A DNA stretch of 64,000 nt from Pseudovibrio sp. M1P-2-3 (GTDB lineage Bacteria; Pseudomonadota; Alphaproteobacteria; Rhizobiales; Stappiaceae): the NCBI RefSeq assembly GCF_031501865.1, contig NZ_JARRCW010000001.1, forward strand, positions 2,935,001 through 2,999,000, given 5' to 3'. Made by a program: the position numbers and the translations under genes. Position 1 is the first letter of the stretch. Every line of letters starts with the position of its first letter. Shown here in pieces: positions 1 to 64,000 of the stretch. The notes under the pieces are model-generated. The model was given only the letters and a program-made list of their open reading frames with translations, searched no databases and was not told the DNA's origin.

Positions 1-2
1 TA

Positions 3-449
3 TCAAAAAGTATGGGCTTTGAGCTTTTATCGCTGGACTATGAGATGGGCGATGATGAAAAGCCAGTAGCCTCCAGTATATCAGATAGGATTGCTCAAGC
101 CAAAGCTATGGGGGCCGATGCAATCTATGTTGGCTCCAGTTCTTATAACCTTGAGAACCGGAGAGAGTTCACCGCTGCTGCCCTTGAACATAAGCTGCCG
201 GTTTTCAGCGCCTATGAACAGATGGTGCGCGACGGTATGGCATTAATGTCCGTCTCCAACAGTTACGCCAATGTGGGTAAACTTGCAGCCTCTCAGGCAG
301 ACCAAATTCTACTGGGAAAACAGATGCCCGGCTCTTTGCCTGTTAAGGCACTAGACCGCTTCTCGATCTTCATCAATATGAAGGCAGCGAAGCAACTGGA
401 CTTGTACCCTCCTCTGCCTCTTGCACTTGTAGCAGAGGTGGTTCAATGA
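3..449 (+). CDS. ABC-type solute-binding protein, 3' part
   Basis: The frame is open to the left edge of the window, so only the C-terminal lobe (about 149 residues) is present and the start lies outside. The segment around ADAIYVGSSSYN, followed by KLPVFSAYEQMVRDGMALM and a late ILLGKQMPGSLPV stretch, resembles the C-terminal half of the ABC_sub_bind (TrpX-like) family of periplasmic binding proteins. No transporter permease or ATPase follows. Instead the stop codon overlaps the tssA start in an ATGA, so the gene appears to be translationally coupled to the T6SS operon. Whether this is a free binding protein or the sensor end of a larger protein cannot be seen. The family call is fairly good; the link to secretion is inferred from position. 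Confidence 0.65.
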   Translation, partial: SKSMGFELLSLDYEMGDDEKPVASSISDRIAQAKAMGADAIYVGSSSYNLENRREFTAAALEHKLPVFSAYEQMVRDGMALMSVSNSYANVGKLAASQADQILLGKQMPGSLPVKALDRFSIFINMKAAKQLDLYPPLPLALVAEVVQ

Positions 450-1852
450 AAATTGAAGAGCTGAAAACGCCTATCTCCCAAGAAAATAAAGGCGGCATCT
501 ACCTCAAAGGCGATCGCAGCACTTACCGCGCCCTGCGCAATACCTTCAATGCTGGGCAGTCAGCTTATAGATCCCTATCAGAATCGTCGGAGTCTCTTGC
601 TGACCGGATACTTGAAGAGACCAACCGTCAAGCATGGGAAGCCCTGAGTGAGCTGGCCGAAAAAACCTTATTGGAGATTTCGAAGGATCTGGAGATCCTT
701 TCCTGGTTTACGGCTGCACAAGTTCACAGCACCGCCCCCCTGCCGAATTTACGCGATTGCTTGAGTGTTCTGCTTCACCTGACAAGAGAGGGCATAGATT
801 GGCTACAACCGATCCCTCCCATTGAAAAACTCAAGGCGGAAGGCGAAAGTGAGCAAGCCGAAGAAATTGCCGCCTTGAAAATTCGCGCCTTCACGCAGCT
901 CTTTGGGGAGGTGGAAGGCTCGGGCCTTTTATATGCCCCCCTAACAAACATTGGGCTAGTTGCAGATATTTCCTATGGGCAATTCCTGATTTTTGAAAAG
1001 AAAGGAAATATCGACGAGCTTAGGGAGGTGGTTTCCCAGAGTATTTCCTCTGAAACAGAGGTCTTGACGGAAAAAATCAAGGCCCTGCAGGAGATCGAGA
1101 AACTTGTCAGTGAACTAGACGCACTGATTAAAAGCTATGCTCAACCCCATAAACAAGCACCACCTCTGCTCGGGTATTTTCTACGTCATATAAAAGAGCT
1201 CCTTCGTGCGATTGGCGAACTTGTTAAAACAACCGGTTATCGCTGGCCAAGCTCGGAAGAGGCCGAAGAAACAAAGGACAAGACTGCGTCCGATGCTGAA
1301 AATATAGATGCATCAAAAGCGCTTGATCTACCCGCTTCTATACAATTAACCAGCGCACATACAATGGGCACTGCTCCTATATCAACACGGGGTGATGCGT
1401 TGGCGGCCATAGCCGATCTTGCCGAGTACTTTCGTAAATTCGAACCACATTCGCCCATTTGCCTGCTGCTGGACCGAGCGGTCAGATGGGGCGGTCTATC
1501 CGCTGGTGAACTCTATCAGGAAATTTTGAGTGAGGGTAGCGTGGGCATGGCGCAGATGGCGTTGATGACGGGTCTTGAAAGTCAAGGATTTTCTCAGGCC
1601 TACCAACGCAAACAAGCTGCAGCGCCTCAAAGTGTCGAACACCCAACACTTTCCGATTACAGCGCTGCCATTCCTCAGCCCAAACACAAGCAGAACAAGC
1701 CGAAGCCAACGCAGCAGACACCGGCCAAGCCTGAAAAGCAAGTACAAGCTCAAGTTAGAAGTGAGCCCCCCAAAAAACAGGATACCGAAATCATCGAAAC
1801 TCAACCGGAAGCAAACAAAAAGGAATTGGAATTAGCGAGTTTCGAATGGTGA
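446..1852 (+). CDS. tssA: T6SS baseplate/cap protein TssA (ImpA family)
   Basis: 468 residues. The N-terminal ~120 residues match the ImpA_N pattern (a GIYLKGDRSTYRALRN stretch, then a region rich in leucine and tryptophan with W..L near residue 87). Residues about 325-365 contain the conserved TssA C-terminal block: RGDAL..I..LA.YF, then EPHSPICLLLDRAVRWG. The last ~90 residues form a Pro/Gln/Lys-rich tail that is probably disordered. TssA proteins help prime and polymerise tube and sheath at the baseplate. The start ATG overlaps the upstream stop (ATGA). hcp follows after a 32-base gap with its own ribosome-binding site. Confidence 0.9.
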   Translation: MKIEELKTPISQENKGGIYLKGDRSTYRALRNTFNAGQSAYRSLSESSESLADRILEETNRQAWEALSELAEKTLLEISKDLEILSWFTAAQVHSTAPLPNLRDCLSVLLHLTREGIDWLQPIPPIEKLKAEGESEQAEEIAALKIRAFTQLFGEVEGSGLLYAPLTNIGLVADISYGQFLIFEKKGNIDELREVVSQSISSETEVLTEKIKALQEIEKLVSELDALIKSYAQPHKQAPPLLGYFLRHIKELLRAIGELVKTTGYRWPSSEEAEETKDKTASDAENIDASKALDLPASIQLTSAHTMGTAPISTRGDALAAIADLAEYFRKFEPHSPICLLLDRAVRWGGLSAGELYQEILSEGSVGMAQMALMTGLESQGFSQAYQRKQAAAPQSVEHPTLSDYSAAIPQPKHKQNKPKPTQQTPAKPEKQVQAQVRSEPPKKQDTEIIETQPEANKKELELASFEW

Positions 1853-1884
1853 CTAGCAAATAGCCAACGACGGAGAAGTGACCA

Positions 1885-2406
1885 ATGTCCAGTTCTTATA
1901 TGCGTATTGATGGAATTGATGATTTTAAAGGAATGGCAACCGTTAAGGATATCGGGAGCAAGAAAGGCTTCTTCCCAATAGACAGCCTGAGCTTTGGCTT
2001 TTCCCGCTCGATCTACGTGGCCGTTGGCGCGTCAGGAGACGCAGAAACGGGCATCCCTTCTTTGGGCGATATCAGTATTTCCCGTGTGAATGATGCTGCC
2101 TCAGCGATTTTGGAGACAATGTTCTTTGCTCCGGGGAAGGTTGGCAAGACAATCGAGCTTGTAACCACAAAAACAAAGAATGATGGTAAGGGTCTGCAGC
2201 CGACCATGGTGATTACCTTGGAAGAAGCACGTCTTTCTTCCTATTCGTATCAGGGAGAGTTCACCTCCATGACCATCGCCTTCACAGTAGTTTCCATTGC
2301 TCACTATTTCGAAACAGAAGCCGGCGAAGTCGTCAAATCCGACACCGTGAAGTTCGATCTTAAAACCGGTGAGCTGGTTTCCGGCAATACAGACGCCCAG
2401 AAGTAG
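1885..2406 (+). CDS. hcp: T6SS inner-tube protein Hcp (TssD)
   Basis: 173 residues, the usual Hcp length. It starts with an SSYMRIDGIDDFKG motif and contains FSRSIY, ISRVNDAAS and a C-terminal TIAFTVVSIAHYF block, all typical of Hcp, which stacks as hexameric rings to form the expelled tube. A GGAG ribosome-binding site (near 1872) precedes the ATG. The gene sits between tssA and tssB, and its separate strong binding site fits the need for many copies of Hcp. No C-terminal extension that would suggest an evolved effector-type Hcp is present. Confidence 0.92.
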   Translation: MSSSYMRIDGIDDFKGMATVKDIGSKKGFFPIDSLSFGFSRSIYVAVGASGDAETGIPSLGDISISRVNDAASAILETMFFAPGKVGKTIELVTTKTKNDGKGLQPTMVITLEEARLSSYSYQGEFTSMTIAFTVVSIAHYFETEAGEVVKSDTVKFDLKTGELVSGNTDAQK

Positions 2407-2415
2407 GAGCATCTA

Positions 2416-2916
2416 ATGGCCCTGAATGCACAGCACAAGCGCGTCTCCAAGAACCGCGTTTCCATTACTTATGACGTGGAGGACGGCGGTGCCGTCCAGA
2501 CAAAGGAACTGCCCTTTGTCATCGGCATGATCGGAGGGTATTCCGGTGATCGTCAAGACAAGGAACCTCTTGAAGACCGCACCCTTTATCAGGTGGACAA
2601 GGACAACTTCAATGACGTGATGACGCGGGTCGGCCCCGAGCTGACGTTTACCGTGCCCAACCTCATTCAAGAAGATGACAGCGAATTCGAGGTCAATGTG
2701 GACTTCAAGTCAATAAAAGATTTCGAGCCTGACGCCATCATCGACAAAGTCGAACCTTTGAAAAAACTGGCGGAAACCCGTGAGAAGCTCATGACCCTTG
2801 TAGCCAAGGCTGACCGCTCCAGAGATCTTGAAAAAGTCCTTAAGGAAATCTTACAGAGTGAGGACATGATCAAGGCAATTGGCGACGAGCTGGGTGTCGA
2901 GAAAGAAGAGGCGTAA
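2416..2916 (+). CDS. tssB: T6SS sheath small subunit TssB
   Basis: 166 residues. The conserved TssB blocks RVSITYDVE, ELPFVIGMIGGYSGD, LEDRTLYQVDKDNF and the D.L.F..FKSIKDFEPDAI-type stretch are all visible. With TssC it forms the contractile sheath. The C-terminal helix (residues about 115-160) probably mediates TssC contact and ClpV recycling. A TAGGAGC binding site lies between the hcp stop and this ATG. tssC begins 2 bases after the stop, as is usual for this co-translated pair. Confidence 0.93.
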   Translation: MALNAQHKRVSKNRVSITYDVEDGGAVQTKELPFVIGMIGGYSGDRQDKEPLEDRTLYQVDKDNFNDVMTRVGPELTFTVPNLIQEDDSEFEVNVDFKSIKDFEPDAIIDKVEPLKKLAETREKLMTLVAKADRSRDLEKVLKEILQSEDMIKAIGDELGVEKEEA

Positions 2917-2918
2917 CC

Positions 2919-4400
2919 ATGTCAGATACAGAACAGGTTGGCGGTGGAGATACTCTCGTCAAAGAAAAGGAAGTCTCTCTTCTGGATCGCGCGCTTGAAG
3001 CAACGCTGCAAACGCCACAAGATACGACGAAAGAACTTCTGTCGGTTATGGCTTCGCAGGCCATGGAAGGCACTCTTGCATGGGACCAGAATGTTGGTGT
3101 GACAATTCGAAAGGCCGTGGCTGAAATTGACAAGCTCATGTCCAAGCAGATGTCAGCCATTATGCAGAATGAAAAATTCCGCAGTCTCGAAGGGTCATGG
3201 AGAGGGTTGCAGAAGGTTATTCGCCAAAGTGAGATCGGTGCACAGCAGAAAGTAAAGTTGCTCGATTATAACAAGGAAGAATTGCTGGAGCAGTTTGAAG
3301 ACGCCCCTGCAGTTGACCGCAGCCCCTTGTTTGAGCGCCTTTACCAGCATGAGTTTGGAACGGCTGGGGGGGAACCCTACGGCGCATTGATCGGAGACTA
3401 TTACTTCGGCTTCAATGACGAAGATGTGGCGCTTTTGACTTATATCGCCGAAACCGCAGCATCCTGTCACGCTCCGTTTGTTGCGGCAGCTGGCGCTGAC
3501 ATGTTCGAATATAATTCCTTTGAGAGTTTCAATGAAGGACGCCCCGTTGCAGCAGGCTTTGACAGCCCTACCTATGCAGCGTGGAACAACTTTAGGGACA
3601 GCGATGAAAGCCGCTATGTGTCCTTGACACTTCCCTCCACTCTGGCCCGCCTCCCCTACGGGAAAAACGGATTATCCGCCAAATCCTTTGATTTTAACGA
3701 ACTTCAAATGGATGGTGAGGGCAACCAGCGCCCTGCGGACAACTCCCAGTTGGTCTGGTCGAACGCTGCCTATGAAATGGCCCTGAAAATGAATGAGGCC
3801 TTCACCGCCTTTGGGTGGTGCACGGCAATTCGTGGTCTGGATAATGGCGGTAAAGTGGATCAACTGCCAAATCTCACCTACAAATCGGATGCAGGTGATG
3901 TGCAGCAACACTGCCCATCGGAGGTTAACCTCACAGATGAGCGCGAGAAAGAACTCTCTGATTTGGGTTTCTTGCCGCTGGTACACTACAAAAACTCCAG
4001 CTACGCGGTCTTTATCGGTAGCCAGACTGTTCAGCGGCCCAAGACCTACACAGACCTTGACGCCACTTCAAATGCAGCAATCTCGGCTCGGCTGCCATAT
4101 ATTATGGCCTCCAGCCGGATAGCCCATTACCTCAAGGTAATGGGGCGTGACAAGCTGGGCTCCAATGTAGAAGCGGACGACATCCGTACAGACCTTCAGG
4201 CTTGGATTGACCAGTACACCAATGCTGGCGCAATGGGGAATGCTGAACGCTCGCGCACACCGCTTGCAGAAAGCAAAATCGACGTTGTTGAGCAACCCGG
4301 CAAACCCGGAGCCTACTCTGCGGTGGCCTATCTTCGCCCGTGGTTACAACTGGAAGAGCTGACCACTTCGGTGCGAATGGTTACGAAAATTCCGGGGTAG
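2919..4400 (+). CDS. tssC: T6SS sheath large subunit TssC
   Basis: 493 residues, the usual TssC length. Signature elements are FRSLEGSWRGLQKV (residues about 87-100), GGEPYGALIGDYYF (about 149-162), a PYIMASSRIAHYLKVM helix near 390 and the C-terminal PG.Y.A..YLRPWLQLEELT region. The protein interlocks with TssB to build the sheath whose contraction drives Hcp out of the cell. The ATG is 2 bases after the tssB stop. A divergent second TssC follows at 4410; this copy is closer to canonical TssC and is the likely main sheath subunit. Confidence 0.93.
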   Translation: MSDTEQVGGGDTLVKEKEVSLLDRALEATLQTPQDTTKELLSVMASQAMEGTLAWDQNVGVTIRKAVAEIDKLMSKQMSAIMQNEKFRSLEGSWRGLQKVIRQSEIGAQQKVKLLDYNKEELLEQFEDAPAVDRSPLFERLYQHEFGTAGGEPYGALIGDYYFGFNDEDVALLTYIAETAASCHAPFVAAAGADMFEYNSFESFNEGRPVAAGFDSPTYAAWNNFRDSDESRYVSLTLPSTLARLPYGKNGLSAKSFDFNELQMDGEGNQRPADNSQLVWSNAAYEMALKMNEAFTAFGWCTAIRGLDNGGKVDQLPNLTYKSDAGDVQQHCPSEVNLTDEREKELSDLGFLPLVHYKNSSYAVFIGSQTVQRPKTYTDLDATSNAAISARLPYIMASSRIAHYLKVMGRDKLGSNVEADDIRTDLQAWIDQYTNAGAMGNAERSRTPLAESKIDVVEQPGKPGAYSAVAYLRPWLQLEELTTSVRMVTKIPG

Positions 4401-4409
4401 GCCTGATAG

Positions 4410-5816
4410 ATGACGGTAGCTACTGACACAACCTTGCCGCTGGATAACCGGATACATGAAGTATCCGGTTCCTATAAGCGTGAGGATGTGCTTGCGGCAG
4501 CCCTAAAACGCTGGGGTGAAAATCCCAGCGCTCTTATCTCACGCCTTTACAAACTGTGCGTGGAAATGGAGCAGATTCTTAGTGCGCAGCTCAATGCGAT
4601 TATCGAGGCTCCCGAATTTTGCGCTTTGGAAGCCCGTTGGCGTGGGCTGCAGGAAGTTGTCTGGAGTAAAGGCAAGGACCAGTCCGTAAAAATCAAACTT
4701 CTAGATATCTCTTGGGCAGAATTATCGGAGGACCTTAACTACGCCAGTGACTTTCGCCGCAGCGCACTGGCAAACATCATCGGCCAGCGGGAGTTTGAAA
4801 CTTTGGGCGGTGAGCCCTACGGACTTCTGGTTCTGGACCACTCTTTGAGTATTGATGTAGATACACAGTTCGATGAACTTTATACAGCACAACTGCTTTG
4901 TGATCTTGGGGCAGTCTGCGTGTGCCCCCTCGTAATGGGTGTGAACGATGATTTCTTCGGAGAAGTAGACGCGGCTTGGTATACGGATACGCGACGGTTA
5001 AAAAATATTCTCAGCAGCAAGGACTACGCGGCGTGGCAGCGGCTGCGCCAAATACCCAACGCCCGCTTTTTGGGACTTGCCCTTCCCAAGTGCCAATTAC
5101 GAGGCCGCTATGAGGATCTGGATATGGGGTTCCGCTTCCACCAGTGGCCTTCCCAAAGCAACGGCCTGTGGGGCACGGCCGCAACCTTCTTCGCCAAAAC
5201 GGCCATAGCGGAATTCAAGTCCCGAGCATGGTTCGGGTTCTTGAAGCTTGTCAGCGGCGAGCAGGGAACAGGAGCCACACTTGCACGCCATGATGCCCCA
5301 GCCCCCAAAGGGGCCTGCCCAACTTTACGGGCACGTATAAGGTTAACACGCGCCACTAGCCACTTTTATGCTGAGGAAGGGTTTATTCCTATTGCCGAGA
5401 GTACCAAATCCAATGCGCTATACTTTGTTGGCAACAGGTCGATTACCCAGTGCGGCGGTAATGCCGAGGCTGAAGTCCTGACGCAGCTCCAGTCCGTCAT
5501 GATTGCCTGCAGGCTGGTCCATTACATAAAAATTCAGCTTAGGTCCTTAATCGGTCAGGTTCTCACCGCAAACGAATGCGAAACTATTTTAAACGACTGG
5601 CTGGATAAATACGTCTCTACGTCTTCCATGGGTGCAAAAGAACTGCAAGCCAGATATCCTCTGCGTGGGGCACGAATAAAAATTTCACAGTCCCCCTCAA
5701 ATACGGCGCGTCTCGCCTGTGAAATCCTACTGCAACCCCAATATCAGATCGACCATATTCTGGGTGAAATCTGCCTGTCCACCGACTTCAGAACAACGGA
5801 GGGGGTTGCCGCATGA
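4410..5816 (+). CDS. Second, divergent TssC-like sheath protein
   Basis: 468 residues. It keeps the TssC landmarks FCALEARWRGLQEV, FETLGGEPYGLLVLDHS and a VMIACRLVHYIKIQ helix, and ends with a YQIDHI..EICLSTDFR block instead of the canonical LQLEEL ending. The N-terminal region is shorter and different, and identity to the upstream tssC appears modest. Twin tssC genes are known in the Agrobacterium/Rhizobium imp clusters (TssC41 and TssC40, ImpC and ImpD), and this gene probably matches the second member. Its exact role (accessory sheath or baseplate-linked protein) is not settled. Its stop overlaps the tssE start (ATGA). Confidence 0.85.
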   Translation: MTVATDTTLPLDNRIHEVSGSYKREDVLAAALKRWGENPSALISRLYKLCVEMEQILSAQLNAIIEAPEFCALEARWRGLQEVVWSKGKDQSVKIKLLDISWAELSEDLNYASDFRRSALANIIGQREFETLGGEPYGLLVLDHSLSIDVDTQFDELYTAQLLCDLGAVCVCPLVMGVNDDFFGEVDAAWYTDTRRLKNILSSKDYAAWQRLRQIPNARFLGLALPKCQLRGRYEDLDMGFRFHQWPSQSNGLWGTAATFFAKTAIAEFKSRAWFGFLKLVSGEQGTGATLARHDAPAPKGACPTLRARIRLTRATSHFYAEEGFIPIAESTKSNALYFVGNRSITQCGGNAEAEVLTQLQSVMIACRLVHYIKIQLRSLIGQVLTANECETILNDWLDKYVSTSSMGAKELQARYPLRGARIKISQSPSNTARLACEILLQPQYQIDHILGEICLSTDFRTTEGVAA

Positions 5817-6220
5817 AGTTTGCAGCTGCTTTTTTGGGTAGAAAAATTGAGGAGGGCGTGGAAAGCCATGTGGCAGCTAACATCGATATGTTTTTGCAAA
5901 GTATATCTCCCGAAGTCAGCGCCCCCTCTTCATTGAAGAATGTAGCTGCTTCCAACTTGTGTTTCGGCCTGCCGATGAAGTGGGCATTACATGAGGTGGG
6001 CGGCAATAAGCAAATTAACGCGGAAATCAGAGAAAGGCTCAGCCGGTTTGAGCAAAGGCTATCTGGATTTGCTGAAATCGCCTTGAGTGAAGACGAGCAA
6101 AACAATTTGGTGAATTTCTATATCTCCGGTTTGACCCTGAACAACAACAGGAAGGAACTCATAGAGATTGAAACGAGAATATCCCGTCTGGATCAAGCGC
6201 AAACGGGGGAGACTAGATGA
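5813..6220 (+). CDS. tssE: T6SS baseplate wedge protein TssE (gp25-like), divergent
   Basis: 135 residues. The call uses position and a weak gp25-like pattern: an N.CFGLP motif (about residues 45-52) where TssE usually has LNYGLPDL, then IRERLSRFEQRLSGFAEIAL, equivalent to the I...I..FEPRL..V.V strand-helix of GPW/gp25 proteins. TssE is a phage-T4-like wedge component that couples baseplate and sheath. ATGA overlaps exist at both ends (with the second tssC and with tssF), which supports tight co-translation. Sequence similarity alone would be low, so placement between tssC and tssF is the strongest argument. Confidence 0.8.
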   Translation: MKFAAAFLGRKIEEGVESHVAANIDMFLQSISPEVSAPSSLKNVAASNLCFGLPMKWALHEVGGNKQINAEIRERLSRFEQRLSGFAEIALSEDEQNNLVNFYISGLTLNNNRKELIEIETRISRLDQAQTGETR

Positions 6221-8013
6221 GGGATATCCTTCAATATTATGAGACAGAACTGGACTATATGCAGCGCTCATTTGAAGCGTTTGAAAAAGCTCATCCGCAA
6301 GCGGCCCACACCTTAGGTATCAGTGCAGGCAAAAGCGATGATCCCGACATACAGCGACTGTCCGATTCCATGGCCTTGCTCGCTGCACGCCTCTCCAAAA
6401 GGCTGGATGAGACTATACCAGAAATCGCTCTGGACATCACCCGAGTGATTTGTCCAGTATTTCTTCTGGGTACTCCTAGTTACTGCCCTGTTCAGCTTAC
6501 AAAAGGTACGGGTGCACTGGGGGAGAAAACACAGGTAAAGAAAGGTACGGAACTCATTTTCCTTTCTGGGGATGAGAAGCCCCTTTGTAAATTCGTTGCT
6601 GCCTGCTCAATGGATATTGCACCTCTGGTTGTTACTGATGCAAAGCTTGAGACGGCTCCGTTTCCATTTCAAGGGCCGCAGGATTTTACCAATATAGACA
6701 CGGCGCTCACACTTAACCTTTCCTGTGAGGATCCTGAAACACTCCTTGGCGAAATGGGAATGGACACTTTGTCGTTTTATGTTTGCGCTCCTGCCGGGCG
6801 CAAACGCCGTCTCGTGGACGCTCTTGCCGGTGAAGTGAAGGCATTTGGTGTTGGACTGGATAAAGGACATCAGACGCATTGGCTTGATTGTAAGGCACTA
6901 AAGCTCACTTTGGTGGAGAGTTACAGCACGTTTTTGCCGACAACCGCAACAACGCCTCCGGGCATAGCAAGTCTAAGAGATTTTCTCTCCTATCCAGATC
7001 AAGCCTCCTATTTCGAAGTGTCCGGTCTGGGCCCAATACTTGCAAAGCATCCCGCCAATGAAATCAGCCTTCGCTTTTTTATTGGTGCCAACATGGCCAA
7101 ACATCTGGGCGAAGTTCAAACATCTGACTTCGCGCTCAATGTTATTCCCTTGGTCAACTGTTACCCCGATAAATCCCGCCCACTGCGCTATGATTTCGCA
7201 CGGGAACAGATTCCACTTTTCCCCTCCAGCGCCGATGAAATGGATGTGGTCTCTCTTCAACTCGATGGCATTGACAAGCTAACACCTGAAGGCCCCATTC
7301 CCCTGCCCTCGATCACAACTGCGGACCGAAAACGCAAACCTGACCTTGTTTTGTGGCAGGAACGCCATACTTCGGCAGAGTTTGACCGAACCCGCAGGGC
7401 TGTTAGTTTTTCAATGCCCACCAATAACAACAGGGGCAACAATGCGGTACCGGAGCCTATAGATATCATCGGCTCGCTTTTATGTTCCAATGGCTTACAG
7501 GCATCTAGGCCGCGTCCGGGATCCAAAGTCAGCTTCAGCTCAGACACCCTTTCGGAAATACCGTTCACGGTTCTGGCCGAACCAAGCAGCCCCGTTTTAC
7601 CCGAGTATGACCCACAGCAGCTTTGGCAACTTCTGGCGCTCATTAACGCCAATTTCTCTAGTATTTTTGATGCCCCCGATCCCAGGCAGGCCCTAAAGGA
7701 CGCCCTGCACATATGCAGCCCCGCTGGATATTCCGAGGCCGCCAATGCCCTGTGGGAAGTCACAGTTACACGCTCTATAGCACCTATAAGTATTGGCAAG
7801 TCTGTATTGCTTGCAGCAGGAAGCAATATTGAGGTGGTACTTGATCTCGCGCCCCTGCCCTATGCTCCCCACGTGTTTGCTGTTGTTCTCAACCGCTTCT
7901 TCAGAACCTTCGTCAGTTACGATCGCTTTTTTCAACTAACCGTCCGCGAACGGGGGCAAAACCAACCCTTGCATGTCTTTCCAAAGACGCATGGAGGTAC
8001 CTTATGCGGATAG
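6217..8013 (+). CDS. tssF: T6SS baseplate protein TssF
   Basis: 598 residues, the usual TssF (VasA/ImpG) size. The N-terminus is diagnostic: a YYETELDYM stretch, then HPQAAHTLGI, DPDIQRLSDSMALLAARLSKRLDE and ITRVICPVFLLGTPSY. The C-terminal part (NANFSSIFDAPDPRQALKD to FAVVLNRFFRTFVSYDRF) matches the conserved end of the family. TssF with TssG and TssK builds the baseplate wedge. The start overlaps the tssE stop (ATGA), and the stop lies 10 bases inside tssG. Confidence 0.93.
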   Translation: MRDILQYYETELDYMQRSFEAFEKAHPQAAHTLGISAGKSDDPDIQRLSDSMALLAARLSKRLDETIPEIALDITRVICPVFLLGTPSYCPVQLTKGTGALGEKTQVKKGTELIFLSGDEKPLCKFVAACSMDIAPLVVTDAKLETAPFPFQGPQDFTNIDTALTLNLSCEDPETLLGEMGMDTLSFYVCAPAGRKRRLVDALAGEVKAFGVGLDKGHQTHWLDCKALKLTLVESYSTFLPTTATTPPGIASLRDFLSYPDQASYFEVSGLGPILAKHPANEISLRFFIGANMAKHLGEVQTSDFALNVIPLVNCYPDKSRPLRYDFAREQIPLFPSSADEMDVVSLQLDGIDKLTPEGPIPLPSITTADRKRKPDLVLWQERHTSAEFDRTRRAVSFSMPTNNNRGNNAVPEPIDIIGSLLCSNGLQASRPRPGSKVSFSSDTLSEIPFTVLAEPSSPVLPEYDPQQLWQLLALINANFSSIFDAPDPRQALKDALHICSPAGYSEAANALWEVTVTRSIAPISIGKSVLLAAGSNIEVVLDLAPLPYAPHVFAVVLNRFFRTFVSYDRFFQLTVRERGQNQPLHVFPKTHGGTLCG

Positions 8014-8963
8014 AGGAAAAAGCTGGCCAGTCCCTCATAGATATCCCTCTACTGCAAGCCGCACGCATGGGATTAAAAGAGTTTGAAAATGCCCTAAACC
8101 AAGGCCATTTCGATCCCTTTCCATCAGGAGAGCAAGCCATTGGCGAAGAACGGCACCGCGGGAGCATTCTACCCAAATCCCAAAGCGGTGAGCAGCTTCG
8201 TCTCTTGGCTCCAGTTATGTCATCCTTTGATGGGGCGTTGCCCGATTACCTGCTTGAAGCCCTAATACAGGGCCTGCACAACGACGATAGCAGCCTGCGT
8301 GATTTTCTGGCGATCTTTGATCGGCGTCTGTTGGAGCTGCACATTCGCAGCGCCCGTACTCAAATCCTCGTTGCCGGAAAAGACAACAACAGCACACAGG
8401 TATCAAACATTATTTCGCGCATGCTGGTCAGCGTATCACACGAGGAAAAGTCAACGCATATAGCTCAAATTCTTATGCCTCTTCTCTCACGCAGCCGCTC
8501 ACTGGATATGCTGCGCCGCATTGTGAGCTGGTGGACTGAACGTCCAGTGCGCATTAACGCAACCTTCGGTAAACCCTACCCAATCGACAATGCCTGCTTG
8601 CCACGTTTGAGCGCTAAATCAAAAAGTAAAAATCAGTCGCTGGGCAATGGTACGATGCTTGGGCGGTTTGGCCAGATACCCGTGGCTCATATAGGCATTC
8701 ATCTCCAGTGTAACGACCGCAATGACCTGACTGAACTCACGTCTGATCAGGAGGGGATGGAGCACTTAAATAAGCTTGTTGCCCAGTATCTTCGTGATGC
8801 ATCACCCGTAACTATTTTTGCCGAAATTAAAAGGCGTCATTTATCAAGACCCCGTCTTTCTTCAAGCCAGCCAACTGACCGGCTTGGAGCCTACAGCATA
8901 CTCGACCCGCTTCGCCAACCGGAAAAGCAAACATCAATCCAGCTCATCCAGCGCATGCACTAG
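8004..8963 (+). CDS. tssG: T6SS baseplate protein TssG
   Basis: 319 residues, near the normal length. The N-terminus has the FxFFQAVRLLE-equivalent region in weak form. The middle contains LPDYLLEALIQG, then LRDFLAIFDRRLLEL, matching the family's 'P..y.d.l......d..l.dFLdiF..Rl..L' block. The C-terminal GNGTMLGRFGQIPVAHIGI segment corresponds to the LG....lG..v.d...r.ri.lGp region. It is the TssF partner in the baseplate, and the 10-base overlap with tssF points to translational coupling. Only an 11-base gap separates it from clpV. Confidence 0.85.
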   Translation: MRIEEKAGQSLIDIPLLQAARMGLKEFENALNQGHFDPFPSGEQAIGEERHRGSILPKSQSGEQLRLLAPVMSSFDGALPDYLLEALIQGLHNDDSSLRDFLAIFDRRLLELHIRSARTQILVAGKDNNSTQVSNIISRMLVSVSHEEKSTHIAQILMPLLSRSRSLDMLRRIVSWWTERPVRINATFGKPYPIDNACLPRLSAKSKSKNQSLGNGTMLGRFGQIPVAHIGIHLQCNDRNDLTELTSDQEGMEHLNKLVAQYLRDASPVTIFAEIKRRHLSRPRLSSSQPTDRLGAYSILDPLRQPEKQTSIQLIQRMH

Positions 8964-8974
8964 GGAAAACGAAT

Positions 8975-11569
8975 ATGACCAGCCTGACAAAACTCGTGAC
9001 CTGTCTTTCTCCTGATCTGAAAAGCGCTCTGGAAAACAGTGTGGGAGAAGCTATGAAACGCAAAGCCGTTTCTGTTGATGCCTCCCACTGGCTCTATCAT
9101 ATTGTTTTCGGACAGGACACGGAGCTAAAAACTTTCCTTGAATCGCAAGGCGTTGACCTTACTGCCCTTCAAAGCGAACTGGAAGGGCAGATGCCCTACG
9201 GATCAGGGGAGCGGGAACGCCAGCCAACTATTTCCGGCTCGGTTGCCAAGCTGATGGAACAGGCGTGGATTTTGGCATCGGTTGAGCTGGGACAGCCTCA
9301 GATCCTGCCGGAAGTATTTATGTTGGCAGCCCACACACCCAATGCACTGGGCGTGCGCTCTGAGCCCCTAAAGGCCTTGAAGCCCGTATCCACAGATGCC
9401 CTACGCGCCTTCGCCCAGTCCAGGGGCGCCAATAACAGTGCCGCTACTCACTCTTCGGGTGTCGCTACTCCTCCTCCCGCCCCCTCACAATCGGGCGGTG
9501 CGCTGGAGCAGTATACTGTCAACCTGACCCAGCTTGCCCGTGACGGGGAACTGGACCCTGTACTTGGCAGAACCGAGGAAATCTCCAAGGCCATTGATGT
9601 GTTACTGCGCAAACGCCAGAATAACCCGATTATGTTAGGCCAACCCGGCGTTGGTAAGACAGCAGTTGTGGAGGGCTTGGCTGAGAAAATTGCAGCTGGA
9701 GAAGTTCCCGATCAGCTAAAAAACGCGGAACTTGTCAGCCTTGACATGGGGCTTTTGCAAGCTGGGGCAAGTGTAAAGGGCGAGTTTGAAGAGCGGCTGA
9801 AGAACGTTATCAAGGAGGTCCAGTCCTCCGAAAAAACCATTATTGTGTTTATTGATGAAGCGCACACCATAATCGGAGCCGGAGGTGCAGAAGGCCAGAA
9901 TGATGCGGCAAACCTTTTAAAGCCAGCACTGGCCCGCGGTGAGTTTCGCACCGTTGCTGCAACTACCTTTGCCGAATACAAAAAGTACTTTGAAAAGGAC
10001 CCTGCTCTTTCACGCCGGTTCCAGGCGATCACCATTGATGAACCGGTGCGGGACGCCGCCATTAATATCTTGCGCGCTGCAGCGGAAAGTTTGAGCAAAC
10101 ACCACGGCGTTTTCGTGCGCGAAGAAGGCATCAAGGCGGCAGTTGATTTATCCATTCGCTACATGCCTGCCCGCCGCCTGCCAGACAAAGCCATCAGCCT
10201 GATTGATACAGCTTGTGCGAGGGTCGCCCTATCACAACATGCAAGGCCCAAGCAGATTGAAATGCTGGAAGAAGATCTGCGTTTTGCCCAATCCGAACTT
10301 GAAAAAAGCCTTGAGGATGCACGGATCTTTGGCAATGAAACCTTTGATGGTACGGATCTTAGCAGCTCAATTCACGAGCGCGAAACAGAGCTTCTAGACC
10401 GCATTTCCAGCTGGAAAAATCAACGCGAGAAAGTCGAGGCACGCTTGAAAGCGGCCCGCGACATGCTGGAGGACAGCGGTGAAAATAGCGAAGAAACAAC
10501 GCCCACACCCCAAGAAATTGAGCCAACCCCAAATAGTGAACAAGAGACCTATGTTCACCCATGGGTAACAGAAGAAACTGTTGCCAATGTTGTCTCTGAC
10601 TGGACAGGCGTTCCTGTATCAAACATTGGCGCCAGTGAGGCTGAACGCCTACTGCATCTGGAAGACACCTTGAAAACACGGGTGATCGGACAGGACAGCG
10701 CCATTGAAGCAATCGCCAAATCTTTAAAGATAGCCCGCGCTGGCCTGACAGACACCCGCAAGCCCATTGGTGTCTTCATGATGTGCGGCCCTTCAGGTGT
10801 GGGAAAAACTGAGACTGCTCTGGCCATTGCCGACCAGTTCTTTGGCGGCGAGGACGCCCTGACCACCATCAACATGACTGAGTTTAAGGAATCCCATAAG
10901 TCCTCCATGCTTCTGGGAGCCGCCGCAGGTTATGTGGGCTATGGCAAAGGCGGCATTTTGACAGAGGCCATTCGCCAGCGCCCCTATCAGGTGCTCCTAC
11001 TGGATGAAATGGAAAAGGCTCACCGGGAAATTCAGGATATTTTCTTCCAAATCTTCGACAAGGGGTGCATCTCGGACAGTGAAGGAAACTTGGTCGACTT
11101 TAGAAACACCATCATCATCATGACTTCCAACGCAGGGGGGGAAGAATTGCGTGAACTCACCGATACACGTGAGATAGACCCCACACCGGAAGAGCTGAAC
11201 GAGCACCTGCGCCCACTGCTGCTGCGCCATTTCAGTCCGGCCTTTATTGGTAGAACAGAGTTGATTGCATACCGGCCACTGAGCGAGGGCGCGAGTATGA
11301 AGCTCACAGAAATCCACCTCAACCGCATTCGCAAACGCATCAAGGCACAGTATGGGGCGGAGTTTAACTGGGAAAAGAGTTTCGTTGATTTTGTCGTGGG
11401 TGCCAACAACGACCCGCTTTCCGGCGGGCGAGCCATTGAGGCGATCATCAACCGGAATTTCCTGCCTAAACTGGCGGAAGAGTGTATCACCCGGGTGATA
11501 CAGGAAAGCCCGCTATCTTCCATCTCGGTCTCGCACAGCGGGAAAGAAGTTGAATTGGAGATGGGGTAG
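8975..11569 (+). CDS. tssH: T6SS sheath-recycling AAA+ ATPase ClpV (TssH)
   Basis: 864 residues with two AAA+ modules. The N-terminal Clp repeat domain (about 1-150) is followed by D1 with Walker A GQPGVGKT (residues 222-229) and Walker B VFIDEAH, then D2 with Walker A GPSGVGKT (605-612) and Walker B LLLDEMEKAH. A coiled-coil insert (about 420-510) lies between the domains. The N-terminal domain and the absence of a long ClpB-type middle domain, plus location, separate it from the ClpB chaperone. ClpV unfolds contracted TssB/TssC sheaths for reuse. Both ATPase sites look intact. Confidence 0.93.
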   Translation: MTSLTKLVTCLSPDLKSALENSVGEAMKRKAVSVDASHWLYHIVFGQDTELKTFLESQGVDLTALQSELEGQMPYGSGERERQPTISGSVAKLMEQAWILASVELGQPQILPEVFMLAAHTPNALGVRSEPLKALKPVSTDALRAFAQSRGANNSAATHSSGVATPPPAPSQSGGALEQYTVNLTQLARDGELDPVLGRTEEISKAIDVLLRKRQNNPIMLGQPGVGKTAVVEGLAEKIAAGEVPDQLKNAELVSLDMGLLQAGASVKGEFEERLKNVIKEVQSSEKTIIVFIDEAHTIIGAGGAEGQNDAANLLKPALARGEFRTVAATTFAEYKKYFEKDPALSRRFQAITIDEPVRDAAINILRAAAESLSKHHGVFVREEGIKAAVDLSIRYMPARRLPDKAISLIDTACARVALSQHARPKQIEMLEEDLRFAQSELEKSLEDARIFGNETFDGTDLSSSIHERETELLDRISSWKNQREKVEARLKAARDMLEDSGENSEETTPTPQEIEPTPNSEQETYVHPWVTEETVANVVSDWTGVPVSNIGASEAERLLHLEDTLKTRVIGQDSAIEAIAKSLKIARAGLTDTRKPIGVFMMCGPSGVGKTETALAIADQFFGGEDALTTINMTEFKESHKSSMLLGAAAGYVGYGKGGILTEAIRQRPYQVLLLDEMEKAHREIQDIFFQIFDKGCISDSEGNLVDFRNTIIIMTSNAGGEELRELTDTREIDPTPEELNEHLRPLLLRHFSPAFIGRTELIAYRPLSEGASMKLTEIHLNRIRKRIKAQYGAEFNWEKSFVDFVVGANNDPLSGGRAIEAIINRNFLPKLAEECITRVIQESPLSSISVSHSGKEVELEMG

Positions 11570-11572
11570 CCT

Positions 11573-12292
11573 ATGGTAGTCAGCTTACTGCGAAACCTGA
11601 CTTTCATGGTGGTCCTATTTACAGGGCCTCAGCTTGCCGGTGCCCAGACACATGGTCTGATACGCCTTGCCACCCAGCAGCTCCCCCCCTACCAGATGGT
11701 TGTAAACGGCCAGTTGCAGGGGGTAGCTATTGAGAGGGTAAAATGCGCACTCAAAGCCACCCGCCGCCCCTTTGAGATCCATATGTCAGACTGGACACAG
11801 GCGCAGCTAGGAACGGAGACGGCGGAATATGAAGGTTTCTTCGTCGGCTCTGCCAACTCCACTCGAGCCCGCTATGCAATCCCGTCCAAGCCAGTCATTT
11901 CCGAGGACTTGGCTTGGTATATGTCACGCCATGCCAACATCAACCCCAATGATCCGGCGGATGCCCTTAAAGCCCGCTATTCGGCCAAGTTCGCCACCAG
12001 CAAATGGCTCAATCTCAAACGGCGCGGTTTCAACGTGGTCAAGAAACCACAGGATGCGCAGTCTTTGCTGAATATGCTGCTTGTGGGAGATATAGACGTT
12101 GCACTGGAGTACGAGCTGATCTTTGAGCACTTCATGGAGGAGCGCAACATCCCACTCGACCGCTTTACCAAAATTAGAAATCGCAGACAGGATTTAAGCG
12201 TACATTTTTCCAAGAAGTTTCTGGCGGCCAATCCTTTATTTCTGGAAGAATTTAATGCCGCATTACCTGTGTGTATCGGGGAGAGCCAATGA
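11573..12292 (+). CDS. Periplasmic solute-binding-like protein inside the T6SS operon
   Basis: 239 residues beginning with a clear Sec signal peptide (hydrophobic LTFMVVLFTG core, likely cleavage after LAGAQ near residue 25). The mature part reads like a small family-3 solute-binding protein (SBP_bac_3): IRLATQQLPPYQMVVNGQLQGVAIERVKCALKA at the start, and DAQSLLNMLLVGDIDVALEYE near the C-terminus. No permease or ATPase gene accompanies it. It starts 3 bases after the clpV stop and its stop overlaps the FHA gene (ATGA), so it is an integral operon member. It could sense a ligand or a cell-wall signal for the T6SS; that is inference. Confidence 0.75.
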   Translation: MVVSLLRNLTFMVVLFTGPQLAGAQTHGLIRLATQQLPPYQMVVNGQLQGVAIERVKCALKATRRPFEIHMSDWTQAQLGTETAEYEGFFVGSANSTRARYAIPSKPVISEDLAWYMSRHANINPNDPADALKARYSAKFATSKWLNLKRRGFNVVKKPQDAQSLLNMLLVGDIDVALEYELIFEHFMEERNIPLDRFTKIRNRRQDLSVHFSKKFLAANPLFLEEFNAALPVCIGESQ

Positions 12293-13170
12293 CCTTGAGT
12301 ATACAGGTTGTTCAGATCCCGGAGGACGCGACTTTGGATCGCCGGGAATTTTATATGCAGAAAAAGAGTTTCAAAATCGGCCGCGATTTCGCCTGCGACA
12401 TATGTTTGGAGGATGAAACAAATACCCTGTCTCGTACCCACCTTGTCATTAGTTATTCTGCAAATGGCTCCTATACGGTTATCGATAACTCCACCAATGG
12501 GGCTGAATTGAATAGTGAAAAACTCCCATCCAAGGAAGTAAAGTTGCTTAGCGACGGCGATGTTTTGAGCTTGGGTGGCTACAAACTACTAGTAGGAATC
12601 ATTGGGCAAATAGAGCAGGAAAACCAGCTGCAACAAGAGGAAGTAGACACTTCCAAGGTAATCCAGTTTAAGGCGGAAACCGATTTTGCATCCACCGCTC
12701 CACTCATTGCAAACGCAGCGGTAGAGCCTGTTGCACTCGTACAGGACCAAGGGTTCTCCCAGGAAGGAATGTCTCTGGATCAGGAGTTGATGTTTGACCC
12801 TTTTGCAGAAGGCCCAGCGCTGCGTGAAGAGCACCAACAGCCTGATACGGAAGAACCTGCACGCATTGAAACATTCAACCTCGTCAATCTGGATCAGCCC
12901 TATGTACCCGCTCCTGAGAACCGTGATTTAGGGTTGCGCGCTTACAGAGAAAACATTTCCGATGCACTGGAGCGCGCTCTGGACCGGTTCTTGAGTGAGA
13001 TCGACCCTGAAGAGCTGCAGGCTGATTACGACGATTACATACCCGCCTTCGTTAGCCGGAAAAAACAGTACTGGCGCATTCACAAGCGTCAGTTTGCAAA
13101 GAAGAAAGCAAGTCATGAATACCACCGGGTTTTCCTTGCTCTCTTTTATGAGGAGATCAGGAAAAGATGA
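12289..13170 (+). CDS. T6SS-associated FHA-domain protein (TagH/VasC-like)
   Basis: 294 residues from the ATG that overlaps the upstream stop. An in-frame GTG 18 bases earlier (12271) would lie inside the previous gene and is less likely. Residues about 20-105 form an FHA domain with the phosphothreonine-binding GR (31-32) and SRTH (48-51) signatures. A variable acidic/glutamine-rich linker follows, then a conserved C-terminal helical block (residues about 215-294, RAYRENISDALERALDRFL) shared with T6SS FHA proteins. Such proteins link threonine phosphorylation to T6SS assembly. No PpkA-type kinase or PppA phosphatase is in the window; they may lie upstream. Confidence 0.85.
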   Translation: MTLSIQVVQIPEDATLDRREFYMQKKSFKIGRDFACDICLEDETNTLSRTHLVISYSANGSYTVIDNSTNGAELNSEKLPSKEVKLLSDGDVLSLGGYKLLVGIIGQIEQENQLQQEEVDTSKVIQFKAETDFASTAPLIANAAVEPVALVQDQGFSQEGMSLDQELMFDPFAEGPALREEHQQPDTEEPARIETFNLVNLDQPYVPAPENRDLGLRAYRENISDALERALDRFLSEIDPEELQADYDDYIPAFVSRKKQYWRIHKRQFAKKKASHEYHRVFLALFYEEIRKR

Positions 13171-13700
13171 GACGTTTCAGTGCAGTATTACTCATGATTT
13201 TGCTGGCAGCGTGTGCGGGAGCCGATGCACCTATCGTGGAAAACAAGAATCTTGTGATTATCGCAGGGCCCAAAATCAATCAGTACAATAACTCGGTAAA
13301 CCCAATTGTTCTTCGCCTTTACCAATTATCCAGCGCCTCCAAGTTCAATTCCGCTGATTTTTGGGAGATCTATAACAACGAAGGCGAAAAGGTTTCAGGG
13401 GCTGTTCTGGACAAGCAAACACTCTCTCCCATTTACCCCAACGAGAAGCGTCTTGTCTCTTTGGAGCTCCTTCCCGAGACACGTTATCTTGGAGTTTTTG
13501 GTGAGTTTTCAGATTTTGAAACCCACAAGTACCTCATCACTGCTCCCATCAGTGCCGAACAGATGGATGACGGTATCACCGTTTATGTAAATGCTTCCGG
13601 TCTTTCCATTCACAATAGAGACAGCACCAAAGAGGTGCCCAGCGAGGAACCGAAGAAGAAAGGACTATTTGCAGGGCTATTTGGAGGGAAAGACGAATGA
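13167..13700 (+). CDS. tssJ: T6SS outer-membrane lipoprotein TssJ
   Basis: 177 residues. It has a short lipoprotein signal peptide with lipobox LLAAC and acylated cysteine C16. The mature part fits the TssJ beta-sandwich: NPIVLRLYQLSSASKFNSADFWEI and the later RYLGVFGEFSDFE stretch, where the family has 'rY.GVvA.yrd'. The C-terminus adds a charged Lys/Glu and Gly/Phe-rich tail of about 30 residues. TssJ anchors the TssLM complex to the outer membrane. It overlaps both the FHA gene and tssK by ATGA junctions. Confidence 0.9.
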   Translation: MRRFSAVLLMILLAACAGADAPIVENKNLVIIAGPKINQYNNSVNPIVLRLYQLSSASKFNSADFWEIYNNEGEKVSGAVLDKQTLSPIYPNEKRLVSLELLPETRYLGVFGEFSDFETHKYLITAPISAEQMDDGITVYVNASGLSIHNRDSTKEVPSEEPKKKGLFAGLFGGKDE

Positions 13701-15016
13701 TTGCTCGAATAGCATGGAGTGAGGGCATGTTCATTGCCCCCCAGCACTTTCAACACGCCGACAAGGCGGTGCGCTCCTACGCCGATGCTCTTGCGCAGCT
13801 TGACGTACGTGGCGGAGATTTCGGTGTAAATACACTGGAGTTGAATCTTGAACTGTTGCCCGTTGGAAAGTTAGCTGTACGCACAGCCTCCGGTGTTTTT
13901 CCTGATCGGCTTTACTTTGAGCTATCCAAAGAGCTCGTGCTTGACATACCTGAGGGAGTGGTCAATGAGACCGTTTACCTCGCTGTTCCTCTTGCAATAT
14001 TTGGTGCCGCTGAATTTGGCGGAACTCAAGGTCATGCGCGCTTCCTATCAAGCAGAAAAGACCTTAGGGACCTTCGCGATGACGATAATGAACAGGTAGA
14101 AACAGAAGTCGCCGAGGCAGGCGTATCCTTAAAGCTGGGAAGTGATGACCGCTCCGGCTACGCCACAATTCCCATTGCCAACATTCAGGAAAAAGCACCT
14201 GATGGGCGGATTGTGCTTGATCCGGCCTATATTCCACGCGCTATCAGCATAGCTGCCTCTCCATTACTGTGCGAGCGGCTGGAGGAGATGATATCCCTTG
14301 CCAGAGTACGGGCGAACAACGCAGCCGGGCGGGTGGCGACTGGCGTTGATGCGCGAAGTGAACTGGGACTACTCAATGAGCGCCTTGAGCTTCAAGTCTT
14401 GAACCGCTGGCTATTTACCCTTCAAAACATTGCCGCTACAAACACCGTCTCACCGCGCGCCCTGTTTGGCGCACTTGGCTGTTTGCTGTCTGAACTGGAA
14501 GCCCTTTCTGCCAGTTCCGTTAATGCAGGGCTGATTTACGATCCAATTCAGATGAGCCGCTGCTTCAATGAACTTTTTGCGCAGCTACGTCAAAAGCTAA
14601 CCCTTGAAAAACCGGCGAGTGTTTTAACTTTTAATTGGAACAGCGAGCTATTTGAAACCCGCCGACTGCTGCGCCTCATCATTCCAGCCTCTACGCTTGC
14701 AAAGAACCTCAGGCTCGTTCTTGCGCTTTCCAGTGAAGAGGGCATGTCTCACCTGCATGAAGTGGGGCCGCTGTCGTGCAAACTGGCCGGCCTGTCTTCA
14801 ATGCCAGAGTTAGTAACACATGATCTACCCGGTATTGATCTGATCCCTCTGGCCACCGCTCCAGCGGAACTGCGCAGCCGCTCTAATGCGGCCTATTTCT
14901 CCATCAATACAAAGAATACGCTTTGGCAAAAGTTTCTGAAAAAGCACGAAGCACTGGCCCTGCACGTTGATGACCGCATCCCCTTAGTAGACGCAACCTT
15001 GTACATGCTGGATTAG
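13697..15016 (+). CDS. tssK: T6SS baseplate-membrane adaptor TssK
   Basis: 439 residues, a standard TssK length. The N-terminus is diagnostic: IAWSEGMFIAPQHFQ. Further conserved parts are LLCERLEEMISLARVRANN in the middle and a C-terminal domain ending in YFSINTKNTLWQKFLKKHEALALHV. TssK links the TssFG wedge with the TssLM cytoplasmic portion. The start overlaps the tssJ stop (ATGA), and tssL begins 8 bases after the stop. Nothing suggests loss of function. Confidence 0.93.
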   Translation: MIARIAWSEGMFIAPQHFQHADKAVRSYADALAQLDVRGGDFGVNTLELNLELLPVGKLAVRTASGVFPDRLYFELSKELVLDIPEGVVNETVYLAVPLAIFGAAEFGGTQGHARFLSSRKDLRDLRDDDNEQVETEVAEAGVSLKLGSDDRSGYATIPIANIQEKAPDGRIVLDPAYIPRAISIAASPLLCERLEEMISLARVRANNAAGRVATGVDARSELGLLNERLELQVLNRWLFTLQNIAATNTVSPRALFGALGCLLSELEALSASSVNAGLIYDPIQMSRCFNELFAQLRQKLTLEKPASVLTFNWNSELFETRRLLRLIIPASTLAKNLRLVLALSSEEGMSHLHEVGPLSCKLAGLSSMPELVTHDLPGIDLIPLATAPAELRSRSNAAYFSINTKNTLWQKFLKKHEALALHVDDRIPLVDATLYMLD

Positions 15017-15024
15017 ACTTTGAT

Positions 15025-15906
15025 ATGACTATGGAAATTGCCGCAACTCTAACTCTTACGCCAACAGGCGTGGAACCTGCCGCAGAACGCTCTGTTGGAA
15101 TGGCAGCTCTAACGCAGTTTTCCAGCGGCAATATCCAAAAGCTGGATAAAGCGCTACGGCGGTATTCAGGTTCTAAAAACAGTCTGATCAATGTTTCTGC
15201 AGACCTGCTCGCATTATGCGGAACAATCAAGAGAATGCAGCCGGAGGATGACCTCAACATTGCCCGTCTGGAGTTGACCCGCGCAATCATTGATCTGAAG
15301 TACAAAGTGGTCCAGTTTGATTACCCTCCCTCTGTTGCCGAGAACTTATGCCTCTTGTTCGCTATCGTTTTGGACGAGTTTATCCTGAGCAGCCCGTGGG
15401 GAACCGAAAGTGGCTGGGAAAGCCGGACATTGGTTGCTGATCTGTTTGGTTTTAGAGATGGGGGGGACCGGTTTTACAACATCACTGACCGGGCACTCAT
15501 GCAACCAAGAGCGCTGAGTGAACTTATTGAAATAATCTATCATTTCCTCAAGCTTGGTTATAAGGGAAAGTTCAGCCGGGACGGTGGATATGAAAGCGAC
15601 CGCTTGATTGACCGGCTCGAAGCCGCATTAAAACTCATTCCCATGGAAGAACCCCCAAAAATACTAGGGCGGCCAGTGGATGAAACTCCAATACCAGTTT
15701 CAGGTACCCCAGCTAAAACCAAATACATATGGGCCGGATGTAGCGCTATGCTCATTCTGGTTTGTAGTTGGACCTATCATGAGTTTGATCACTATGTGGT
15801 GAAAGCCAAGTTCACCGAGTTACGCATAGCCTCCCAAGCGCACAAAGCACAGGACTTCATCTTTTCCAGCGTGACGGGGCAGACGGAAGTGAGGGACCGC
15901 AAATGA
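15025..15906 (+). CDS. tssL: T6SS inner-membrane protein TssL (DotU family)
   Basis: 293 residues. The cytoplasmic DotU domain (about 45-210) is recognisable by YPPSVAENLCLLFAIVLDEFIL, WGTESGWESRTLVADLFG and FLKLGYKGKF, followed by R...L. A single C-terminal membrane segment lies at about residues 232-252, leaving a short periplasmic tail. No OmpA-like peptidoglycan-binding extension is present, so wall anchoring must come from another protein if it occurs. The stop overlaps tssM (ATGA). Confidence 0.92.
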   Translation: MTMEIAATLTLTPTGVEPAAERSVGMAALTQFSSGNIQKLDKALRRYSGSKNSLINVSADLLALCGTIKRMQPEDDLNIARLELTRAIIDLKYKVVQFDYPPSVAENLCLLFAIVLDEFILSSPWGTESGWESRTLVADLFGFRDGGDRFYNITDRALMQPRALSELIEIIYHFLKLGYKGKFSRDGGYESDRLIDRLEAALKLIPMEEPPKILGRPVDETPIPVSGTPAKTKYIWAGCSAMLILVCSWTYHEFDHYVVKAKFTELRIASQAHKAQDFIFSSVTGQTEVRDRK

Positions 15907-18900
15907 ATTGGTTTCGTATAAGCTTCTGGGCATTTGTCGCTGTAATTTCGCTTCAACTTCTCATTGTCTTCATTTTGCTCGGAATAGATATTCTCTCACT
16001 TTTGGGAGCACTCATTTGGGGAGGCATTTTATTAGTTCTGTCTTTGGCAGGCATCACCTTAGCCGTGATCCATCGCCATAGGATTTGGCCTCAAGACCCC
16101 ATTGCAATCGAACAGCGCCACTTGCGCCGCAGTGCACGAAAGCAGTTTTGTCTCGTTCGAGATCGGGCTCGCGCTATTAACCGGCGTAGTTTGTCTGTTC
16201 CCTGGAATCTATTTCTTGCCTGTGAGACTAACCAGCACACAACGGTGATGACTGAATTGGGCTATGTACGCATTGGCGAACAGATATGCCACAAAGGGCT
16301 CTCCGTTACGACGTGGACCTCGCCAACCGCAGTTGCCTACCGTATTGCTTTAGTTCCGGGAGAGGCACTATCCTTTGAATTTTTGAATGTCCTGCTCAAA
16401 TTGCTCTTACGGCATCGGCCAAGTCTTGCGGTGAACGCTGCCTACTTCGAGTATGAGCTTTCCCAGTTAATGTCTCCCAATCCTCTGGAAACAGAGAACC
16501 TATCTACGATCAACCGTATTTTAAATGTGGCATGTAAAACGTTCGGGCTTGATATTCCTTTGCATTTTGCCATTGCTGGCCTTGAGCACTTGCCAGATGT
16601 TCACCGGACGGCGCTTGCAGCCGGTTATCTGCGTGACAAAGGCGTTCTTGGAGGTTTTATTGACCGTAGTGCGCCCAGTTTAAATGCAGGAATTGAAGCT
16701 CTCTTCAAGGATATGGTTCATTCACTGAACGCCACACAGCAAGGTGATTTACAAAAACAGCTGGTGAGCGAGGACTGCACTGCCATTGTCAATGCACCTA
16801 TGCAACTTGCTCTCATTCAGGTGCAGGTGCGCGAACGGCTGGCCCTATTAACGCAGGCCCTGCCTCCAAGGCGGGACCGCCTTAACTTACAAAGTATTGC
16901 CTTTGTTGGGGCTTGCGAAAGTATGCCAATGGTCGACCCACTCTCTCAGGTCTCCAGTCAGCGTTTCTTCCAAACACAAACTGCGTTTTCCCCGCAAGAG
17001 GATTTGAGAGAGAGCGTCACAGCCGAAAGCGCCGCATCCCTTGCGAACTACTATTACTTGGAAAGTAACAGTATTAGACAAAATAACCGTTACAGGGCAC
17101 AACTAAATCTCAATGCAGGCATGCTCTCTGCTTTTTTGGCTTTCTTGGTTATCGCGTTGGCAGGCTTGATCTGGGACAATACACGCCAATATAAGGTCAT
17201 AAATCAACAAACGAGCTCAACTTTTGAGGACTATTACAGTAAAGTTGGAGTGCTTGGAGAAAATTCAGATACCCTTGTAGATCGTGTATTGCTTCTTGCT
17301 CCCTTGCGTAAGGGACTCATTGCCTATGACATACTGGATATGTCATTTTACAGATGGATGCTGCCTAATGGTTCCAAGCGGGAGGTGTTCCAGCAGTTAT
17401 ATAATGACGAGCTTACAGGCGGCCTGCAACTTGCACTGGCCAACTACCTGGAAAAAGACATGTTCGCCTTTAATGCGCTAGAAGACGGGGTGGAGCTGGT
17501 AAACCTTGCATCCCTTGAAGTTCAATTCCATGAGAACCAAAGGGACAATTCCCATCATTTAACCCGTTACTTCAGAGGAGCTCTGGCAGAACAGGGAGAA
17601 GTTTCAGCCGAATTCCAGCTTCAGTTTGCAGCGCAGCTAAGGGATCTTTTTCAACTCAATCAACCTCTCGGCCGCCGCAACGAAGAGCTCCGGCAAGTGG
17701 TCGCCAAAACAATATCAGGGCTGGCAACAGCGGATTTGCTTTATGAAGCGCTCATTCGGCAAGGGCCGTATGCTGAACGGGTAGACTTGCGCCGAACGAT
17801 AGGACCAAGATTCTCGCAGGTATTTAACAGTATTGATAGACCCCAAACCTACATGGTCCCGCGTGCTTTCACTCAGGAAGGATTTGAGCTGCTTTTTGAA
17901 AATGGCGAAATTCCTGATCTTGCAACCCTAATCAGCAGCTATGAAAATTTAATCGGTCCATTGGAAGCAGCCAAGATTACCGCAATAAACAGGCGGGTTT
18001 CCGACAGGTATACAGCCGATTATATCAGTACATGGACTACATTTATCAATGCATTGTCCCTGCGCTCCGCTACCAATTGGTCAGACGCGCAAATACTGAT
18101 GTCGGCACTAACCAACCTAACGGAAAATCCGATTACTGGACTGGGCAACGCCCTGCGCAGCAATACGGACATCACCCCGACAAAGGGCAGCGAAGAAGCC
18201 CCCTCCTCCCCATCCATTTATAGTGCTGAACTGGGCACAGCCCGGAATATTCGAGAGGCCTTCCGGCTGTATTTGGACGCAGTGAAACAGCAGGACCAGA
18301 AACAAAACCAATTTGATTTATTCCTACAATATGCCAGTGATGTCACTGTGTGGTTGCAGGAGACCGCATTAACAGCAGACGGGGCAAGCCGCGCTTTATT
18401 TGATCAGTTTCAAGCCGGAGAACAAGCTAATCCACTCGCCAAAATGCACGCCTTTGCCACCCGTTCAGACCTTGAGCTAATTCGCAGCTTTGGCAGTACA
18501 CTTTCAGAAGGACTTGATAAGGCAGCAATGGGTTTTGTCTATGCCTATATTAACAATCAGTGGCAACAGCAGGTAATAACCCCCTTCGGACAGGAGCTGA
18601 CAGGAACTTTCCCGTTCGATCCCTTAAGCCATGAGGATATGCCTCTTTCTACATTCACCACCTTGTTCATGCCCGATGGTGTATTGGATATTTTTGAGAA
18701 AAGTTACCTGAGCCACTTTAAAAATGTTGATGGGCTTTTCAACCCGCAGGTGTCTTTCATCCCCACTGGCACAGCAGAACTCACACAAGAGGCAATTCAT
18801 ACCTTCACCCAGTTTGGTAAAATACGAGAAAGTCTGTTCGTGGACGGTAAGCCGTTCCTTGCCTTCACTATGCGAACCAGCTTCATGGAAGGGTCGCTGA

Positions 18901-19286
18901 GCCGTCTTGTAATATCCTCAAATGTAACGTTGCATAAGTTCACCCACGGCCCCATTTTATGGAGTGAGCAGACTTGGCCGGTCTCCGGTGTCAACAACAG
19001 CGACATTTCCTTCCGCTTCTATCAGCGCTCCCGTCCACAATATGACAGGGTGTACAGCGGCCCGTGGTCCTGGTTCCGACTCTTTCATGATGGTTATGCA
19101 ACAATCAACCCCACGGCCGGGCTTGCGGAAACATCCTTCACCTCCAAATCCGGAGCACAGGTTAACCTGCAATTCGACAGTAACAAACGCTTCTCACCAT
19201 TCGCACCAGAGTTTTTCTCCGGTGTTCAGGTGGGGGAACCTTTGTTTATTAGGCAAGAGGTGCCGCGGGAAAAATTCAAAATTTAA
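15903..19286 (+). CDS. tssM: T6SS inner-membrane scaffold TssM (IcmF), lacking the P-loop
   Basis: 1127 residues. Two N-terminal membrane segments (within residues 5-60) and a third near residue 405 frame a cytoplasmic domain, followed by a large periplasmic part ending in a VxGxxxFxWP-like region (WSEQTWPVSG...) typical of TssM. The usual Walker A (GxxGxGKT after a conserved PW) should follow P100-W101, but residues 105-114 read LACETNQHTT, so the P-loop is gone. Many TssM proteins bind or hydrolyse ATP, but some family members lack the motif. It is the last gene of the operon and forms the membrane channel with TssL and TssJ. Confidence 0.92.
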   Translation: MNWFRISFWAFVAVISLQLLIVFILLGIDILSLLGALIWGGILLVLSLAGITLAVIHRHRIWPQDPIAIEQRHLRRSARKQFCLVRDRARAINRRSLSVPWNLFLACETNQHTTVMTELGYVRIGEQICHKGLSVTTWTSPTAVAYRIALVPGEALSFEFLNVLLKLLLRHRPSLAVNAAYFEYELSQLMSPNPLETENLSTINRILNVACKTFGLDIPLHFAIAGLEHLPDVHRTALAAGYLRDKGVLGGFIDRSAPSLNAGIEALFKDMVHSLNATQQGDLQKQLVSEDCTAIVNAPMQLALIQVQVRERLALLTQALPPRRDRLNLQSIAFVGACESMPMVDPLSQVSSQRFFQTQTAFSPQEDLRESVTAESAASLANYYYLESNSIRQNNRYRAQLNLNAGMLSAFLAFLVIALAGLIWDNTRQYKVINQQTSSTFEDYYSKVGVLGENSDTLVDRVLLLAPLRKGLIAYDILDMSFYRWMLPNGSKREVFQQLYNDELTGGLQLALANYLEKDMFAFNALEDGVELVNLASLEVQFHENQRDNSHHLTRYFRGALAEQGEVSAEFQLQFAAQLRDLFQLNQPLGRRNEELRQVVAKTISGLATADLLYEALIRQGPYAERVDLRRTIGPRFSQVFNSIDRPQTYMVPRAFTQEGFELLFENGEIPDLATLISSYENLIGPLEAAKITAINRRVSDRYTADYISTWTTFINALSLRSATNWSDAQILMSALTNLTENPITGLGNALRSNTDITPTKGSEEAPSSPSIYSAELGTARNIREAFRLYLDAVKQQDQKQNQFDLFLQYASDVTVWLQETALTADGASRALFDQFQAGEQANPLAKMHAFATRSDLELIRSFGSTLSEGLDKAAMGFVYAYINNQWQQQVITPFGQELTGTFPFDPLSHEDMPLSTFTTLFMPDGVLDIFEKSYLSHFKNVDGLFNPQVSFIPTGTAELTQEAIHTFTQFGKIRESLFVDGKPFLAFTMRTSFMEGSLSRLVISSNVTLHKFTHGPILWSEQTWPVSGVNNSDISFRFYQRSRPQYDRVYSGPWSWFRLFHDGYATINPTAGLAETSFTSKSGAQVNLQFDSNKRFSPFAPEFFSGVQVGEPLFIRQEVPREKFKI

Positions 19287-19613
19287 ATGCTTAACTCAAT
19301 AGCATTTCCATAGTGGTAGCGGTTTGTAAGTAGACGGTTTCAATCCCTTATGCGAACAGCGGTTGTCAAAGCATTTGAAGTCACTGTGGATTTATCCCAG
19401 TTGCCGCCAACTTCCGACTGCACCTTAACCAAGGGTGTCCTAGGCCTTGAGTTGGACACGAAGTTCCTCGTGAGGCCTTAGCGGGTAGGATCTTCATTAT
19501 GGCAGAAAACTATTATACTTCAGAACCGCTGGTAATTTAATTACAACTAATTAGCAATTTCCCTTCACGGATAACTATGTAAAATTACTAGGTTTCACAT
19601 AGGGAGGGGCTCA
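19287..19613 (+). other. Gene-free stretch between tssM and the permease gene
   Basis: 327 bases with no convincing ORF. The last ~120 bases are AT-rich and end in a strong GGGAGGGG ribosome-binding site (about 19600-19607) for the permease, so its promoter is probably here. I looked for a purine or xanthine riboswitch-like fold upstream of this nucleobase permease and could not identify one. No clear terminator hairpin for the T6SS operon was found by eye. Confidence 0.5.
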
Positions 19614-21029
19614 ATGAGCAAACAATCGACACTGGGAACAGCGGCACAATTACGAGATCCCAATTTTACACCACCACTGACAACGGCGACATTGTTGGGG
19701 GTTCAACATGTGTTGGCCATGTTTGTCTCCAATATAACGCCTGCAATCATTGTAGCGGGAGCCGCTGGCTTTGGTTTTGGTTCTAATTCCCCTGACTTTC
19801 CAGAGATGATCTACATGTTGCAAATGTCCATGGTTTTTGCCGGGATTGCAACACTCTTCCAGACTGTAGGTCTGGGACCAATTGGCGCCCGCCTTCCAAT
19901 CGTTCAAGGTACCAGCTTTGCCTTCATCCCCATTATGATCCCTCTTGTCGCAGGCAAAGGCACGGAGGGCATGGCAACTCTGTTTGGTGGTATTTTGATT
20001 GGTGGCTTGTTTCATGCGGTCCTTGGACGTTTTATCGGAAAAATCCGCTTTGCATTGCCACCATTAGTGACAGGCTTGGTAGTTACCATGATTGGTCTGG
20101 CACTTGTGAAGGTGGGGATCCAGTATGCAGCTGGCGGTGTTCCGGCGGTCAACCAGCCAGAATATGGCAGCTTACAAAACTGGGGCATTGCCACTTTGGT
20201 AATTCTAGTCACATTGGCCTGTAAATTTTTTGGCCGCGGTATGGTTGCTGTCTCAGCAGTACTTGTTGGTTTGATTGCGGGATATGTAGCTGCTTGGGGA
20301 CTGGGTATGGTGAGCTTTGAAGCTGTTCAATCAGCCGCTTACTTCGCCGCACCAGATCCGCTTCACTTTGGATTGGAATTCAGTATCTCTGCAGTTATCG
20401 GTTTTTGTTTGATGGCCTTTGTTTCAGCAGTTGAAACTGTTGGCGACGTTTCAGGCATCACTAAAGGTGGCGCAGGGCGCGAAGCCACTGACAAAGAAAT
20501 CACTGGTGCCACCTATGCTGATGGCATTGGTTCTGCTGTAGCAGGTCTTTTTGGCGGATTGCCCAATACATCGTTCAGTCAAAATGTGGGTCTTATCGCC
20601 ATGACAGGCGTCATGAGCCGCCACGTTGTAACGATAGGTGCAGTATTCCTTATCCTTGCGGGGCTAATTCCCAAAGCGGGTGCTGTAATTGCCACCATCC
20701 CCATCGAGGTCCTTGGCGGCGGTGTGATTGTAATGTTTGGCATGGTGGTGGCCTCCGGCGTCTCAATGCTTTCAGATGTGGATTGGGACCGCCGTAATAT
20801 GGTCATCTTCGCAGTTAGCCTGTCAATTGGTCTTGGCTTGCAAATGGAGCCGAAGGCCCTGCAATATCTGCCGGAAACCCTGCGAGTTCTTGCAACCTCT
20901 GGTCTGCTACCTGCTGCATTCCTTGCCATTGTTCTCAACTCGGTTCTACCGAAGGAACTGGGAGCTGACCAAACCGAGGAAATCTCAGGCGGTCATGCCG
21001 GTCACAACGCCAACGAAGCTCCACTTTAG
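19614..21029 (+). CDS. NCS2 nucleobase permease (xanthine/uric acid/uracil type)
   Basis: 471 residues, strongly hydrophobic with about 12-14 membrane segments. The N-terminal TATLLGVQHVLAMFVSNITPAI stretch (quoted in two parts: TATLLGVQHV and LAMFVSNITPAI) and the SQNVGLIAMTGVMSRHV motif (about 320-336) are hallmarks of the nucleobase:cation symporter-2 family. The conserved acidic residue in AVETVGDVSG (about 275-285) is present. The Q-N-x-G-x-x-x-x-T motif suggests a xanthine/urate rather than uracil specificity, but the substrate cannot be fixed by eye. It is monocistronic, with a GGGAGGGG binding site and a downstream hairpin. Confidence 0.88.
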   Translation: MSKQSTLGTAAQLRDPNFTPPLTTATLLGVQHVLAMFVSNITPAIIVAGAAGFGFGSNSPDFPEMIYMLQMSMVFAGIATLFQTVGLGPIGARLPIVQGTSFAFIPIMIPLVAGKGTEGMATLFGGILIGGLFHAVLGRFIGKIRFALPPLVTGLVVTMIGLALVKVGIQYAAGGVPAVNQPEYGSLQNWGIATLVILVTLACKFFGRGMVAVSAVLVGLIAGYVAAWGLGMVSFEAVQSAAYFAAPDPLHFGLEFSISAVIGFCLMAFVSAVETVGDVSGITKGGAGREATDKEITGATYADGIGSAVAGLFGGLPNTSFSQNVGLIAMTGVMSRHVVTIGAVFLILAGLIPKAGAVIATIPIEVLGGGVIVMFGMVVASGVSMLSDVDWDRRNMVIFAVSLSIGLGLQMEPKALQYLPETLRVLATSGLLPAAFLAIVLNSVLPKELGADQTEEISGGHAGHNANEAPL

Positions 21030-21040
21030 CGAAGCCTAAA

Positions 21041-21088
21041 CCGGTGGTTAGGGCCCTCCTTCGCATCAGAAGGCCCCCTAACCACTGG
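21041..21088 (+). terminator. Strong hairpin after the permease gene
   Basis: An inverted repeat of about 21 bases per arm (CCGGTGGTTAGGGCCCTCCTT and its near complement ending ACCACTGG) with a 6-base loop begins 12 bases after the permease stop. Two or three mismatches lie in the stem. No T-run follows, so it may act as an imperfect terminator or an mRNA-stabilising 3' hairpin. Confidence 0.65.
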
Positions 21089-21569
21089 ATAGATTTCACA
21101 GTACCTCCAGTCACAGAACGACCGAGCAATACCTGTTCAGGCTAGTTCCCTGATCAAATCAATTGTCGTTTAAATGCGCGTTTAATCGGTATTATTGCTG
21201 GCTTTCCCAAAGTACCTTTTACCCAATTGCAGCTGTTTGCATTTTTTCATAATTCTAAGAGTCCATTGAAGCAAGCTGGGCAAAGATCAGCTTGAAAACT
21301 CCCGCCCAAATCCAGAGAACAAAATTTACACCCGAGGGAACGCGTCTGTCATCTTCTCTTACCCCACGTCGAGAGCATGGAAAGCAAAGAGATATTTGAG
21401 CCATAGAGGATTCAGATAAGAGGAATAAGTCACCCATGACAGCGGCCTAAAAATCAGTATGTAGCCTCTGGAAACCTAATTCGGGTTAATGTGTCCGGAG
21501 CCAAGATCAAGGCTTGGCCAAAAGCCTCCAACAAGATCTGACTTCATCCGAGGCTCTTAAGCAAGAAGG
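21089..21569. other. Gene-free stretch between convergent genes
   Basis: 481 bases between the permease (plus) and the MAPEG gene (minus). I see no supported gene, repeat or RNA here. Short ORFs exist but have no recognisable features or ribosome-binding sites. Confidence 0.5.
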
Positions 21570-22010
21570 TTAAGTCAGAGCTGCAAAAATAAGAGCACCG
21601 CCGAGTACCAGTGCAGATGCAGCAGAAAGTGCAGCACCAAGGGCGCGCATCAGAGGAAATAGTTTTTTACCACCTTCTACACCCAAAAAGTGGGAGCCCG
21701 CATTGTTTCCAAAGCCAGCCACATGCAGAAGCCGCGCAATTGCAAACAATATGACTGTTCCTAAAGCAAGTGCAGTCTGACCCTCTAGAAGTTCATAGAG
21801 CGTAAGAACTACAATAAAGATTGCAGCATTTTCCGCCAAGTTTCCATGCCGACGAACTCGGCGCTCCAGAGTGACGTTACCATCCACCCCTATCTCTTTT
21901 TTCAGTTTCGTACGTGATATGCCCACATTGAGCATCAAGAGTTTTTGCAAGATGAGAAGCGATCCGCCGAGTACCGCAGCATAAACCGGAATATGTAAGA
22001 GGCTGTCCAT
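21570..22010 (-). CDS. MAPEG-family membrane protein
   Basis: 146 residues with four predicted membrane segments. The central RRVRRHGNLAENAAIFIVVL block matches the MAPEG (membrane-associated proteins in eicosanoid and glutathione metabolism) pattern, in which R..HgN..E lies in the second segment and coordinates glutathione. LLHVAGFGNNAGS agrees with the conserved R..H..G region. Bacterial members are often glutathione S-transferase-like detoxification enzymes of unknown substrate. It is transcribed in the same direction as the reductase gene upstream (75-base gap), so the two may share a transcript. Confidence 0.8.
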   Translation of the reverse strand: MDSLLHIPVYAAVLGGSLLILQKLLMLNVGISRTKLKKEIGVDGNVTLERRVRRHGNLAENAAIFIVVLTLYELLEGQTALALGTVILFAIARLLHVAGFGNNAGSHFLGVEGGKKLFPLMRALGAALSAASALVLGGALIFAALT

Positions 22011-22085
22011 AATGTCTGTTGTCTTTATATAGGTTTAATAGATAGGTTTAAGCTGAGGACTACAGAAGCCCTCAGCCATGCAGTT

Positions 22086-23069
22086 TTAACGGGCATTGGG
22101 CGTCAGGAGTACTTTACCATCACGTCCACCCTCTGATGCCCGGGTGACAGCCTCCTTGATTTCTTCAAGAGGAAAGCGCGAGTCTATCCGCGTTTTTACA
22201 GCGCCCGAAACAATCAATGGAATTAGTGCACCAAAAGCAGCTTGCCGCTCTTCCTGACTTACTATCTGATACCACTTTGCAAGCCAGAAACCGCGTGCAG
22301 TGATATCTTTTGCTATAAGAGTGGACAAGCTTAGTTGTGGCATTTGGCCTGTAAGCGCACCGTAGGAAATAATAGTTCCCCCTTGCCCCAGAGTACCAAT
22401 AAGACGTTCGAAGGTTTCACCTGCAACACAATCAAAGGCGAGAGCAATGTCTGCCCCGCTAGTCTCTTTTGAAACACGTTCTGCCAAATCAGGCCCGTCG
22501 ACCAAAACAACATCTCCCCCTAAGGACTTGAGGGGCGGGATAAGGTTTGTACGGCGGACCACATTGACAGTTTTGATACCGCGCTGAGCTGCGAGCTGAA
22601 TAACCATCTCACCTACAGCCGAATTGGCTGCACTCTGGATGATCCAATCTCCTTCTTTCAAGTCCTTGAAAAGAGTGAGAAGTAGGTGCGCCGTCAACGG
22701 GTTGACTGCAATCATGGCCAACTGCTCATCGTCACCAGAAGGTGCAGGCAAAAATGCACTTGCAGGAGCGGTCAACTCATCACGCCAAGTTCCACCAGTG
22801 GCAGCCAACAGCACCTTCTGGCCAGATTTTAAGTGCTCAACACCCTCACCGACCTCTACGACTTCGGCGATCCCTTCAGCGCCTGGAATGCAAGGAAGCT
22901 CTGGTGGTTCACCATATTGCCCGGCAATCTGGAGGAGATTGGCCGGATGAATTGGTGTGGCAATAACTTTAACCCGGACCTCACCTGCCTCTGGGGCCCG
23001 TGAAGGTTGCTCCTTCAGCTTTAAAACTTCGGCAGGGTTTCCCAGTTTGTCAAATTCAAGAAATTTCAT
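22086..23069 (-). CDS. Zinc-independent MDR-family reductase (quinone/enoyl reductase type)
   Basis: 327 residues. The N-terminal GroES-like domain has TPIHPANLLQIAGQYG and LPCIPGAEGIAEVVEVGEG, matching the ETR/MECR-like branch of medium-chain dehydrogenases. The Rossmann part shows AANSAVGEMVIQLAAQRGI, an NADPH-binding motif of this branch (A.NSAVG). No catalytic or structural zinc cysteines are seen, so reduction of quinones or 2-enoyl substrates is likely. It is divergent from a LysR gene across 188 bases, a layout in which the regulator usually controls the enzyme. Confidence 0.85.
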   Translation of the reverse strand: MKFLEFDKLGNPAEVLKLKEQPSRAPEAGEVRVKVIATPIHPANLLQIAGQYGEPPELPCIPGAEGIAEVVEVGEGVEHLKSGQKVLLAATGGTWRDELTAPASAFLPAPSGDDEQLAMIAVNPLTAHLLLTLFKDLKEGDWIIQSAANSAVGEMVIQLAAQRGIKTVNVVRRTNLIPPLKSLGGDVVLVDGPDLAERVSKETSGADIALAFDCVAGETFERLIGTLGQGGTIISYGALTGQMPQLSLSTLIAKDITARGFWLAKWYQIVSQEERQAAFGALIPLIVSGAVKTRIDSRFPLEEIKEAVTRASEGGRDGKVLLTPNAR

Positions 23070-23257
23070 AGTCTAAGGGCCTCTTCGGAAAAGTGATTAT
23101 TGCTTAACTTCATATAAGGTGAGGAGTGCAGGAAGATAAATCGTAATAAATCGCGAACTGTATTGCCTTTTCGACAAAAATAGAGTGAGTTCAAAAGCAA
23201 TTATCTTCGTAACCTTGATGAAAGAACTCTCCTCAGAAAGAAGCAGGCGACACAAAG

Positions 23258-24205
23258 ATGGATCAGTTACGCGCTATAGACTACTTTATAAAGGTGGCTG
23301 AGCTTGGCAGCTTCACTGCCGCGGCCCATTCCATCGGCGTTCCTGCGTCCTCAATCTCACGCCGTATACAAGACCTTGAGGCAGATCTTGGCGTAACCTT
23401 ATTGCACCGCACCACGCGCATTGTTCGTTTAACAGAACTTGGATGCTTCTATCTCGAACATGTACAATCCGCAGTTAAGTCACTCAATTATGCCAGAGAC
23501 CTGATTATGGACAGGGCCGCTTCCCCCTCCGGGTTTCTTCGCATCACCGCCTCGCCCAGCTATGGCAATGTTCTCCTGATGCCGGTTATCCGAAAACTCA
23601 GGCGTAGATTCCCTGATTTGGTGGTCGATATTGAACTAACCGACACACTCTCCGACCTATCAGGTAATGAGGTTGATATTGCAATCAGGGCGACAGCAAC
23701 ACTACCGGAACGGGTGGTCGCCAGAAAGCTGACGGAGGATACTTATGTTCTAGTGGCATCGAGCGCATACCTGCAAAAACACGGGACGCCGCAGACATTA
23801 TCGGACTTGGAACAACACAAGACATTGCTGTATCGCGGCCCTGGGCGCATTATCTATTGGCAAGCAAACACAAGTGATGGCTGGGTGGAAGTTCGGCCAA
23901 ACCCTTCCTTCATCTGCAATGTCGGGGCAGAGCTTGTTGCCGAAGCTGTAGCAGGCTCCGGTCTTGCCCTTGTTCCCAAATGGGGCGTGGAGCAGAAACT
24001 AAGGGACGGTCTATTAGATGCTGTCTTTTTGAAGGATGCAGGCTTGTCACTCACAAGATTGGAAAACGCCGGCATCTACCTGCTGTATCACCGCCCCAAA
24101 TACCGGCTTAACAAAATCAAAGCCACAGTCGACTTCCTCATGGAGGAGTTAACCCAAAAGCCTTTGATTAAAACAACTAGATCGTCGTCCTCATCCGGAA
24201 ATTAG
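23258..24205 (+). CDS. LysR-family transcriptional regulator
   Basis: 315 residues. The N-terminal winged helix (1-60) reads FIKVAELGSFTAAAHSIGVP then SSISRRIQDLEADLGVTLLHRTTR, a textbook LysR HTH. The effector domain (about 90-295) follows with FLRITASPSYGNVLLMPVI. It is divergent from the MDR reductase gene and probably regulates it. The 3' end overlaps the 3' end of hutC by 29 bases on the opposite strand. Close to the CrgA/DsdC-like group that controls small redox enzymes, by pattern only. Confidence 0.92.
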   Translation: MDQLRAIDYFIKVAELGSFTAAAHSIGVPASSISRRIQDLEADLGVTLLHRTTRIVRLTELGCFYLEHVQSAVKSLNYARDLIMDRAASPSGFLRITASPSYGNVLLMPVIRKLRRRFPDLVVDIELTDTLSDLSGNEVDIAIRATATLPERVVARKLTEDTYVLVASSAYLQKHGTPQTLSDLEQHKTLLYRGPGRIIYWQANTSDGWVEVRPNPSFICNVGAELVAEAVAGSGLALVPKWGVEQKLRDGLLDAVFLKDAGLSLTRLENAGIYLLYHRPKYRLNKIKATVDFLMEELTQKPLIKTTRSSSSSGN

Positions 24206-24878
24206 GTGCGTAGACAAGCTTCACCCAGGTAATTGGGTGGTTTTGTGCCCACGTCATGCGCTCCATGACAAACAAAGCTTTACCAACGTCACAATCAAAA
24301 GTCTCCGCTAGAGTTTCATTGGCATTTTGAGCAAGAAAAGAGATGTCACCGTGCGTGTAGGGAGCATTATGTACAAGCCACTCGTTGGCGCTCATCAGGT
24401 CAAAGCCTTCCTTCTCGGCTGAGGGCACAACATCGAGGTTGATGTAGCGTTCTTCGTAGACAAAAGGCCGGTCATCAGAAAAGTGAAGTGTCTTCAGGTA
24501 CAGGAGTTCCTGTATGGAGGGCACTGGAAAAGCGCCTTGGAGAACCGACGGTAACGAGCGCATATCCCTCTCAATCACTGTGTGCCGATATCTTGCTCCC
24601 TGCGCCTCCACTTCATTACGAAGAACTGAGATCGTAAAAGTGGCCCGCTGGGGCGGGTTAAAGGCAACTCGCGTACCGCCCCGCCGCTTTCGGATAAGCA
24701 GTCCATTATCTGCAAGGTCCCTAAGCGCACGATTGACTGTGGAGCGCGCACAGCCAAATTCCAGTGCAAGATCAGCCTCAAAAGGAATCGGCTCGCCCGG
24801 TTGCCAAAAGCGATCATGAATGCGCCCCAGAAGTTTCTCTCGGATGTCTTTCCAGGAATTGGTTGGGCTTGTGGTCAC
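24177..24878 (-). CDS. hutC: Histidine-utilisation repressor HutC (GntR/UTRA)
   Basis: 233 residues starting at GTG 24878. The N-terminal GntR winged helix (residues about 10-75: W..IREKLLGRI then FEADLALEFGCARSTVNRAL) is followed by a UTRA ligand domain ending in MTWAQNHPITWVKLVYAP, typical of HutC. HutC proteins repress hut genes and are relieved by urocanate. The gene lies 15 bases downstream of hutF on the same strand, so repressor and enzyme are co-transcribed and the system would be self-regulated. A candidate operator is at 26303-26320. Confidence 0.9.
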   Translation of the reverse strand: MTTSPTNSWKDIREKLLGRIHDRFWQPGEPIPFEADLALEFGCARSTVNRALRDLADNGLLIRKRRGGTRVAFNPPQRATFTISVLRNEVEAQGARYRHTVIERDMRSLPSVLQGAFPVPSIQELLYLKTLHFSDDRPFVYEERYINLDVVPSAEKEGFDLMSANEWLVHNAPYTHGDISFLAQNANETLAETFDCDVGKALFVMERMTWAQNHPITWVKLVYAPNFRMRTTI

Positions 24879-24893
24879 TTGCAGCTCTTCCCC

Positions 24894-26276
24894 TTACATT
24901 CGTGCGCGTAACGATGCCATTGTCTTGCGGTAGTTGGCGCGAATTGCCTCGCCCTTAACATGTTTTCCGTGGGTAACAACATGTCGGCCTGCAGACCAAA
25001 CGTTTTTCACAAGGCAATCGTCCCCAACAAAAATAAAGGCATCAAGGATTTCATCTCTCTCCCGCCCGACGAGGTCAATCGCGTTTTCATCCAGTGAAAG
25101 CAGGTCTGCATAAAACCCGACCGAGATCTGACCGGAGTGCCGCCCTGCAGCCTGTGCCCCCCCTCGCGTTGCACTTTCAAAAAGCACCCGTCCTGTGGAT
25201 TTATCTGAAGTGGCTGCACAAGCACGCATTCGGTCTCGCAACCTCTGCGAATACTCAAGTATCCGCAATTCTTCTGAAAGAGATATGCGAATATTGGAAT
25301 CTGACCCTATTCCAAATCGCCCTCCTGCCGTCAGATACTGCACAGCGCTGAAAATACCATCACCAAGATTTGCCTCGGTTATGGGGCACAGGCCAGCGAC
25401 AGCGCCGGTTTTCGCAAGAGCTTCAGTTTCCTTTCCTGTCATCTGGGTGCAATGGATCAAACACCAGTTAGGCCCAACCGAGTGATGATCCAAAAGCCAC
25501 TCCACGGGTCGGCTTCCTTTTGCCGCTAGGATTTCCTGAACTTCCGCCGTCTGTTCTGCAATGTGCATGTGTAGGGGGCGACTTCCTGCAAGCTCAACCA
25601 TTTGAGCAAGGCCATGATCGTCAACAGCCCGAAGAGAATGTGGTGCAACTCCTAAACCAGAATCCTCTGGCAATGACTTTATAAACTTTGCGGCGCCCCC
25701 ATATAGCCTATGGAACCGGTCAAAATCATTTCCAAAGCGAAGTTGCCCTGCTTCCAGTGCCCGCCTGTCACACCCTCCATAAGAGTACAGGACGGGAAGA
25801 AGCGTCAGGCCTATTCCGGTTTCAGCCGCTGCACTGCAGATCTGCCCTGATAGTTCGGCCTGATTTTCATAGGGCTCACCACTTTTCTGGTGATGCAGGT
25901 AATGGAACTCGCTCATAGCTGCAAAGCCTGCCTCCAGCATCTCCATTTGCACATAGGAGGTAATGGATCCTATATCCTCTGGCGCCAGAATATCCAGAAA
26001 CCGGTACATGATCTGCCGCCACGTCCAGAAACTATCAAACCCAGATGTACGCCATTCACTCATTCCGGCCATGGCTCTTTGAAAAGCATGGCTGTGCAGG
26101 TTGACAGGGGCGGGAAGTAAAACTCCAACGTGCTTGTCATCTGCCTCAGGGAACGTGTCAGGCATAACGCTAACTATCCGGCCATCCTTTGCAAAATGAA
26201 CTGCCACGTTATTGGCCCACCCGTCAGAAAGGAGGGCCTTACTGGCAAAAATAATGGTCTCAGAAGCAGCGGGCAT
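24894..26276 (-). CDS. hutF: Formimidoylglutamate deiminase HutF
   Basis: Amidohydrolase of about 460 residues. The metal-binding HSH motif (residues 61-63 in LHSHAFQRAM) and later MHIAEQTAEV and GIGSDSNIRISL motifs match HutF, which converts N-formimidoyl-L-glutamate to N-formyl-L-glutamate and ammonia. I prefer ATG 26276 as start: the GTG 12 bases upstream (26288) has a binding site too close to it, while GGAG lies about 11 bases before the ATG. Paired with HutG this defines the five-step histidine pathway. It is divergent from hutI. Confidence 0.9.
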   Translation of the reverse strand: MPAASETIIFASKALLSDGWANNVAVHFAKDGRIVSVMPDTFPEADDKHVGVLLPAPVNLHSHAFQRAMAGMSEWRTSGFDSFWTWRQIMYRFLDILAPEDIGSITSYVQMEMLEAGFAAMSEFHYLHHQKSGEPYENQAELSGQICSAAAETGIGLTLLPVLYSYGGCDRRALEAGQLRFGNDFDRFHRLYGGAAKFIKSLPEDSGLGVAPHSLRAVDDHGLAQMVELAGSRPLHMHIAEQTAEVQEILAAKGSRPVEWLLDHHSVGPNWCLIHCTQMTGKETEALAKTGAVAGLCPITEANLGDGIFSAVQYLTAGGRFGIGSDSNIRISLSEELRILEYSQRLRDRMRACAATSDKSTGRVLFESATRGGAQAAGRHSGQISVGFYADLLSLDENAIDLVGRERDEILDAFIFVGDDCLVKNVWSAGRHVVTHGKHVKGEAIRANYRKTMASLRARM

Positions 26277-26302
26277 CTCTATCAACACTCCATTGACTCT
26301 TT

Positions 26303-26320
26303 AATATGTGCATGCATATT
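26303..26320. promoter_or_regulatory. Candidate HutC operator between hutF and hutI
   Basis: An 18-base inverted repeat with perfect 6-base arms, AATATG-N6-CATATT, whose centre also contains the perfect palindrome TGCATGCA. It is the only strong palindrome seen in the region separating the two divergent hut operons. GntR/HutC proteins bind such short AT-rich palindromes, so this is the expected position for a shared operator. The assignment is inferred from symmetry and position. Confidence 0.6.
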
Positions 26321-26359
26321 ATCTTTTATCCCAATATATTCAAGTCTAGGGGACAATGT

Positions 26360-27562
26360 GTGGCTCTGCGATTATTGACCAATGCGAAGCTGGCGACTCT
26401 ACGAGAGAACGAGGTTCCCTACGGGCTCATTGAGCAAGGTGCCCTTGTCACCCACAGGGACCGAATAGCCTTCGCCGGACCTGAAGCAGAACTACCAGAG
26501 GTCTTTCGTTCCCTCCCCCCTGAAGACCAGTGCTCACGGCTCATCACTCCCGGTTTGATTGATTGCCACACCCATATAATTTATGGCGGCAACCGTTCTC
26601 GAGAGTTTGAAATGCGGTTGCAAGGAGCAACATATGAAGAAGTTGCTCTTGCCGGAGGCGGCATACTATCAACTGTGGCAGCCACACGCCGCGCCGAGGT
26701 GGATTCACTTGTTGCGCAGGCTCTGCCCCGTGTTGATGCCCTGATTGCCGAGGGCGTTACAACATTGGAAATCAAGTCCGGCTATGGATTGGATCGAGAA
26801 ACCGAGCTGAACATGCTGCGTGCTGCCCGCCAAATCACAGCGGAGCGACAGGTTCGGGTAAAAACCAGTTTTCTGGGCGCCCATGCCATTCCACCCGAAT
26901 ACAAGGGAAATGCAGAGGCCTACCTTTCAGAAGTATGCCTGCCCACATTGGAAGCAGCACACCAAGAGGATCTGGTTAATGCTGTTGACGGCTTTTGTGA
27001 GAAAATCGCCTTTTCCCGCGCCCAAATGCGCCGAGTTTTCGAAAAGGCCATGCAGCTTGGCCTGCCGGTGAAGCTGCATGCAGAGCAGCTTTCAAATATT
27101 GGAGGTGCCGCCTTAGCCGCTTCCTATAAAGCACTGTCAGTGGATCATCTGGAGTTTCTTGATAAAACCGGTGTCAGAGCCATGGCAGAGCACGGCACAG
27201 TAGCCGTTTTGCTGCCCGGGGCCTATTACACCCTTTGCGAAACCCAAAAACCACCGATGGACTTGTTGCGGCACTTTAATGTTCCAATCGCCCTTGCTAC
27301 CGACTGCAACCCCGGCTCATCACCCCTCACATCCCTACTCCTCACCATGAACATGGGCTGCACCCTGTTTCGTATGACACCGGAAGAAGCCTTAAAAGGC
27401 GTGACAAGCCATGCCGGCAAAGCCCTTGGCCTGTCTGAGACGGGAACACTAGAGGCTGGTAAGCGCGCTGATCTTGCCATCTGGAATGTGGACCACCCCT
27501 CAGAGCTTTCCTACCGAATTGGATTTAACTCTTTGCATAAACGTATCTTTGGAGGCCAGTGA
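26360..27562 (+). CDS. hutI: Imidazolonepropionase HutI
   Basis: About 400 residues from GTG 26360, preceded by CTAGGGGA at a good distance. The frame extends to an ATG at 26306, but that would place the operator palindrome inside the coding region and make the protein longer than the family norm. Metal site [10 protein letters not shown] (H70, H72), [21 protein letters not shown] and TDCNPGSSP motifs identify imidazolonepropionase, which opens the ring of 4-imidazolone-5-propionate to give formimidoylglutamate. First gene of hutIHGU. Confidence 0.93.
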
Positions 27563-29119
27563 ATGGATGCGCTCACTTTAAAACCCGGGTTTGTAACTCT
27601 CGAGGAACTGGAGCGCATATACCGCCATGACCTGCCCGTTTATCTGGAACGCTCCTGCAAACAGGCGGTGGACCACGCTGCAAAGCAGGTAGCAGCCGCA
27701 GCTCAGGGGAGCGAGGCCGTTTATGGGATCAACACCGGCTTTGGCAAGCTTGCAAGCGTGAAGATTGAGCCCGGTGACACCAATAATCTGCAGAAAAACC
27801 TGATCCTCTCCCATTGCTGCGGCGTCGGGAAGCCGCTGGAGCGGGAGACCACGCGCCTGATGATGGCCTTAAAGCTCCTGTCCCTCGCCCGCGGGGCCTC
27901 CGGTGTCCGCTTTGAGCTGCTGCTCCTTATCGAACAATGCCTTGAAAAAGGCGTGACCCCGATTATTCCCGAAAAAGGATCGGTCGGGGCCTCCGGTGAC
28001 CTTGCCCCCCTCGCCCACATGGCAGCTGTTCTCATAGGTGAAGGGGAAGCGGAGTTTAAAGGGGAACGTATTGAGGGGGGAGAGGCTCTCAAACGGGCAG
28101 GATTGACCCCCATAACATTAGGCCCCAAAGGGGGGCTAGGGCTCATTAACGGCACCCAGTTCTCTACCGCCTGCGCTCTTGTGGGGCTGTTTGAGGCCTG
28201 GCGTCTGGCAGAAGCAACATTGGTCACGGCAAGCCTTTCCACAGATGCGGCCATGGGTTCGACCGCACCGCTGTTACCGCAAATTCATGAACTGCGCGGT
28301 CACAGGGGACAAATCGAAGTCGCCCGCTCCATGCGCACCCTCATGAAAGGCTCGCAAATTCGCGAAAGTCACCGCACTGGAGATACCCGCGTTCAAGACC
28401 CCTATTGCATCCGCTGCCAGCCTCAAGTGACGGGCGCCTGTGTGGATCTCCTGCGCATGGCAGCAACCACACTCGAAATTGAAGCCAATGCAGCAACAGA
28501 TAATCCTCTGGTGTTGGTGGGTGAGGAAAGGATTGTTTCAGGCGGAAACTTCCACGCCGAACCCGTTGCGTTTGCAGCGGACCAGATCGCATTAGCCGTT
28601 GCGGAAATCGGCGCCATATCCCAGCGCCGTATCGCCTTGATGGTGGATCCTTCACTCTCCTTCGATCTGCCGCCGTTTCTGGCAAAGGATCCGGGGTTCA
28701 ACTCCGGTTTGATGATTGCCGAGGTGACCACTGCGGCCTTGATGAGTGAGAACAAGCATCTGGCCAACCCCTGCTCCACAGATTCAACCCCGACCAGCGC
28801 CAATCAGGAGGACCATGTGTCCATGGCCGCTCACGGCGCCCGCCGTCTGTCTCGTATGAATGAGAACCTCTCTTACATTCTAGGCGTCGAACTGCTTTGC
28901 GCCGCCGAGGGCGTGGAGCATCGTGCCCCCCTACAGACCAGCCCTTCCTTACAAAAGGTCATCGGAAAATTACGCGAAAGCATTCCCAAGCTGGAAAAGG
29001 ACCGCTACATGGCCGGAGATCTGGAAGACGCAGCACACCTGATAAGATCAAGAGCTTTGGTTTCTCCCGTCGACGACCAGCCGATCATAACACTAGGAGT
29101 AAGCCATGCAGCCAGTTGA
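27563..29119 (+). CDS. hutH: Histidine ammonia-lyase HutH
   Basis: 518 residues. The cofactor-forming triad Ala143-Ser144-Gly145 lies in [15 protein letters not shown] and would cyclise to the MIO electrophile. [12 protein letters not shown] near residue 54 (containing the catalytic tyrosine) and [12 protein letters not shown] complete the active site. It deaminates histidine to urocanate, the first step of the pathway. It starts immediately after the hutI stop and overlaps hutG by 14 bases. Length and motifs are normal. Confidence 0.96.
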
Positions 29120-29936
29120 AATTCTGCAAGGTGACGGGCCAGTTGTGCTCAGTATCCCTCATTCGGGAACATTCCTTCCTCCAGAAGTTTATGCATCCTT
29201 AAATGCTAACGGGCGAAAACTCGCTGACTCCGATTGGCATGTGGACAGGCTTTACCAAGGTCTCATGCCAGCAGCGACCATTGTGAAAGCAAACTTTCAC
29301 CGCTATCTCATAGATGCCAATCGTGCGCCTTCCGGCAAGTCTCTCTATCCGGGACAAAATACCACCACACTGTGCCCCACCACCGATTTCAACGGCCAGC
29401 CCATTTATTCTCAGGGACAGGAGCTCTCTTTAGACGAGATTGAAGCACGCCAGCAGACTTGGCACGCGCCTTACCACAGGGCTCTGGGTCGCGAGCTGGA
29501 GCGCGTCAAGGCAAAACACGGCATAGCCATTTTATATGACTGTCATTCCATCCGCTCCAAAGCACCTTTCTTGTTTGAAGGGCTCTTGCCCGCCTTCAAC
29601 ATCGGAACCAACTCGGGCGCGTCCTGCGCACCGGAGATTGAAGAAACGGTATCGACGCGGACAGCACAGGCTGCGAGATACACTCAGGTTCTCAATGGAC
29701 GTTTTAAGGGGGGCTGGATCACACGTCACTATGGCCAGCCCCAAACCGGTATCCACGCCATCCAGATGGAGCTTGCGCAAAGCACCTATTTGGCAACCGA
29801 AAAACAGCCATTTACCTATAGTCAAGAACGGGCTGAAAAACTGCGCCGCCACCTGAAACAAGTTCTGGAAGCGCTGGAGGCGCTTGCTCCTAAACTTGCC
29901 CAAAACCTACCAACTTCAGGAGCTTCCCATGGTTAA
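29106..29936 (+). CDS. hutG: N-formylglutamate deformylase HutG
   Basis: 276 residues. Motifs [10 protein letters not shown] near the N-terminus, [23 protein letters not shown] and LYDCHSIRS are typical of the zinc-dependent N-formylglutamate amidohydrolase family, which releases formate and glutamate. This is the last step of the HutF/HutG branch. The start lies within the end of hutH (14-base overlap), and the stop overlaps hutU by 8 bases. Confidence 0.94.
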
Positions 29937-31599
29937 CCGCCGTCATAACGCCCGTGATATTTATCCACCAACCGGTACAGGGCTCAACGCCAAGTCGTGG
30001 CTTACGGAAGCACCGCTGCGCATGCTGATGAACAACCTGCACCCGGATGTTGCAGAAAATCCGCATGAACTGGTGGTCTATGGCGGCATAGGACGCGCAG
30101 CCCGCACATGGGAGGATTTTGACCGGATCGTTTCCTCCCTAAAATCATTAGCAGAAGATGAAACGCTGCTGGTGCAGTCGGGAAAGCCGGTTGGTGTTTT
30201 CCAAACTCACAAAGATGTACCCCGTGTGCTGATTGCAAACTCCAACCTCGTTCCCAACTGGGCCAACTGGGACCATTTCCACGAGCTTGATAAAAAAGGG
30301 CTCGCTATGTACGGGCAGATGACGGCGGGCTCGTGGATCTACATCGGCACGCAGGGTATTGTTCAAGGAACCTATGAAACCTTTATGGAAGCTGGTCGCC
30401 AGCACTATGGGGGGAATTTAAAAGGCCGATGGATCCTTACTGCGGGCCTTGGGGGCATGGGCGGCGCTCAGCCCCTTGCCGCCGTCATGGCCGGTGCCTG
30501 CTGTCTGGCCGTTGAGTGCGATGAAACGCGGGCCGAGTTTAGAAAGCGCACCCGCTACGTGGACGAAATAACCCACAGCCTCGATGAAGCCCTTGCAATG
30601 ATTGAGGGCTGGACCAAAGCGGGAGCTACCAAATCCGTTGGCCTGATCGGCAACGCTGCCGATGTATTTCCTGAACTGGTGAAGCGCGGGGTAAAGCCTG
30701 ATATTGTAACCGACCAAACCTCTGCCCATGATCCCGTCAATGGCTACCTGCCACAGGGCTGGAGCGTCGCAAAATGGCACGCTCTGTCTGAAACCAGCCC
30801 CAAGGAAGTTGAAAGGGCAGCACGTGCTTCCATGAAAGTTCACGTCAAAGCCATGGTTGATTTTTGGGAGGCAGGCATCCCTACCCTCGATTATGGCAAT
30901 AACATCCGTCAGGTTGCCTTTGACGAAGGGCTGGAAAATGCCTTTGCCTTCCCCGGATTCGTCCCAGCATATATCCGGCCGCTCTTTTGCCGCGGCATCG
31001 GGCCATTTCGCTGGTGTGCCCTGTCTGGCGACCCCGAAGACATTTACAAAACTGATGCAAAAGTGAAAGAGTTGATACCCGGTGATCTTCACCTGCACAA
31101 CTGGCTGGACATGGCCCGCGAGCGCATCGCGTTTCAGGGGCTGCCCGCCCGCATTTGTTGGGTGGGGCTTGGGCAACGCCACAAGCTTGGCCTTGCGTTT
31201 AACGAGATGGTACGAACGGGTGAACTGAAAGCACCGGTTGTGATTGGCCGCGATCATCTGGACTCCGGTTCTGTTGCCTCCCCAAACAGGGAAACGGAAG
31301 CCATGAAGGACGGCTCTGACGCCGTATCAGACTGGCCTCTCCTCAATGCCCTTCTAAATACGGCCTCCGGCGCGACATGGGTTTCCCTTCACCACGGCGG
31401 CGGTGTTGGCATGGGCTACTCCCAGCACTCGGGTATGGTGATCTGCTGTGATGGCACAAAAGAGGCGGACTATCGCCTTGCAAGGGTCCTATGGAACGAC
31501 CCCGCCACCGGCGTTATGCGCCACGCAGACGCCGGCTACGAGCTCGCTCTAAAATGCGCTAGGGAACAGGGACTGAAGCTTCCCGGGATATTGAGTTAG
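29929..31599 (+). CDS. hutU: Urocanate hydratase HutU
   Basis: 556 residues from ATG 29929, which has an AGGAGC binding site. The frame is open to an upstream ATG at 29884, inside hutG, and that longer form is unlikely. Motifs: [14 protein letters not shown], the NAD-binding [11 protein letters not shown], and the conserved active-site block around [16 protein letters not shown] (containing the key cysteine). It uses tightly bound NAD+ to hydrate urocanate to imidazolonepropionate. Last gene of the hutIHGU operon; 118 bases of unassigned sequence follow before the radical SAM gene, which ends convergently. Confidence 0.95.
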
Positions 31600-31717
31600 G
31601 AGTGGCGGGACGCCGAGCAAAATAGATACGCGCAGCTGGACGCAGCTGAAAAACGGCCTTCAACCTGCCCAGAGCTGGGCTGAGCGCCACTGGTGCAGTA
31701 AAAGCATATGCATGTGT

Positions 31718-32764
31718 CTACCCATTATACAAAATGTCAAAAACATTATGGGCTTCTAGAAAATCAATCGCATCAGCTTTCCCCATTTGTTGAGAGAGTT
31801 TTGCCTTAAAGAAACCTGGATAAATTGATGTATAAGTGCGGCAGGTATTGCAGGAAACCGCTCCATGACCACAAGTTTTACCCATTGCTTTCTGGCCACC
31901 GATCAACACATGGTGATGGCTAGCAGAATTCCCGGCAACACACCCATGAGGTACAAGCGATACATTGGTATTACCAAAGAAAATCCCAGGCTTCTCAAAT
32001 ACAAATTTAGCAAGAGCCTTAGTGAAGATGACGGTGTCTGGAAAAGTATCGATAGCCTTGCAGATTTCCCTTTCTGCACGAAGATCATCATGTTTACTCA
32101 TGATGAGATTTTCCTGAGGTGATTTACTTTGTATATACTTGTGGCGCCCGACTGTACCAGAACCTATGTAATCCCTGTAGTCCGCTGTGGGGCTGTATAC
32201 CTGAAAGGTCAGATTGAGGTTCTGTTGATGGCAATCGCGAGCTACAATTAAAATATCATCTATGTTTTTCGCATTAACGGTATAATTTATGATGGCTCTT
32301 GGGTCTTGAGATGCAGTACCAAGCGCTTTTTGATAGGAATTCACTCCCCTCCAACTTTGCGTTTGCTCTGGCCCGCCCCAAACAGAGATAAAGATGCGAA
32401 AAGGAATTTCGGGAGCAATTTTCATTATTCCATTTGTATGGATCATACCTTGAGACCAATAACGCGTGGCCACCTTCAGCACGTCCATCTCCAGCGAGGG
32501 CTCAGCCCCACCAAATAAAGGATAAGTTACTCCCCTGCATTTTTCAGAGGAAAAAATTCTCTCATAGGCGTCGAGATCAATAGGAGATGAAGAGCCACTA
32601 TGCCCCCCATCCCGACTATAAAAAAGGCACCCCTCACAAAATAGATTACACCGTGATGATACATCGAAAACAGTAGTAACTCTTGTACGTGTGGTTCTGG
32701 CTCTTAGGAAGATACTCCTGTAGCGCGGATTTTCCCTTACAAGATTGCGGAGTACCACATTCAT
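31718..32764 (-). CDS. Radical SAM protein of unknown substrate
   Basis: 348 residues. The CxxxCxxC iron-sulphur motif is C39-x3-C43-x2-C46 in SSRCNLFCEGC, and a GGAEPS element (residues 85-90) fits the SAM-binding GGE motif. Near the C-terminus four more cysteines (C275, C298, C305, C308; CGHGAVSCNTC) could ligate an auxiliary cluster, as in SPASM/twitch-type maturases. The substrate is unknown. It is divergent, across 210 AT-rich bases, from the TPR/acyltransferase gene at 32975, and the two may share a regulatory region. Codon use looks AT-rich compared with hut, consistent with horizontal transfer. Confidence 0.8.
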   Translation of the reverse strand: MNVVLRNLVRENPRYRSIFLRARTTRTRVTTVFDVSSRCNLFCEGCLFYSRDGGHSGSSSPIDLDAYERIFSSEKCRGVTYPLFGGAEPSLEMDVLKVATRYWSQGMIHTNGIMKIAPEIPFRIFISVWGGPEQTQSWRGVNSYQKALGTASQDPRAIINYTVNAKNIDDILIVARDCHQQNLNLTFQVYSPTADYRDYIGSGTVGRHKYIQSKSPQENLIMSKHDDLRAEREICKAIDTFPDTVIFTKALAKFVFEKPGIFFGNTNVSLVPHGCVAGNSASHHHVLIGGQKAMGKTCGHGAVSCNTCRTYTSIYPGFFKAKLSQQMGKADAIDFLEAHNVFDILYNG

Positions 32765-32974
32765 TTCCTACGGTGGACCTTTCACAAATTAATAAAATAG
32801 TTGCGGTAGATTTGACTTTACGTTTATATTTTTATTTATTGTAATTACTAAATCTACTTAAGAAGTATTTACTCAAACAAATATACCAGTCACTATATTA
32901 TTTTAAATACAAACTATTTCTGTGTTAGTACTTTCACAAAATTATATATTTTGACTTCATTATTGGAGTTATGC

Positions 32975-34756
32975 ATGGAGACGAAGACTTCTTCAGTTCA
33001 TTTTTGCTTACTTCGGGCAAAGTCACTGTATGAAACTGGCTCTATCAAACATGCTTTCGATCTTTATTGTGAAATAGCCAGCCAATATCCTGAGGACTGG
33101 CGTCCCCAAATTGGTATAGTCCGCTGTATGGAGAAAATATCCACTCCTTTGGCCACCCTTAACAAATTGAAAGAGATTTCACCCCGCTTCCCAGAGACGT
33201 TTCAACCCCGCTGGAAAATTGCGCAGACCCTTATTAAACTTGGCCAAACTGAGAATGCTATAAAAACACTAAGGGAACTGACTAGTGACTGGCCAGACTA
33301 CGATCTACCTGCTTGTAAGTTAGTGGAGCTAAAACAAAGAGATACCCCAGATTTTCAGGAATGGGAGTCAGTTAGAAAGAAGTTTCCTGAGTCTATGTGG
33401 GCTCAACTCGGGCTGGCCAATTCCCTTCGAGATCTTGGTTACCCAAAGGAAGCCCTGAATCACTACCTAGAAGCCGAACAACGCTGGCCCAAATCTCTTT
33501 CCATACTAAAGCAACTGGCACGCCTTTTTATTAGTATTGGTGAATTTGGGTTGGCGCTAGAGCGTATTAAATCTAATCTTGAACTGAGACCGAAAAGCCC
33601 AGTAGCTCGACGGCAGTTTTTGTGTTGCCATACTAAGCTTGAAAACTATGAACTGGTACGTAAGTTTGCAGCTAAGTACTTACAGGAGGCGCCCGATGAG
33701 TTATGGCTCAGACTCTTCTATGCAAGGGCCGCCCAAGGATTAGGGTTTAAGCAAAGCGACTGTTTTTTTAGCGAAGCATGGCTTGCAGACAGACCTAATG
33801 ACACAAGGTTCATACAGTTTCATCTTGAAAATTTACGAAAATCTGGCCAGTTTGGAAAAATTAAAAATGTAATCGCAAATACACAAAGGCTCAGTACAGG
33901 CTCTCTCAGTTCCGTATTATTAAAAGATCAGTTAAATGCAATCATGCCCGGTGGAGAATTGTTGACAGGTGACCTTCCTCTACTGCGCAGGATCTGGCGA
34001 ACGAATATCTACGGAAATATGAGTTGGGAGAGCTTTTTAAAAAAACTTGCCTGGCACAGGGCAGCAAATAAGATTGTCAATGAAGCCATTAACATGCGAA
34101 GTGATGCCGCTGAAAAACTGGATAACCTTATTTCTCTTTCTCATCCTAAGCTCATCAGTTCTGCGCAAAACTGTGGATCAGGCGGCCTACTGGTCGGATC
34201 GCATCAGGGCCCGACACTGGCGGCCATGTATTATCTGGAGCGTCATATCAAGCCTTACTACACATTAGAAAACAGATTTAGTCTTAACAGTTTGAGGATG
34301 TCCAAATTTGCTACAAACAAACATACTCAACACTCTATTTTAACGGGACAAAGACCAGTGATGACAATGCGCAGGCTGCTAGAAGCCTTGAAGCAGGGAG
34401 CGTTTGTTGGGTTGGCTGCAGATATTGTGAAAAAGTCGTCATATATTTCTGCCCCTTTATTCTCAGGGGTGGCAAGGATCTCAACCCTAGCACCCAGAGT
34501 AGCCTATCAATATAGAGTCCCAGTATTTTGGTGTCAGCCCTCATGGAAACAGCAGAAAATTGTTATCGAGCTCAGTAAACTCACCAGCCCAAAAGACGGG
34601 GAGGAACTTGAAGACTTTACCCAAAGGTGGTGTAAAATGTTCGCTGGGAAGCTTGAGTACCACCTAAGAAGCAATCCGGGTAACATGGATATGAACCACC
34701 AACTATGGTGGCACGAATGCCTCACACCTCGGCTGGCCTGTCTCGTGAAAGGATAG
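32975..34756 (+). CDS. TPR protein fused to an LpxL/HtrB-like acyltransferase domain
   Basis: 593 residues from ATG 32975 (a TTG 24 bases upstream is a possible alternative; GGAG lies 7 bases before the ATG). Residues about 10-320 are a chain of tetratricopeptide-like helical repeats (e.g. ARSLYETGSIKHAFDLY-like units repeated with WP/FP landmarks). The C-terminal ~200 residues resemble bacterial lipid A/lysophospholipid acyltransferases: GGLLVGSHQGPTLAA, then LLEALKQGAFVGLAADI, APLFSGVARISTLAPRVAYQ and a final LWWHE. The family's HX4(D/E) active site is here HQGPTL (H410), lacking the acidic residue. Function unknown; perhaps transfers or only binds an acyl chain. Confidence 0.7.
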   Translation: METKTSSVHFCLLRAKSLYETGSIKHAFDLYCEIASQYPEDWRPQIGIVRCMEKISTPLATLNKLKEISPRFPETFQPRWKIAQTLIKLGQTENAIKTLRELTSDWPDYDLPACKLVELKQRDTPDFQEWESVRKKFPESMWAQLGLANSLRDLGYPKEALNHYLEAEQRWPKSLSILKQLARLFISIGEFGLALERIKSNLELRPKSPVARRQFLCCHTKLENYELVRKFAAKYLQEAPDELWLRLFYARAAQGLGFKQSDCFFSEAWLADRPNDTRFIQFHLENLRKSGQFGKIKNVIANTQRLSTGSLSSVLLKDQLNAIMPGGELLTGDLPLLRRIWRTNIYGNMSWESFLKKLAWHRAANKIVNEAINMRSDAAEKLDNLISLSHPKLISSAQNCGSGGLLVGSHQGPTLAAMYYLERHIKPYYTLENRFSLNSLRMSKFATNKHTQHSILTGQRPVMTMRRLLEALKQGAFVGLAADIVKKSSYISAPLFSGVARISTLAPRVAYQYRVPVFWCQPSWKQQKIVIELSKLTSPKDGEELEDFTQRWCKMFAGKLEYHLRSNPGNMDMNHQLWWHECLTPRLACLVKG

Positions 34757-34935
34757 ATTGCATTCAATATGGTCCCTGTCTGTCTGAGTATAGTCGCTCT
34801 TTGTCTCTGCCAAGCCCTCGAAGAAAGCTACTCCTTCTCATACCCTCGTGTTCCGACCACCTCTCTAGCATGTTCAAAGGATCTTCCATGCTGACTCAAC
34901 TAATAGTTACGAAGCATGCTCGAAAACTCACTCAT

Positions 34936-35484
34936 TTATGAACGGGACGGAAAAAGTCCAAGCATTGCAATTTCGAAGTTAAGGCCCAGATATGGATTCT
35001 GTATTGTAAAACTCCGACTGCCTCCAGTGTTACCCGTAGAGCTTAGTTGTCCCGATAAAGTAGTGTTGGCTTGCGCCTGATCTATGTACCCTTGCCCTAC
35101 GACAGTTCCGGCTGTTGGTACGGCTGGAACCCTATTGGATGCAGGATCTGAATCACCAAATGTTGTTGACGCTCCAATTTTAACATTTCCATGAGAGTGG
35201 GATGGAAGTTCATTTACCGTCAAAACTCGGTCGTAACTCCCTCCCTTTTCCCCTAGTCCATAGGGAGGAAGACCAGGACCGCTTCCTGGTTGCAAGGGAA
35301 ACCTCCCACGCAGATCCGGTAGGGCAAATGTAGTTCTTCCGTCTCCCCCGTAGATTGTGCCCAGCAAACTAAACAGGGCAGTATTTGAGGCAATTGGAAG
35401 AAGTTGCCCTTCACACAATGCCCATCCACGAACAGCAAATTTTAGTCCAAATAAGGTAATTTGAGAAAGGAAAGGCTCTGCCAT
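34936..35484 (-). CDS. Phage-tail-collar (MdpB-like) domain protein
   Basis: 182 residues. The sequence from FLSQITLFGLKFAVRGWALC through EGQLLPIASNTALFSLLGT to YGGDGRTTFALPDLRGR is the classic bacterial tail-collar module found in 'microcystin-dependent protein' (MdpB) homologues. HSH near residue 97 and a Gly/Ser/Thr-rich C-terminal half complete the domain. No phage genes surround it. In other bacteria such genes occur in small groups with modification enzymes and are thought to encode secreted or surface fibre-like proteins. No signal peptide is seen. An AGAGGG binding site precedes the ATG. Confidence 0.85.
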   Translation of the reverse strand: MAEPFLSQITLFGLKFAVRGWALCEGQLLPIASNTALFSLLGTIYGGDGRTTFALPDLRGRFPLQPGSGPGLPPYGLGEKGGSYDRVLTVNELPSHSHGNVKIGASTTFGDSDPASNRVPAVPTAGTVVGQGYIDQAQANTTLSGQLSSTGNTGGSRSFTIQNPYLGLNFEIAMLGLFPSRS

Positions 35485-35903
35485 CGTCGGCCCTCTTCGG
35501 TTGAGACGTTCTACTTATGTAATTCTAGGTTGATTTATGATTTAAATAAACTATTAAGTGCACCCTCAAATTGAGATTAGTAAATAATTATATATGTAAA
35601 GAAATATTACTGAACTATACGCATTAATTACCCCTAAAATTACAAGGATACACCCATTTGGTGCAATTTACTACAAATTCACTTATTGGGTTAATTCAAG
35701 TATCAATCGAAATCCACGTATGGAGTATCTCACATCTGAATTCTCTTTCTTAAATCGAAGTACTTAGTTCAATCTTATTAAGTACGCAGCTAACCAATGA
35801 ACATGGTTTAAGCAACGTCAATTTTTTGCAGTACCATTATAAATCACTTCGCAGCGTTGCGTTCTACCCTTGAACTATCCACCCAGTATACAAAGGTATT
35901 AAT
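35485..35903. other. AT-rich intergenic region between divergent genes
   Basis: 419 bases, clearly AT-rich, separating the tail-collar gene (minus) from the GNAT gene (plus). It must hold promoters for both. No small ORF with a ribosome-binding site, hairpin terminator or RNA gene was recognised. The base composition suggests foreign origin. Confidence 0.5.
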
Positions 35904-36530
35904 GTGAGTACTGAATTAAACCCCCTTGATGTTTCCATACGGCCAGCGAGAGCTGGTGATGAAGGAATCCTAGAACTCATCCATAGAGATGAGCGGCACT
36001 GGGAGTTTTCTTCCTTGAAAAATTTTGGGCAAGAAGAACTTTATCATAGCGTGCTGTCACAGCAGTACACTGCACAACATAACGTATACTTCAATCAATA
36101 TGATTTGGCGAATTATGGTCTTATTTTGTGGTGTGAAGCCCCTGTCGGGCGCGTGTACCTTGCCGAAGATGAGCATATGTTAAAGGTACTTGACTTGTCA
36201 CTTTTACAAAAATTTCAGCGCAGAGGTATCGGAACGGTTGTCATGAAAGGCATCTGCGCAAAAGCTTCAAAGCTGAAAATTCCTGTCATGCTTCATGTCC
36301 TTAATATGAATAGACCTGCCTATAAATTTTACTACAGGTTTGGATTTGAGCCAGAAACTACAGGGAGGCACCATACGTTGATGAGGTGGTATCAACCAGA
36401 CTATGACGCCTTGTTACGAGGTGAATTCATATCTGCAGCTGTCAAAATCAAACGAATGAATACTTCTGTAACTTCGACACCCTTCAGGCAACAACAGGAG
36501 AGTGATCAATCAATTTCAGATTCCCAATGA
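35904..36530 (+). CDS. GNAT-family N-acetyltransferase
   Basis: 208 residues from GTG 35904 with AAAGG about 7 bases before it. Residues 10-155 form a GNAT fold: SIRPARAGDEGILELIHRDE at the N-terminus, the acetyl-CoA motif QRRGIGTVVMKGI (about 108-120), and NRPAYKFYYRFGFEPE in motif B. The C-terminal ~50 residues are polar and probably disordered. Substrate not predictable. Its place between the tail-collar gene and the DUF6916-like gene suggests it acts on a product of this group, which is inference. Confidence 0.82.
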   Translation: MSTELNPLDVSIRPARAGDEGILELIHRDERHWEFSSLKNFGQEELYHSVLSQQYTAQHNVYFNQYDLANYGLILWCEAPVGRVYLAEDEHMLKVLDLSLLQKFQRRGIGTVVMKGICAKASKLKIPVMLHVLNMNRPAYKFYYRFGFEPETTGRHHTLMRWYQPDYDALLRGEFISAAVKIKRMNTSVTSTPFRQQQESDQSISDSQ

Positions 36531-36602
36531 AAATTGGGACGCATATGACCATGGCCAATCATAGAGATTTTCTAAACAGATATTAAAGATAGGAAAATAC
36601 AG

Positions 36603-36890
36603 ATGAAAGATGACCTTAAGTCTTTGGAATATGCCGATTTTGAAAAGCTGAAGGGCGACATTTTTTTAATTGATGGTGAGAAGGTCCAGCTAAAATTTAT
36701 AGAGAAAGGGCCTCAAACACCAGCAAGATTCCGGGAGCAGTTTATACTTTTGTTTGACTGCCCAGAAGGTTTCGAAGTCAAAGGTAGGATCTCGGAGGTA
36801 CAACACCCAACAATTGGAGTTCATAATCTCCTTGTTACTAAAGTCTTGGAGGGTGGAGATGAATTCAACCTACAAATTATTTTTAACTGA
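36603..36890 (+). CDS. Small DUF6916-like protein
   Basis: 95 residues with a clear binding site (AGATAGGAAA) upstream. The sequence is mostly predicted beta-strand with the pattern F..L.GD.F......VQLKFIEKG, then QFILLFDCPEG and HPTIGVHNLLVTKVLEGGDE, and resembles the short DUF6916 proteins that often accompany tail-collar (MdpB-like) genes. The LFDCPEG/..G..HP.iG.. arrangement is the main support. Function unknown; the co-occurrence suggests a structural or chaperone role for the collar protein. Confidence 0.6.
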   Translation: MKDDLKSLEYADFEKLKGDIFLIDGEKVQLKFIEKGPQTPARFREQFILLFDCPEGFEVKGRISEVQHPTIGVHNLLVTKVLEGGDEFNLQIIFN

Positions 36891-37329
36891 TCGATTTTAA
36901 TGGAGCGGATGCCCCTTTTCCGATATTGCTGGGCAACTAGTCCACCGGTTTCCCTTGCATCAAAATTGCGGTACCCCGAGCATCTCTTCATAAAAACAGT
37001 CCTCAAGGCTCTGATGGAATGGATGCCCCACCCGGCGAGTCTCTGCCATATTAGGCAAGAGGACTGGCAGTGAAGGCTTTTATAATCCAATTCGAAGGCA
37101 TTCGGCCATAGGATATCAATCACTTTTAACGTTCGAGCGACAATAGACAAATATTGAGCCGGAGGATCTCCACTTTTCTTAGGCCACTCCAGTTTACGGC
37201 CTGCGAAGTTCTCTAGGTTTCACTATGCATCATTTTCTCCCCATTTTTACTTCCAGATTCCAAAGTATCAACCATGCACTATCTTTTTGCTCTTGCAATC
37301 TGGCTTGTCTCTAATCATTATGCGCCGCA
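36891..37329. other. Gene-free stretch upstream of the cobalamin riboswitch
   Basis: 439 bases with no convincing gene. A 109-codon frame on the minus strand overlaps the previous gene and has no recognisable domain. The promoter of the B12-uptake operon should lie in the last ~100 bases. Confidence 0.5.
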
Positions 37330-37503
37330 ATGGTTTTCGAGGTCAAAAGCCTCGGAATTAAAAGGGAACACGGTGCAGTTTCACGTTTTGAAACTAACTC
37401 CGTGACTGCCCCCGCAACTGTAGGCGGAGAGCAAAGCTAGATATGCCACTGGGGAACCCGGGAAGGCTGGCCGAGCAATGACCCGTAAGTCAGGAGACCT
37501 GCC
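37330..37503 (+). ncRNA. Cobalamin (AdoCbl) riboswitch
   Basis: The aptamer is recognised by its conserved blocks in order: AAAAGGGAACACGGTG (about 37360-37375), CCGTGACTGCCCCCGCAACTG, GCCACTGGGGAACCCGGGAAGG and the B12-box-like end GTCAGGAGACCTGCC (37489-37503). This element senses coenzyme B12 and usually lowers expression of transport or synthesis genes when B12 is plentiful. It lies in front of the importer genes, 182 bases before the ABC ATPase start and about 48 bases before a 45-codon leader ORF. No T-rich terminator is visible, so control of translation initiation is plausible. Confidence 0.92.
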
Positions 37504-37551
37504 ATTACCTGTTACTTCAACCTGGGCGGGGCGTCCTGGAAAGAGGCCATA

Positions 37552-37689
37552 ATGTTTGCTTTCACGAAAGCCACTTACATATCCGGTTTCTATTGCCCCC
37601 GCTACATCGACAAGGGCGTTATGAGACCTGTATTTCTTCCAGTTAAGTTTCTGAGGCGCCGCCAGTTCATACTGGAACGCATGCCATGA
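37552..37689 (+). CDS. 45-codon leader ORF coupled to the ABC ATPase gene
   Basis: A small ORF (MFAFTKATYISGF... ending LERMP) starts at an ATG with a GAAAGAGG binding site 6-12 bases upstream and stops at a TGA that overlaps the ABC ATPase start (ATGA at 37686-37689). The ABC gene has no strong binding site of its own, so ribosomes finishing the leader could re-initiate on it. No homologous family is recognised. It may be a translational-coupling leader that lets the riboswitch control the operon by blocking one ribosome-binding site. Confidence 0.5.
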   Translation: MFAFTKATYISGFYCPRYIDKGVMRPVFLPVKFLRRRQFILERMP

Positions 37690-38468
37690 GCACATCAGTC
37701 TTAGTCAACAATGTTTCTTGGGCGCCTAAAAAGAGCAAAAACGAGCCGGTTTTAAAGCCACTCAGCTTTGAACTGCCAGCGGGTGAAACCCTTGGGGTTG
37801 TGGGGGCAAACGGAGCAGGAAAGTCCACATTACTGCGATTACTATACCGCTTTAACAGGCCAGCAAGTGGTCATATCAATATTGGTGATGATGACATCTG
37901 GTCGCTTCCAGCCAAAGTAGTGGCGCGGCGTGTAGCTGCAGTGTTGCAGGAACAGCCCACGGATTTCGCACTCACTGTACGCGAGATCGTCGAGCTGGGA
38001 CGAACGCCTTACAGCTATGGATTAACTAGTTTATGCAAACAGGGCCAACAGGTGGTAAGCCAAACGATCCATACTTTGAATCTAGAAGGGCTCATAGACC
38101 GTTCATTTACAACCCTTTCCGGCGGTGAACGGCAACGGGTTATGGTGGCACGGGCACTGGCGCAAGAACCTGATCTGCTCATTATGGATGAGCCAACCAA
38201 CCATCTGGATATTCGCCATCAGCTGGAAATCCTGCAGCTCATCGAGGAGCTGGATCTGACAATCATCACCAGTTTGCACGATTTAAATATGGCAGCGCGG
38301 GTCTGTGACCAGATCCTACTTCTTGATCGAGGGCAAATGCTTGGGTTTGGAACACCGGACCAAATCCTCTCCCCGGCCTTAGTCTCAAAAGCCTTTCAGG
38401 TGAGCACAACACGCGACCACTTGATGACCACACAACAATCTCTCCTTACGTTCGATCTATACTCATAG
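37686..38468 (+). CDS. ABC importer ATPase, BtuD/FecE type
   Basis: 260 residues. Walker A GANGAGKST (residues 40-48), Q-loop at LQEQ (about 87-90), signature LSGGERQR (144-151) and Walker B LLIMDEP with D168 and E169 are all intact, followed by the TSLHDLN switch histidine. It belongs to the class that drives uptake of iron-siderophores, haem or B12. The cobalamin riboswitch upstream makes B12 or another corrinoid the likely substrate. Its start overlaps the leader ORF stop, and the binding-protein gene follows after 11 bases. Confidence 0.88.
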   Translation: MSTSVLVNNVSWAPKKSKNEPVLKPLSFELPAGETLGVVGANGAGKSTLLRLLYRFNRPASGHINIGDDDIWSLPAKVVARRVAAVLQEQPTDFALTVREIVELGRTPYSYGLTSLCKQGQQVVSQTIHTLNLEGLIDRSFTTLSGGERQRVMVARALAQEPDLLIMDEPTNHLDIRHQLEILQLIEELDLTIITSLHDLNMAARVCDQILLLDRGQMLGFGTPDQILSPALVSKAFQVSTTRDHLMTTQQSLLTFDLYS

Positions 38469-38479
38469 GAATTATTTTC

Positions 38480-39418
38480 ATGAAAAAACTTGGTTTGACG
38501 CTGGCTGCAGCGCTGCTGTCCTCTACACCTGTATTAGCAGAGGTTACCATTAAAAGCTGTAACCGCACCGTGACATTTGATGATGTACCAAAGCGGGCTG
38601 TTTCCAACGATTCCAACCTTACAGAGATGATGCTGGCACTGCAGCTACAGGACAAGATGGCGGGATATACCGGTATTTCTGAGTGGAGAACGCTGGATGA
38701 TGGGCTAACAGATAAAGTGGCAGTCCTATCGGAACTGTCCCCACAATACCCAAACAAGGAAGTGTTGATAGGGGCTGATGCGGACTTTTATTTCGCGGGC
38801 TGGAACTACGGTATGAAGGTTGGCGGCGAGGTGACACCGGAAACACTGGCCCCATTCGGTATCAAGGTCTACGAGCTGACAGAAAGCTGCATCCATATTG
38901 GCGAGAAGCAGAAGGTATCAATGGAGGACTTGTACAATGACCTTTTGAACCTTGGCCGTATCTTTGCAGTTGAAGAGCGTGCGCTTGAACTGGTGCAATC
39001 CTATCGTGATGATCTTTCTCAGTTCAAACAGGGACTAAATGCCGGCACCACGCCACTTCGCGTATTTGTTTATGACAGCGGTGAAGATACCCCCTTTACT
39101 GCTGGCCGTTATGCCATGCCCACAGCACTGATTGAGGCCGCCGGTGGCAGCAACGTGATGGATACACTAGAAAGGAGCTGGGCACGGGTAAACTGGGAGG
39201 CCGTGATCGAAGCTAACCCCGAGGTTATTGTGATAGTGAACTATGGCGAAGTAACAGCAGAGCAAAAGCGTGAGTTCATGCTCAATAACCCGGCCTTTGC
39301 CGATCTGGATGCAGTAAAGAACGACCGGTTCGTAACGCTACAATATGCAGAGGCCACACCAGGACCACGGAACATAAAAGCCATCAAAAAACTGGCAACT
39401 GCATTCTGGGGTAACTGA
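38480..39418 (+). CDS. ABC importer periplasmic binding protein (BtuF/FepB type)
   Basis: 312 residues with a Sec signal peptide (MKKLGLTLAAALLSSTPVLA, cleavage near residue 20). The fold is the two-lobe class III binding protein: RTVTFDDVPKRAVSNDSNLTEMMLAL, then INYGE-like VIVIVNYGE and a C-terminal EATPGPRNIKAI region, as in iron-siderophore and cobalamin binding proteins. The substrate is inferred from the riboswitch. It lies between ATPase and permease genes with 2 bases before the permease start. Confidence 0.88.
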   Translation: MKKLGLTLAAALLSSTPVLAEVTIKSCNRTVTFDDVPKRAVSNDSNLTEMMLALQLQDKMAGYTGISEWRTLDDGLTDKVAVLSELSPQYPNKEVLIGADADFYFAGWNYGMKVGGEVTPETLAPFGIKVYELTESCIHIGEKQKVSMEDLYNDLLNLGRIFAVEERALELVQSYRDDLSQFKQGLNAGTTPLRVFVYDSGEDTPFTAGRYAMPTALIEAAGGSNVMDTLERSWARVNWEAVIEANPEVIVIVNYGEVTAEQKREFMLNNPAFADLDAVKNDRFVTLQYAEATPGPRNIKAIKKLATAFWGN

Positions 39419-39420
39419 GT

Positions 39421-40476
39421 ATGAGCGAAGGAACCAGTATCCCCGCAGCCCCCAAAGGGGGCACTTCTTTTGTTATGCTGCAGATCTTTTGCGCAGGGTT
39501 GGTTGCTCTGGTTCTTCCTGTTTGTCTCGCCGTTTCAGTTGGGGCGGTTTCCATTCCCATGGAGACCGTTCTGGGTGTGCTTGTTAATAAGGTTATACCG
39601 GGTGCTATTGAGCCCAGTTGGTCGAAGGGACGAGAGACCATCCTGTGGGAGATTCGCCTGCCCCGCGTTCTGCTGGCGATTATGGTCGGGGCCGGACTTT
39701 CAATCGTGGGCGCTTGCCTTCAATCCGTAACCCGCAATCCACTTGCCGACCCTCATCTGATCGGAATTTCAGCAGGTGGCGCGTTTGGGGCCGTATTGGC
39801 TTTGCTGCATACTGGTTTATTTTTTGGAGTGTTAACGGTACCTCTGCTGGCTTTTTTAGGGGCTCTTGGAGCAACTCTTCTTGTTATCGGGACCGCAAAG
39901 TTCACAAATGCCACGAGTGCTGACCGGCTGGTTCTGACTGGAGTTGCTGTTAGCTTTATTTTGATGGCAGGAGCTAACATTCTCATTTTTCTGGCAGATC
40001 CGCGCGCTACTCACACTGTGGTCTACTGGATGCTGGGCGGCTTAGGGCTGGCCCAGTGGGGGTACCTTATCTACCCCTTGGTCACCATGATAGTTTGTGG
40101 AGGTTGGCTGTGGCTACGAGCTGGTCACTTTAACGCCATGACCATGGGCGATGAAACCGCAACCACCCTTGGCATCTGCGTTGCAAAATTTCGGCTAGAG
40201 ACCTTCATTATTGGGGCGTTGATTACAGGTATCATGGTAGCATTTTCGGGCATGATAGGTTTTGTTGGCCTGATGATACCTCATATTGTAAGAGCGTTTA
40301 TCGGGGGCAATTATCATCGCCTCATCCCGGTCTCGGCCTTGTTTGGCGCACTTTTTTTGCTTGTCGCCGACATGGCTGCACGAACGCTGATGAAACCGGA
40401 GGACATCCCGGTTGGAGTCATCACCGGACTTGTAGGAGGAATCTTCTTCATTTGGCTTCTTAGGAAAAACAACTAG
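39421..40476 (+). CDS. ABC importer permease (BtuC/FecCD type)
   Basis: 351 residues, about nine to ten membrane segments. FecCD family landmarks are RLPRVLLAIMVGAGLSIVGA, then LQSVTRNPLADPHLIGISAGGAFGA (quoted in two pieces: LQSVTRNPLADPH, GISAGGAFGA) and GFVGLMIPHIVRAFIGGNYHR near residue 280, the loop that contacts the ATPase. PVGVITGLVGGIFFIWLL ends the protein. It completes a one-permease importer, consistent with B12 uptake. An IS5-type fragment begins within a few bases of the stop. Confidence 0.9.
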   Translation: MSEGTSIPAAPKGGTSFVMLQIFCAGLVALVLPVCLAVSVGAVSIPMETVLGVLVNKVIPGAIEPSWSKGRETILWEIRLPRVLLAIMVGAGLSIVGACLQSVTRNPLADPHLIGISAGGAFGAVLALLHTGLFFGVLTVPLLAFLGALGATLLVIGTAKFTNATSADRLVLTGVAVSFILMAGANILIFLADPRATHTVVYWMLGGLGLAQWGYLIYPLVTMIVCGGWLWLRAGHFNAMTMGDETATTLGICVAKFRLETFIIGALITGIMVAFSGMIGFVGLMIPHIVRAFIGGNYHRLIPVSALFGALFLLVADMAARTLMKPEDIPVGVITGLVGGIFFIWLLRKNN

Positions 40477-40477
40477 G

Positions 40478-40596
40478 CTCAGGACTCGTAACCAGAATAT
40501 TACGGTTGCAGCAATATAGATTGCCGATTTGAATATGTTTGGGCATCGGTCGTATCCCATAGCAATACGCCTCCAGTCCTTGAGCTTTACAAACAT
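40478..40596 (-). mobile_element. IS5-family (IS427-like) transposase fragment
   Basis: On the minus strand about 40 codons read MFVKLKDWRRIAMGYDR, CPNIFKSAIYIAATVIFWL, the conserved C-terminal end of IS427-group IS5 transposases ('KLK.WRRIATRYDR...'). The rest of the element is absent. The remnant lies immediately after the permease stop and abuts the IS3 element. Confidence 0.75.
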
Positions 40597-40658
40597 GATG
40601 TTAAGCCTCCCCCAATGAAGTGGTCCACGTTTATGATTAGGAAAACGGAGGACTCGAT

Positions 40659-40937
40659 ATGGGAATCAAGAGACCAAAGCCAGAAGAGATTGTCGTTAAG
40701 TTGCGGCAGGTTGAAGTCCTGATGGGACAAGGGATGTCGCGCGTAGATGCAATCCGCCAGATGGGTGTTACTGAACAAACCTATTACCGTTGGAAGAAGA
40801 AGTACGGTGGCATGGGTACAGAACAACTCAAGGAACTGAAGCGGTTGCAGAAAGAAAATGAGCGGTTACGCCGTGCTGTCTCCGATCTGACACTGGATAA
40901 GCTGATCTTGAAGGAGGCTGCAAAGGGAAACTTCTAA
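40659..40937 (+). CDS. IS3-family transposase OrfA
   Basis: 92 residues. An HTH region (GMSRVDAIRQMGVTEQTYYRWKK) is followed by a leucine-zipper-like coiled coil (LKELKRLQKENERLRRAVSDL), typical of IS3 OrfA, which binds the element ends and dimerises. It looks intact, but its partner orfB is truncated. Confidence 0.88.
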   Translation: MGIKRPKPEEIVVKLRQVEVLMGQGMSRVDAIRQMGVTEQTYYRWKKKYGGMGTEQLKELKRLQKENERLRRAVSDLTLDKLILKEAAKGNF

Positions 40938-41458
40938 GCCCCGCTCGTCGCCGGGCCTGCATCAATCATGTTTGTACTCAGATAAAGGTATCCGAACGGC
41001 GTGTGTGCCGCGTTCTTGGCCAGCATCGCTCCACACAGCGGCGTTTGCCGCAGGGGCGGGCTGATGAAAGCCAGCTGGTCGCGGATATGATTGAACTGGC
41101 CCGTCAATATGGTCGCTACGGTTGTCGCCGGATTGCTGCTTTGCTTCGAGAAGCGGGTTGGCAAGTGAACGACAAACGTGTCGAGCACCTTTGGAGACGA
41201 GAGGGGTTGAAGGTTCGCATGAAGCAACCGAAACAGGGACGGCTCTGGCTCAATGACGGATCCTGCGTCCGGCTGCGGCCACAGGATCGCAATCACGTGT
41301 GGTCCTATGACTTTGTCCACCATCGAACCGAAGATGGCAGGGCATTCAGAACGCTGAATATTCTGGATGAATACACGCGTGAATGCCTTGCTATTCGGGT
41401 GAAGCGAAAGCTGAACTCGAGCGCGGTCATCGATGTGCTTTCACGGCTGAGCTATTGA
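40934..41458 (+). pseudogene. IS3-family transposase OrfB, truncated
   Basis: The frame, overlapping the orfA end, is open from SPARRRACINHVCTQIKVS through RQYGRYGCRRIAALLREAGW and VWSYDFVHHRTEDGR (first catalytic Asp) to a stop after VIDVLSRLSY. The normal continuation with the second Asp (SDNG) and the Glu motif (about 110 residues) is absent. The protein is therefore inactive. Confidence 0.82.
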
Positions 41459-41820
41459 TCTGCGCGGCTCTTGGGCATGACGGCAAACGATCTTGTAAAG
41501 ATGAAGAAGCAAGGTACAACCCATGCCATGGCCCTCGCCTGCGCAGCGCTACTGGCTGGACTTAATACCTACGACCATGTGTCCAAGATTGGAGACTAAA
41601 ATGACCGAGTTTTCTAAAGAAGATTGTACCAAAATTTGTACCGAAGTGGATGCGTATTGACATCTAGGGTATGTTTGTCAATGACCTTGGCCAGAAGCCT
41701 CCAGAGGAGGCAAGCGCTTTGTGCCTGAAATAAAAACTGATGGCCCTCTGCCCTCTCGTTCAAGTTAACGTGTCAACACCTTCGGTAGGAAAACACTGAG
41801 ACTGAGAGGCCTTGTGTTTC
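41459..41820. other. Gene-poor stretch after the IS3 remnant
   Basis: 362 bases. The only candidate is a 40-codon frame at 41477-41599 on the plus strand (MTANDLVKMKKQGT..., ending HVSKIGD) of unknown nature and without a clear ribosome-binding site. It could be the tail of a gene cut off by the IS3 element. The rest shows nothing recognisable. Confidence 0.35.
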
Positions 41821-42474
41821 TTAGACCAATTCAAATCTCTTTTCTGTTACAGCATCTGTAAATAGCTGCTCAAACTCTGGTACAACCGAGTTTTTAACAG
41901 CGTCCAATTTAAGTACAGTATCACTCCAAGCTTTGATTTTTGGAAATGTCGAGAAAATTTTCCTAGAGCCAATTTTTTCCAGAATGCTAAAGCGCATAAA
42001 TGCCGGTGCGTAGGCGATATCAACCAAGGACAGAGCGTCCCCGTTATAAAAGAGAGTATCGTCCAACCGGTCCTCGATTTGTTGCAATTTGGTGTTTACT
42101 TCCCCCAGTCTCTTCTCAAAGTCTGCATGGCTTGCGGAATTCCAGAGCATATATTGAGAAACCAAAAGACTTGACCCAAATTCAATTTCCGCCCTATTTT
42201 CAGCTCTTCGCAACGTTGATTTGGGGTGTAGAGACGGCAGGTACTCCTCATCCAGATACTCCAGTATTACAGATGACTCAAAAAGAGTAGTTTCTCCAAT
42301 ACGTAGGAGCGGTACCTTTCCAAAAGGAGACAGAGACAAAAACCAGTCAGGCTTATTTGATAGATCAACATAGCGAATATTAAATTCGACTTGCTTCTCC
42401 AAAAGAGTAATCACTGACCGCTGAACAAACGGGCAAAGTTTGGCGCTGATCAGTTCAATGTTCTTATTTTCCAT
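41821..42474 (-). CDS. Glutathione S-transferase family protein, Cys-type
   Basis: 217 residues. The N-terminal thioredoxin-like domain has LCPFVQRSVITL with a probable catalytic Cys14 (CPF motif of omega/beta-like GSTs), then FGKVPLLRIGETTLFESSVILEYLDE, the glutathione-binding V-P and E-S residues. An all-helical C-terminal domain follows. The cysteine suggests glutathione-dependent reductase or dehydroascorbate reductase activity rather than classical conjugation. It lies next to decayed SDR, metallo-hydrolase and TetR genes, a grouping common in stress-response clusters. Confidence 0.87.
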   Translation of the reverse strand: MENKNIELISAKLCPFVQRSVITLLEKQVEFNIRYVDLSNKPDWFLSLSPFGKVPLLRIGETTLFESSVILEYLDEEYLPSLHPKSTLRRAENRAEIEFGSSLLVSQYMLWNSASHADFEKRLGEVNTKLQQIEDRLDDTLFYNGDALSLVDIAYAPAFMRFSILEKIGSRKIFSTFPKIKAWSDTVLKLDAVKNSVVPEFEQLFTDAVTEKRFELV

Positions 42475-42595
42475 CGGGGAGGTTTCCTTTAGACGATAGC
42501 TGAGCGAAAATATGTTTCGCGCATATTATTATTCTACTCGTTTGTTGAGAAAAGCCCGCCGGCAATTTGTCTATGCCGTACGGGCCCAATCTAGC

Positions 42596-43348
42596 TTATC
42601 CTACTGACATGCCTCCATCGACTGCATATTCCTGTCCCTGAACATATGAAGCCTCATCGCTGGCAAGAAAGAGCGCCACATTTGCAGTTTCTTCGGGTCG
42701 CCCCAGCCGTCCTAGTGGAACACTTGCCGCGGTCTCTTTAATCATGTGTTGTATTTGTTCTTCACTCATTCCGGTCTTGTTGAGCAATGGCGTTTGTACT
42801 GGGCCCGGGCTCACTGCATTTACACGAATGCCACGAGGGGATAGTTCGGCAGAGGCTGTTCGAACCAACTGTGCAACGGCTGCCTTGCTAGCAGCGTACG
42901 CGCTCCCCATAGGCCTACCCATTTGATTTACGACTGAAGAAGTAACAATGACAGAAGCATTGTCATTTAGGGCGGGAATGCCATACTTGATTGCAAGCAA
43001 CGGACCTTTAACATTGACCTCAAACATGTGATCAAAGTTTTCTACGCTGTGATGTTCCCAAGGTGCGAATTGAGCCACACCTGCGTTTAAAAACAGCACA
43101 TCAATTTTTCCGTATTTGGAAGTGACCTGCTCAAAAAGAGATTGAACATCTTCTTGTTTTGACGCGTCGGATTGGATGATAGCTGCATTTTCATCCCATT
43201 TCGGATCTAGCAGCTTCTAGAGTGTCAGGATTGCGACCGGTCAATATGACTTTTGCCCCTTCTTCGCAAAACGTTTTGCGGTGGCCAGTCCGATACCAGT
43301 GGTGCCGCCAGTGATTAGTGCGAGTTTTCCTTCGAGTTTCCGTGTCAT
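42596..43348 (-). pseudogene. SDR-family oxidoreductase with two compensating frameshifts
   Basis: Read from ATG 43348 the protein begins MTRKLEGKLALITGGTTGIG (NAD(P)-binding TGxxxGIG), but near 43255 a G-run is one base short and the frame meets a stop. The adjacent frame continues GAKVILTGRNPDTLEAARS until about 43200, where a second shift of opposite sign restores the original frame: then DVLFLNAG, YAASKAAV (catalytic Tyr and Lys) and a normal C-terminus. The ~55-base shifted window is flanked by stops in both frames. Either a recent pseudogene or sequencing error. Confidence 0.8.
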
Positions 43349-43528
43349 GTTACTTTCCTGCTGTGTTGATTTTTTGCAGATCTGACCAACAGATGAGGCT
43401 AGATCTAATATTTTATCTTGATGTACAGTTGGTTTTATTTTTAGGCATGCGGAGAGTTTCTTAGTTTCCGCCAGGACCATATGGCTAGCGGCTTGTACCC
43501 TACGCTCGGGTCGAGACAGCTTAGCTAC

Positions 43529-44521
43529 CTAATCAACGCGTTGATGACCTGTTATTTCCCAGCAATGCGAATAAGTGTAGATGTCGACTCCTCCGAGACG
43601 GTCACTCCACTTTTTTTCTACTTCTGCGGCACATTGAGCTGTTACTTTATCGAGCATGATTTTGACATATACCCATGGATTGCCCTTACCTCCACGTGCC
43701 TCTGCTTCAATTAGTGCTGCACCGAAGTCCATGGCTGCATTGGCTTTTTCAGCGGCAACCAAGGTATCATTGAAGTAGGCTTTCTGGGTTTCTACATCTT
43801 GGCGTGTGCCGTATCGACTTTGATGCCCGCCAATGAAGTAATCAAAATCGTAGCTAAGGGCGACGTCATGTGCCTCAAGAAAACCGGCTACAGATTCTGC
43901 GATCGCAAGATCTTCAAATGGAGTCCAGCCTGGGAAAATAATGTCAACCAACATCAATACTTTCTGCTCAAGAGCGTAGATATAGATATTGCCTGGAGTG
44001 TGGTTTAGCCCGTTATATGTTAGTTTCAGGGTCTGTGTGCCGACCGTCAACGTTAATTCATCAGAAAAAGTACGTGTTGGAATTGGGCGGTTTGGGTCAT
44101 TTTTCTTCACAAGATGAGCGGCAGTTTCCTCATGGGCAATAATCTCTACTCCATCTGGATAGAGTGATGCCGATCCTATGTGATCGTTGTGAGAGTGACT
44201 GTAGATGACGTGAGTAATAGGCTCATCCGTAACGGTAGCAATCGCTTCAAGAATTTTTGAGCCAATGAAAGGCGGCGCGTCTACAACTATGAGGCCCTCT
44301 CCGGTGGTGAGGAACATCATCTGATAGGCACCATTATTTATGAGATAGAGGCCACGCCCAAGTTTCTCTACAACATACCCGATCTCCGGGTCGATTTCTG
44401 GTCCGATCGCAGCCTCAGACAAACTTTTAAATAGCATCGATTGAGGGAGATGAGCCGCAGCGAGGCCTCCTCATCCAAATAGAGCAATCAAGGCTGTAAG
44501 CAGGATCCGTTTCAATCGCAT
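43529..44521 (-). pseudogene. Metallo-beta-lactamase-fold hydrolase, early in-frame stop in its signal peptide
   Basis: The catalytic domain (302 residues from the internal ATG 44437) carries HSHNDH (residues 81-86), the metal-binding HxHxDH of the MBL fold, and GGHQSR for a later histidine. Upstream, in the same frame, a start at 44521 gives a signal peptide (MRLKRILLTALIALFG) that is broken by a TGA at 44471-44473 and resumes GGLAAAHLPQS. The original gene thus exported the enzyme. Today only a cytoplasmic form from ATG 44437 could be made. It is divergent from the TetR gene. Confidence 0.72.
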
Positions 44522-44636
44522 CACTACATTTCTCCGATTTGTGCAAATTGATCGACAATGCCAACAGGTCTCAAGCAAGTTTGATAGGTGCTTGATCCGC
44601 CGTCGGATACGTGCGATCCATGCGTCTAGAAAATAT

Positions 44637-44652
44637 CTATCCGGGCGGATAG
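44637..44652. promoter_or_regulatory. Candidate TetR operator
   Basis: A perfect inverted repeat CTATCC-GGGC-GGATAG lies in the intergenic region between the metallo-hydrolase and the TetR gene. The position, about 41 bases before the TetR start and between divergent genes, is where a TetR repressor would bind. Assignment rests on symmetry and position. Confidence 0.55.
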
Positions 44653-44692
44653 CTATCCATATGACTAGATATTGCAAGGAGTTTTTTAAATT

Positions 44693-45283
44693 ATGGCAAG
44701 AATGCGCAAAATTACGCATCAAGATGCATAGGAAGCTGCACAGGTACTTTTCTGGCAGGACGGCTATTCCGGGGTGAGTACTCGTCAGATAGAAGAGAGA
44801 ACAGGCCTGACCCGATTTACTTTGCAGGCAACTTATGGGGGCAAGAAAGCTCTGTTTTTGGACGTGCTTGATAACTATTTAGAAAAATCAATCGCCTATT
44901 TTATGCCGCGCCCAACTTCAGATATTCTGACAAGCTTAGCCGATTGGTTTGAAAGCCTGACTACGCCAGAAAATCTACCGGCAACAACAGATCATGGGTG
45001 CCTTCTTCTCAATACAATTTATGAGTTCAGTCGCGGAGAAAGCGATACAGATCAGCGCATTGACCTATTCTTTTCTGAATTGCGTCGTAGTTTCGGTGAT
45101 GCGCTAAGTACCGGAGTGAAGCTAGGAGAAATTAATCCTGAATTGGACATCGCAACCAAAACCGAACTTCTCCTCTCGTCTTTCTTAGGGATCAATATGA
45201 TGATCCGAGGAACAAGCGATCCCAATATAAGCCAGAGTATGAGCACTTCAATTGCCCAGATGATCAGGGAATGGGGACCTTAA
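44693..45283 (+). pseudogene. TetR-family regulator with an early in-frame stop
   Basis: From ATG 44693 the frame reads MARMRKITHQDA and hits a TAG at 44729-44731, then continues without shift as EAAQVLFWQDGYSGVSTRQ, IEERTGLTRFTLQATYGGKKALF (the TetR helix-turn-helix) and a full C-terminal ligand domain. A late start at GTG 44774 would give 170 residues but removes the first HTH helix and a half, so DNA binding would probably be poor. It most likely controlled the metallo-hydrolase/SDR/GST group. Confidence 0.72.
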
Positions 45284-45504
45284 TTGAGGCATTACCAGAT
45301 TGCCTTCTATAAATTGAACAGGAGCTACTTGGGCAAGCTTTATGCTCCCATTCCGACTGTGTAGTCAGCCAAAAGGGAGAAGGCATCATTGCGTGACGGT
45401 TGGAGACTGCGGATAGTTTATAACGGCGAGGGCGGAAGATCGTATTGATCTGGTCATGTACCAATAATGCCAATCCGCTTAATTCATGACCCATGTGCCC
45501 ATTT

Positions 45505-46427
45505 TCACCTACCGATTGAGGTTATTCTCTCTGGTTGCTTGATGAGTTTATTCCATGCCTCACAGCATTGCCTTACAATCTCTTCATAGGAACTGAATAT
45601 CAGATTTGAGAGCCAGTTCTCGCGTATAAATTGCCAGAGGTTCTCAACTGGATTTAGCTCCGGCGCCAGCGGCGGCAAAGGGAGTAAAGTTATATTCTGC
45701 AGAACCTTTAGCTTGGTTGTTGTATGCCAACCTGCCTTAACCAGTAGAAGCACAGCGTGTGATTGAGGCTTCACAAGTTTGGAAATCTCAATCAAATGGG
45801 TTTGCATGGCTCCGGTGTTACAACATGGCATGACAAGACCTACTCCGCCGCCCCGCTCTGGGCAGATGGCACCAAAAATATAGGTGAATTGTGTCCTTTT
45901 ATCTGCAGGAACTTGGGGGCGGGAGCCCCGTTGTGCCCACCGGCGTGTGAGCTTGGTTTTCTGTCCTACTCTCGCTTCATCCTGCCACCAAATCTCAAGC
46001 GAAGTGTCAAGGCCTATCGCCTTTTGGATCCGGGTGACTTCCTCGGGAAAACTTTTTTAAAATCTTCAAGCTCTGCCGGGTCCTGAGCTGCATGACGCGG
46101 CCGTGCAGTCAGTTTAACAAAACCCAACTTCATCAACTCGCGGCTGATGGTATCCTCACTCAGAGTTGAGGGACGACCTGAGCTTTTGCGACCTTTTAAA
46201 CCATCGGGACTTTGCGCATTAAATCGCAGAACCCAGTCTCGTACGATTTGTAACGTAACTCCACTAATGCGGGCTGCTTTGGAGCGAGAGTCTCCATCAT
46301 AAATCAAAGCAAGAGCTAGTAACCGTCGAGCTTGCCGAACCTCCTTGCTAACCTTAGCCAAACCACGCAGGCTATCTGCATCAAAATCATCTCGCAGGGC
46401 AATCGCAGTACTCAAAACACCCTCCAA
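45505..46427 (-). pseudogene. IS630-family transposase, degenerate
   Basis: The HTH half (from ATG 46427: VRQARRLLALALIYDGDSR, WVLRFNAQSPDGLKGRKSSGRP) has an internal deletion relative to other IS630 copies in this window. An A-rich run near 46045 allows the usual -1 frameshift into the catalytic half, which ends LAPELNPVENLWQFIRENWL. In that half the conserved D of VLMDQAGWHTT is replaced (LLLVKAGWHTT). The element is therefore inactive. Element ends were not resolved. Confidence 0.75.
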
Positions 46428-46501
46428 GTCTAGAGGGGCTATAGATTCAGAAAAGAAGAAATTGGGAACCCTACATAAGGCGAACTTTTTCGGGATTGGT
46501 A

Positions 46502-47746
46502 TTAGGCTTCATTGTGAGGTTTAAAAAGTTGCCCTTTTTCCGTAATGAACACGACAAGGATTGCCATGAGACCGAAAACTGCGCAGCTTACTGTGTAAGG
46601 CAGAGTGGAGCCATCAAAGTAATGCCCAATACCTGCCCCAAGAAGTGCCCCAATCATCGTAGTAAAGGCACTGAACATAGCAGATCCGGTTCCCGCAGTC
46701 TGACCGAGAGGGTCCATAGCCAAAGCATTCCAGTTAGCCCCAATAAAACCAACAAAGAACACGGCAATAAACTGAAAGAAAATAAAACTCCAAAGCGTCT
46801 CATGATCTGTATAACCAATGGCAGCATTGATAGTATTGGCTAAAGTAAAGCACAGAATTGCTATATGAGATAGTTTACGTAAGCCCCAGCGCTCAACCAC
46901 TTGAGAATTAAGTAAGGAAGAGGAAACTGGTGCCAGAGCGATGAGTCCAATAATGAGTAAAAAACTATCCTTCAGGTCAAAAACATTCATGAAGATCTGT
47001 TGCGCTGAGTTGAGAAAGCCGAACATGCAGCCCATTATCAAAGAGGTTGCAAGCATATACCCGAAGGTAAAGCGAATGGTCAGGGTGGACTTATAGGCAG
47101 TTAGTACTAAGCTGAGGCCAATAGCACGCCTCTTCTCCTTCGGCAAGCTTTCTGGCAGGCGAACCGCAGACCACAGAAAAATCAAGGCACCAACGCCGGT
47201 AAGGAGAAAGAAAGTCCAGTTCCAAGGACCAATCAATAGAATACCCTGCCCTATACTAGGTGCAATAATGGGGGAAATCATTATGACCGCCATGGCAAGA
47301 GACACCACTCGACCCATTGCCCGCCCAGCATACCAGTCCCGTACCATGGAAATGCTGACCACGCGGGGAGAGGCTGCCCCAACGCCTTGTATCAACCGCG
47401 CCACCAACATGGTCTCGAATGTTTCCGCAGTTGCAGCATACACCGTTCCCACTGTAAACAAGGCCACTCCAAAGAGTAGAACCCGCTTACGGCCCAGCCA
47501 ATCAGAAAGTGGCCCGAAAACTAGAGAGGCGACAGAAAGGCTGGTCAGATAGACGGTAATCAAAAACTGCCTATTATTAGAATCATGAACAGCGAACTCT
47601 TTCCCAATCAACGGTAGAGCAGGCAGAATAATGTCAGTGGAAAGAGCACTGAGCGCCATGAATGCCGCGACCAGCCCAATGAATTCCCTAAACCCAATTC
47701 CATTATGAGGCGGTGTGTTCTCATATTTAAAAAGAGATGACGACAT
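46502..47746 (-). CDS. Bcr/CflA-type MFS drug exporter
   Basis: 414 residues with about 12 membrane segments. FIGLVAAFMALSALSTDIILPALP is a typical start for Bcr/CflA transporters (quoted parts: DIILPALPLIG), with SLVFGPLSDWLGRKRVLLFG (the MFS loop 2-3 motif) and the MLVARLIQGVGAASPRVVS segment. These pumps export bicyclomycin, sulphonamides, cysteine and similar compounds. Intact, between two IS remnants. No regulator adjoins it. Confidence 0.88.
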   Translation of the reverse strand: MSSSLFKYENTPPHNGIGFREFIGLVAAFMALSALSTDIILPALPLIGKEFAVHDSNNRQFLITVYLTSLSVASLVFGPLSDWLGRKRVLLFGVALFTVGTVYAATAETFETMLVARLIQGVGAASPRVVSISMVRDWYAGRAMGRVVSLAMAVIMISPIIAPSIGQGILLIGPWNWTFFLLTGVGALIFLWSAVRLPESLPKEKRRAIGLSLVLTAYKSTLTIRFTFGYMLATSLIMGCMFGFLNSAQQIFMNVFDLKDSFLLIIGLIALAPVSSSLLNSQVVERWGLRKLSHIAILCFTLANTINAAIGYTDHETLWSFIFFQFIAVFFVGFIGANWNALAMDPLGQTAGTGSAMFSAFTTMIGALLGAGIGHYFDGSTLPYTVSCAVFGLMAILVVFITEKGQLFKPHNEA

Positions 47747-48037
47747 TCCAGTTCCTTATAAAAAAGATTTTGCCGCCACATCAAGCCTTTTTGAGCAGGC
47801 AGGAGATTTTATTAGCAACACCTGTCGTTGAATATGCATTAAAGGTCGTTTGGTCTATTATCAAAGCAGTTCTGTCAGTCTTAGTCGTTTCATACTCTTT
47901 CCGGACTGGGTATCACTGAAAAGCTTTTTGGCCCAGCCTTTTGCAAACGCAGGGGGTAGTGATGGAATAGATGCCTCTCTCGGCGCATTTCTGCAATACT
48001 GAGCAGAGTGTAGCTTTTGGAAAAAGAGGGATGCAAC

Positions 48038-48233
48038 CATGAAGAACCTTGCCGTTGTTGGAGTTGATTTATCAAAGAACGTTTTTCAACTGCATGGGCC
48101 GATGCAGACGGACATGTCGTGTTTTCAAAGAAGGTTTCTCGTGCGGGTTTTTTGAAGGCTTTGAGTAAGCTTCCAACTTGTCTTGTCGCGATGGAGGCTT
48201 GTGCGAGTTCCCAGAACCTGCGGATCCTAGTGG
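48038..48233 (+). mobile_element. IS110-family transposase 5' fragment
   Basis: An ATG at 48038 begins MKNLAVVGVDLSKNVFQLHG, the DEDD-type N-terminus of IS110-group transposases with its first catalytic Asp. After one frameshift (near 48098) the sequence continues GHVVFSKKVSRAGFLKAL and CLVAMEACASSQN, then stops abruptly near 48233 at sequence matching an autotransporter tail. Only about the first 65 codons remain. Confidence 0.75.
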
Positions 48234-48237
48234 CCAC

Positions 48238-48305
48238 ACGACCTGTTCAGTGACAATACCACCGACAATGACCTTAATGGCACATTCAGGATCAGGTTTT
48301 GGGGA
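48238..48305 (+). pseudogene. Remnant of a second autotransporter C-terminus
   Basis: These 68 bases read LFSDNTTDNDLNGTFRIRF and closely match, base by base, the last codons of the intact autotransporter at 52190-52255 (LFSDNAIDNGLNGTLRIRF). The final stop codon is changed (TTTTGG in place of TTTTAG). The rest of the gene is missing and the IS110 fragment abuts it. It shows that a paralogous autotransporter once ended here. Confidence 0.75.
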
Positions 48306-48484
48306 CTACTCTTTCACAGACGACTACCTACCTCCCCGCTCCCTTCAATTAATTTTGTGTATTAATGAATATTTAATGCGCACAAATTCAATAAAACACA
48401 CAGCAATATAAATACACATTACAGTTATTATTATTTTATTTAAATATTAACTACAATATATACTTTATATAAAATTACATATAC

Positions 48485-51400
48485 ATGGACAATGCTAAAA
48501 TGATCTATATACGTCCATCATATAACAAGATTAATTTGAAAGTACTTCATGCAATTTTGGCTATTGGAAGTATAGTCGCATCAAACTCCACATCCTTGGG
48601 CAATGATTTAATCATTGGTACACCCTCGGGGCAATCTGTAACATTTAAGGACGGAGCCACTCACCCCTATGATAACATTGAGGTTTCCGTAGATGCAGAT
48701 GACACTGGGGTAATTAATGTCAGTGTAAATGGCACCACCCTGACCTCTTCGGGCACCACAACCGTTGGTGAGGCTGGCGTTGGAACCGTGAACGTGACAA
48801 GTGGCGGGGTGCTTTCTGTGGTCTCCCTAACACTGGGTTCAGATGTTTCGCCTGCAAGTGGAACAATGAACCTTACAGGAGAAAACACAACATATACAGC
48901 AACTGGGACCACGCAGATTGGGGATAGTGGTACTGGTATATGGAATATGTCTTCTGGTGCGACGGCGACTTCAGAAGATTCCAGTTCTCTGGGACTGTCT
49001 GAGGATGGAACAGGAACGGCGACCATTACTGGAGCCGATACTAGGTGGGACAACCAAAAAACTTTATACGTAGGAAACAACGGTAGTGGTACCTTCTATG
49101 TTGAAGAAAGCGCCGAAGTTTCCAGTAAGGGGGCTAGCATCGGTGATCAATCCACTTCCACTGGAAACGCCGGGATCAGTGGCGGGGCACTTTGGAGAAT
49201 TGACTCAGACAGCCTCATTATTGGAAATGCAGGTACGGGTACCCTTCTTGTAGAGGGCGGGGCAAATACCACAGCCAATGGCGGTGTAAAAGTAGGAGAT
49301 CAAGCAGGTGGAACTGGAACGCTAACAGTAACAGGATCAGGCTCAACATTTATAGTAAGTAGCGGTACCAGCCTTGGAATTGATGGAAGCGCCAGTCTGA
49401 TCCTTCAAGCAAATGGGTCTTATATTACTGAAAGCGGAACTGGCACACTCCATCTGGCCGCCAATAGTAATTCAACGGGCTCTATCATTATAGGTAGCGA
49501 GGAGGGGGAGGACGCGATTTCCCCCGGGTCTCTCATTGCTAGTAGCATACAGCTGGCTAATGGTGAGGCGTCAATCGTGTTTAATCATAGCGCGTCCAGC
49601 TACATCTTTACCCCCGCAATTACGCAAAGTGGCACGGGAACCGGCAGTGTGCAGGTTTACAGCGGTACAACAAACCTTGTTGGGACTTCTTCAAATTATA
49701 CAGGAGATCTGCAAGGAGTTGGGGGAGAACTTATTGTAACGGGCGGGGCCGACTTCAGCAATGACAACTCCTATATTGGTTATACGGCAGGTTCAAATAG
49801 TACTTTTACCATTTCCGGTGCCAGTCATAACGCCCGTACAGCACTTTACGCAGGCTATGAGGGAACCGGAATTGTCAATGTGACCGCGGGGGCGAATGCG
49901 GGGGGCGGAGACACTGAAATCTATGTTGGCTATGGGGCAGACGCTACCGGGACTTTGAATGTTACCGAGACGGGGTCAATAGATATAAAAAGCAAAACCC
50001 TCGTTGTTGGCTACCAGGGAGATGGCACAGTAAACATAAATACCGATGGCAAAATTAACAGTAATGACGGATCCATTGGGGCTCAAAGTGCCAGTACAGG
50101 AACTGTAAACCTTTCAGGTTCCGGCAGTCAGTGGACCATGGTGTCAGACCTGACAGTGGGTGACTATGGCACTGGGACCCTATCTATAACCGGCGGTGCA
50201 CATGTAGAAAATTACAATGGACATATCGGTTCGCAAATAAGCGGCACTGGTGAGGTTCTAGTAAGTGGGAATGGTTCCACCTGGAACAACGAGGAGGCGC
50301 TGATTATTGGCGAGAACGGGACAGGAACTCTGACCGTAGCCTTCGATGCGAATGTGGAGGTTTCTGAAGACGAAAAAACGATATATCTGGCGCAAAAATC
50401 TGGCAGCATTGGTGTACTTAACATTGGAGCGGCAACGGGGGATACAGCTGTAACTGCAGGGCGCATTACAGCCGACACGGTGGATATGGGATCTGGAACC
50501 GCCTCGCTGACTTTCAACCATACAGCGCCTGCTAATAATGCCCTTGTTTTTAGCTCTAATATTACCGGAACCGGCACAGTCAACATGGAGGCGGGCAATA
50601 TGCAGATGACCGGAAACTGGGGGAGCAATGTAATTACGACGATTAAGCCAAACAGCGGTGATGGCGGAGTGTGGCTGTTTGCAAACGGCACCGCCAATGG
50701 AGACTTTACGGTAGGCAATGGAGGCTACCTAGGGGGATCTGGAACTGTCGGCTCTGTTACTTTTGAAGCGGGTTCACAAGCGGCACCGGGGGATGATTTT
50801 GGCACAATTGGCCAGCTCACAGTTGCCGGTGATCTGATTTTGGGGGCGAGCGGCGGCGGCGCACTCTATAATGTGCACATCATTGGCACCGGTGACAGTG
50901 ACTTTATCGACGTGGGGGGCACCGCTACCCTCTCTGACACCTCCAGCGTGGTTTTGTTTGCCAACCAAAGTGAGCCCTATGCCAAGTCCACCAGCTATGA
51001 CATCTTGCAGGCTGGCGCTCTGTCTGGAACCGTAAGCGCGGTTACCAATGGCAACTATCCCAGCTACCTTGTTCCCACACTAACGGTGTCAACCAATAAC
51101 ACCGTTGTGTTGACCGTCGCCAATACCCAAGCTGCGGTGGCCAGCGTGGCGCAGACTTATAACCAGAACGAAATGGCCGAAGCCGTGGACGCACTGCGGC
51201 TGCAGTCCTTGGACGACCAATTGGCTGCTGCCAGGGCTGGCGCCAGTGTGACAGAGCTGATCGCCACTTACTCGCCGGTTTATTCCGGGCTGATGTTTTT
51301 AGGCCCATCTGATACCCGCCGGGCACTGGACCTGTTGGGCGGGGACATTTATGCCTCAATCACCAGCGTGATGCTGGAGGACAGCCGCTTTCTGCGCGAA

Positions 51401-52255
51401 GCGGTGTTGGCGCAGCAGGTCCCCGACAAGGACCGCTACAGCTGGGCACAAGGCTTTGGCGCGTGGGCTGACTGGGACGGCACCGGCAACGCTGCCGCCC
51501 TTTCACGCAGTACTGGCGGCTTTTTCACCGGCGTTGATGGACAGGTCGCCGCACAGCTGCGGGTGGGCCTGCTGGCCGGGTACAGCTACGCCAGTTATGA
51601 CGCCCGCCACCGCAGTTCGACTGCCCATGCCAACTCTCTCCACTTAGGTTCCTATAGTACGGTGCAGGGCGCGTGGGCCGATCTACACCTAGGGGCTGCC
51701 TATTCGCTCGGCTTTGTGGATACGGGCCGCACCATGGCCTATGGTAATTTTTATGATGACCCCGGCGGCAATTACACCACCGGCACCCTGCAGCTGTTCG
51801 GGCAGGCCGCCCATACTTTCGAGACTGCCTTTGCCAAGCTGACGCCATTTGCTGGCGGCGCCTTTGTGGCGCAGACCGCCACCTCGTTTCAGGAGGACGG
51901 CGGCGACGCTGCCCTTCAGGTGTCCCCAGAGACGGAAACGGTGTACTTCTCCAACATCGGCGGCAGGATCGAAAAGGATTTTCAGCTGTCCGGCTACACC
52001 TTCTCCCTCAAATTGGGCGCTGCGTGGCAGCATCTGTTCGGTGATGACACCGCCAAAACCCGCAATACCTTATGGGGTCAGAGTTATAGCTCTCATGTTA
52101 AAGGGATTGCCCTTTCGCGTAACACCGCCCACTTAGGTGCCGGACTTTCCCTCAACCTCACCGACACCATCCGCGCTAGCCTCACCTATGACGGCCTGTT
52201 CAGTGACAATGCCATCGACAATGGTCTCAATGGCACGCTCAGGATCAGATTTTAG
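48485..52255 (+). CDS. Large autotransporter adhesin-type protein (type Va)
   Basis: 1256 residues. A long N-terminal leader has a hydrophobic segment (VLHAILAIGSIVASNS, about residues 20-36). The passenger (about 45-930) is built from repeats of the T5SS/PEP-CTERM-associated type, in which L.VGN.GTGTL.V..GA and GD...GTG...V.GSGS.W alternate, expected to form a beta-helix. Residues about 980-1256 form the C-terminal beta-barrel ending in the outer-membrane signature LRIRF. No protease motif was found, so adhesion or aggregation is likelier than enzyme activity. The barrel part is richer in GC than the passenger, hinting at a mosaic. Confidence 0.9.
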   Translation: MDNAKMIYIRPSYNKINLKVLHAILAIGSIVASNSTSLGNDLIIGTPSGQSVTFKDGATHPYDNIEVSVDADDTGVINVSVNGTTLTSSGTTTVGEAGVGTVNVTSGGVLSVVSLTLGSDVSPASGTMNLTGENTTYTATGTTQIGDSGTGIWNMSSGATATSEDSSSLGLSEDGTGTATITGADTRWDNQKTLYVGNNGSGTFYVEESAEVSSKGASIGDQSTSTGNAGISGGALWRIDSDSLIIGNAGTGTLLVEGGANTTANGGVKVGDQAGGTGTLTVTGSGSTFIVSSGTSLGIDGSASLILQANGSYITESGTGTLHLAANSNSTGSIIIGSEEGEDAISPGSLIASSIQLANGEASIVFNHSASSYIFTPAITQSGTGTGSVQVYSGTTNLVGTSSNYTGDLQGVGGELIVTGGADFSNDNSYIGYTAGSNSTFTISGASHNARTALYAGYEGTGIVNVTAGANAGGGDTEIYVGYGADATGTLNVTETGSIDIKSKTLVVGYQGDGTVNINTDGKINSNDGSIGAQSASTGTVNLSGSGSQWTMVSDLTVGDYGTGTLSITGGAHVENYNGHIGSQISGTGEVLVSGNGSTWNNEEALIIGENGTGTLTVAFDANVEVSEDEKTIYLAQKSGSIGVLNIGAATGDTAVTAGRITADTVDMGSGTASLTFNHTAPANNALVFSSNITGTGTVNMEAGNMQMTGNWGSNVITTIKPNSGDGGVWLFANGTANGDFTVGNGGYLGGSGTVGSVTFEAGSQAAPGDDFGTIGQLTVAGDLILGASGGGALYNVHIIGTGDSDFIDVGGTATLSDTSSVVLFANQSEPYAKSTSYDILQAGALSGTVSAVTNGNYPSYLVPTLTVSTNNTVVLTVANTQAAVASVAQTYNQNEMAEAVDALRLQSLDDQLAAARAGASVTELIATYSPVYSGLMFLGPSDTRRALDLLGGDIYASITSVMLEDSRFLREAVLAQQVPDKDRYSWAQGFGAWADWDGTGNAAALSRSTGGFFTGVDGQVAAQLRVGLLAGYSYASYDARHRSSTAHANSLHLGSYSTVQGAWADLHLGAAYSLGFVDTGRTMAYGNFYDDPGGNYTTGTLQLFGQAAHTFETAFAKLTPFAGGAFVAQTATSFQEDGGDAALQVSPETETVYFSNIGGRIEKDFQLSGYTFSLKLGAAWQHLFGDDTAKTRNTLWGQSYSSHVKGIALSRNTAHLGAGLSLNLTDTIRASLTYDGLFSDNAIDNGLNGTLRIRF

Positions 52256-52387
52256 GGATATGGGGGCGGTAATCAGCAGCGTGAAGCAACTCTACTCACA
52301 TTATACCAACGGCACCTGTTTTTGACTCGGGATGAGGATTCCCAAATCACTTGAATTGTGATTCAACATTGGGAAAGGAGATTCCCA

Positions 52388-53356
52388 ATGTCAGCGATCC
52401 CATTGCGCCGAGACTATGATGCTTCTTCGTTACGAACTCTTGCTTGTCAAAGTAAGGATGTCAGGCAGAGCCGCCGCCTTCTTGCTCTTGCTGCTGTTTA
52501 TGATGGGTTGTCGCGCTTGGAGGCGGCACGCATGGGCGGCATGGACCGCCAAACACTGCGAGACTGGGTGCGTCGGTTTAACGCAGAAGGGCCGCACGGC
52601 CTGTACAATCGTAAGAGCCCGGGCCGTGTCCGGTGGTTAAATAAAGAGCAAATGGCTGAATTTGCAGATCTGGTTGAGGCTGGGCCTGATTTACAACAAC
52701 ACGGCGTAATTCGCTGGCGTCGGCGGGATCTGCAAGGTGTGATCGAGCAGAAGTTTGGGGTCAGCTATAGCGAAAGGGCTATTTCAAGCCTCCTCAGAGT
52801 TCTGGGATTTTCTCGGGTCAGCGTTCGGCCACAGCACCCGGCACAGGACGAGCAAGTTATGGAGACATATAAAAAAACTTCCATGCCCGGCTTAAAGAAA
52901 TAAAAGTGCGCTTGCCCTCACAAACATCCATGGAAATCTGGTGGCAGGACGAAGCCCGCATTGGTCAAAAAAATGGGCTCACCAGAAGGTGGGCAAAAAA
53001 AGGAACGAGACCACGGGCTCCCAGCGACGGGCGCTATCAATCAACTTATGTATTCGGGGCCATCTGCCCCGCCCACGGCAAAGGGGCAGCACTTGTTTTG
53101 CCCAAAGCCAATACAAGTGCCATGCAGTTACATCTGGAAGAGATCAGCCGAAACATCGCCAAAAGGGCACACGCGGTGGTCCTGATGGATCAGGCGGGTT
53201 GGCATACAACAGCAAAACTGGCTTTCTAATCGAAGCTTTGAAAACTATCAGGAAATTGTCGATGCTACCTGTAACGCTTGGAACAAGCTTGTTCAACAAC
53301 CCCACACAATCACATCAATCGGCTACAGAAACTGGGCTAGTGTAGGTCAATCATAA
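52388..53356 (+). pseudogene. IS630 transposase, copy 1
   Basis: The first part (from ATG 52388) holds the HTH: SRRLLALAAVYDGLSRLEAA, DRQTLRDWVRRFNAEGPHG. The second part, one base back, carries WWQDEARIGQ (first Asp) and VVLMDQAGWHTTAKL (second Asp). It then jumps to a truncated frame because of a 95-base deletion that removed the SPELNPVENVW block with the catalytic Glu. In copy 2 the two GCAAAACTG repeats that flank the lost segment are both present. Confidence 0.85.
52871..52877 (+). other. A7 slippery run, programmed -1 frameshift site of IS630 copy 1
   Basis: Seven A residues sit 26 bases before the orfA stop. Slipping back one base here joins the HTH frame to a continuous reading KNFHARLKEIK, the normal sequence of IS630 transposases at this point. 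The same run is at 58443-58449 in copy 2. Frameshifting at A-runs is known for this family. Confidence 0.7.
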
Positions 53357-53368
53357 ATGCCGTTGGTA

Positions 53369-53941
53369 TTACAACTCGCCTAACAGATTTGGAAACGTTC
53401 CGCAGATCACCATACCGGCCAGCAGCTTCTGGAAGGGCTGCAAGTAAAGGCCTGACAGAAGACTGTACTCGATCACATGTCTGAACAGGCAAAACTTCTT
53501 GCATTACGGGCGGCAACCACAGAAGAAGAGGTCCCTCCATTTTTCCAGGTCAGTCCATTTCTAAGTGGTTGCAGCATTGTACGCGCAAAGCTAAAATGTC
53601 ACCCATGAGCAATTCAAGAATGTCACTCTCCCTGCAAAACGATGTGAGGATGAGTGGACATGGGATGGGTGAGCGTGAGTTGAACAATTCACAGTAATCC
53701 AATTCGAAGATGTCAGTGTAATCCGGTTTCGTATTAAGACCTGCCAGATTGAAAGGGTCTCTACACCCCGCAGCGTAAAAATATCCAATAATTAAATTGG
53801 AAGTTGTATATTGAACAGTTTTACAAATTTTCATATGCCGTACGCAGTCTGAAAGACTTTAATGGTGCATAAATTACAGGCACTCTTCCCCTGATTTACG
53901 GCGAGGACAAGGGGCCTAACAATGAGAGTTGAGGGACGGAC
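53369..53941. other. Gene-free stretch between IS630 copy 1 and the sulfotransferase
   Basis: 573 bases with no gene I can support. Short minus-strand frames (53337-53540, 53550-53834) show no recognisable domain. The region may contain further worn-out IS sequence. A GAGGGACGGA stretch just before 53942 is the sulfotransferase ribosome-binding site. Confidence 0.45.
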
Positions 53942-54784
53942 GTGAATGATTACAACATGATATTTGTCGTGGGGACAGGTCGTTCCGGCACCACGATCAC
54001 AGGGACCTGCCTGAAGAGCCATTCGGAATGTGACGGCGTGAGCTTTGAGATGCGGCTGCTCGGACAATCCACTGGCAACAACGGCCTTTACATCCTCTTG
54101 GAGGAGATTGCTGCGAACAGGACTTTGAGGATGAAAAGACTGAGACAATATCTCTTGGCCCGATTCCGTCCGGACGAACTGGCTGAGCTTAACCTGCCGG
54201 ACGAGAACTCGTATGAGGCCCTAGTTGATCGACTATTGGATCGCGTAGGCCACGATGGAGAGGGCGCGGGCGAGAAGAACATCCCTCACGTCAGGGAATT
54301 CCTGGATAGTTTGTTATTGCCTAACCTAGAGCGCAGTGGCGCGCGCTACATCGTAGACGACACGCCCGTCAATGGGCTTTATATTCCGGAACTCCTCAAA
54401 CTCTATCCCTCTGCTAAATTCATTCACATGTACCGGGACGGTATTTCGGTAGCCAATTCCTATTTACAAAGGGGATGGAAGAACAATTTCACCCACGCGC
54501 TCAAGAAATGGCAAGAGTTGTTCGATATGACGTGTCGGTTGGGGCGCGCCTATGGCGGAGATTCATATATGGAGATCAACCTGAACGAGATGGCAGTGGA
54601 TTCGTCGATCTGGGCTCGTATTCAGGAGTTCGTCGGCTTCGACAACATCGAGGACATCAGCGGCCAATTCAGGCCGAAGGCGACGCAGACGAGGATCGAT
54701 AAAATCCAACAAAGGCCGGAGCAGCTAGAATACTTCCAGAAGGTCTTTCCTGACATGTACGAACGGTTCTATGCTGGGCTGTGA
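53942..54784 (+). CDS. Sulfotransferase-family protein
   Basis: 280 residues from GTG 53942. The 5'-phosphosulphate loop is GTGRSGTT (residues 11-18), the P-loop-like PAPS-binding signature, and FIHMYRDGISVANSYLQRG near residue 160 is the 3'-phosphate-binding motif (R..D.....S). The family uses PAPS to sulphate small molecules, glycans or peptides. The acceptor is unknown. It stands alone in an IS-rich island with no sulphate-activation genes nearby, so it was probably acquired by transfer. Composition differs somewhat from neighbouring IS debris. Confidence 0.8.
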   Translation: MNDYNMIFVVGTGRSGTTITGTCLKSHSECDGVSFEMRLLGQSTGNNGLYILLEEIAANRTLRMKRLRQYLLARFRPDELAELNLPDENSYEALVDRLLDRVGHDGEGAGEKNIPHVREFLDSLLLPNLERSGARYIVDDTPVNGLYIPELLKLYPSAKFIHMYRDGISVANSYLQRGWKNNFTHALKKWQELFDMTCRLGRAYGGDSYMEINLNEMAVDSSIWARIQEFVGFDNIEDISGQFRPKATQTRIDKIQQRPEQLEYFQKVFPDMYERFYAGL

Positions 54785-54848
54785 AAATGGTATTGACGCA
54801 TTAACTTGAGTCCGACGGCGATAACCTCTTGTGGTCACACTTCAGGTA

Positions 54849-55250
54849 TCAATCATGGCAGCGCTTTTCCATTGAGCGAATGTGTTCCTGCGAGGGAGGA
54901 GGATGTTGATTGTGAGTAGCCCTGATAATCCCCCCATTATTGGAGGAATTTTGCAGTAGAGATAGTGCTGCCAGTCTTAGTTTTGTAACGGGTGTGATGC
55001 CGCCAAAGGCCATATTTGGCCATTCGTTGTTATATGTCCAGAGCCAGTTTGTGGCTTCTCTTTGAGCCTGCTCGATGGTCTCAAAGCAGTTTTGATCCAG
55101 CCACTCCTGCCTGACTGTTCTGTTATAGCGCTCCACATAGGCATTTTGATCCGGCTTTCCTGGCTGGATATGCCGGATCTGGATCCCTTGCGATTTAGAG
55201 TCATTGTGTTTCAGCTTGAGTCGTAGGATTCCCTTTCTGTTTTTTTTCTG
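54849..55250 (-). mobile_element. IS3-family OrfB C-terminal fragment
   Basis: Minus-strand reading QGIQIRHIQPGKPDQNAYVERYNRTVR, with the catalytic Glu in VERYN, then YNNEWPNMAFGGITPVTKL is the conserved integrase-core end of IS3-group transposases. The first part is absent and replaced by unrelated sequence upstream of residue ~25. It is not closely related to the IS3 remnant at 40.6 kb as far as can be judged. Confidence 0.78.
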
Positions 55251-55282
55251 TTTCAATCAACCAGCCGTTTAGGGAGGTCGGT

Positions 55283-56106
55283 ATGAAAGGGGAAGCCATA
55301 TTCACGAGACTTACGGAAACGATTTATTATTCTTTTGGATACGGGGATGTCAGCAAATGCAGCGGGACGTAGGCTAATGATTGCTCACTCTACGGCTACA
55401 CGTTGGGCATGGATCTGGCGCAGGGAGAACCGCTGTGAAGCCCTGCCAATGGGTGGGGACCACCGCTCCGCCTCCCTTGAAAGGCATGCATCCTTCATTG
55501 TCTCGTGTATTCGCTCCCAACCAGATATCTTTTTACATGAGCTGGTGAGTATCTTAGCGGCTAAAGGGAGTTCAGCCTCACAAAGTGCCCTGAGCAATTT
55601 GCTGTCCCGGCACGGCTTAACGCGAAAAAGACACTTATTGCCAGAGAGCGAACCCGTGAAGATATCACGAAAACCCGCGAAGAGTGGCAGGGTGCAATGA
55701 AAACTCTTGACTGGAGATCGCTGGTTTTCATTGGTGAAAGCGGCTTTGATACAAAAATGACCCGCTTGCAGGGGCGTTCGACACGCGGGCAGCCCTGTTT
55801 CGGGTCAGTGCCCTATGGGCATTGGCAGAACAACAGTTTTATCGCCGGCCTGCGTCTAGGGCGCATTGATGCCCCGATGCTCCTGTCAGGCCCCATGCAT
55901 GGCTTGGCATTTGCGGCCTGAGTAAAGCAGGCCCTTGTCCCAACTCTCAAAGCGGGAGATATTGTCATCTGCGATAACTTAAATGTTCACAAAAACGCTA
56001 AAGCACGAAACGCTATTGAGGCCAAAGGCGCACAACTGCGCTTCCTGCCCGCATACTCTCCAGACTTCAACCCGATTGAAATGCTTTTGCCAAAATTAAA
56101 GCGTGT
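55283..56106 (+). pseudogene. IS630-family transposase of a second subgroup, decayed
   Basis: With a one-base shift near the start the sequence reads KPYSRDLRKRFIILLDTGMS, then ANAAGRRLMIAHSTATRWAW (HTH). A second shift near 55690 joins TREEWQGAMKTLDWRSLVFI to GESGFDTKM, where the first catalytic Asp (normally DE) is Gly. An in-frame TGA follows LAFAA at 55919-55921, and the reading continues IVICDNLNVHK then FLPAYSPDFNPIE. It is cut near 56104 by the IS481 left end. Clearly dead. Confidence 0.75.
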
Positions 56107-57283
56107 TTAGTCCTAAGAGAAGGTGGAATCAGTTTAACATTGACGCCATCTTGTAAGGAGAGGCTATGGGACAGGTATTACACGGCAGCGCCACGACCAC
56201 TCACGCGGTTCGATCCGCCATACAAAAATCGGATGCAACCATCAAAGAATTGAGCCGGCGCTATAACATCAATCCCAAAACGGTGATGAAGTGGAAACGT
56301 CGCAATAGCGTGGAAGAATCCCCGTTCCACAGTCCTGACCGTGGCAGAGGAAGCGGCGTGTGTCGCTTTTCGCAAGCACTCTTTATTGCCACTCGATGAT
56401 TGCCTTTACGCCATGCAGGAAACGATCTCGCATCTGACCCGCTCGTCCCTGCATCGCTTATTCCAGCGCCATGGGATTTCGCGCCTGCCACCGCCGGATC
56501 TGAAAGGAAGCAAGAAACGCTTCAAAGCCTATCCAATTGGTTACTTTCATATTGATATTGCAGAGGTTCGTACACAAGAAGGCAAGCTCTATTTGTTCGT
56601 TGCCATTGACCCGACATCAAAATTCGCCTTTGTCAAACTCTTTGAAAAAACCACCAGAAGGATTGCCAGTATCTTTCTGCGGGCCCTGATTGAAGCGGTT
56701 TCCTACAAGATCCATACCGTACTGACCGATAACGGCACCCAGTTCACCGACCCCAAAGGGTACAGTTGGAACGCCAGTGAGGTTCAACATTTGCTCGCCA
56801 CAGGCCAGTTGTTGCGCTGTCATACCAACGGCACCTGTTTTTGACTCGGGATGAGGATTCCCAAATCACTTGAATTGTGATTCAACATTGGGAAAGGAGA
56901 TTCCCAATGTCAGCGATCCCATTGCGCCGAGACTATGATGCTTCTTCGTTACGAACTCTTGCTTGTCAAAGTAAGGATGTCAGGCAGAGCCGCCGCCTTC
57001 TTGCTCTTGCTGCTGTTTATGATGGGTTGTCGCGCTTGGAGGCGGCACGCATGGGCGGCATGGACCGCCAAACACTGCGAGACTGGGTGCATCGGTTTAA
57101 CGCAGAAGGGCCGCACGGCCTGTACAATCGTAAGAGCCCGGGCCGTGTCCGGTGGTTAAATAAAGAGCAAATGGCTGAATTTGCAGATCTGGTTGAGGCT
57201 GGGCCTGATTTACAACAACACGGCGTAATTCGCTGGCGTCGGCGGGATCTGCAAGGTGTGATCGAGCAGAAGTTTGGGGTCAG

Positions 57284-58273
57284 CTATATGTTAAGTCCCG
57301 CGAGGAGATGGTTAGGCTGTTTTATGAACCTGTCCGGCTCGTTTGTCCATTGTTTGGTAATGTATTCAAAGGGTGTTTGTCCTTTGAGAGCCTTGAGGCG
57401 TTTGGCGAAGTTATAAGCCTGTATGAACGTTTCCAGATGAGTGCGCAGCAGGTTGTGTGTCTGGTAATAATAGCGTCGAACCGTGGCCTCTTTGATGGTG
57501 CGGTTCATACGTTCGACCTGACCGTTGGTCCAGGGATGGGCCGGTTTCGTTAGCCGGTGGTCAATATCATTTTGAGCGCAGGCCAGAACAAAAGCATGGC
57601 ATCGAAACCGCTGACCGGTCGCGAGCATACGCTTCACGTCCTGAGCATTCCAACTGTCGCCTTTGGGATCGGTGAAATGGGTCCCGTTGTAGGTCAGCAC
57701 GGTGTGGACTTTATAAGGTACAGTCATGATGAGGTTGCGAAGAAAGTTGCCAGCAATCCTTCTGGTGGCTTTCTCATGCAGTTCCACAAAGGCAAACTTC
57801 GACGTTCTATCAATGGCAACGAACAAATAAAGCTTGCCTTCCGCAGTTCGCACCTCCGCGATATCGATGTGAAAGTAACCGATCGGATAGGCTTTGAAAG
57901 GTTTTTTGGTCTTGTTCTTATCTGGGGCTGGCAGACGCGAAATCCCGTGGCGCTGGAATAGACGGTGGAGGGATGAGCGGGTCAACTTCGGGATCGTTTC
58001 CTGCAGAGCATAAAGGCAGTCATCCAGCGCGAGTAAAGAGTGCTTGCGAAAAGCAATACACGCAGCCTCTTCAGCCACAGTAAGAACGGTAGAGCGAGGA
58101 TTTTTCCGGCCCATAGGTTGATCTTCTACGCTGCTACGTTTTTTCCACTTCATAACCGTTTTGGGATTGATGTTATATCGGGTACTCAGCTCTTTGATTG
58201 TTGCATCCGATTTTTGGATGGCCGATCGAACCGCGTGAGTAGTCGTGGCGCTGCCGTGTAATACCTGTCCCAT
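57284..58273 (-). CDS. IS481-family transposase B, second catalytic Asp replaced
   Basis: 329 residues. HTH at TRYNINPKTVMKWKKR; catalytic core with GYFHIDIAEV (first Asp), then VLTYNGTHF where the sister copy has VLTDNGTQF (Asp to Tyr), and NGQVERMNRTIK (Glu). The reading frame is otherwise intact. The final codons and the TAG stop lie across the element edge: the stop at 57284-57286 is inside the GCTATA target duplication. The Asp loss should abolish transposition. Confidence 0.85.
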   Translation of the reverse strand: MGQVLHGSATTTHAVRSAIQKSDATIKELSTRYNINPKTVMKWKKRSSVEDQPMGRKNPRSTVLTVAEEAACIAFRKHSLLALDDCLYALQETIPKLTRSSLHRLFQRHGISRLPAPDKNKTKKPFKAYPIGYFHIDIAEVRTAEGKLYLFVAIDRTSKFAFVELHEKATRRIAGNFLRNLIMTVPYKVHTVLTYNGTHFTDPKGDSWNAQDVKRMLATGQRFRCHAFVLACAQNDIDHRLTKPAHPWTNGQVERMNRTIKEATVRRYYYQTHNLLRTHLETFIQAYNFAKRLKALKGQTPFEYITKQWTNEPDRFIKQPNHLLAGLNI

Positions 58274-58335
58274 AGCCCCTCCTTACAAGATGGTGTCAAC
58301 GATAAACTGATTCCATCTTCTCGCGGGACTAAACA
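57289..58335 (-). mobile_element. Inner IS481-family element B
   Basis: 1047 bases with near-perfect inverted ends (TGTTAAGTCCCGCGAG at the left, its counterpart ending GGACTAAACA at the right) and a 6-base target duplication GCTATA on each side (57283-57288 and 58336-58341). Insertion was therefore simple and relatively recent, into IS630 copy 2. Confidence 0.9.
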
Positions 58336-59217
58336 GCTATAGCGAAAGGGCTATTTCAAGCCTCCTCAGAGTTCTGGGATTTTCTCGGGTCAGCGTTCGG
58401 CCACAGCACCCGGCACAGGACGAGCAAGTTATGGAGACATATAAAAAAACTTCCATGCCCGGCTTAAAGAAATAAAAGCGCGCTTGCCCTCACAAACATC
58501 CATGGAAATCTGGTGGCAGGACGAAGCCCGCATTGGTCAAAAAAACGGGCTCACCAGAAGGTGGGCAAAAAAAGGAACGAGACCACGGGCTCCCAGCGAC
58601 GGGCGCTATCAATCAACTTATGTATTCGGGGCCATCTGCCCCGCCCACGGCAAAGGGGCAGCACTTGTTTTGCCCAAAGCCAATACCAATTCCATGCAGC
58701 TTCACCTTAAAGAAATCAGCCGAACCGTCGCCAAAGGGGCGCACGCAATGGTCCTGATGGATCAAGCGGGTTGGCATACAACGGCAAAACTGAAGTTGCC
58801 TGATAATATAACCATCTTGCTGCTCCCACCCCGTTCTCCGGAGCTCAACCCGGTTGAAAATGTTTGGCAGTACTTACGGCAAAACTGGCTCTCTAACCGA
58901 ACCTTTCAAGACTACCAGGAAATTGTCGATGCCGCCTGTTCCGCTTGGAATAAGCTTATTCAACAACCCCACACAATCACATCAATCGGTAGACGAAATT
59001 GGGCGCATACAGGTCAATTATAAGTGCCGTTGGTATAACACCCTTCGACTACATTACCAGACAATGGACACAAGAGCCGGACAGATTTATAAAACAACCA
59101 GACCATCTCCTCACGGGACTAAATATTTAGGTCGGTCAGGCCAAACGTTCACATTGGGCTTGCTTAAATTGTAGAAGACCCGGTTTGACCTGACCAGCAG
59201 CTCGCTAAATTGATGCT

Positions 59218-60591
59218 TCAACCCAGCACAGTTTCAACTGCACGAACTGTAGCCCCTACAACAGTATCCGCTTCCTCGCGGGTTAGGCAGAATGGTGGGG
59301 CAAAGCCGAGAATGTCTCCTTGTGGCATAGCGCGTGCAATCACTGAATCTTGAGAGAGCAACGTCGCCGAGATCCGGGGCCCGACTTTGTCTGATGCATC
59401 GAAAAATTTACGGCCAACTCGCTCTTTGACAAACTCAACTGCGCAAAGCATGCCTTCACCGCGAACCTCACCCACGTTTGGGTGATTACCCAAAGCCTCT
59501 TTCATGGAGGTATTGAGATAGGCACCAACGGAGCTTGCGTTTTGAATGAGGTTCAATTCATCCAGAAGCTTGAGGTTAGCAACACCTGCGGCAGCGCCGA
59601 TAGGATGCGCCGAATAAGTCCAACCGTGTCCGATTGGCCCATACTCGTCCGTACCTTGCTCCAGAACTTTCCAAACCCTATCGGAAATAATCGAGCCAGA
59701 TAGCGGAGCATAAGCAGATGTCAGACCCTTTGCGATGGTGATGATATCGGCTTCCATACCGTAATGATCGCAGCCAAACATGGAACCAAGGCGGCCAAAC
59801 CCAGTCACCACTTCATCAGCAATAAGCAGAATGTCGTGCTTTTTCAAAACCGCCTGAATAGCGGCCCAATAACCAGCAGGCGGGGGAACAATACCACCTG
59901 TTCCTAGCACAGGTTCGCCGATAAAGGCCGCGATCGTATCAGCGCCTTCACGTTCAATAAGTGCTTCCAGCTCAGCAGCGCAATGGGCTACAAATTGATC
60001 CTCACTCTGGTTAAGATCATCACGGCGGAAGTAATAGGGCGCTTCGGTATGGATGACCTGTTCGACCGGCAAATCGAATTTTTTATGGAATAAGTCCAGA
60101 CCAGTAAGCGATCCGGTTACAAGACCCGACCCGTGATACCCCCGCCACCGCGAAATGATGCGTTTTTTCTCGGGGCGGCCTAGAATATTGTTGTAATACC
60201 AGATCAGTTTGACATTGGTTTCATTGGCATCAGACCCACTCAAGCCGAAATAAACTTTGGACATATTGCTGGGTGCGCGGTCCAGAATTATTTTTGACAA
60301 TGTGATAGAGGCTTCTGTTCCATGGCCCACATAGGAATGATAGTAGGCCAGTTCCCTCACCTGCTCAGCAATGGCTTCTGCAATTTCCTGACGGCCATAC
60401 CCCACATTGACACAGTACAATCCAGCAAATGCATCCAGCATTTTTCGACCATCACGGTCTTCAATAAAAGAGCCGGAAGCAGTTTTAATCACACGGGTTA
60501 AGGTCTCACCACGCGCGTGTTGCGCAAGGTGGGTTGAGGGATGGAAAAAATTATCTCTATCCCACTGTGCAAGTTCATCGTTTCTCAGCAT
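59218..60591 (-). CDS. doeD: Class III aminotransferase, ectoine-degradation type (DoeD)
   Basis: 457 residues of the class III PLP family: HPSTHLAQHARGE at the N-terminus, GLYCVNVGYGR, LIADEVVTGFGRLG (Asp bonding the PLP nitrogen) and TIAKGLTSAYAPLSG with the Schiff-base lysine. In ectoine utilisation this enzyme (DoeD/Atf) converts L-2,4-diaminobutyrate to aspartate semialdehyde. The role is inferred from the adjacent SSADH-like, AsnC, EutC and EutA genes. It lies 13 bases downstream of doeC. Alone, it could also be an omega-aminotransferase for other amines. Confidence 0.8.
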   Translation of the reverse strand: MLRNDELAQWDRDNFFHPSTHLAQHARGETLTRVIKTASGSFIEDRDGRKMLDAFAGLYCVNVGYGRQEIAEAIAEQVRELAYYHSYVGHGTEASITLSKIILDRAPSNMSKVYFGLSGSDANETNVKLIWYYNNILGRPEKKRIISRWRGYHGSGLVTGSLTGLDLFHKKFDLPVEQVIHTEAPYYFRRDDLNQSEDQFVAHCAAELEALIEREGADTIAAFIGEPVLGTGGIVPPPAGYWAAIQAVLKKHDILLIADEVVTGFGRLGSMFGCDHYGMEADIITIAKGLTSAYAPLSGSIISDRVWKVLEQGTDEYGPIGHGWTYSAHPIGAAAGVANLKLLDELNLIQNASSVGAYLNTSMKEALGNHPNVGEVRGEGMLCAVEFVKERVGRKFFDASDKVGPRISATLLSQDSVIARAMPQGDILGFAPPFCLTREEADTVVGATVRAVETVLG

Positions 60592-60604
60592 GACGTATCC
60601 TTTC

Positions 60605-62080
60605 CTATGCCCAGTCGCGGCAGACGTATTTAATTTCAGTGAATTCTTCCATGCCCAGCCGTGCCCCTTCGCGGCCTAAGCCGGATTGCTTTGTCCCTCC
60701 AAAGGGAATGGGAGCGCCGGTCACTTTCGTACGGTTGACTGCAACCATTCCAAATTGAAGAGTACGGCTAACTCTGTAAATTTTGTGGGGGTCCTGACTG
60801 TGCAGATAGGCAACCAAGCCATATTCTGTGTCGTTTGCACGAAAGATCACTTCATCCTCGGTATCGAAGGGAGTGATCGCAGCAACTGGCCCAAAGCTCT
60901 CTTCCCGCATAATGGTGGCATCAGCAGAAACATCCACCAGAACCGTTGGCTCATAAAACAAAGGGCCAAGAGGATGACGCGCACCTCCACATGCAATTCT
61001 CGCACCTTTGGCAACTGCATCAGCAACGTGCTCTTCCTGTTTTTGAACTGCCTTTTCATTCATCAACGGACCGATATCCGGATCCTCTAGCCCACAACCG
61101 ATGGAAAGTGATTTTGCAGCACGCGTGAATCGCCTACAAAAGTCCTTATAAACTGGGCGTTCGACAAAAATGCGGTTCGCTCCAAGACAGTCCTGCCCAG
61201 ATGTGGCAAATTTGGCTTTGATAGATTCACTGACAGCGTTTTCCAGATTTGCATCCTTAAAAACAATCACCGGAGCATGCCCTCCCAGTTCTAAAATAAG
61301 GCGTTTTACTGTTGTCGCCGACTGCCGGTAAAGCAGCTTTCCCACGGGAGTTGAGCCTGTAAACGACAAGACCCGCACACGGCTGTCGCGGGTCCAAGGT
61401 TCAAAAATCTCAGGAGCAACGCCCGTGACCACATTGAAAACGCCCGCAGGAAACCCTGCCCGCTCCGCCAATTCAGCTAAAGCAAGTGCACTGTAAGGTG
61501 TTTCAGCAGATGGATGAGCAACAATTGTGCAACCTGCAGCCAAAGCGGCTGCCGCTTTACGCGTCAACATTGCCGAAGGGAAATTCCAAGGCGTAATCAA
61601 GGCCGCAACGCCAATGGGTTCGCGCCACAGTTCAACCTCGGCATCGGCTAAATGGCTGGTAACGCCCTCAATGTTAGGACGCTTAGCTTCCTCGGCATAA
61701 AACTCGACAAAGGTCGCACCATACTCAATTTCACCGCGTGCCTCTGACAAGGGTTTCCCTTGCTCAAGCACCATAATGCGCGCAAGGTCTTCTTTATGGG
61801 CAAGTTGAAGCTCAAACCACCTGCGCAAAATAGCAGCGCGTTCTTGTGGCAACAGGCTCGACCATTGAGGAAAGGCTTTATATGCCGCCGTTACGGAACC
61901 AGTCGATTCTACTGCGCAAAGACTTGCGACATCGCCAAGATTGGCCCCATTCGACGGATCATTTACAGCAAATGTATCGCCTGTTTTCGCCGCACACCAC
62001 TTTCCATCGATATAGGAAAATGAACGTACCAAGGCCTTGTCTATTATATCTACCCGCGCAGATAGAGCCGTTTCCGACAT
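60605..62080 (-). CDS. doeC: Aldehyde dehydrogenase, SSADH-like (DoeC)
   Basis: 491 residues from ATG 62080, preceded by a good GGAGGA site; the frame runs on upstream to 62122 without need. NAD(P)-dependent aldehyde dehydrogenase motifs: TPWNFPSAMLTRKAAAALAAG, LELGGHAPVIVF (catalytic Glu) and SGQDCLGANRIFV (catalytic Cys). The final part KQSGLGREGARLGMEEFTEIK is typical of the succinate-semialdehyde branch. In ectoine catabolism DoeC/Ssd oxidises aspartate semialdehyde to aspartate. Same strand as doeD, probable operon. Confidence 0.82.
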   Translation of the reverse strand: MSETALSARVDIIDKALVRSFSYIDGKWCAAKTGDTFAVNDPSNGANLGDVASLCAVESTGSVTAAYKAFPQWSSLLPQERAAILRRWFELQLAHKEDLARIMVLEQGKPLSEARGEIEYGATFVEFYAEEAKRPNIEGVTSHLADAEVELWREPIGVAALITPWNFPSAMLTRKAAAALAAGCTIVAHPSAETPYSALALAELAERAGFPAGVFNVVTGVAPEIFEPWTRDSRVRVLSFTGSTPVGKLLYRQSATTVKRLILELGGHAPVIVFKDANLENAVSESIKAKFATSGQDCLGANRIFVERPVYKDFCRRFTRAAKSLSIGCGLEDPDIGPLMNEKAVQKQEEHVADAVAKGARIACGGARHPLGPLFYEPTVLVDVSADATIMREESFGPVAAITPFDTEDEVIFRANDTEYGLVAYLHSQDPHKIYRVSRTLQFGMVAVNRTKVTGAPIPFGGTKQSGLGREGARLGMEEFTEIKYVCRDWA

Positions 62081-62168
62081 GCAACATCCTCCGTCTTCAC
62101 CAAGGACTGTGCCCGTTTCCAACAGAGGATGTGACCGAATTTACTGTCTGTTAAAGAGGAAACAACTG

Positions 62169-62648
62169 TTAATCTGCATTGAAAAGTAGATCTAGCGGCG
62201 GAACAGCATTTCCTTTAACCGGTTTCGTCACGATGTAGGTGAAATAGCGGGACAGTCCTATTTTTGCATCCAGCATCGCATCAATCAAACGCTGATACGC
62301 ATCTATATCACGCGTTACAATTTGCATCAGGTAATCAAACCCTCCACCCAAAGCCCAGCATGAAACAACTTCATCATATCCTTGCATGGCTTTTTCAAAT
62401 GCATAAAAACTTGCGGCTGTATGATCCGCAATTTCAGCAGCCACAAAAACCGTAACATGAGGTCCCAGTTTTTTAAGATTGATCCGCGCTCCATAGCTTT
62501 CGATAAGGCCGGTTTTCTCCAATTTCCTTAACCGATCCCAGCAGGGGGTTGCAGATAATCCGATACGATCTGCCAGTGCTGATTTGGTAATGCGCCCTTC
62601 AGAAGAAAGAACTCTCAAGATGTCCAGATCACGTTGATCAAGCTGCAT
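62169..62648 (-). CDS. doeX: Lrp/AsnC-family regulator (DoeX-like)
   Basis: 159 residues. N-terminal HTH: LDQRDLDILRVLSSEGRITKSALADRIGLSATPCWDRLRKLE, quoted in parts (LDILRVLSSEGR, SATPCWDRLRKLE), then the RAM ligand-binding domain with EVVSCWALGGGFDYLMQIVTRD-type sequence. DoeX/AsnC proteins control ectoine-use genes in response to pathway intermediates. It sits 88 bases upstream of doeC, between the catabolic genes rather than at the head of the cluster. Confidence 0.8.
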   Translation of the reverse strand: MQLDQRDLDILRVLSSEGRITKSALADRIGLSATPCWDRLRKLEKTGLIESYGARINLKKLGPHVTVFVAAEIADHTAASFYAFEKAMQGYDEVVSCWALGGGFDYLMQIVTRDIDAYQRLIDAMLDAKIGLSRYFTYIVTKPVKGNAVPPLDLLFNAD

Positions 62649-62673
62649 GGGGTGGCTCCAATATTCTAGCCTT

Positions 62674-63657
62674 TTAGCTCTGTATTTCAGCGCTTAAAGC
62701 TGTCGCTCGGGTTTCAGCCAATGTGGCTATGGCCGTGTCTTGCACCCCAGTTCCGGTTAGATCACAAACGGTTATATCCTCTGCCGATCGGCGTCCCTGT
62801 TTTTGGCCCGCAATAATTTCACCCAGCTCAACATAATTAGTTGTCTTTGTAACTGTACCCGCTTTGATAGCGGAACGTAGTTCTCCAAGTTTGATTGATT
62901 GAGACAGGCGATCACATACGAAAAGTGTGGTTGCGGGAATAACACATGGAGCGAGTTCTGCTTTAAGTTCTGTATCCGAGCCCATTGTAGTAATATGCTG
63001 GCCAGGAGCTATCATTTTTGACGTGATTAGAGGTTTCTGGGAGGGGGTCGTGGTCACGACTATATCCGCCTGCTCCATAACCTGATCAATACTGCCAGTT
63101 ATGACTTCAATTCCCAAGCGGTTGGTGCAATCATGGGCACATTGCGCCGTTTTATCTGCATCACGCCCCCAAATAACAGCCCGTTTGATATTCCGAACCA
63201 GAGTTAGCGCTTCCAGCTGAAGACGGGCCTGCATTCCACTGCCAAGGATGCCAGCAGCTTCACTGTTTGCACGGGAGAGATGTTTGGCAGCAACAGCACC
63301 TGCCGCTGCTGTGCGGATGTCGGTCAAGTATCCATTATCCAGCAATAAGGCTTTGACTCTGCCGGTCTTTGCATCGAACAAGGTCATTAAACCATTCAAA
63401 CTTGGCAGGCCTATTTTGGGGTTGTCAAAAAAACCTAGGCTCATCTTAATCGCGAAACTGTCGATACCGGGCACATAGGCCGTTTTTACATCCACTTCCC
63501 CATTGTGGTCTGGCACATGAAAGCTCAGGATTGGGGGCATTACAACATCTTTTGTTGCAAGCAGATGAAATGCATTCTCAATACAAGCAACCGTATCTCT
63601 ATCTAAAGCGATGGCCCGTCGCAGCTCAGTTTCACTAAGAATTTTGATTTCAGACAT
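62674..63657 (-). CDS. eutC: Ornithine-cyclodeaminase family protein EutC
   Basis: 327 residues of the OCD/mu-crystallin family: GLPSLNGLMTLFDAKTGR, LTDIRTAAAGAVAAKHLS, GILGSGMQARLQLEAL (NAD(P)-binding) and DLTGTGVQDTAIA are conserved. Within ectoine clusters this protein is EutC, thought to act with EutB in handling the acetyl-diaminobutyrate intermediates. Without the neighbours it could be another imine reductase or cyclodeaminase. It follows the EutA gene by 70 bases. Confidence 0.78.
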   Translation of the reverse strand: MSEIKILSETELRRAIALDRDTVACIENAFHLLATKDVVMPPILSFHVPDHNGEVDVKTAYVPGIDSFAIKMSLGFFDNPKIGLPSLNGLMTLFDAKTGRVKALLLDNGYLTDIRTAAAGAVAAKHLSRANSEAAGILGSGMQARLQLEALTLVRNIKRAVIWGRDADKTAQCAHDCTNRLGIEVITGSIDQVMEQADIVVTTTPSQKPLITSKMIAPGQHITTMGSDTELKAELAPCVIPATTLFVCDRLSQSIKLGELRSAIKAGTVTKTTNYVELGEIIAGQKQGRRSAEDITVCDLTGTGVQDTAIATLAETRATALSAEIQS

Positions 63658-63727
63658 AAGAGCTTAGATCCCTAGAAGTATTTGTAGTCACCTTGGCGAA
63701 AAAGATTCAGCTACCTCATTCCTACAT

Positions 63728-64000
63728 TCAATTATGCACCCTGTGTTGAAACAACTGTCCAAAACCTGAGGTGTTCTGATCACTGTTTAGATGCTGAAGG
63801 CAGCGCCATATCATGGCTTGATTAGAGGTCACAACTGGTCTGCCAATTTGCGCCTCTATCCTTTCAATGCACTTTGCAGCTCTAAGGCCCGTACAGGATA
63901 TAAACAGTGCCTGCGCAGATGGATCCATGACTGCACAAGCCGCATCAACGATAGTATTTTCACAAAGGCGCGCTATTTCGCGGTCATCATCAACTCCGAG
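63728..64000 (-). CDS. eutA: Asp/Glu racemase-like protein EutA, 3' part
   Basis: The frame runs off the window edge, so only the last ~90 residues are seen. QALFISCTGLRAAKCIERIE then IGRPVVTSNQAMIWRCL is typical of the maleate isomerase/arylmalonate decarboxylase branch of the Asp/Glu racemase superfamily, with a conserved catalytic Cys in SCTGLR. Members next to EutC and DoeX are named EutA. It would be the upstream part of the ectoine operon. Confidence 0.75.
   Translation of the reverse strand, partial: LGVDDDREIARLCENTIVDAACAVMDPSAQALFISCTGLRAAKCIERIEAQIGRPVVTSNQAMIWRCLQHLNSDQNTSGFGQLFQHRVHN

Follow-up and report, generated by a model that had tools for sequence, protein, structure and literature searches.

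A tail-collar, radical SAM and VexE-like acyltransferase gene group of Pseudovibrio, possibly the reduced form of a surface system with two modules

Collar (PF07484) genes of bacteria are easily mistaken for phage debris. Those considered here encode proteins of a type that is presumably the one named MdpB-like. Of the related phage proteins, T4 gp12 binds LPS. NodU/CmcH-type O-carbamoyltransferases act on sugars and antibiotics. VexE (PMC9597891) combines an N-terminal TPR superhelix with a C-terminal LPLAT domain and acylates a nucleotide sugar, using a beta-hydroxyacyl-ACP as donor and UDP-GlcNAc as acceptor. It relies on a catalytic His and a distal Asp, and the acid of the HX4D/E motif is dispensable (PMC9597891).

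A collar gene and the gene of a VexE-like enzyme lie together with three further genes in the window, the whole 64,000-nucleotide stretch of the Pseudovibrio sp. M1P-2-3 genome that was analysed (Table 1). The five genes are open frames at the coordinates originally given for them and, since they occupy both strands, they do not form one operon. The AT-rich divergent region is likely to be a promoter region. Thirteen small intergenic frames (20–57 aa) are also present, and no sugar-nucleotide or export genes were found at the locus. The AT-rich setting that had been noticed is confirmed, with 42.6% GC over 31700-37300 vs 49.7% over the whole window; GC3 is 0.34–0.44 in the five genes, 0.60–0.62 in hutU and hutH and 0.51–0.53 in two ABC-transporter genes. 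To the left lies the hut operon (recognised by eye, with N-formylglutamate amidohydrolase confirmed) and to the right a cobalamin riboswitch (37314-37520) followed by an ABC transporter; as had been stated, no phage genes were seen in these immediate flanks. The congeneric genomes G651 and G655 match only from about position 37315 rightwards (24 kb compared) and hutU of G651 is on another contig, so that neither provides a clean empty site.

Table 1. Features of the locus (window coordinates)
Feature	Position	Strand	Remarks
Radical SAM enzyme gene	31718..32764	-	348 aa; open frame
Divergent intergenic region, AT-rich	32765..32950		between radical SAM and TPR-acyltransferase genes
TPR + LPLAT acyltransferase (VexE-like) gene	32951..34756	+	601 aa with TTG as start; 593 aa with the more probable start, ATG 32975
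Phage tail-collar (PF07484) protein gene	34936..35484	-	182 aa; sole collar gene at the locus
GNAT acetyltransferase gene, collar-module type	35904..36530	+	208 aa
DUF6916 (PF21880) protein gene	36603..36890	+	95 aa

The window locus is an open but reduced and rearranged copy of a nine-gene, same-strand operon which encodes a carbamoyltransferase, a TPR-acyltransferase, a radical SAM enzyme, a cytochrome P450, three collar proteins, a GNAT and a DUF6916 protein. The P450, the carbamoyltransferase and two collar genes are missing from the window locus, and order and strands are scrambled. The operon is uninterrupted in Pseudovibrio exalbescens M63, and the full set, with an IS element inside, occurs at a second locus of the window genome about 785 kb away. 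A search of that genome (E up to 0.001) found one further copy each of the radical SAM gene and the TPR-acyltransferase gene, and both sit there beside collar, GNAT and DUF6916 genes; the five-gene grouping is therefore more than chance. The radical SAM frame of P. exalbescens DSM 16456 has no CX3CX2C part and lies behind a transposase-like fragment at a contig end, so that this copy looks broken or incomplete. Collar and cassette genes are adjacent only in one genus-level lineage (the window, L009, L046 and L071, the last being the DSM 16456 locus); in a further genome, G288, they are about 6–7 kb apart.

The radical SAM gene scores 15.5 bits against its Pfam model, below the cut-off of 29.5. 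Its membership of the superfamily is established by the CX3CX2C motif (C39, C43 and C46), invariant across 16 aligned family members, together with the fold, since the best Foldseek matches of its model are radical SAM structures. The extra C-terminal cysteines originally pointed out are conserved: C298, C305 and C308 are invariant in the same 16 members, and C275, which aligns with the cysteine of the others in one alignment and is shifted in another, probably belongs to the set. As regards a SPASM/twitch domain, there are thus three invariant and one probable C-terminal cysteines, in a region modelled at pLDDT below 50. The Foldseek matches to viperin, BlsE, EpeE, PqqE and MoaA are too weak and mixed to assign a substrate, and NCBIfam peptide-maturase models fell far below cut-off in the profile search. 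The protein is 34% identical to the second copy in the same genome and its branch in the family tree is very long (4.4 changes per column). An AU test rejects a single group of the window enzyme and the other collar-linked radical SAMs (p 0.005), a value to be read with that long branch; the position of the window enzyme in the family is unsure. The DSM 16456 sequence, left out of the first tree because it has no motif, entered this analysis as a fragment.

The TPR protein had been described as carrying an LpxL-like domain, and the profiles agree (TPR_14, 2.5e-15; Lip_A_acyltrans, 1.4e-5 and over cut-off). Its translation start is probably ATG 32975, preceded by GGAG six bases upstream in the sequence, rather than TTG 32951. 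A TPR superhelix is followed by an LPLAT domain, the architecture of VexE, and VexE is also the best NCBIfam match (7e-13, residues 335–588); at 47.6 bits vs an equivalog cut-off of 1200 the protein is not VexE proper. Among the aligned acyltransferases, H418 (TTG numbering) is kept in 14/14 and D or E at 491 in 14/14, with no acid at 423. His418 and Asp491 are the predicted catalytic pair, matched to VexE and PatA by position and fold and not by direct VexE alignment. In the tree, the enzyme groups with the other collar-linked copies (support 96/93). Two independent enzyme recruitments by collars are unsupported for the acyltransferase, in view of this single clade, and may or may not apply to the radical SAM gene with its long branch and the AU result.

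The other three genes represent a widespread non-viral module, collar plus DUF6916 and often GNAT, which is also found without the radical SAM cassette. The collar matches its Pfam model clearly (1.3e-25, 89.5 bits, cut-off 24) and is nearest to paralogue B of the collar triplets (support 88/80). The GNAT (Acetyltransf_1, 1e-8) falls into one clade with the GNATs of L009, L046 and L071 (support 100/99), so that the GNAT and acyltransferase trees both unite the window copy with the full-operon copies. Unrelated phylogenies, which would have spoken against a link, thus do not hold for these two genes and may hold for the radical SAM gene. DUF6916 matches at 2.3e-11, and a PDB search up to E 1 gave no related chain. 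Common neighbours of collar modules are giant DUF4347-type proteins or a lasso-peptide-like cassette of asparagine synthase, HprK-like kinase and sulfotransferase, in some cases with PqqD or transglutaminase-like genes.

A phage origin and a role as a defence system are both unsupported. Only two of the five proteins match PHROGs, the collar through tail families and the GNAT weakly; 57 and 30 pattern matches in scans of viral contigs yielded no confirmed relative of DUF6916 or of the radical SAM enzyme. PADLOC left four of the five proteins unmatched, and its single weak match (E 0.005) falls in the repeats of the TPR protein.

The cassette of radical SAM, P450 and acyltransferase, in some loci with carbamoyltransferase, also occurs alone. 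In Amphritea there is no space between its four genes, some of which overlap, and the nearest called genes on the two sides are each about 90 bases away; this compact cassette has no room for a precursor peptide gene, though one may lie elsewhere. Across 54 loci (L034, a duplicate of L022, and L132 and L143, one locus, each counted once; 33 mostly deltaproteobacterial loci, L072–L104, with no partner matches left out of the HMM tally), the acyltransferase is a VexE-like TPR-LPLAT in 14 and an MBOAT in 12, never both; Janthinobacterium accounts for four of the 12 MBOAT loci, with copies that are nearly identical.

Collars occur in 14 of 16 cassette genomes vs 55 of 385 in the class background, a statistic that ignores relatedness and lifestyle and in which not all 16 genomes belong to the background class; pairs of closely related radical SAM genes in the tree account for several of the 16. 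The count covered 22 loci (L070 left out) and classed five genomes as "others", among which L026 has a TPR-LPLAT gene, weak in the first scan and clear in the HMM tally, and L050 a distant MBOAT. Excluding two genomes already known leaves 12 of 14, and the collar is single-copy in five of the 14 collar-bearing cassette genomes. Within the class sample all six radical SAM genomes have collars, a recognisable cassette being present in two only (the window genome and G288); three of the others, all of one genus, have a distant radical SAM gene whose surroundings are unrelated (L176), and in G270 the gene is broken by a stop. Most collar-bearing genomes have no cassette, collars lie inside the examined flanks of two of 84 loci, and 10 collar regions of other cassette genomes gave no radical SAM, P450, TPR-LPLAT, MBOAT or carbamoyltransferase match. 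The link between cassette and collars in one lineage is strong. The association originally drawn from neighbourhood only is upheld by the M63 operon, the second locus and the genome-level co-occurrence, and the families do recur together in other genomes. The proposal of a protein-modification system is not supported as such, GNAT and DUF6916 being a general collar module found without these enzymes and the cassette also standing alone.

We tentatively favour, at somewhat below an even chance, the view that the window locus represents, in reduced form, a surface system of two modules, one a fibre module and the other a lipid or small-molecule cassette. Collar, GNAT and DUF6916 would build a short fibre that is akin to phage tail fibres but not viral, with DUF6916 perhaps its chaperone and the GNAT perhaps its acetyltransferase. 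The radical SAM enzyme and TPR-LPLAT, with P450 and carbamoyltransferase in the full version, would make a small molecule bearing acyl and carbamoyl groups, with an acyl-sugar or glycolipid as the likeliest product. Like VexE, the TPR-LPLAT protein may take a fatty acyl group from ACP and attach it to a hydroxyl group, that of a sugar or comparable acceptor, and the radical SAM enzyme and P450 would alter the same molecule. The product might anchor the fibre in the membrane, be its cargo or be the ligand it recognises, and the two activities missing at the window locus could come from the second operon copy. Counting against this view are the confinement of collar–cassette contact to one lineage, the collar regions that hold no cassette genes, the broken look of the DSM 16456 copy, the AU result and the lack of sugar-nucleotide and export genes at the window locus. 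A lipid or small-molecule product fits better than a modified protein, because the cassette occurs alone without room for a precursor and because two unrelated O-acyltransferase types exchange within it. Of the substrates first proposed, a lipid carried by the collar protein is still a candidate, and modification of the collar itself is less likely; the enzymes suggest a product, either a small molecule or a glycolipid, that is acylated and probably carbamoylated and works with the fibre.

A direct action of the enzymes (radical SAM, acyltransferase and GNAT, joined in the full set by P450 and carbamoyltransferase) on the collar polypeptide, for example by attaching an acyl membrane anchor, is unlikely. 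The same-strand operon with collars, the recurrence of modifying enzymes near collars (the lasso-like cassette lies in 6/17 DUF6916 regions) and the usual presence of collars in trans would suit it. However, the cassette occurs without adjacent collars, no collar was found in two of the 16 cassette genomes, the nearest characterised counterpart in architecture, VexE, uses a nucleotide sugar as acceptor, the peptide-maturase models score far below cut-off, and the collar alignment, inspected by eye, shows neither a new Cys specific to the lineage nor any other obvious site of modification. Two unrelated modules might instead share, by common transfer and with no joint function, a variable spot downstream of the hut operon. 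The AT-rich stretch, the restriction of adjacency to one lineage plus G288, and the collar modules of M63 and Stappia indica some 12–18 kb from hutU, with other genes between, are consistent with this, and we consider it rather unlikely; two Pseudovibrio genomes share nine genes in one orientation and order, the copy 785 kb away holds both modules, and the genome-level association reaches beyond adjacency.

Least probable, and in our view quite improbable, is that the window locus is a decaying and now functionless remnant of the operon. Its lost genes and scrambled order, the long radical SAM branch and the broken look of the DSM 16456 copy would be expected of decay, but none of the five frames is interrupted, and the enzymes retain the cysteines (radical SAM) and the His/Asp pair (acyltransferase). 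Returning to the two-module reading, a broader version, in which collar fibres are a general secreted platform with exchangeable chemistry cassettes (lasso-like, or radical SAM/P450/O-acyltransferase, LPLAT or MBOAT/carbamoyltransferase) and the fibre carries or recognises the cassette product, is doubtful. Were it true, it would define a class of chemically armed or glycolipid-anchored bacterial fibres undescribed in the literature searched. No paper describing the enzyme set together was found in that search, which took in a minority of the subscription journals, and in the titles and abstract openings of the papers listed collars were not visibly linked with radical SAM, lasso-like or acyltransferase genes. 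Collar and cassette together suggest an undescribed surface system. A functional link would give DUF6916 and the collar proteins of bacteria a concrete role, connect a radical SAM subfamily with a probable lipid or glycolipid pathway, and place a VexE-like acyltransferase outside capsule loci.

The comparison with known systems can be made for each part. Structures matched by the collar profile include the long tail fibre of a phage (8kec, 1.1e-8) and gp12 chains of T4 (1ocy, 8.8e-5), and identity to phage tail proteins is up to 38% among the matches listed. The bacterial collars differ in being about 180 aa long with no phage genes seen around them, and in forming a recurring module with fixed partners, commonly three paralogues (one in the window) with DUF6916 and often GNAT. 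Collar modules next to giant proteins or lasso-like cassettes share the collar, GNAT and DUF6916 genes with the window, whereas the lasso-like enzymes differ from those of the radical SAM cassette; G288 has both cassettes within about 20 kb. Like NodU/CmcH enzymes, the carbamoyltransferase of the full operon matches Carbam_trans_C and Carbam_trans_N, and no such gene is present at the window locus. The C-terminal domain of the acyltransferase shares its fold with PatA and LpxM, although the matched chains have no TPR superhelix and are 11–15% identical in structural alignments. With VexE it shares the absence of an acid at the HX4D/E position and a similar spacing from His to the downstream Asp (66 residues in VexE, 73 here). 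It differs in its company: the window locus has no recognised Vi-type polymer or ABC capsule exporter genes, and the partners in the full operon are radical SAM, P450, carbamoyltransferase and collar genes.

The five genes of the original prediction (radical SAM, TPR-acyltransferase, collar, GNAT and DUF6916) are present as described. Pfam matches over cut-off were obtained in the window for collar, GNAT, DUF6916, TPR and Lip_A_acyltrans domains, and the radical SAM protein was assigned by its motif and relatives, not by reaching the Pfam cut-off. The genes lie in a low-GC island flanked on one side by the hut operon and on the other by a cobalamin riboswitch with an ABC transporter and, since they occupy alternating strands, do not form one operon. 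Synteny with the congeners G651 and G655 begins at the riboswitch.

Coordinates of features in the window and in compared loci
Feature	Sequence	Position	Remarks
Type VI secretion genes	window, left part	2416-19286	VipA, VipB, ClpV-like AAA protein, IcmF
Low-GC island	window	31700-37300	42.6% GC
Radical SAM gene	window	31718-32764	motifs intact
Cobalamin riboswitch	window	37314-37520	127.5 bits; upstream of ABC transporter
Third collar locus, same genome (3008217-3010329)	L008	9217-11329	collar triplet and DUF6916; no GNAT match; transposase-like genes downstream
DUF1800 and DUF1501 gene pair	L013	1313-3932	opposite strand, close to the cassette's second copy, the full one
Radical SAM frame, P. 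exalbescens DSM 16456	L071	1-1342	lacks N-terminal CX3CX2C part; behind transposase-like fragment at contig end

The same genome carries seven collar genes and three DUF6916 genes, distributed between the window, the third collar locus and a site near 3.757 Mb, where a collar triplet accompanies DUF6916 and GNAT. The latter site also holds the only further relatives that a search of this genome (E <= 0.001) found for the window's radical SAM gene (34%) and for its TPR-acyltransferase gene (28%). Its genes share one strand, in the order carbamoyltransferase, TPR-LPLAT, radical SAM, P450, an IS element, collars A, B and C, GNAT and DUF6916, the P450 and carbamoyltransferase being named by family matches.

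Scanning genome contigs with a six-sequence radical SAM alignment gave at least 594 pattern matches, at least 371 of them relatives. Among the best 80, together with four loci from separate searches, collars occurred within the fetched flanks of two of the 84. P. exalbescens M63 has all nine genes in the order of the second copy, uninterrupted, while a 6.6 kb contig of P. exalbescens DSM 16456 carries the radical SAM frame, P450, three collars, GNAT and DUF6916. In a further genome, G288, MBOAT and carbamoyltransferase genes lie on one strand and radical SAM and P450 genes on the other; some 6-7 kb separate them from a group made up of DUF6916, three collars, GNAT and a lasso-like cassette. 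Matching hutU positions indicate that the genome G659, of the same genus as the window's, is P. exalbescens M63, which would place the window's genome in Pseudovibrio (NCBI taxonomy).

Co-occurrence extends to the genome level. Twenty-two radical SAM loci were chosen for a collar search covering 21 genomes (that of L070 was left out), 15 of which hold collars: 14 of the 16 with cassette partners (12 of 14 once two with already-known cassette-adjacent collars are removed) versus one of the five others, by the grouping in force when the list was written and with Fisher values that ignore relatedness. Five of the 14 cassette genomes with collars have a single-copy collar. The background is 55 of 385 genomes of the class for collars; DUF6916 is found in 8 of the 16 cassette genomes versus 14 of the 385 (own genome included in both backgrounds). 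The radical SAM profile matched six of the 385, all six with collars, and a recognisable cassette is present in only two of them, the window's own genome and G288. In other cassette genomes, ten collar-containing regions were free of cassette genes, and the association there is therefore in trans.

In trees, the three collar paralogues (A, B and C) separate into groups, each with members from the second and third loci of the genome and from both P. exalbescens strains; B is the closest of them to the window collar (88/80). The window GNAT groups with those of the second copy and both strains (100/99), and its LPLAT with those of the second copy and M63 (96/93). The corresponding radical SAM proteins form a clade (100/99); joining the window protein, whose branch is unusually long (4.4 changes per column), to this clade was rejected (p 0.005). 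The collar spot near hutU is common to the family, because the modules of M63 and Stappia indica also lie downstream of hutU: in M63, glycosyltransferase- and epimerase-like genes precede the nine-gene operon, which starts at ~12 kb, and in S. indica a giant open frame lies within the ~14 kb that separate hutU from the collar module. Different genes adjoin hutU in congener G651, where a 19 kb stretch lacks all five.

Each module also occurs alone. All 17 regions represented by the 21 DUF6916 matches outside the own genome contain collars, 11 a collar-type GNAT (tblastn), and six adjoin asparagine synthase, HprK-like and sulfotransferase genes. Such lasso-peptide-like cassettes stand beside collars, GNAT and DUF6916 in L126, L127, L128 (families confirmed by Pfam), L132, L136 and L141, some with PqqD and Transglut_core3; they may be another chemistry module, the second, that collar fibres can exchange. 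Six of the 17 regions have a frame carrying the LEPR..DA signature, taken as marker for giant proteins (only 180 aa long in L140), one genus supplying six of the 17 and three of those with giant proteins. Giant proteins adjoin collar modules at L129-L131, L134, L142, L174, L179 and L202, with DUF4347 confirmed in L174 and L179 and annotated in L202, and a peptidase M50/HlyD-type protein alongside in L129. Long genes also neighbour collar modules in Ruegeria sp. TM1040, Azospirillum brasilense (annotated DUF4347) and Pontibrevibacter plasmids.

Family HMMs were run on 54 distinct radical SAM loci, which had also supplied part of the sequences for building them. They detected P450 in 17, carbamoyltransferase in 6, TPR-LPLAT in 14, MBOAT in 12 (four being near-identical Janthinobacterium copies), both acyltransferases together in none, and neighbouring collars in 5. 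Methyltransferases join the cassette in L063 and L067, and TauD-type oxygenases in L021, L028, L040 and L048 (there in pieces). More than one pathway makes use of this radical SAM subfamily, as judged from neighbours at L022, L023, L033 and L021, which are hydrolase-like or TPR/hydrolase-like (by eye) or, on a Methylomagnum plasmid, a TauD oxygenase, ACP and NRPS.

The link proposed between the five genes is thus supported. Their reading as a protein-modification system stands as only one of several options. The LPLAT/MBOAT exchange points to O-acylation as the conserved step. The cassette of Amphritea pacifica (radical SAM-P450-carbamoyltransferase-TPR-LPLAT) has abutting or overlapping genes and ~90 bases to the neighbouring gene at each end, so there is no place within it for a precursor peptide. 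Because of this arrangement and the acyltransferase exchange, we favour a small molecule or lipid as product. Our literature search found no description of radical SAM/acyltransferase-type enzymes combined with a collar fibre; the fibre fold and the enzyme families were known already, and it is their combination that is apparently new.
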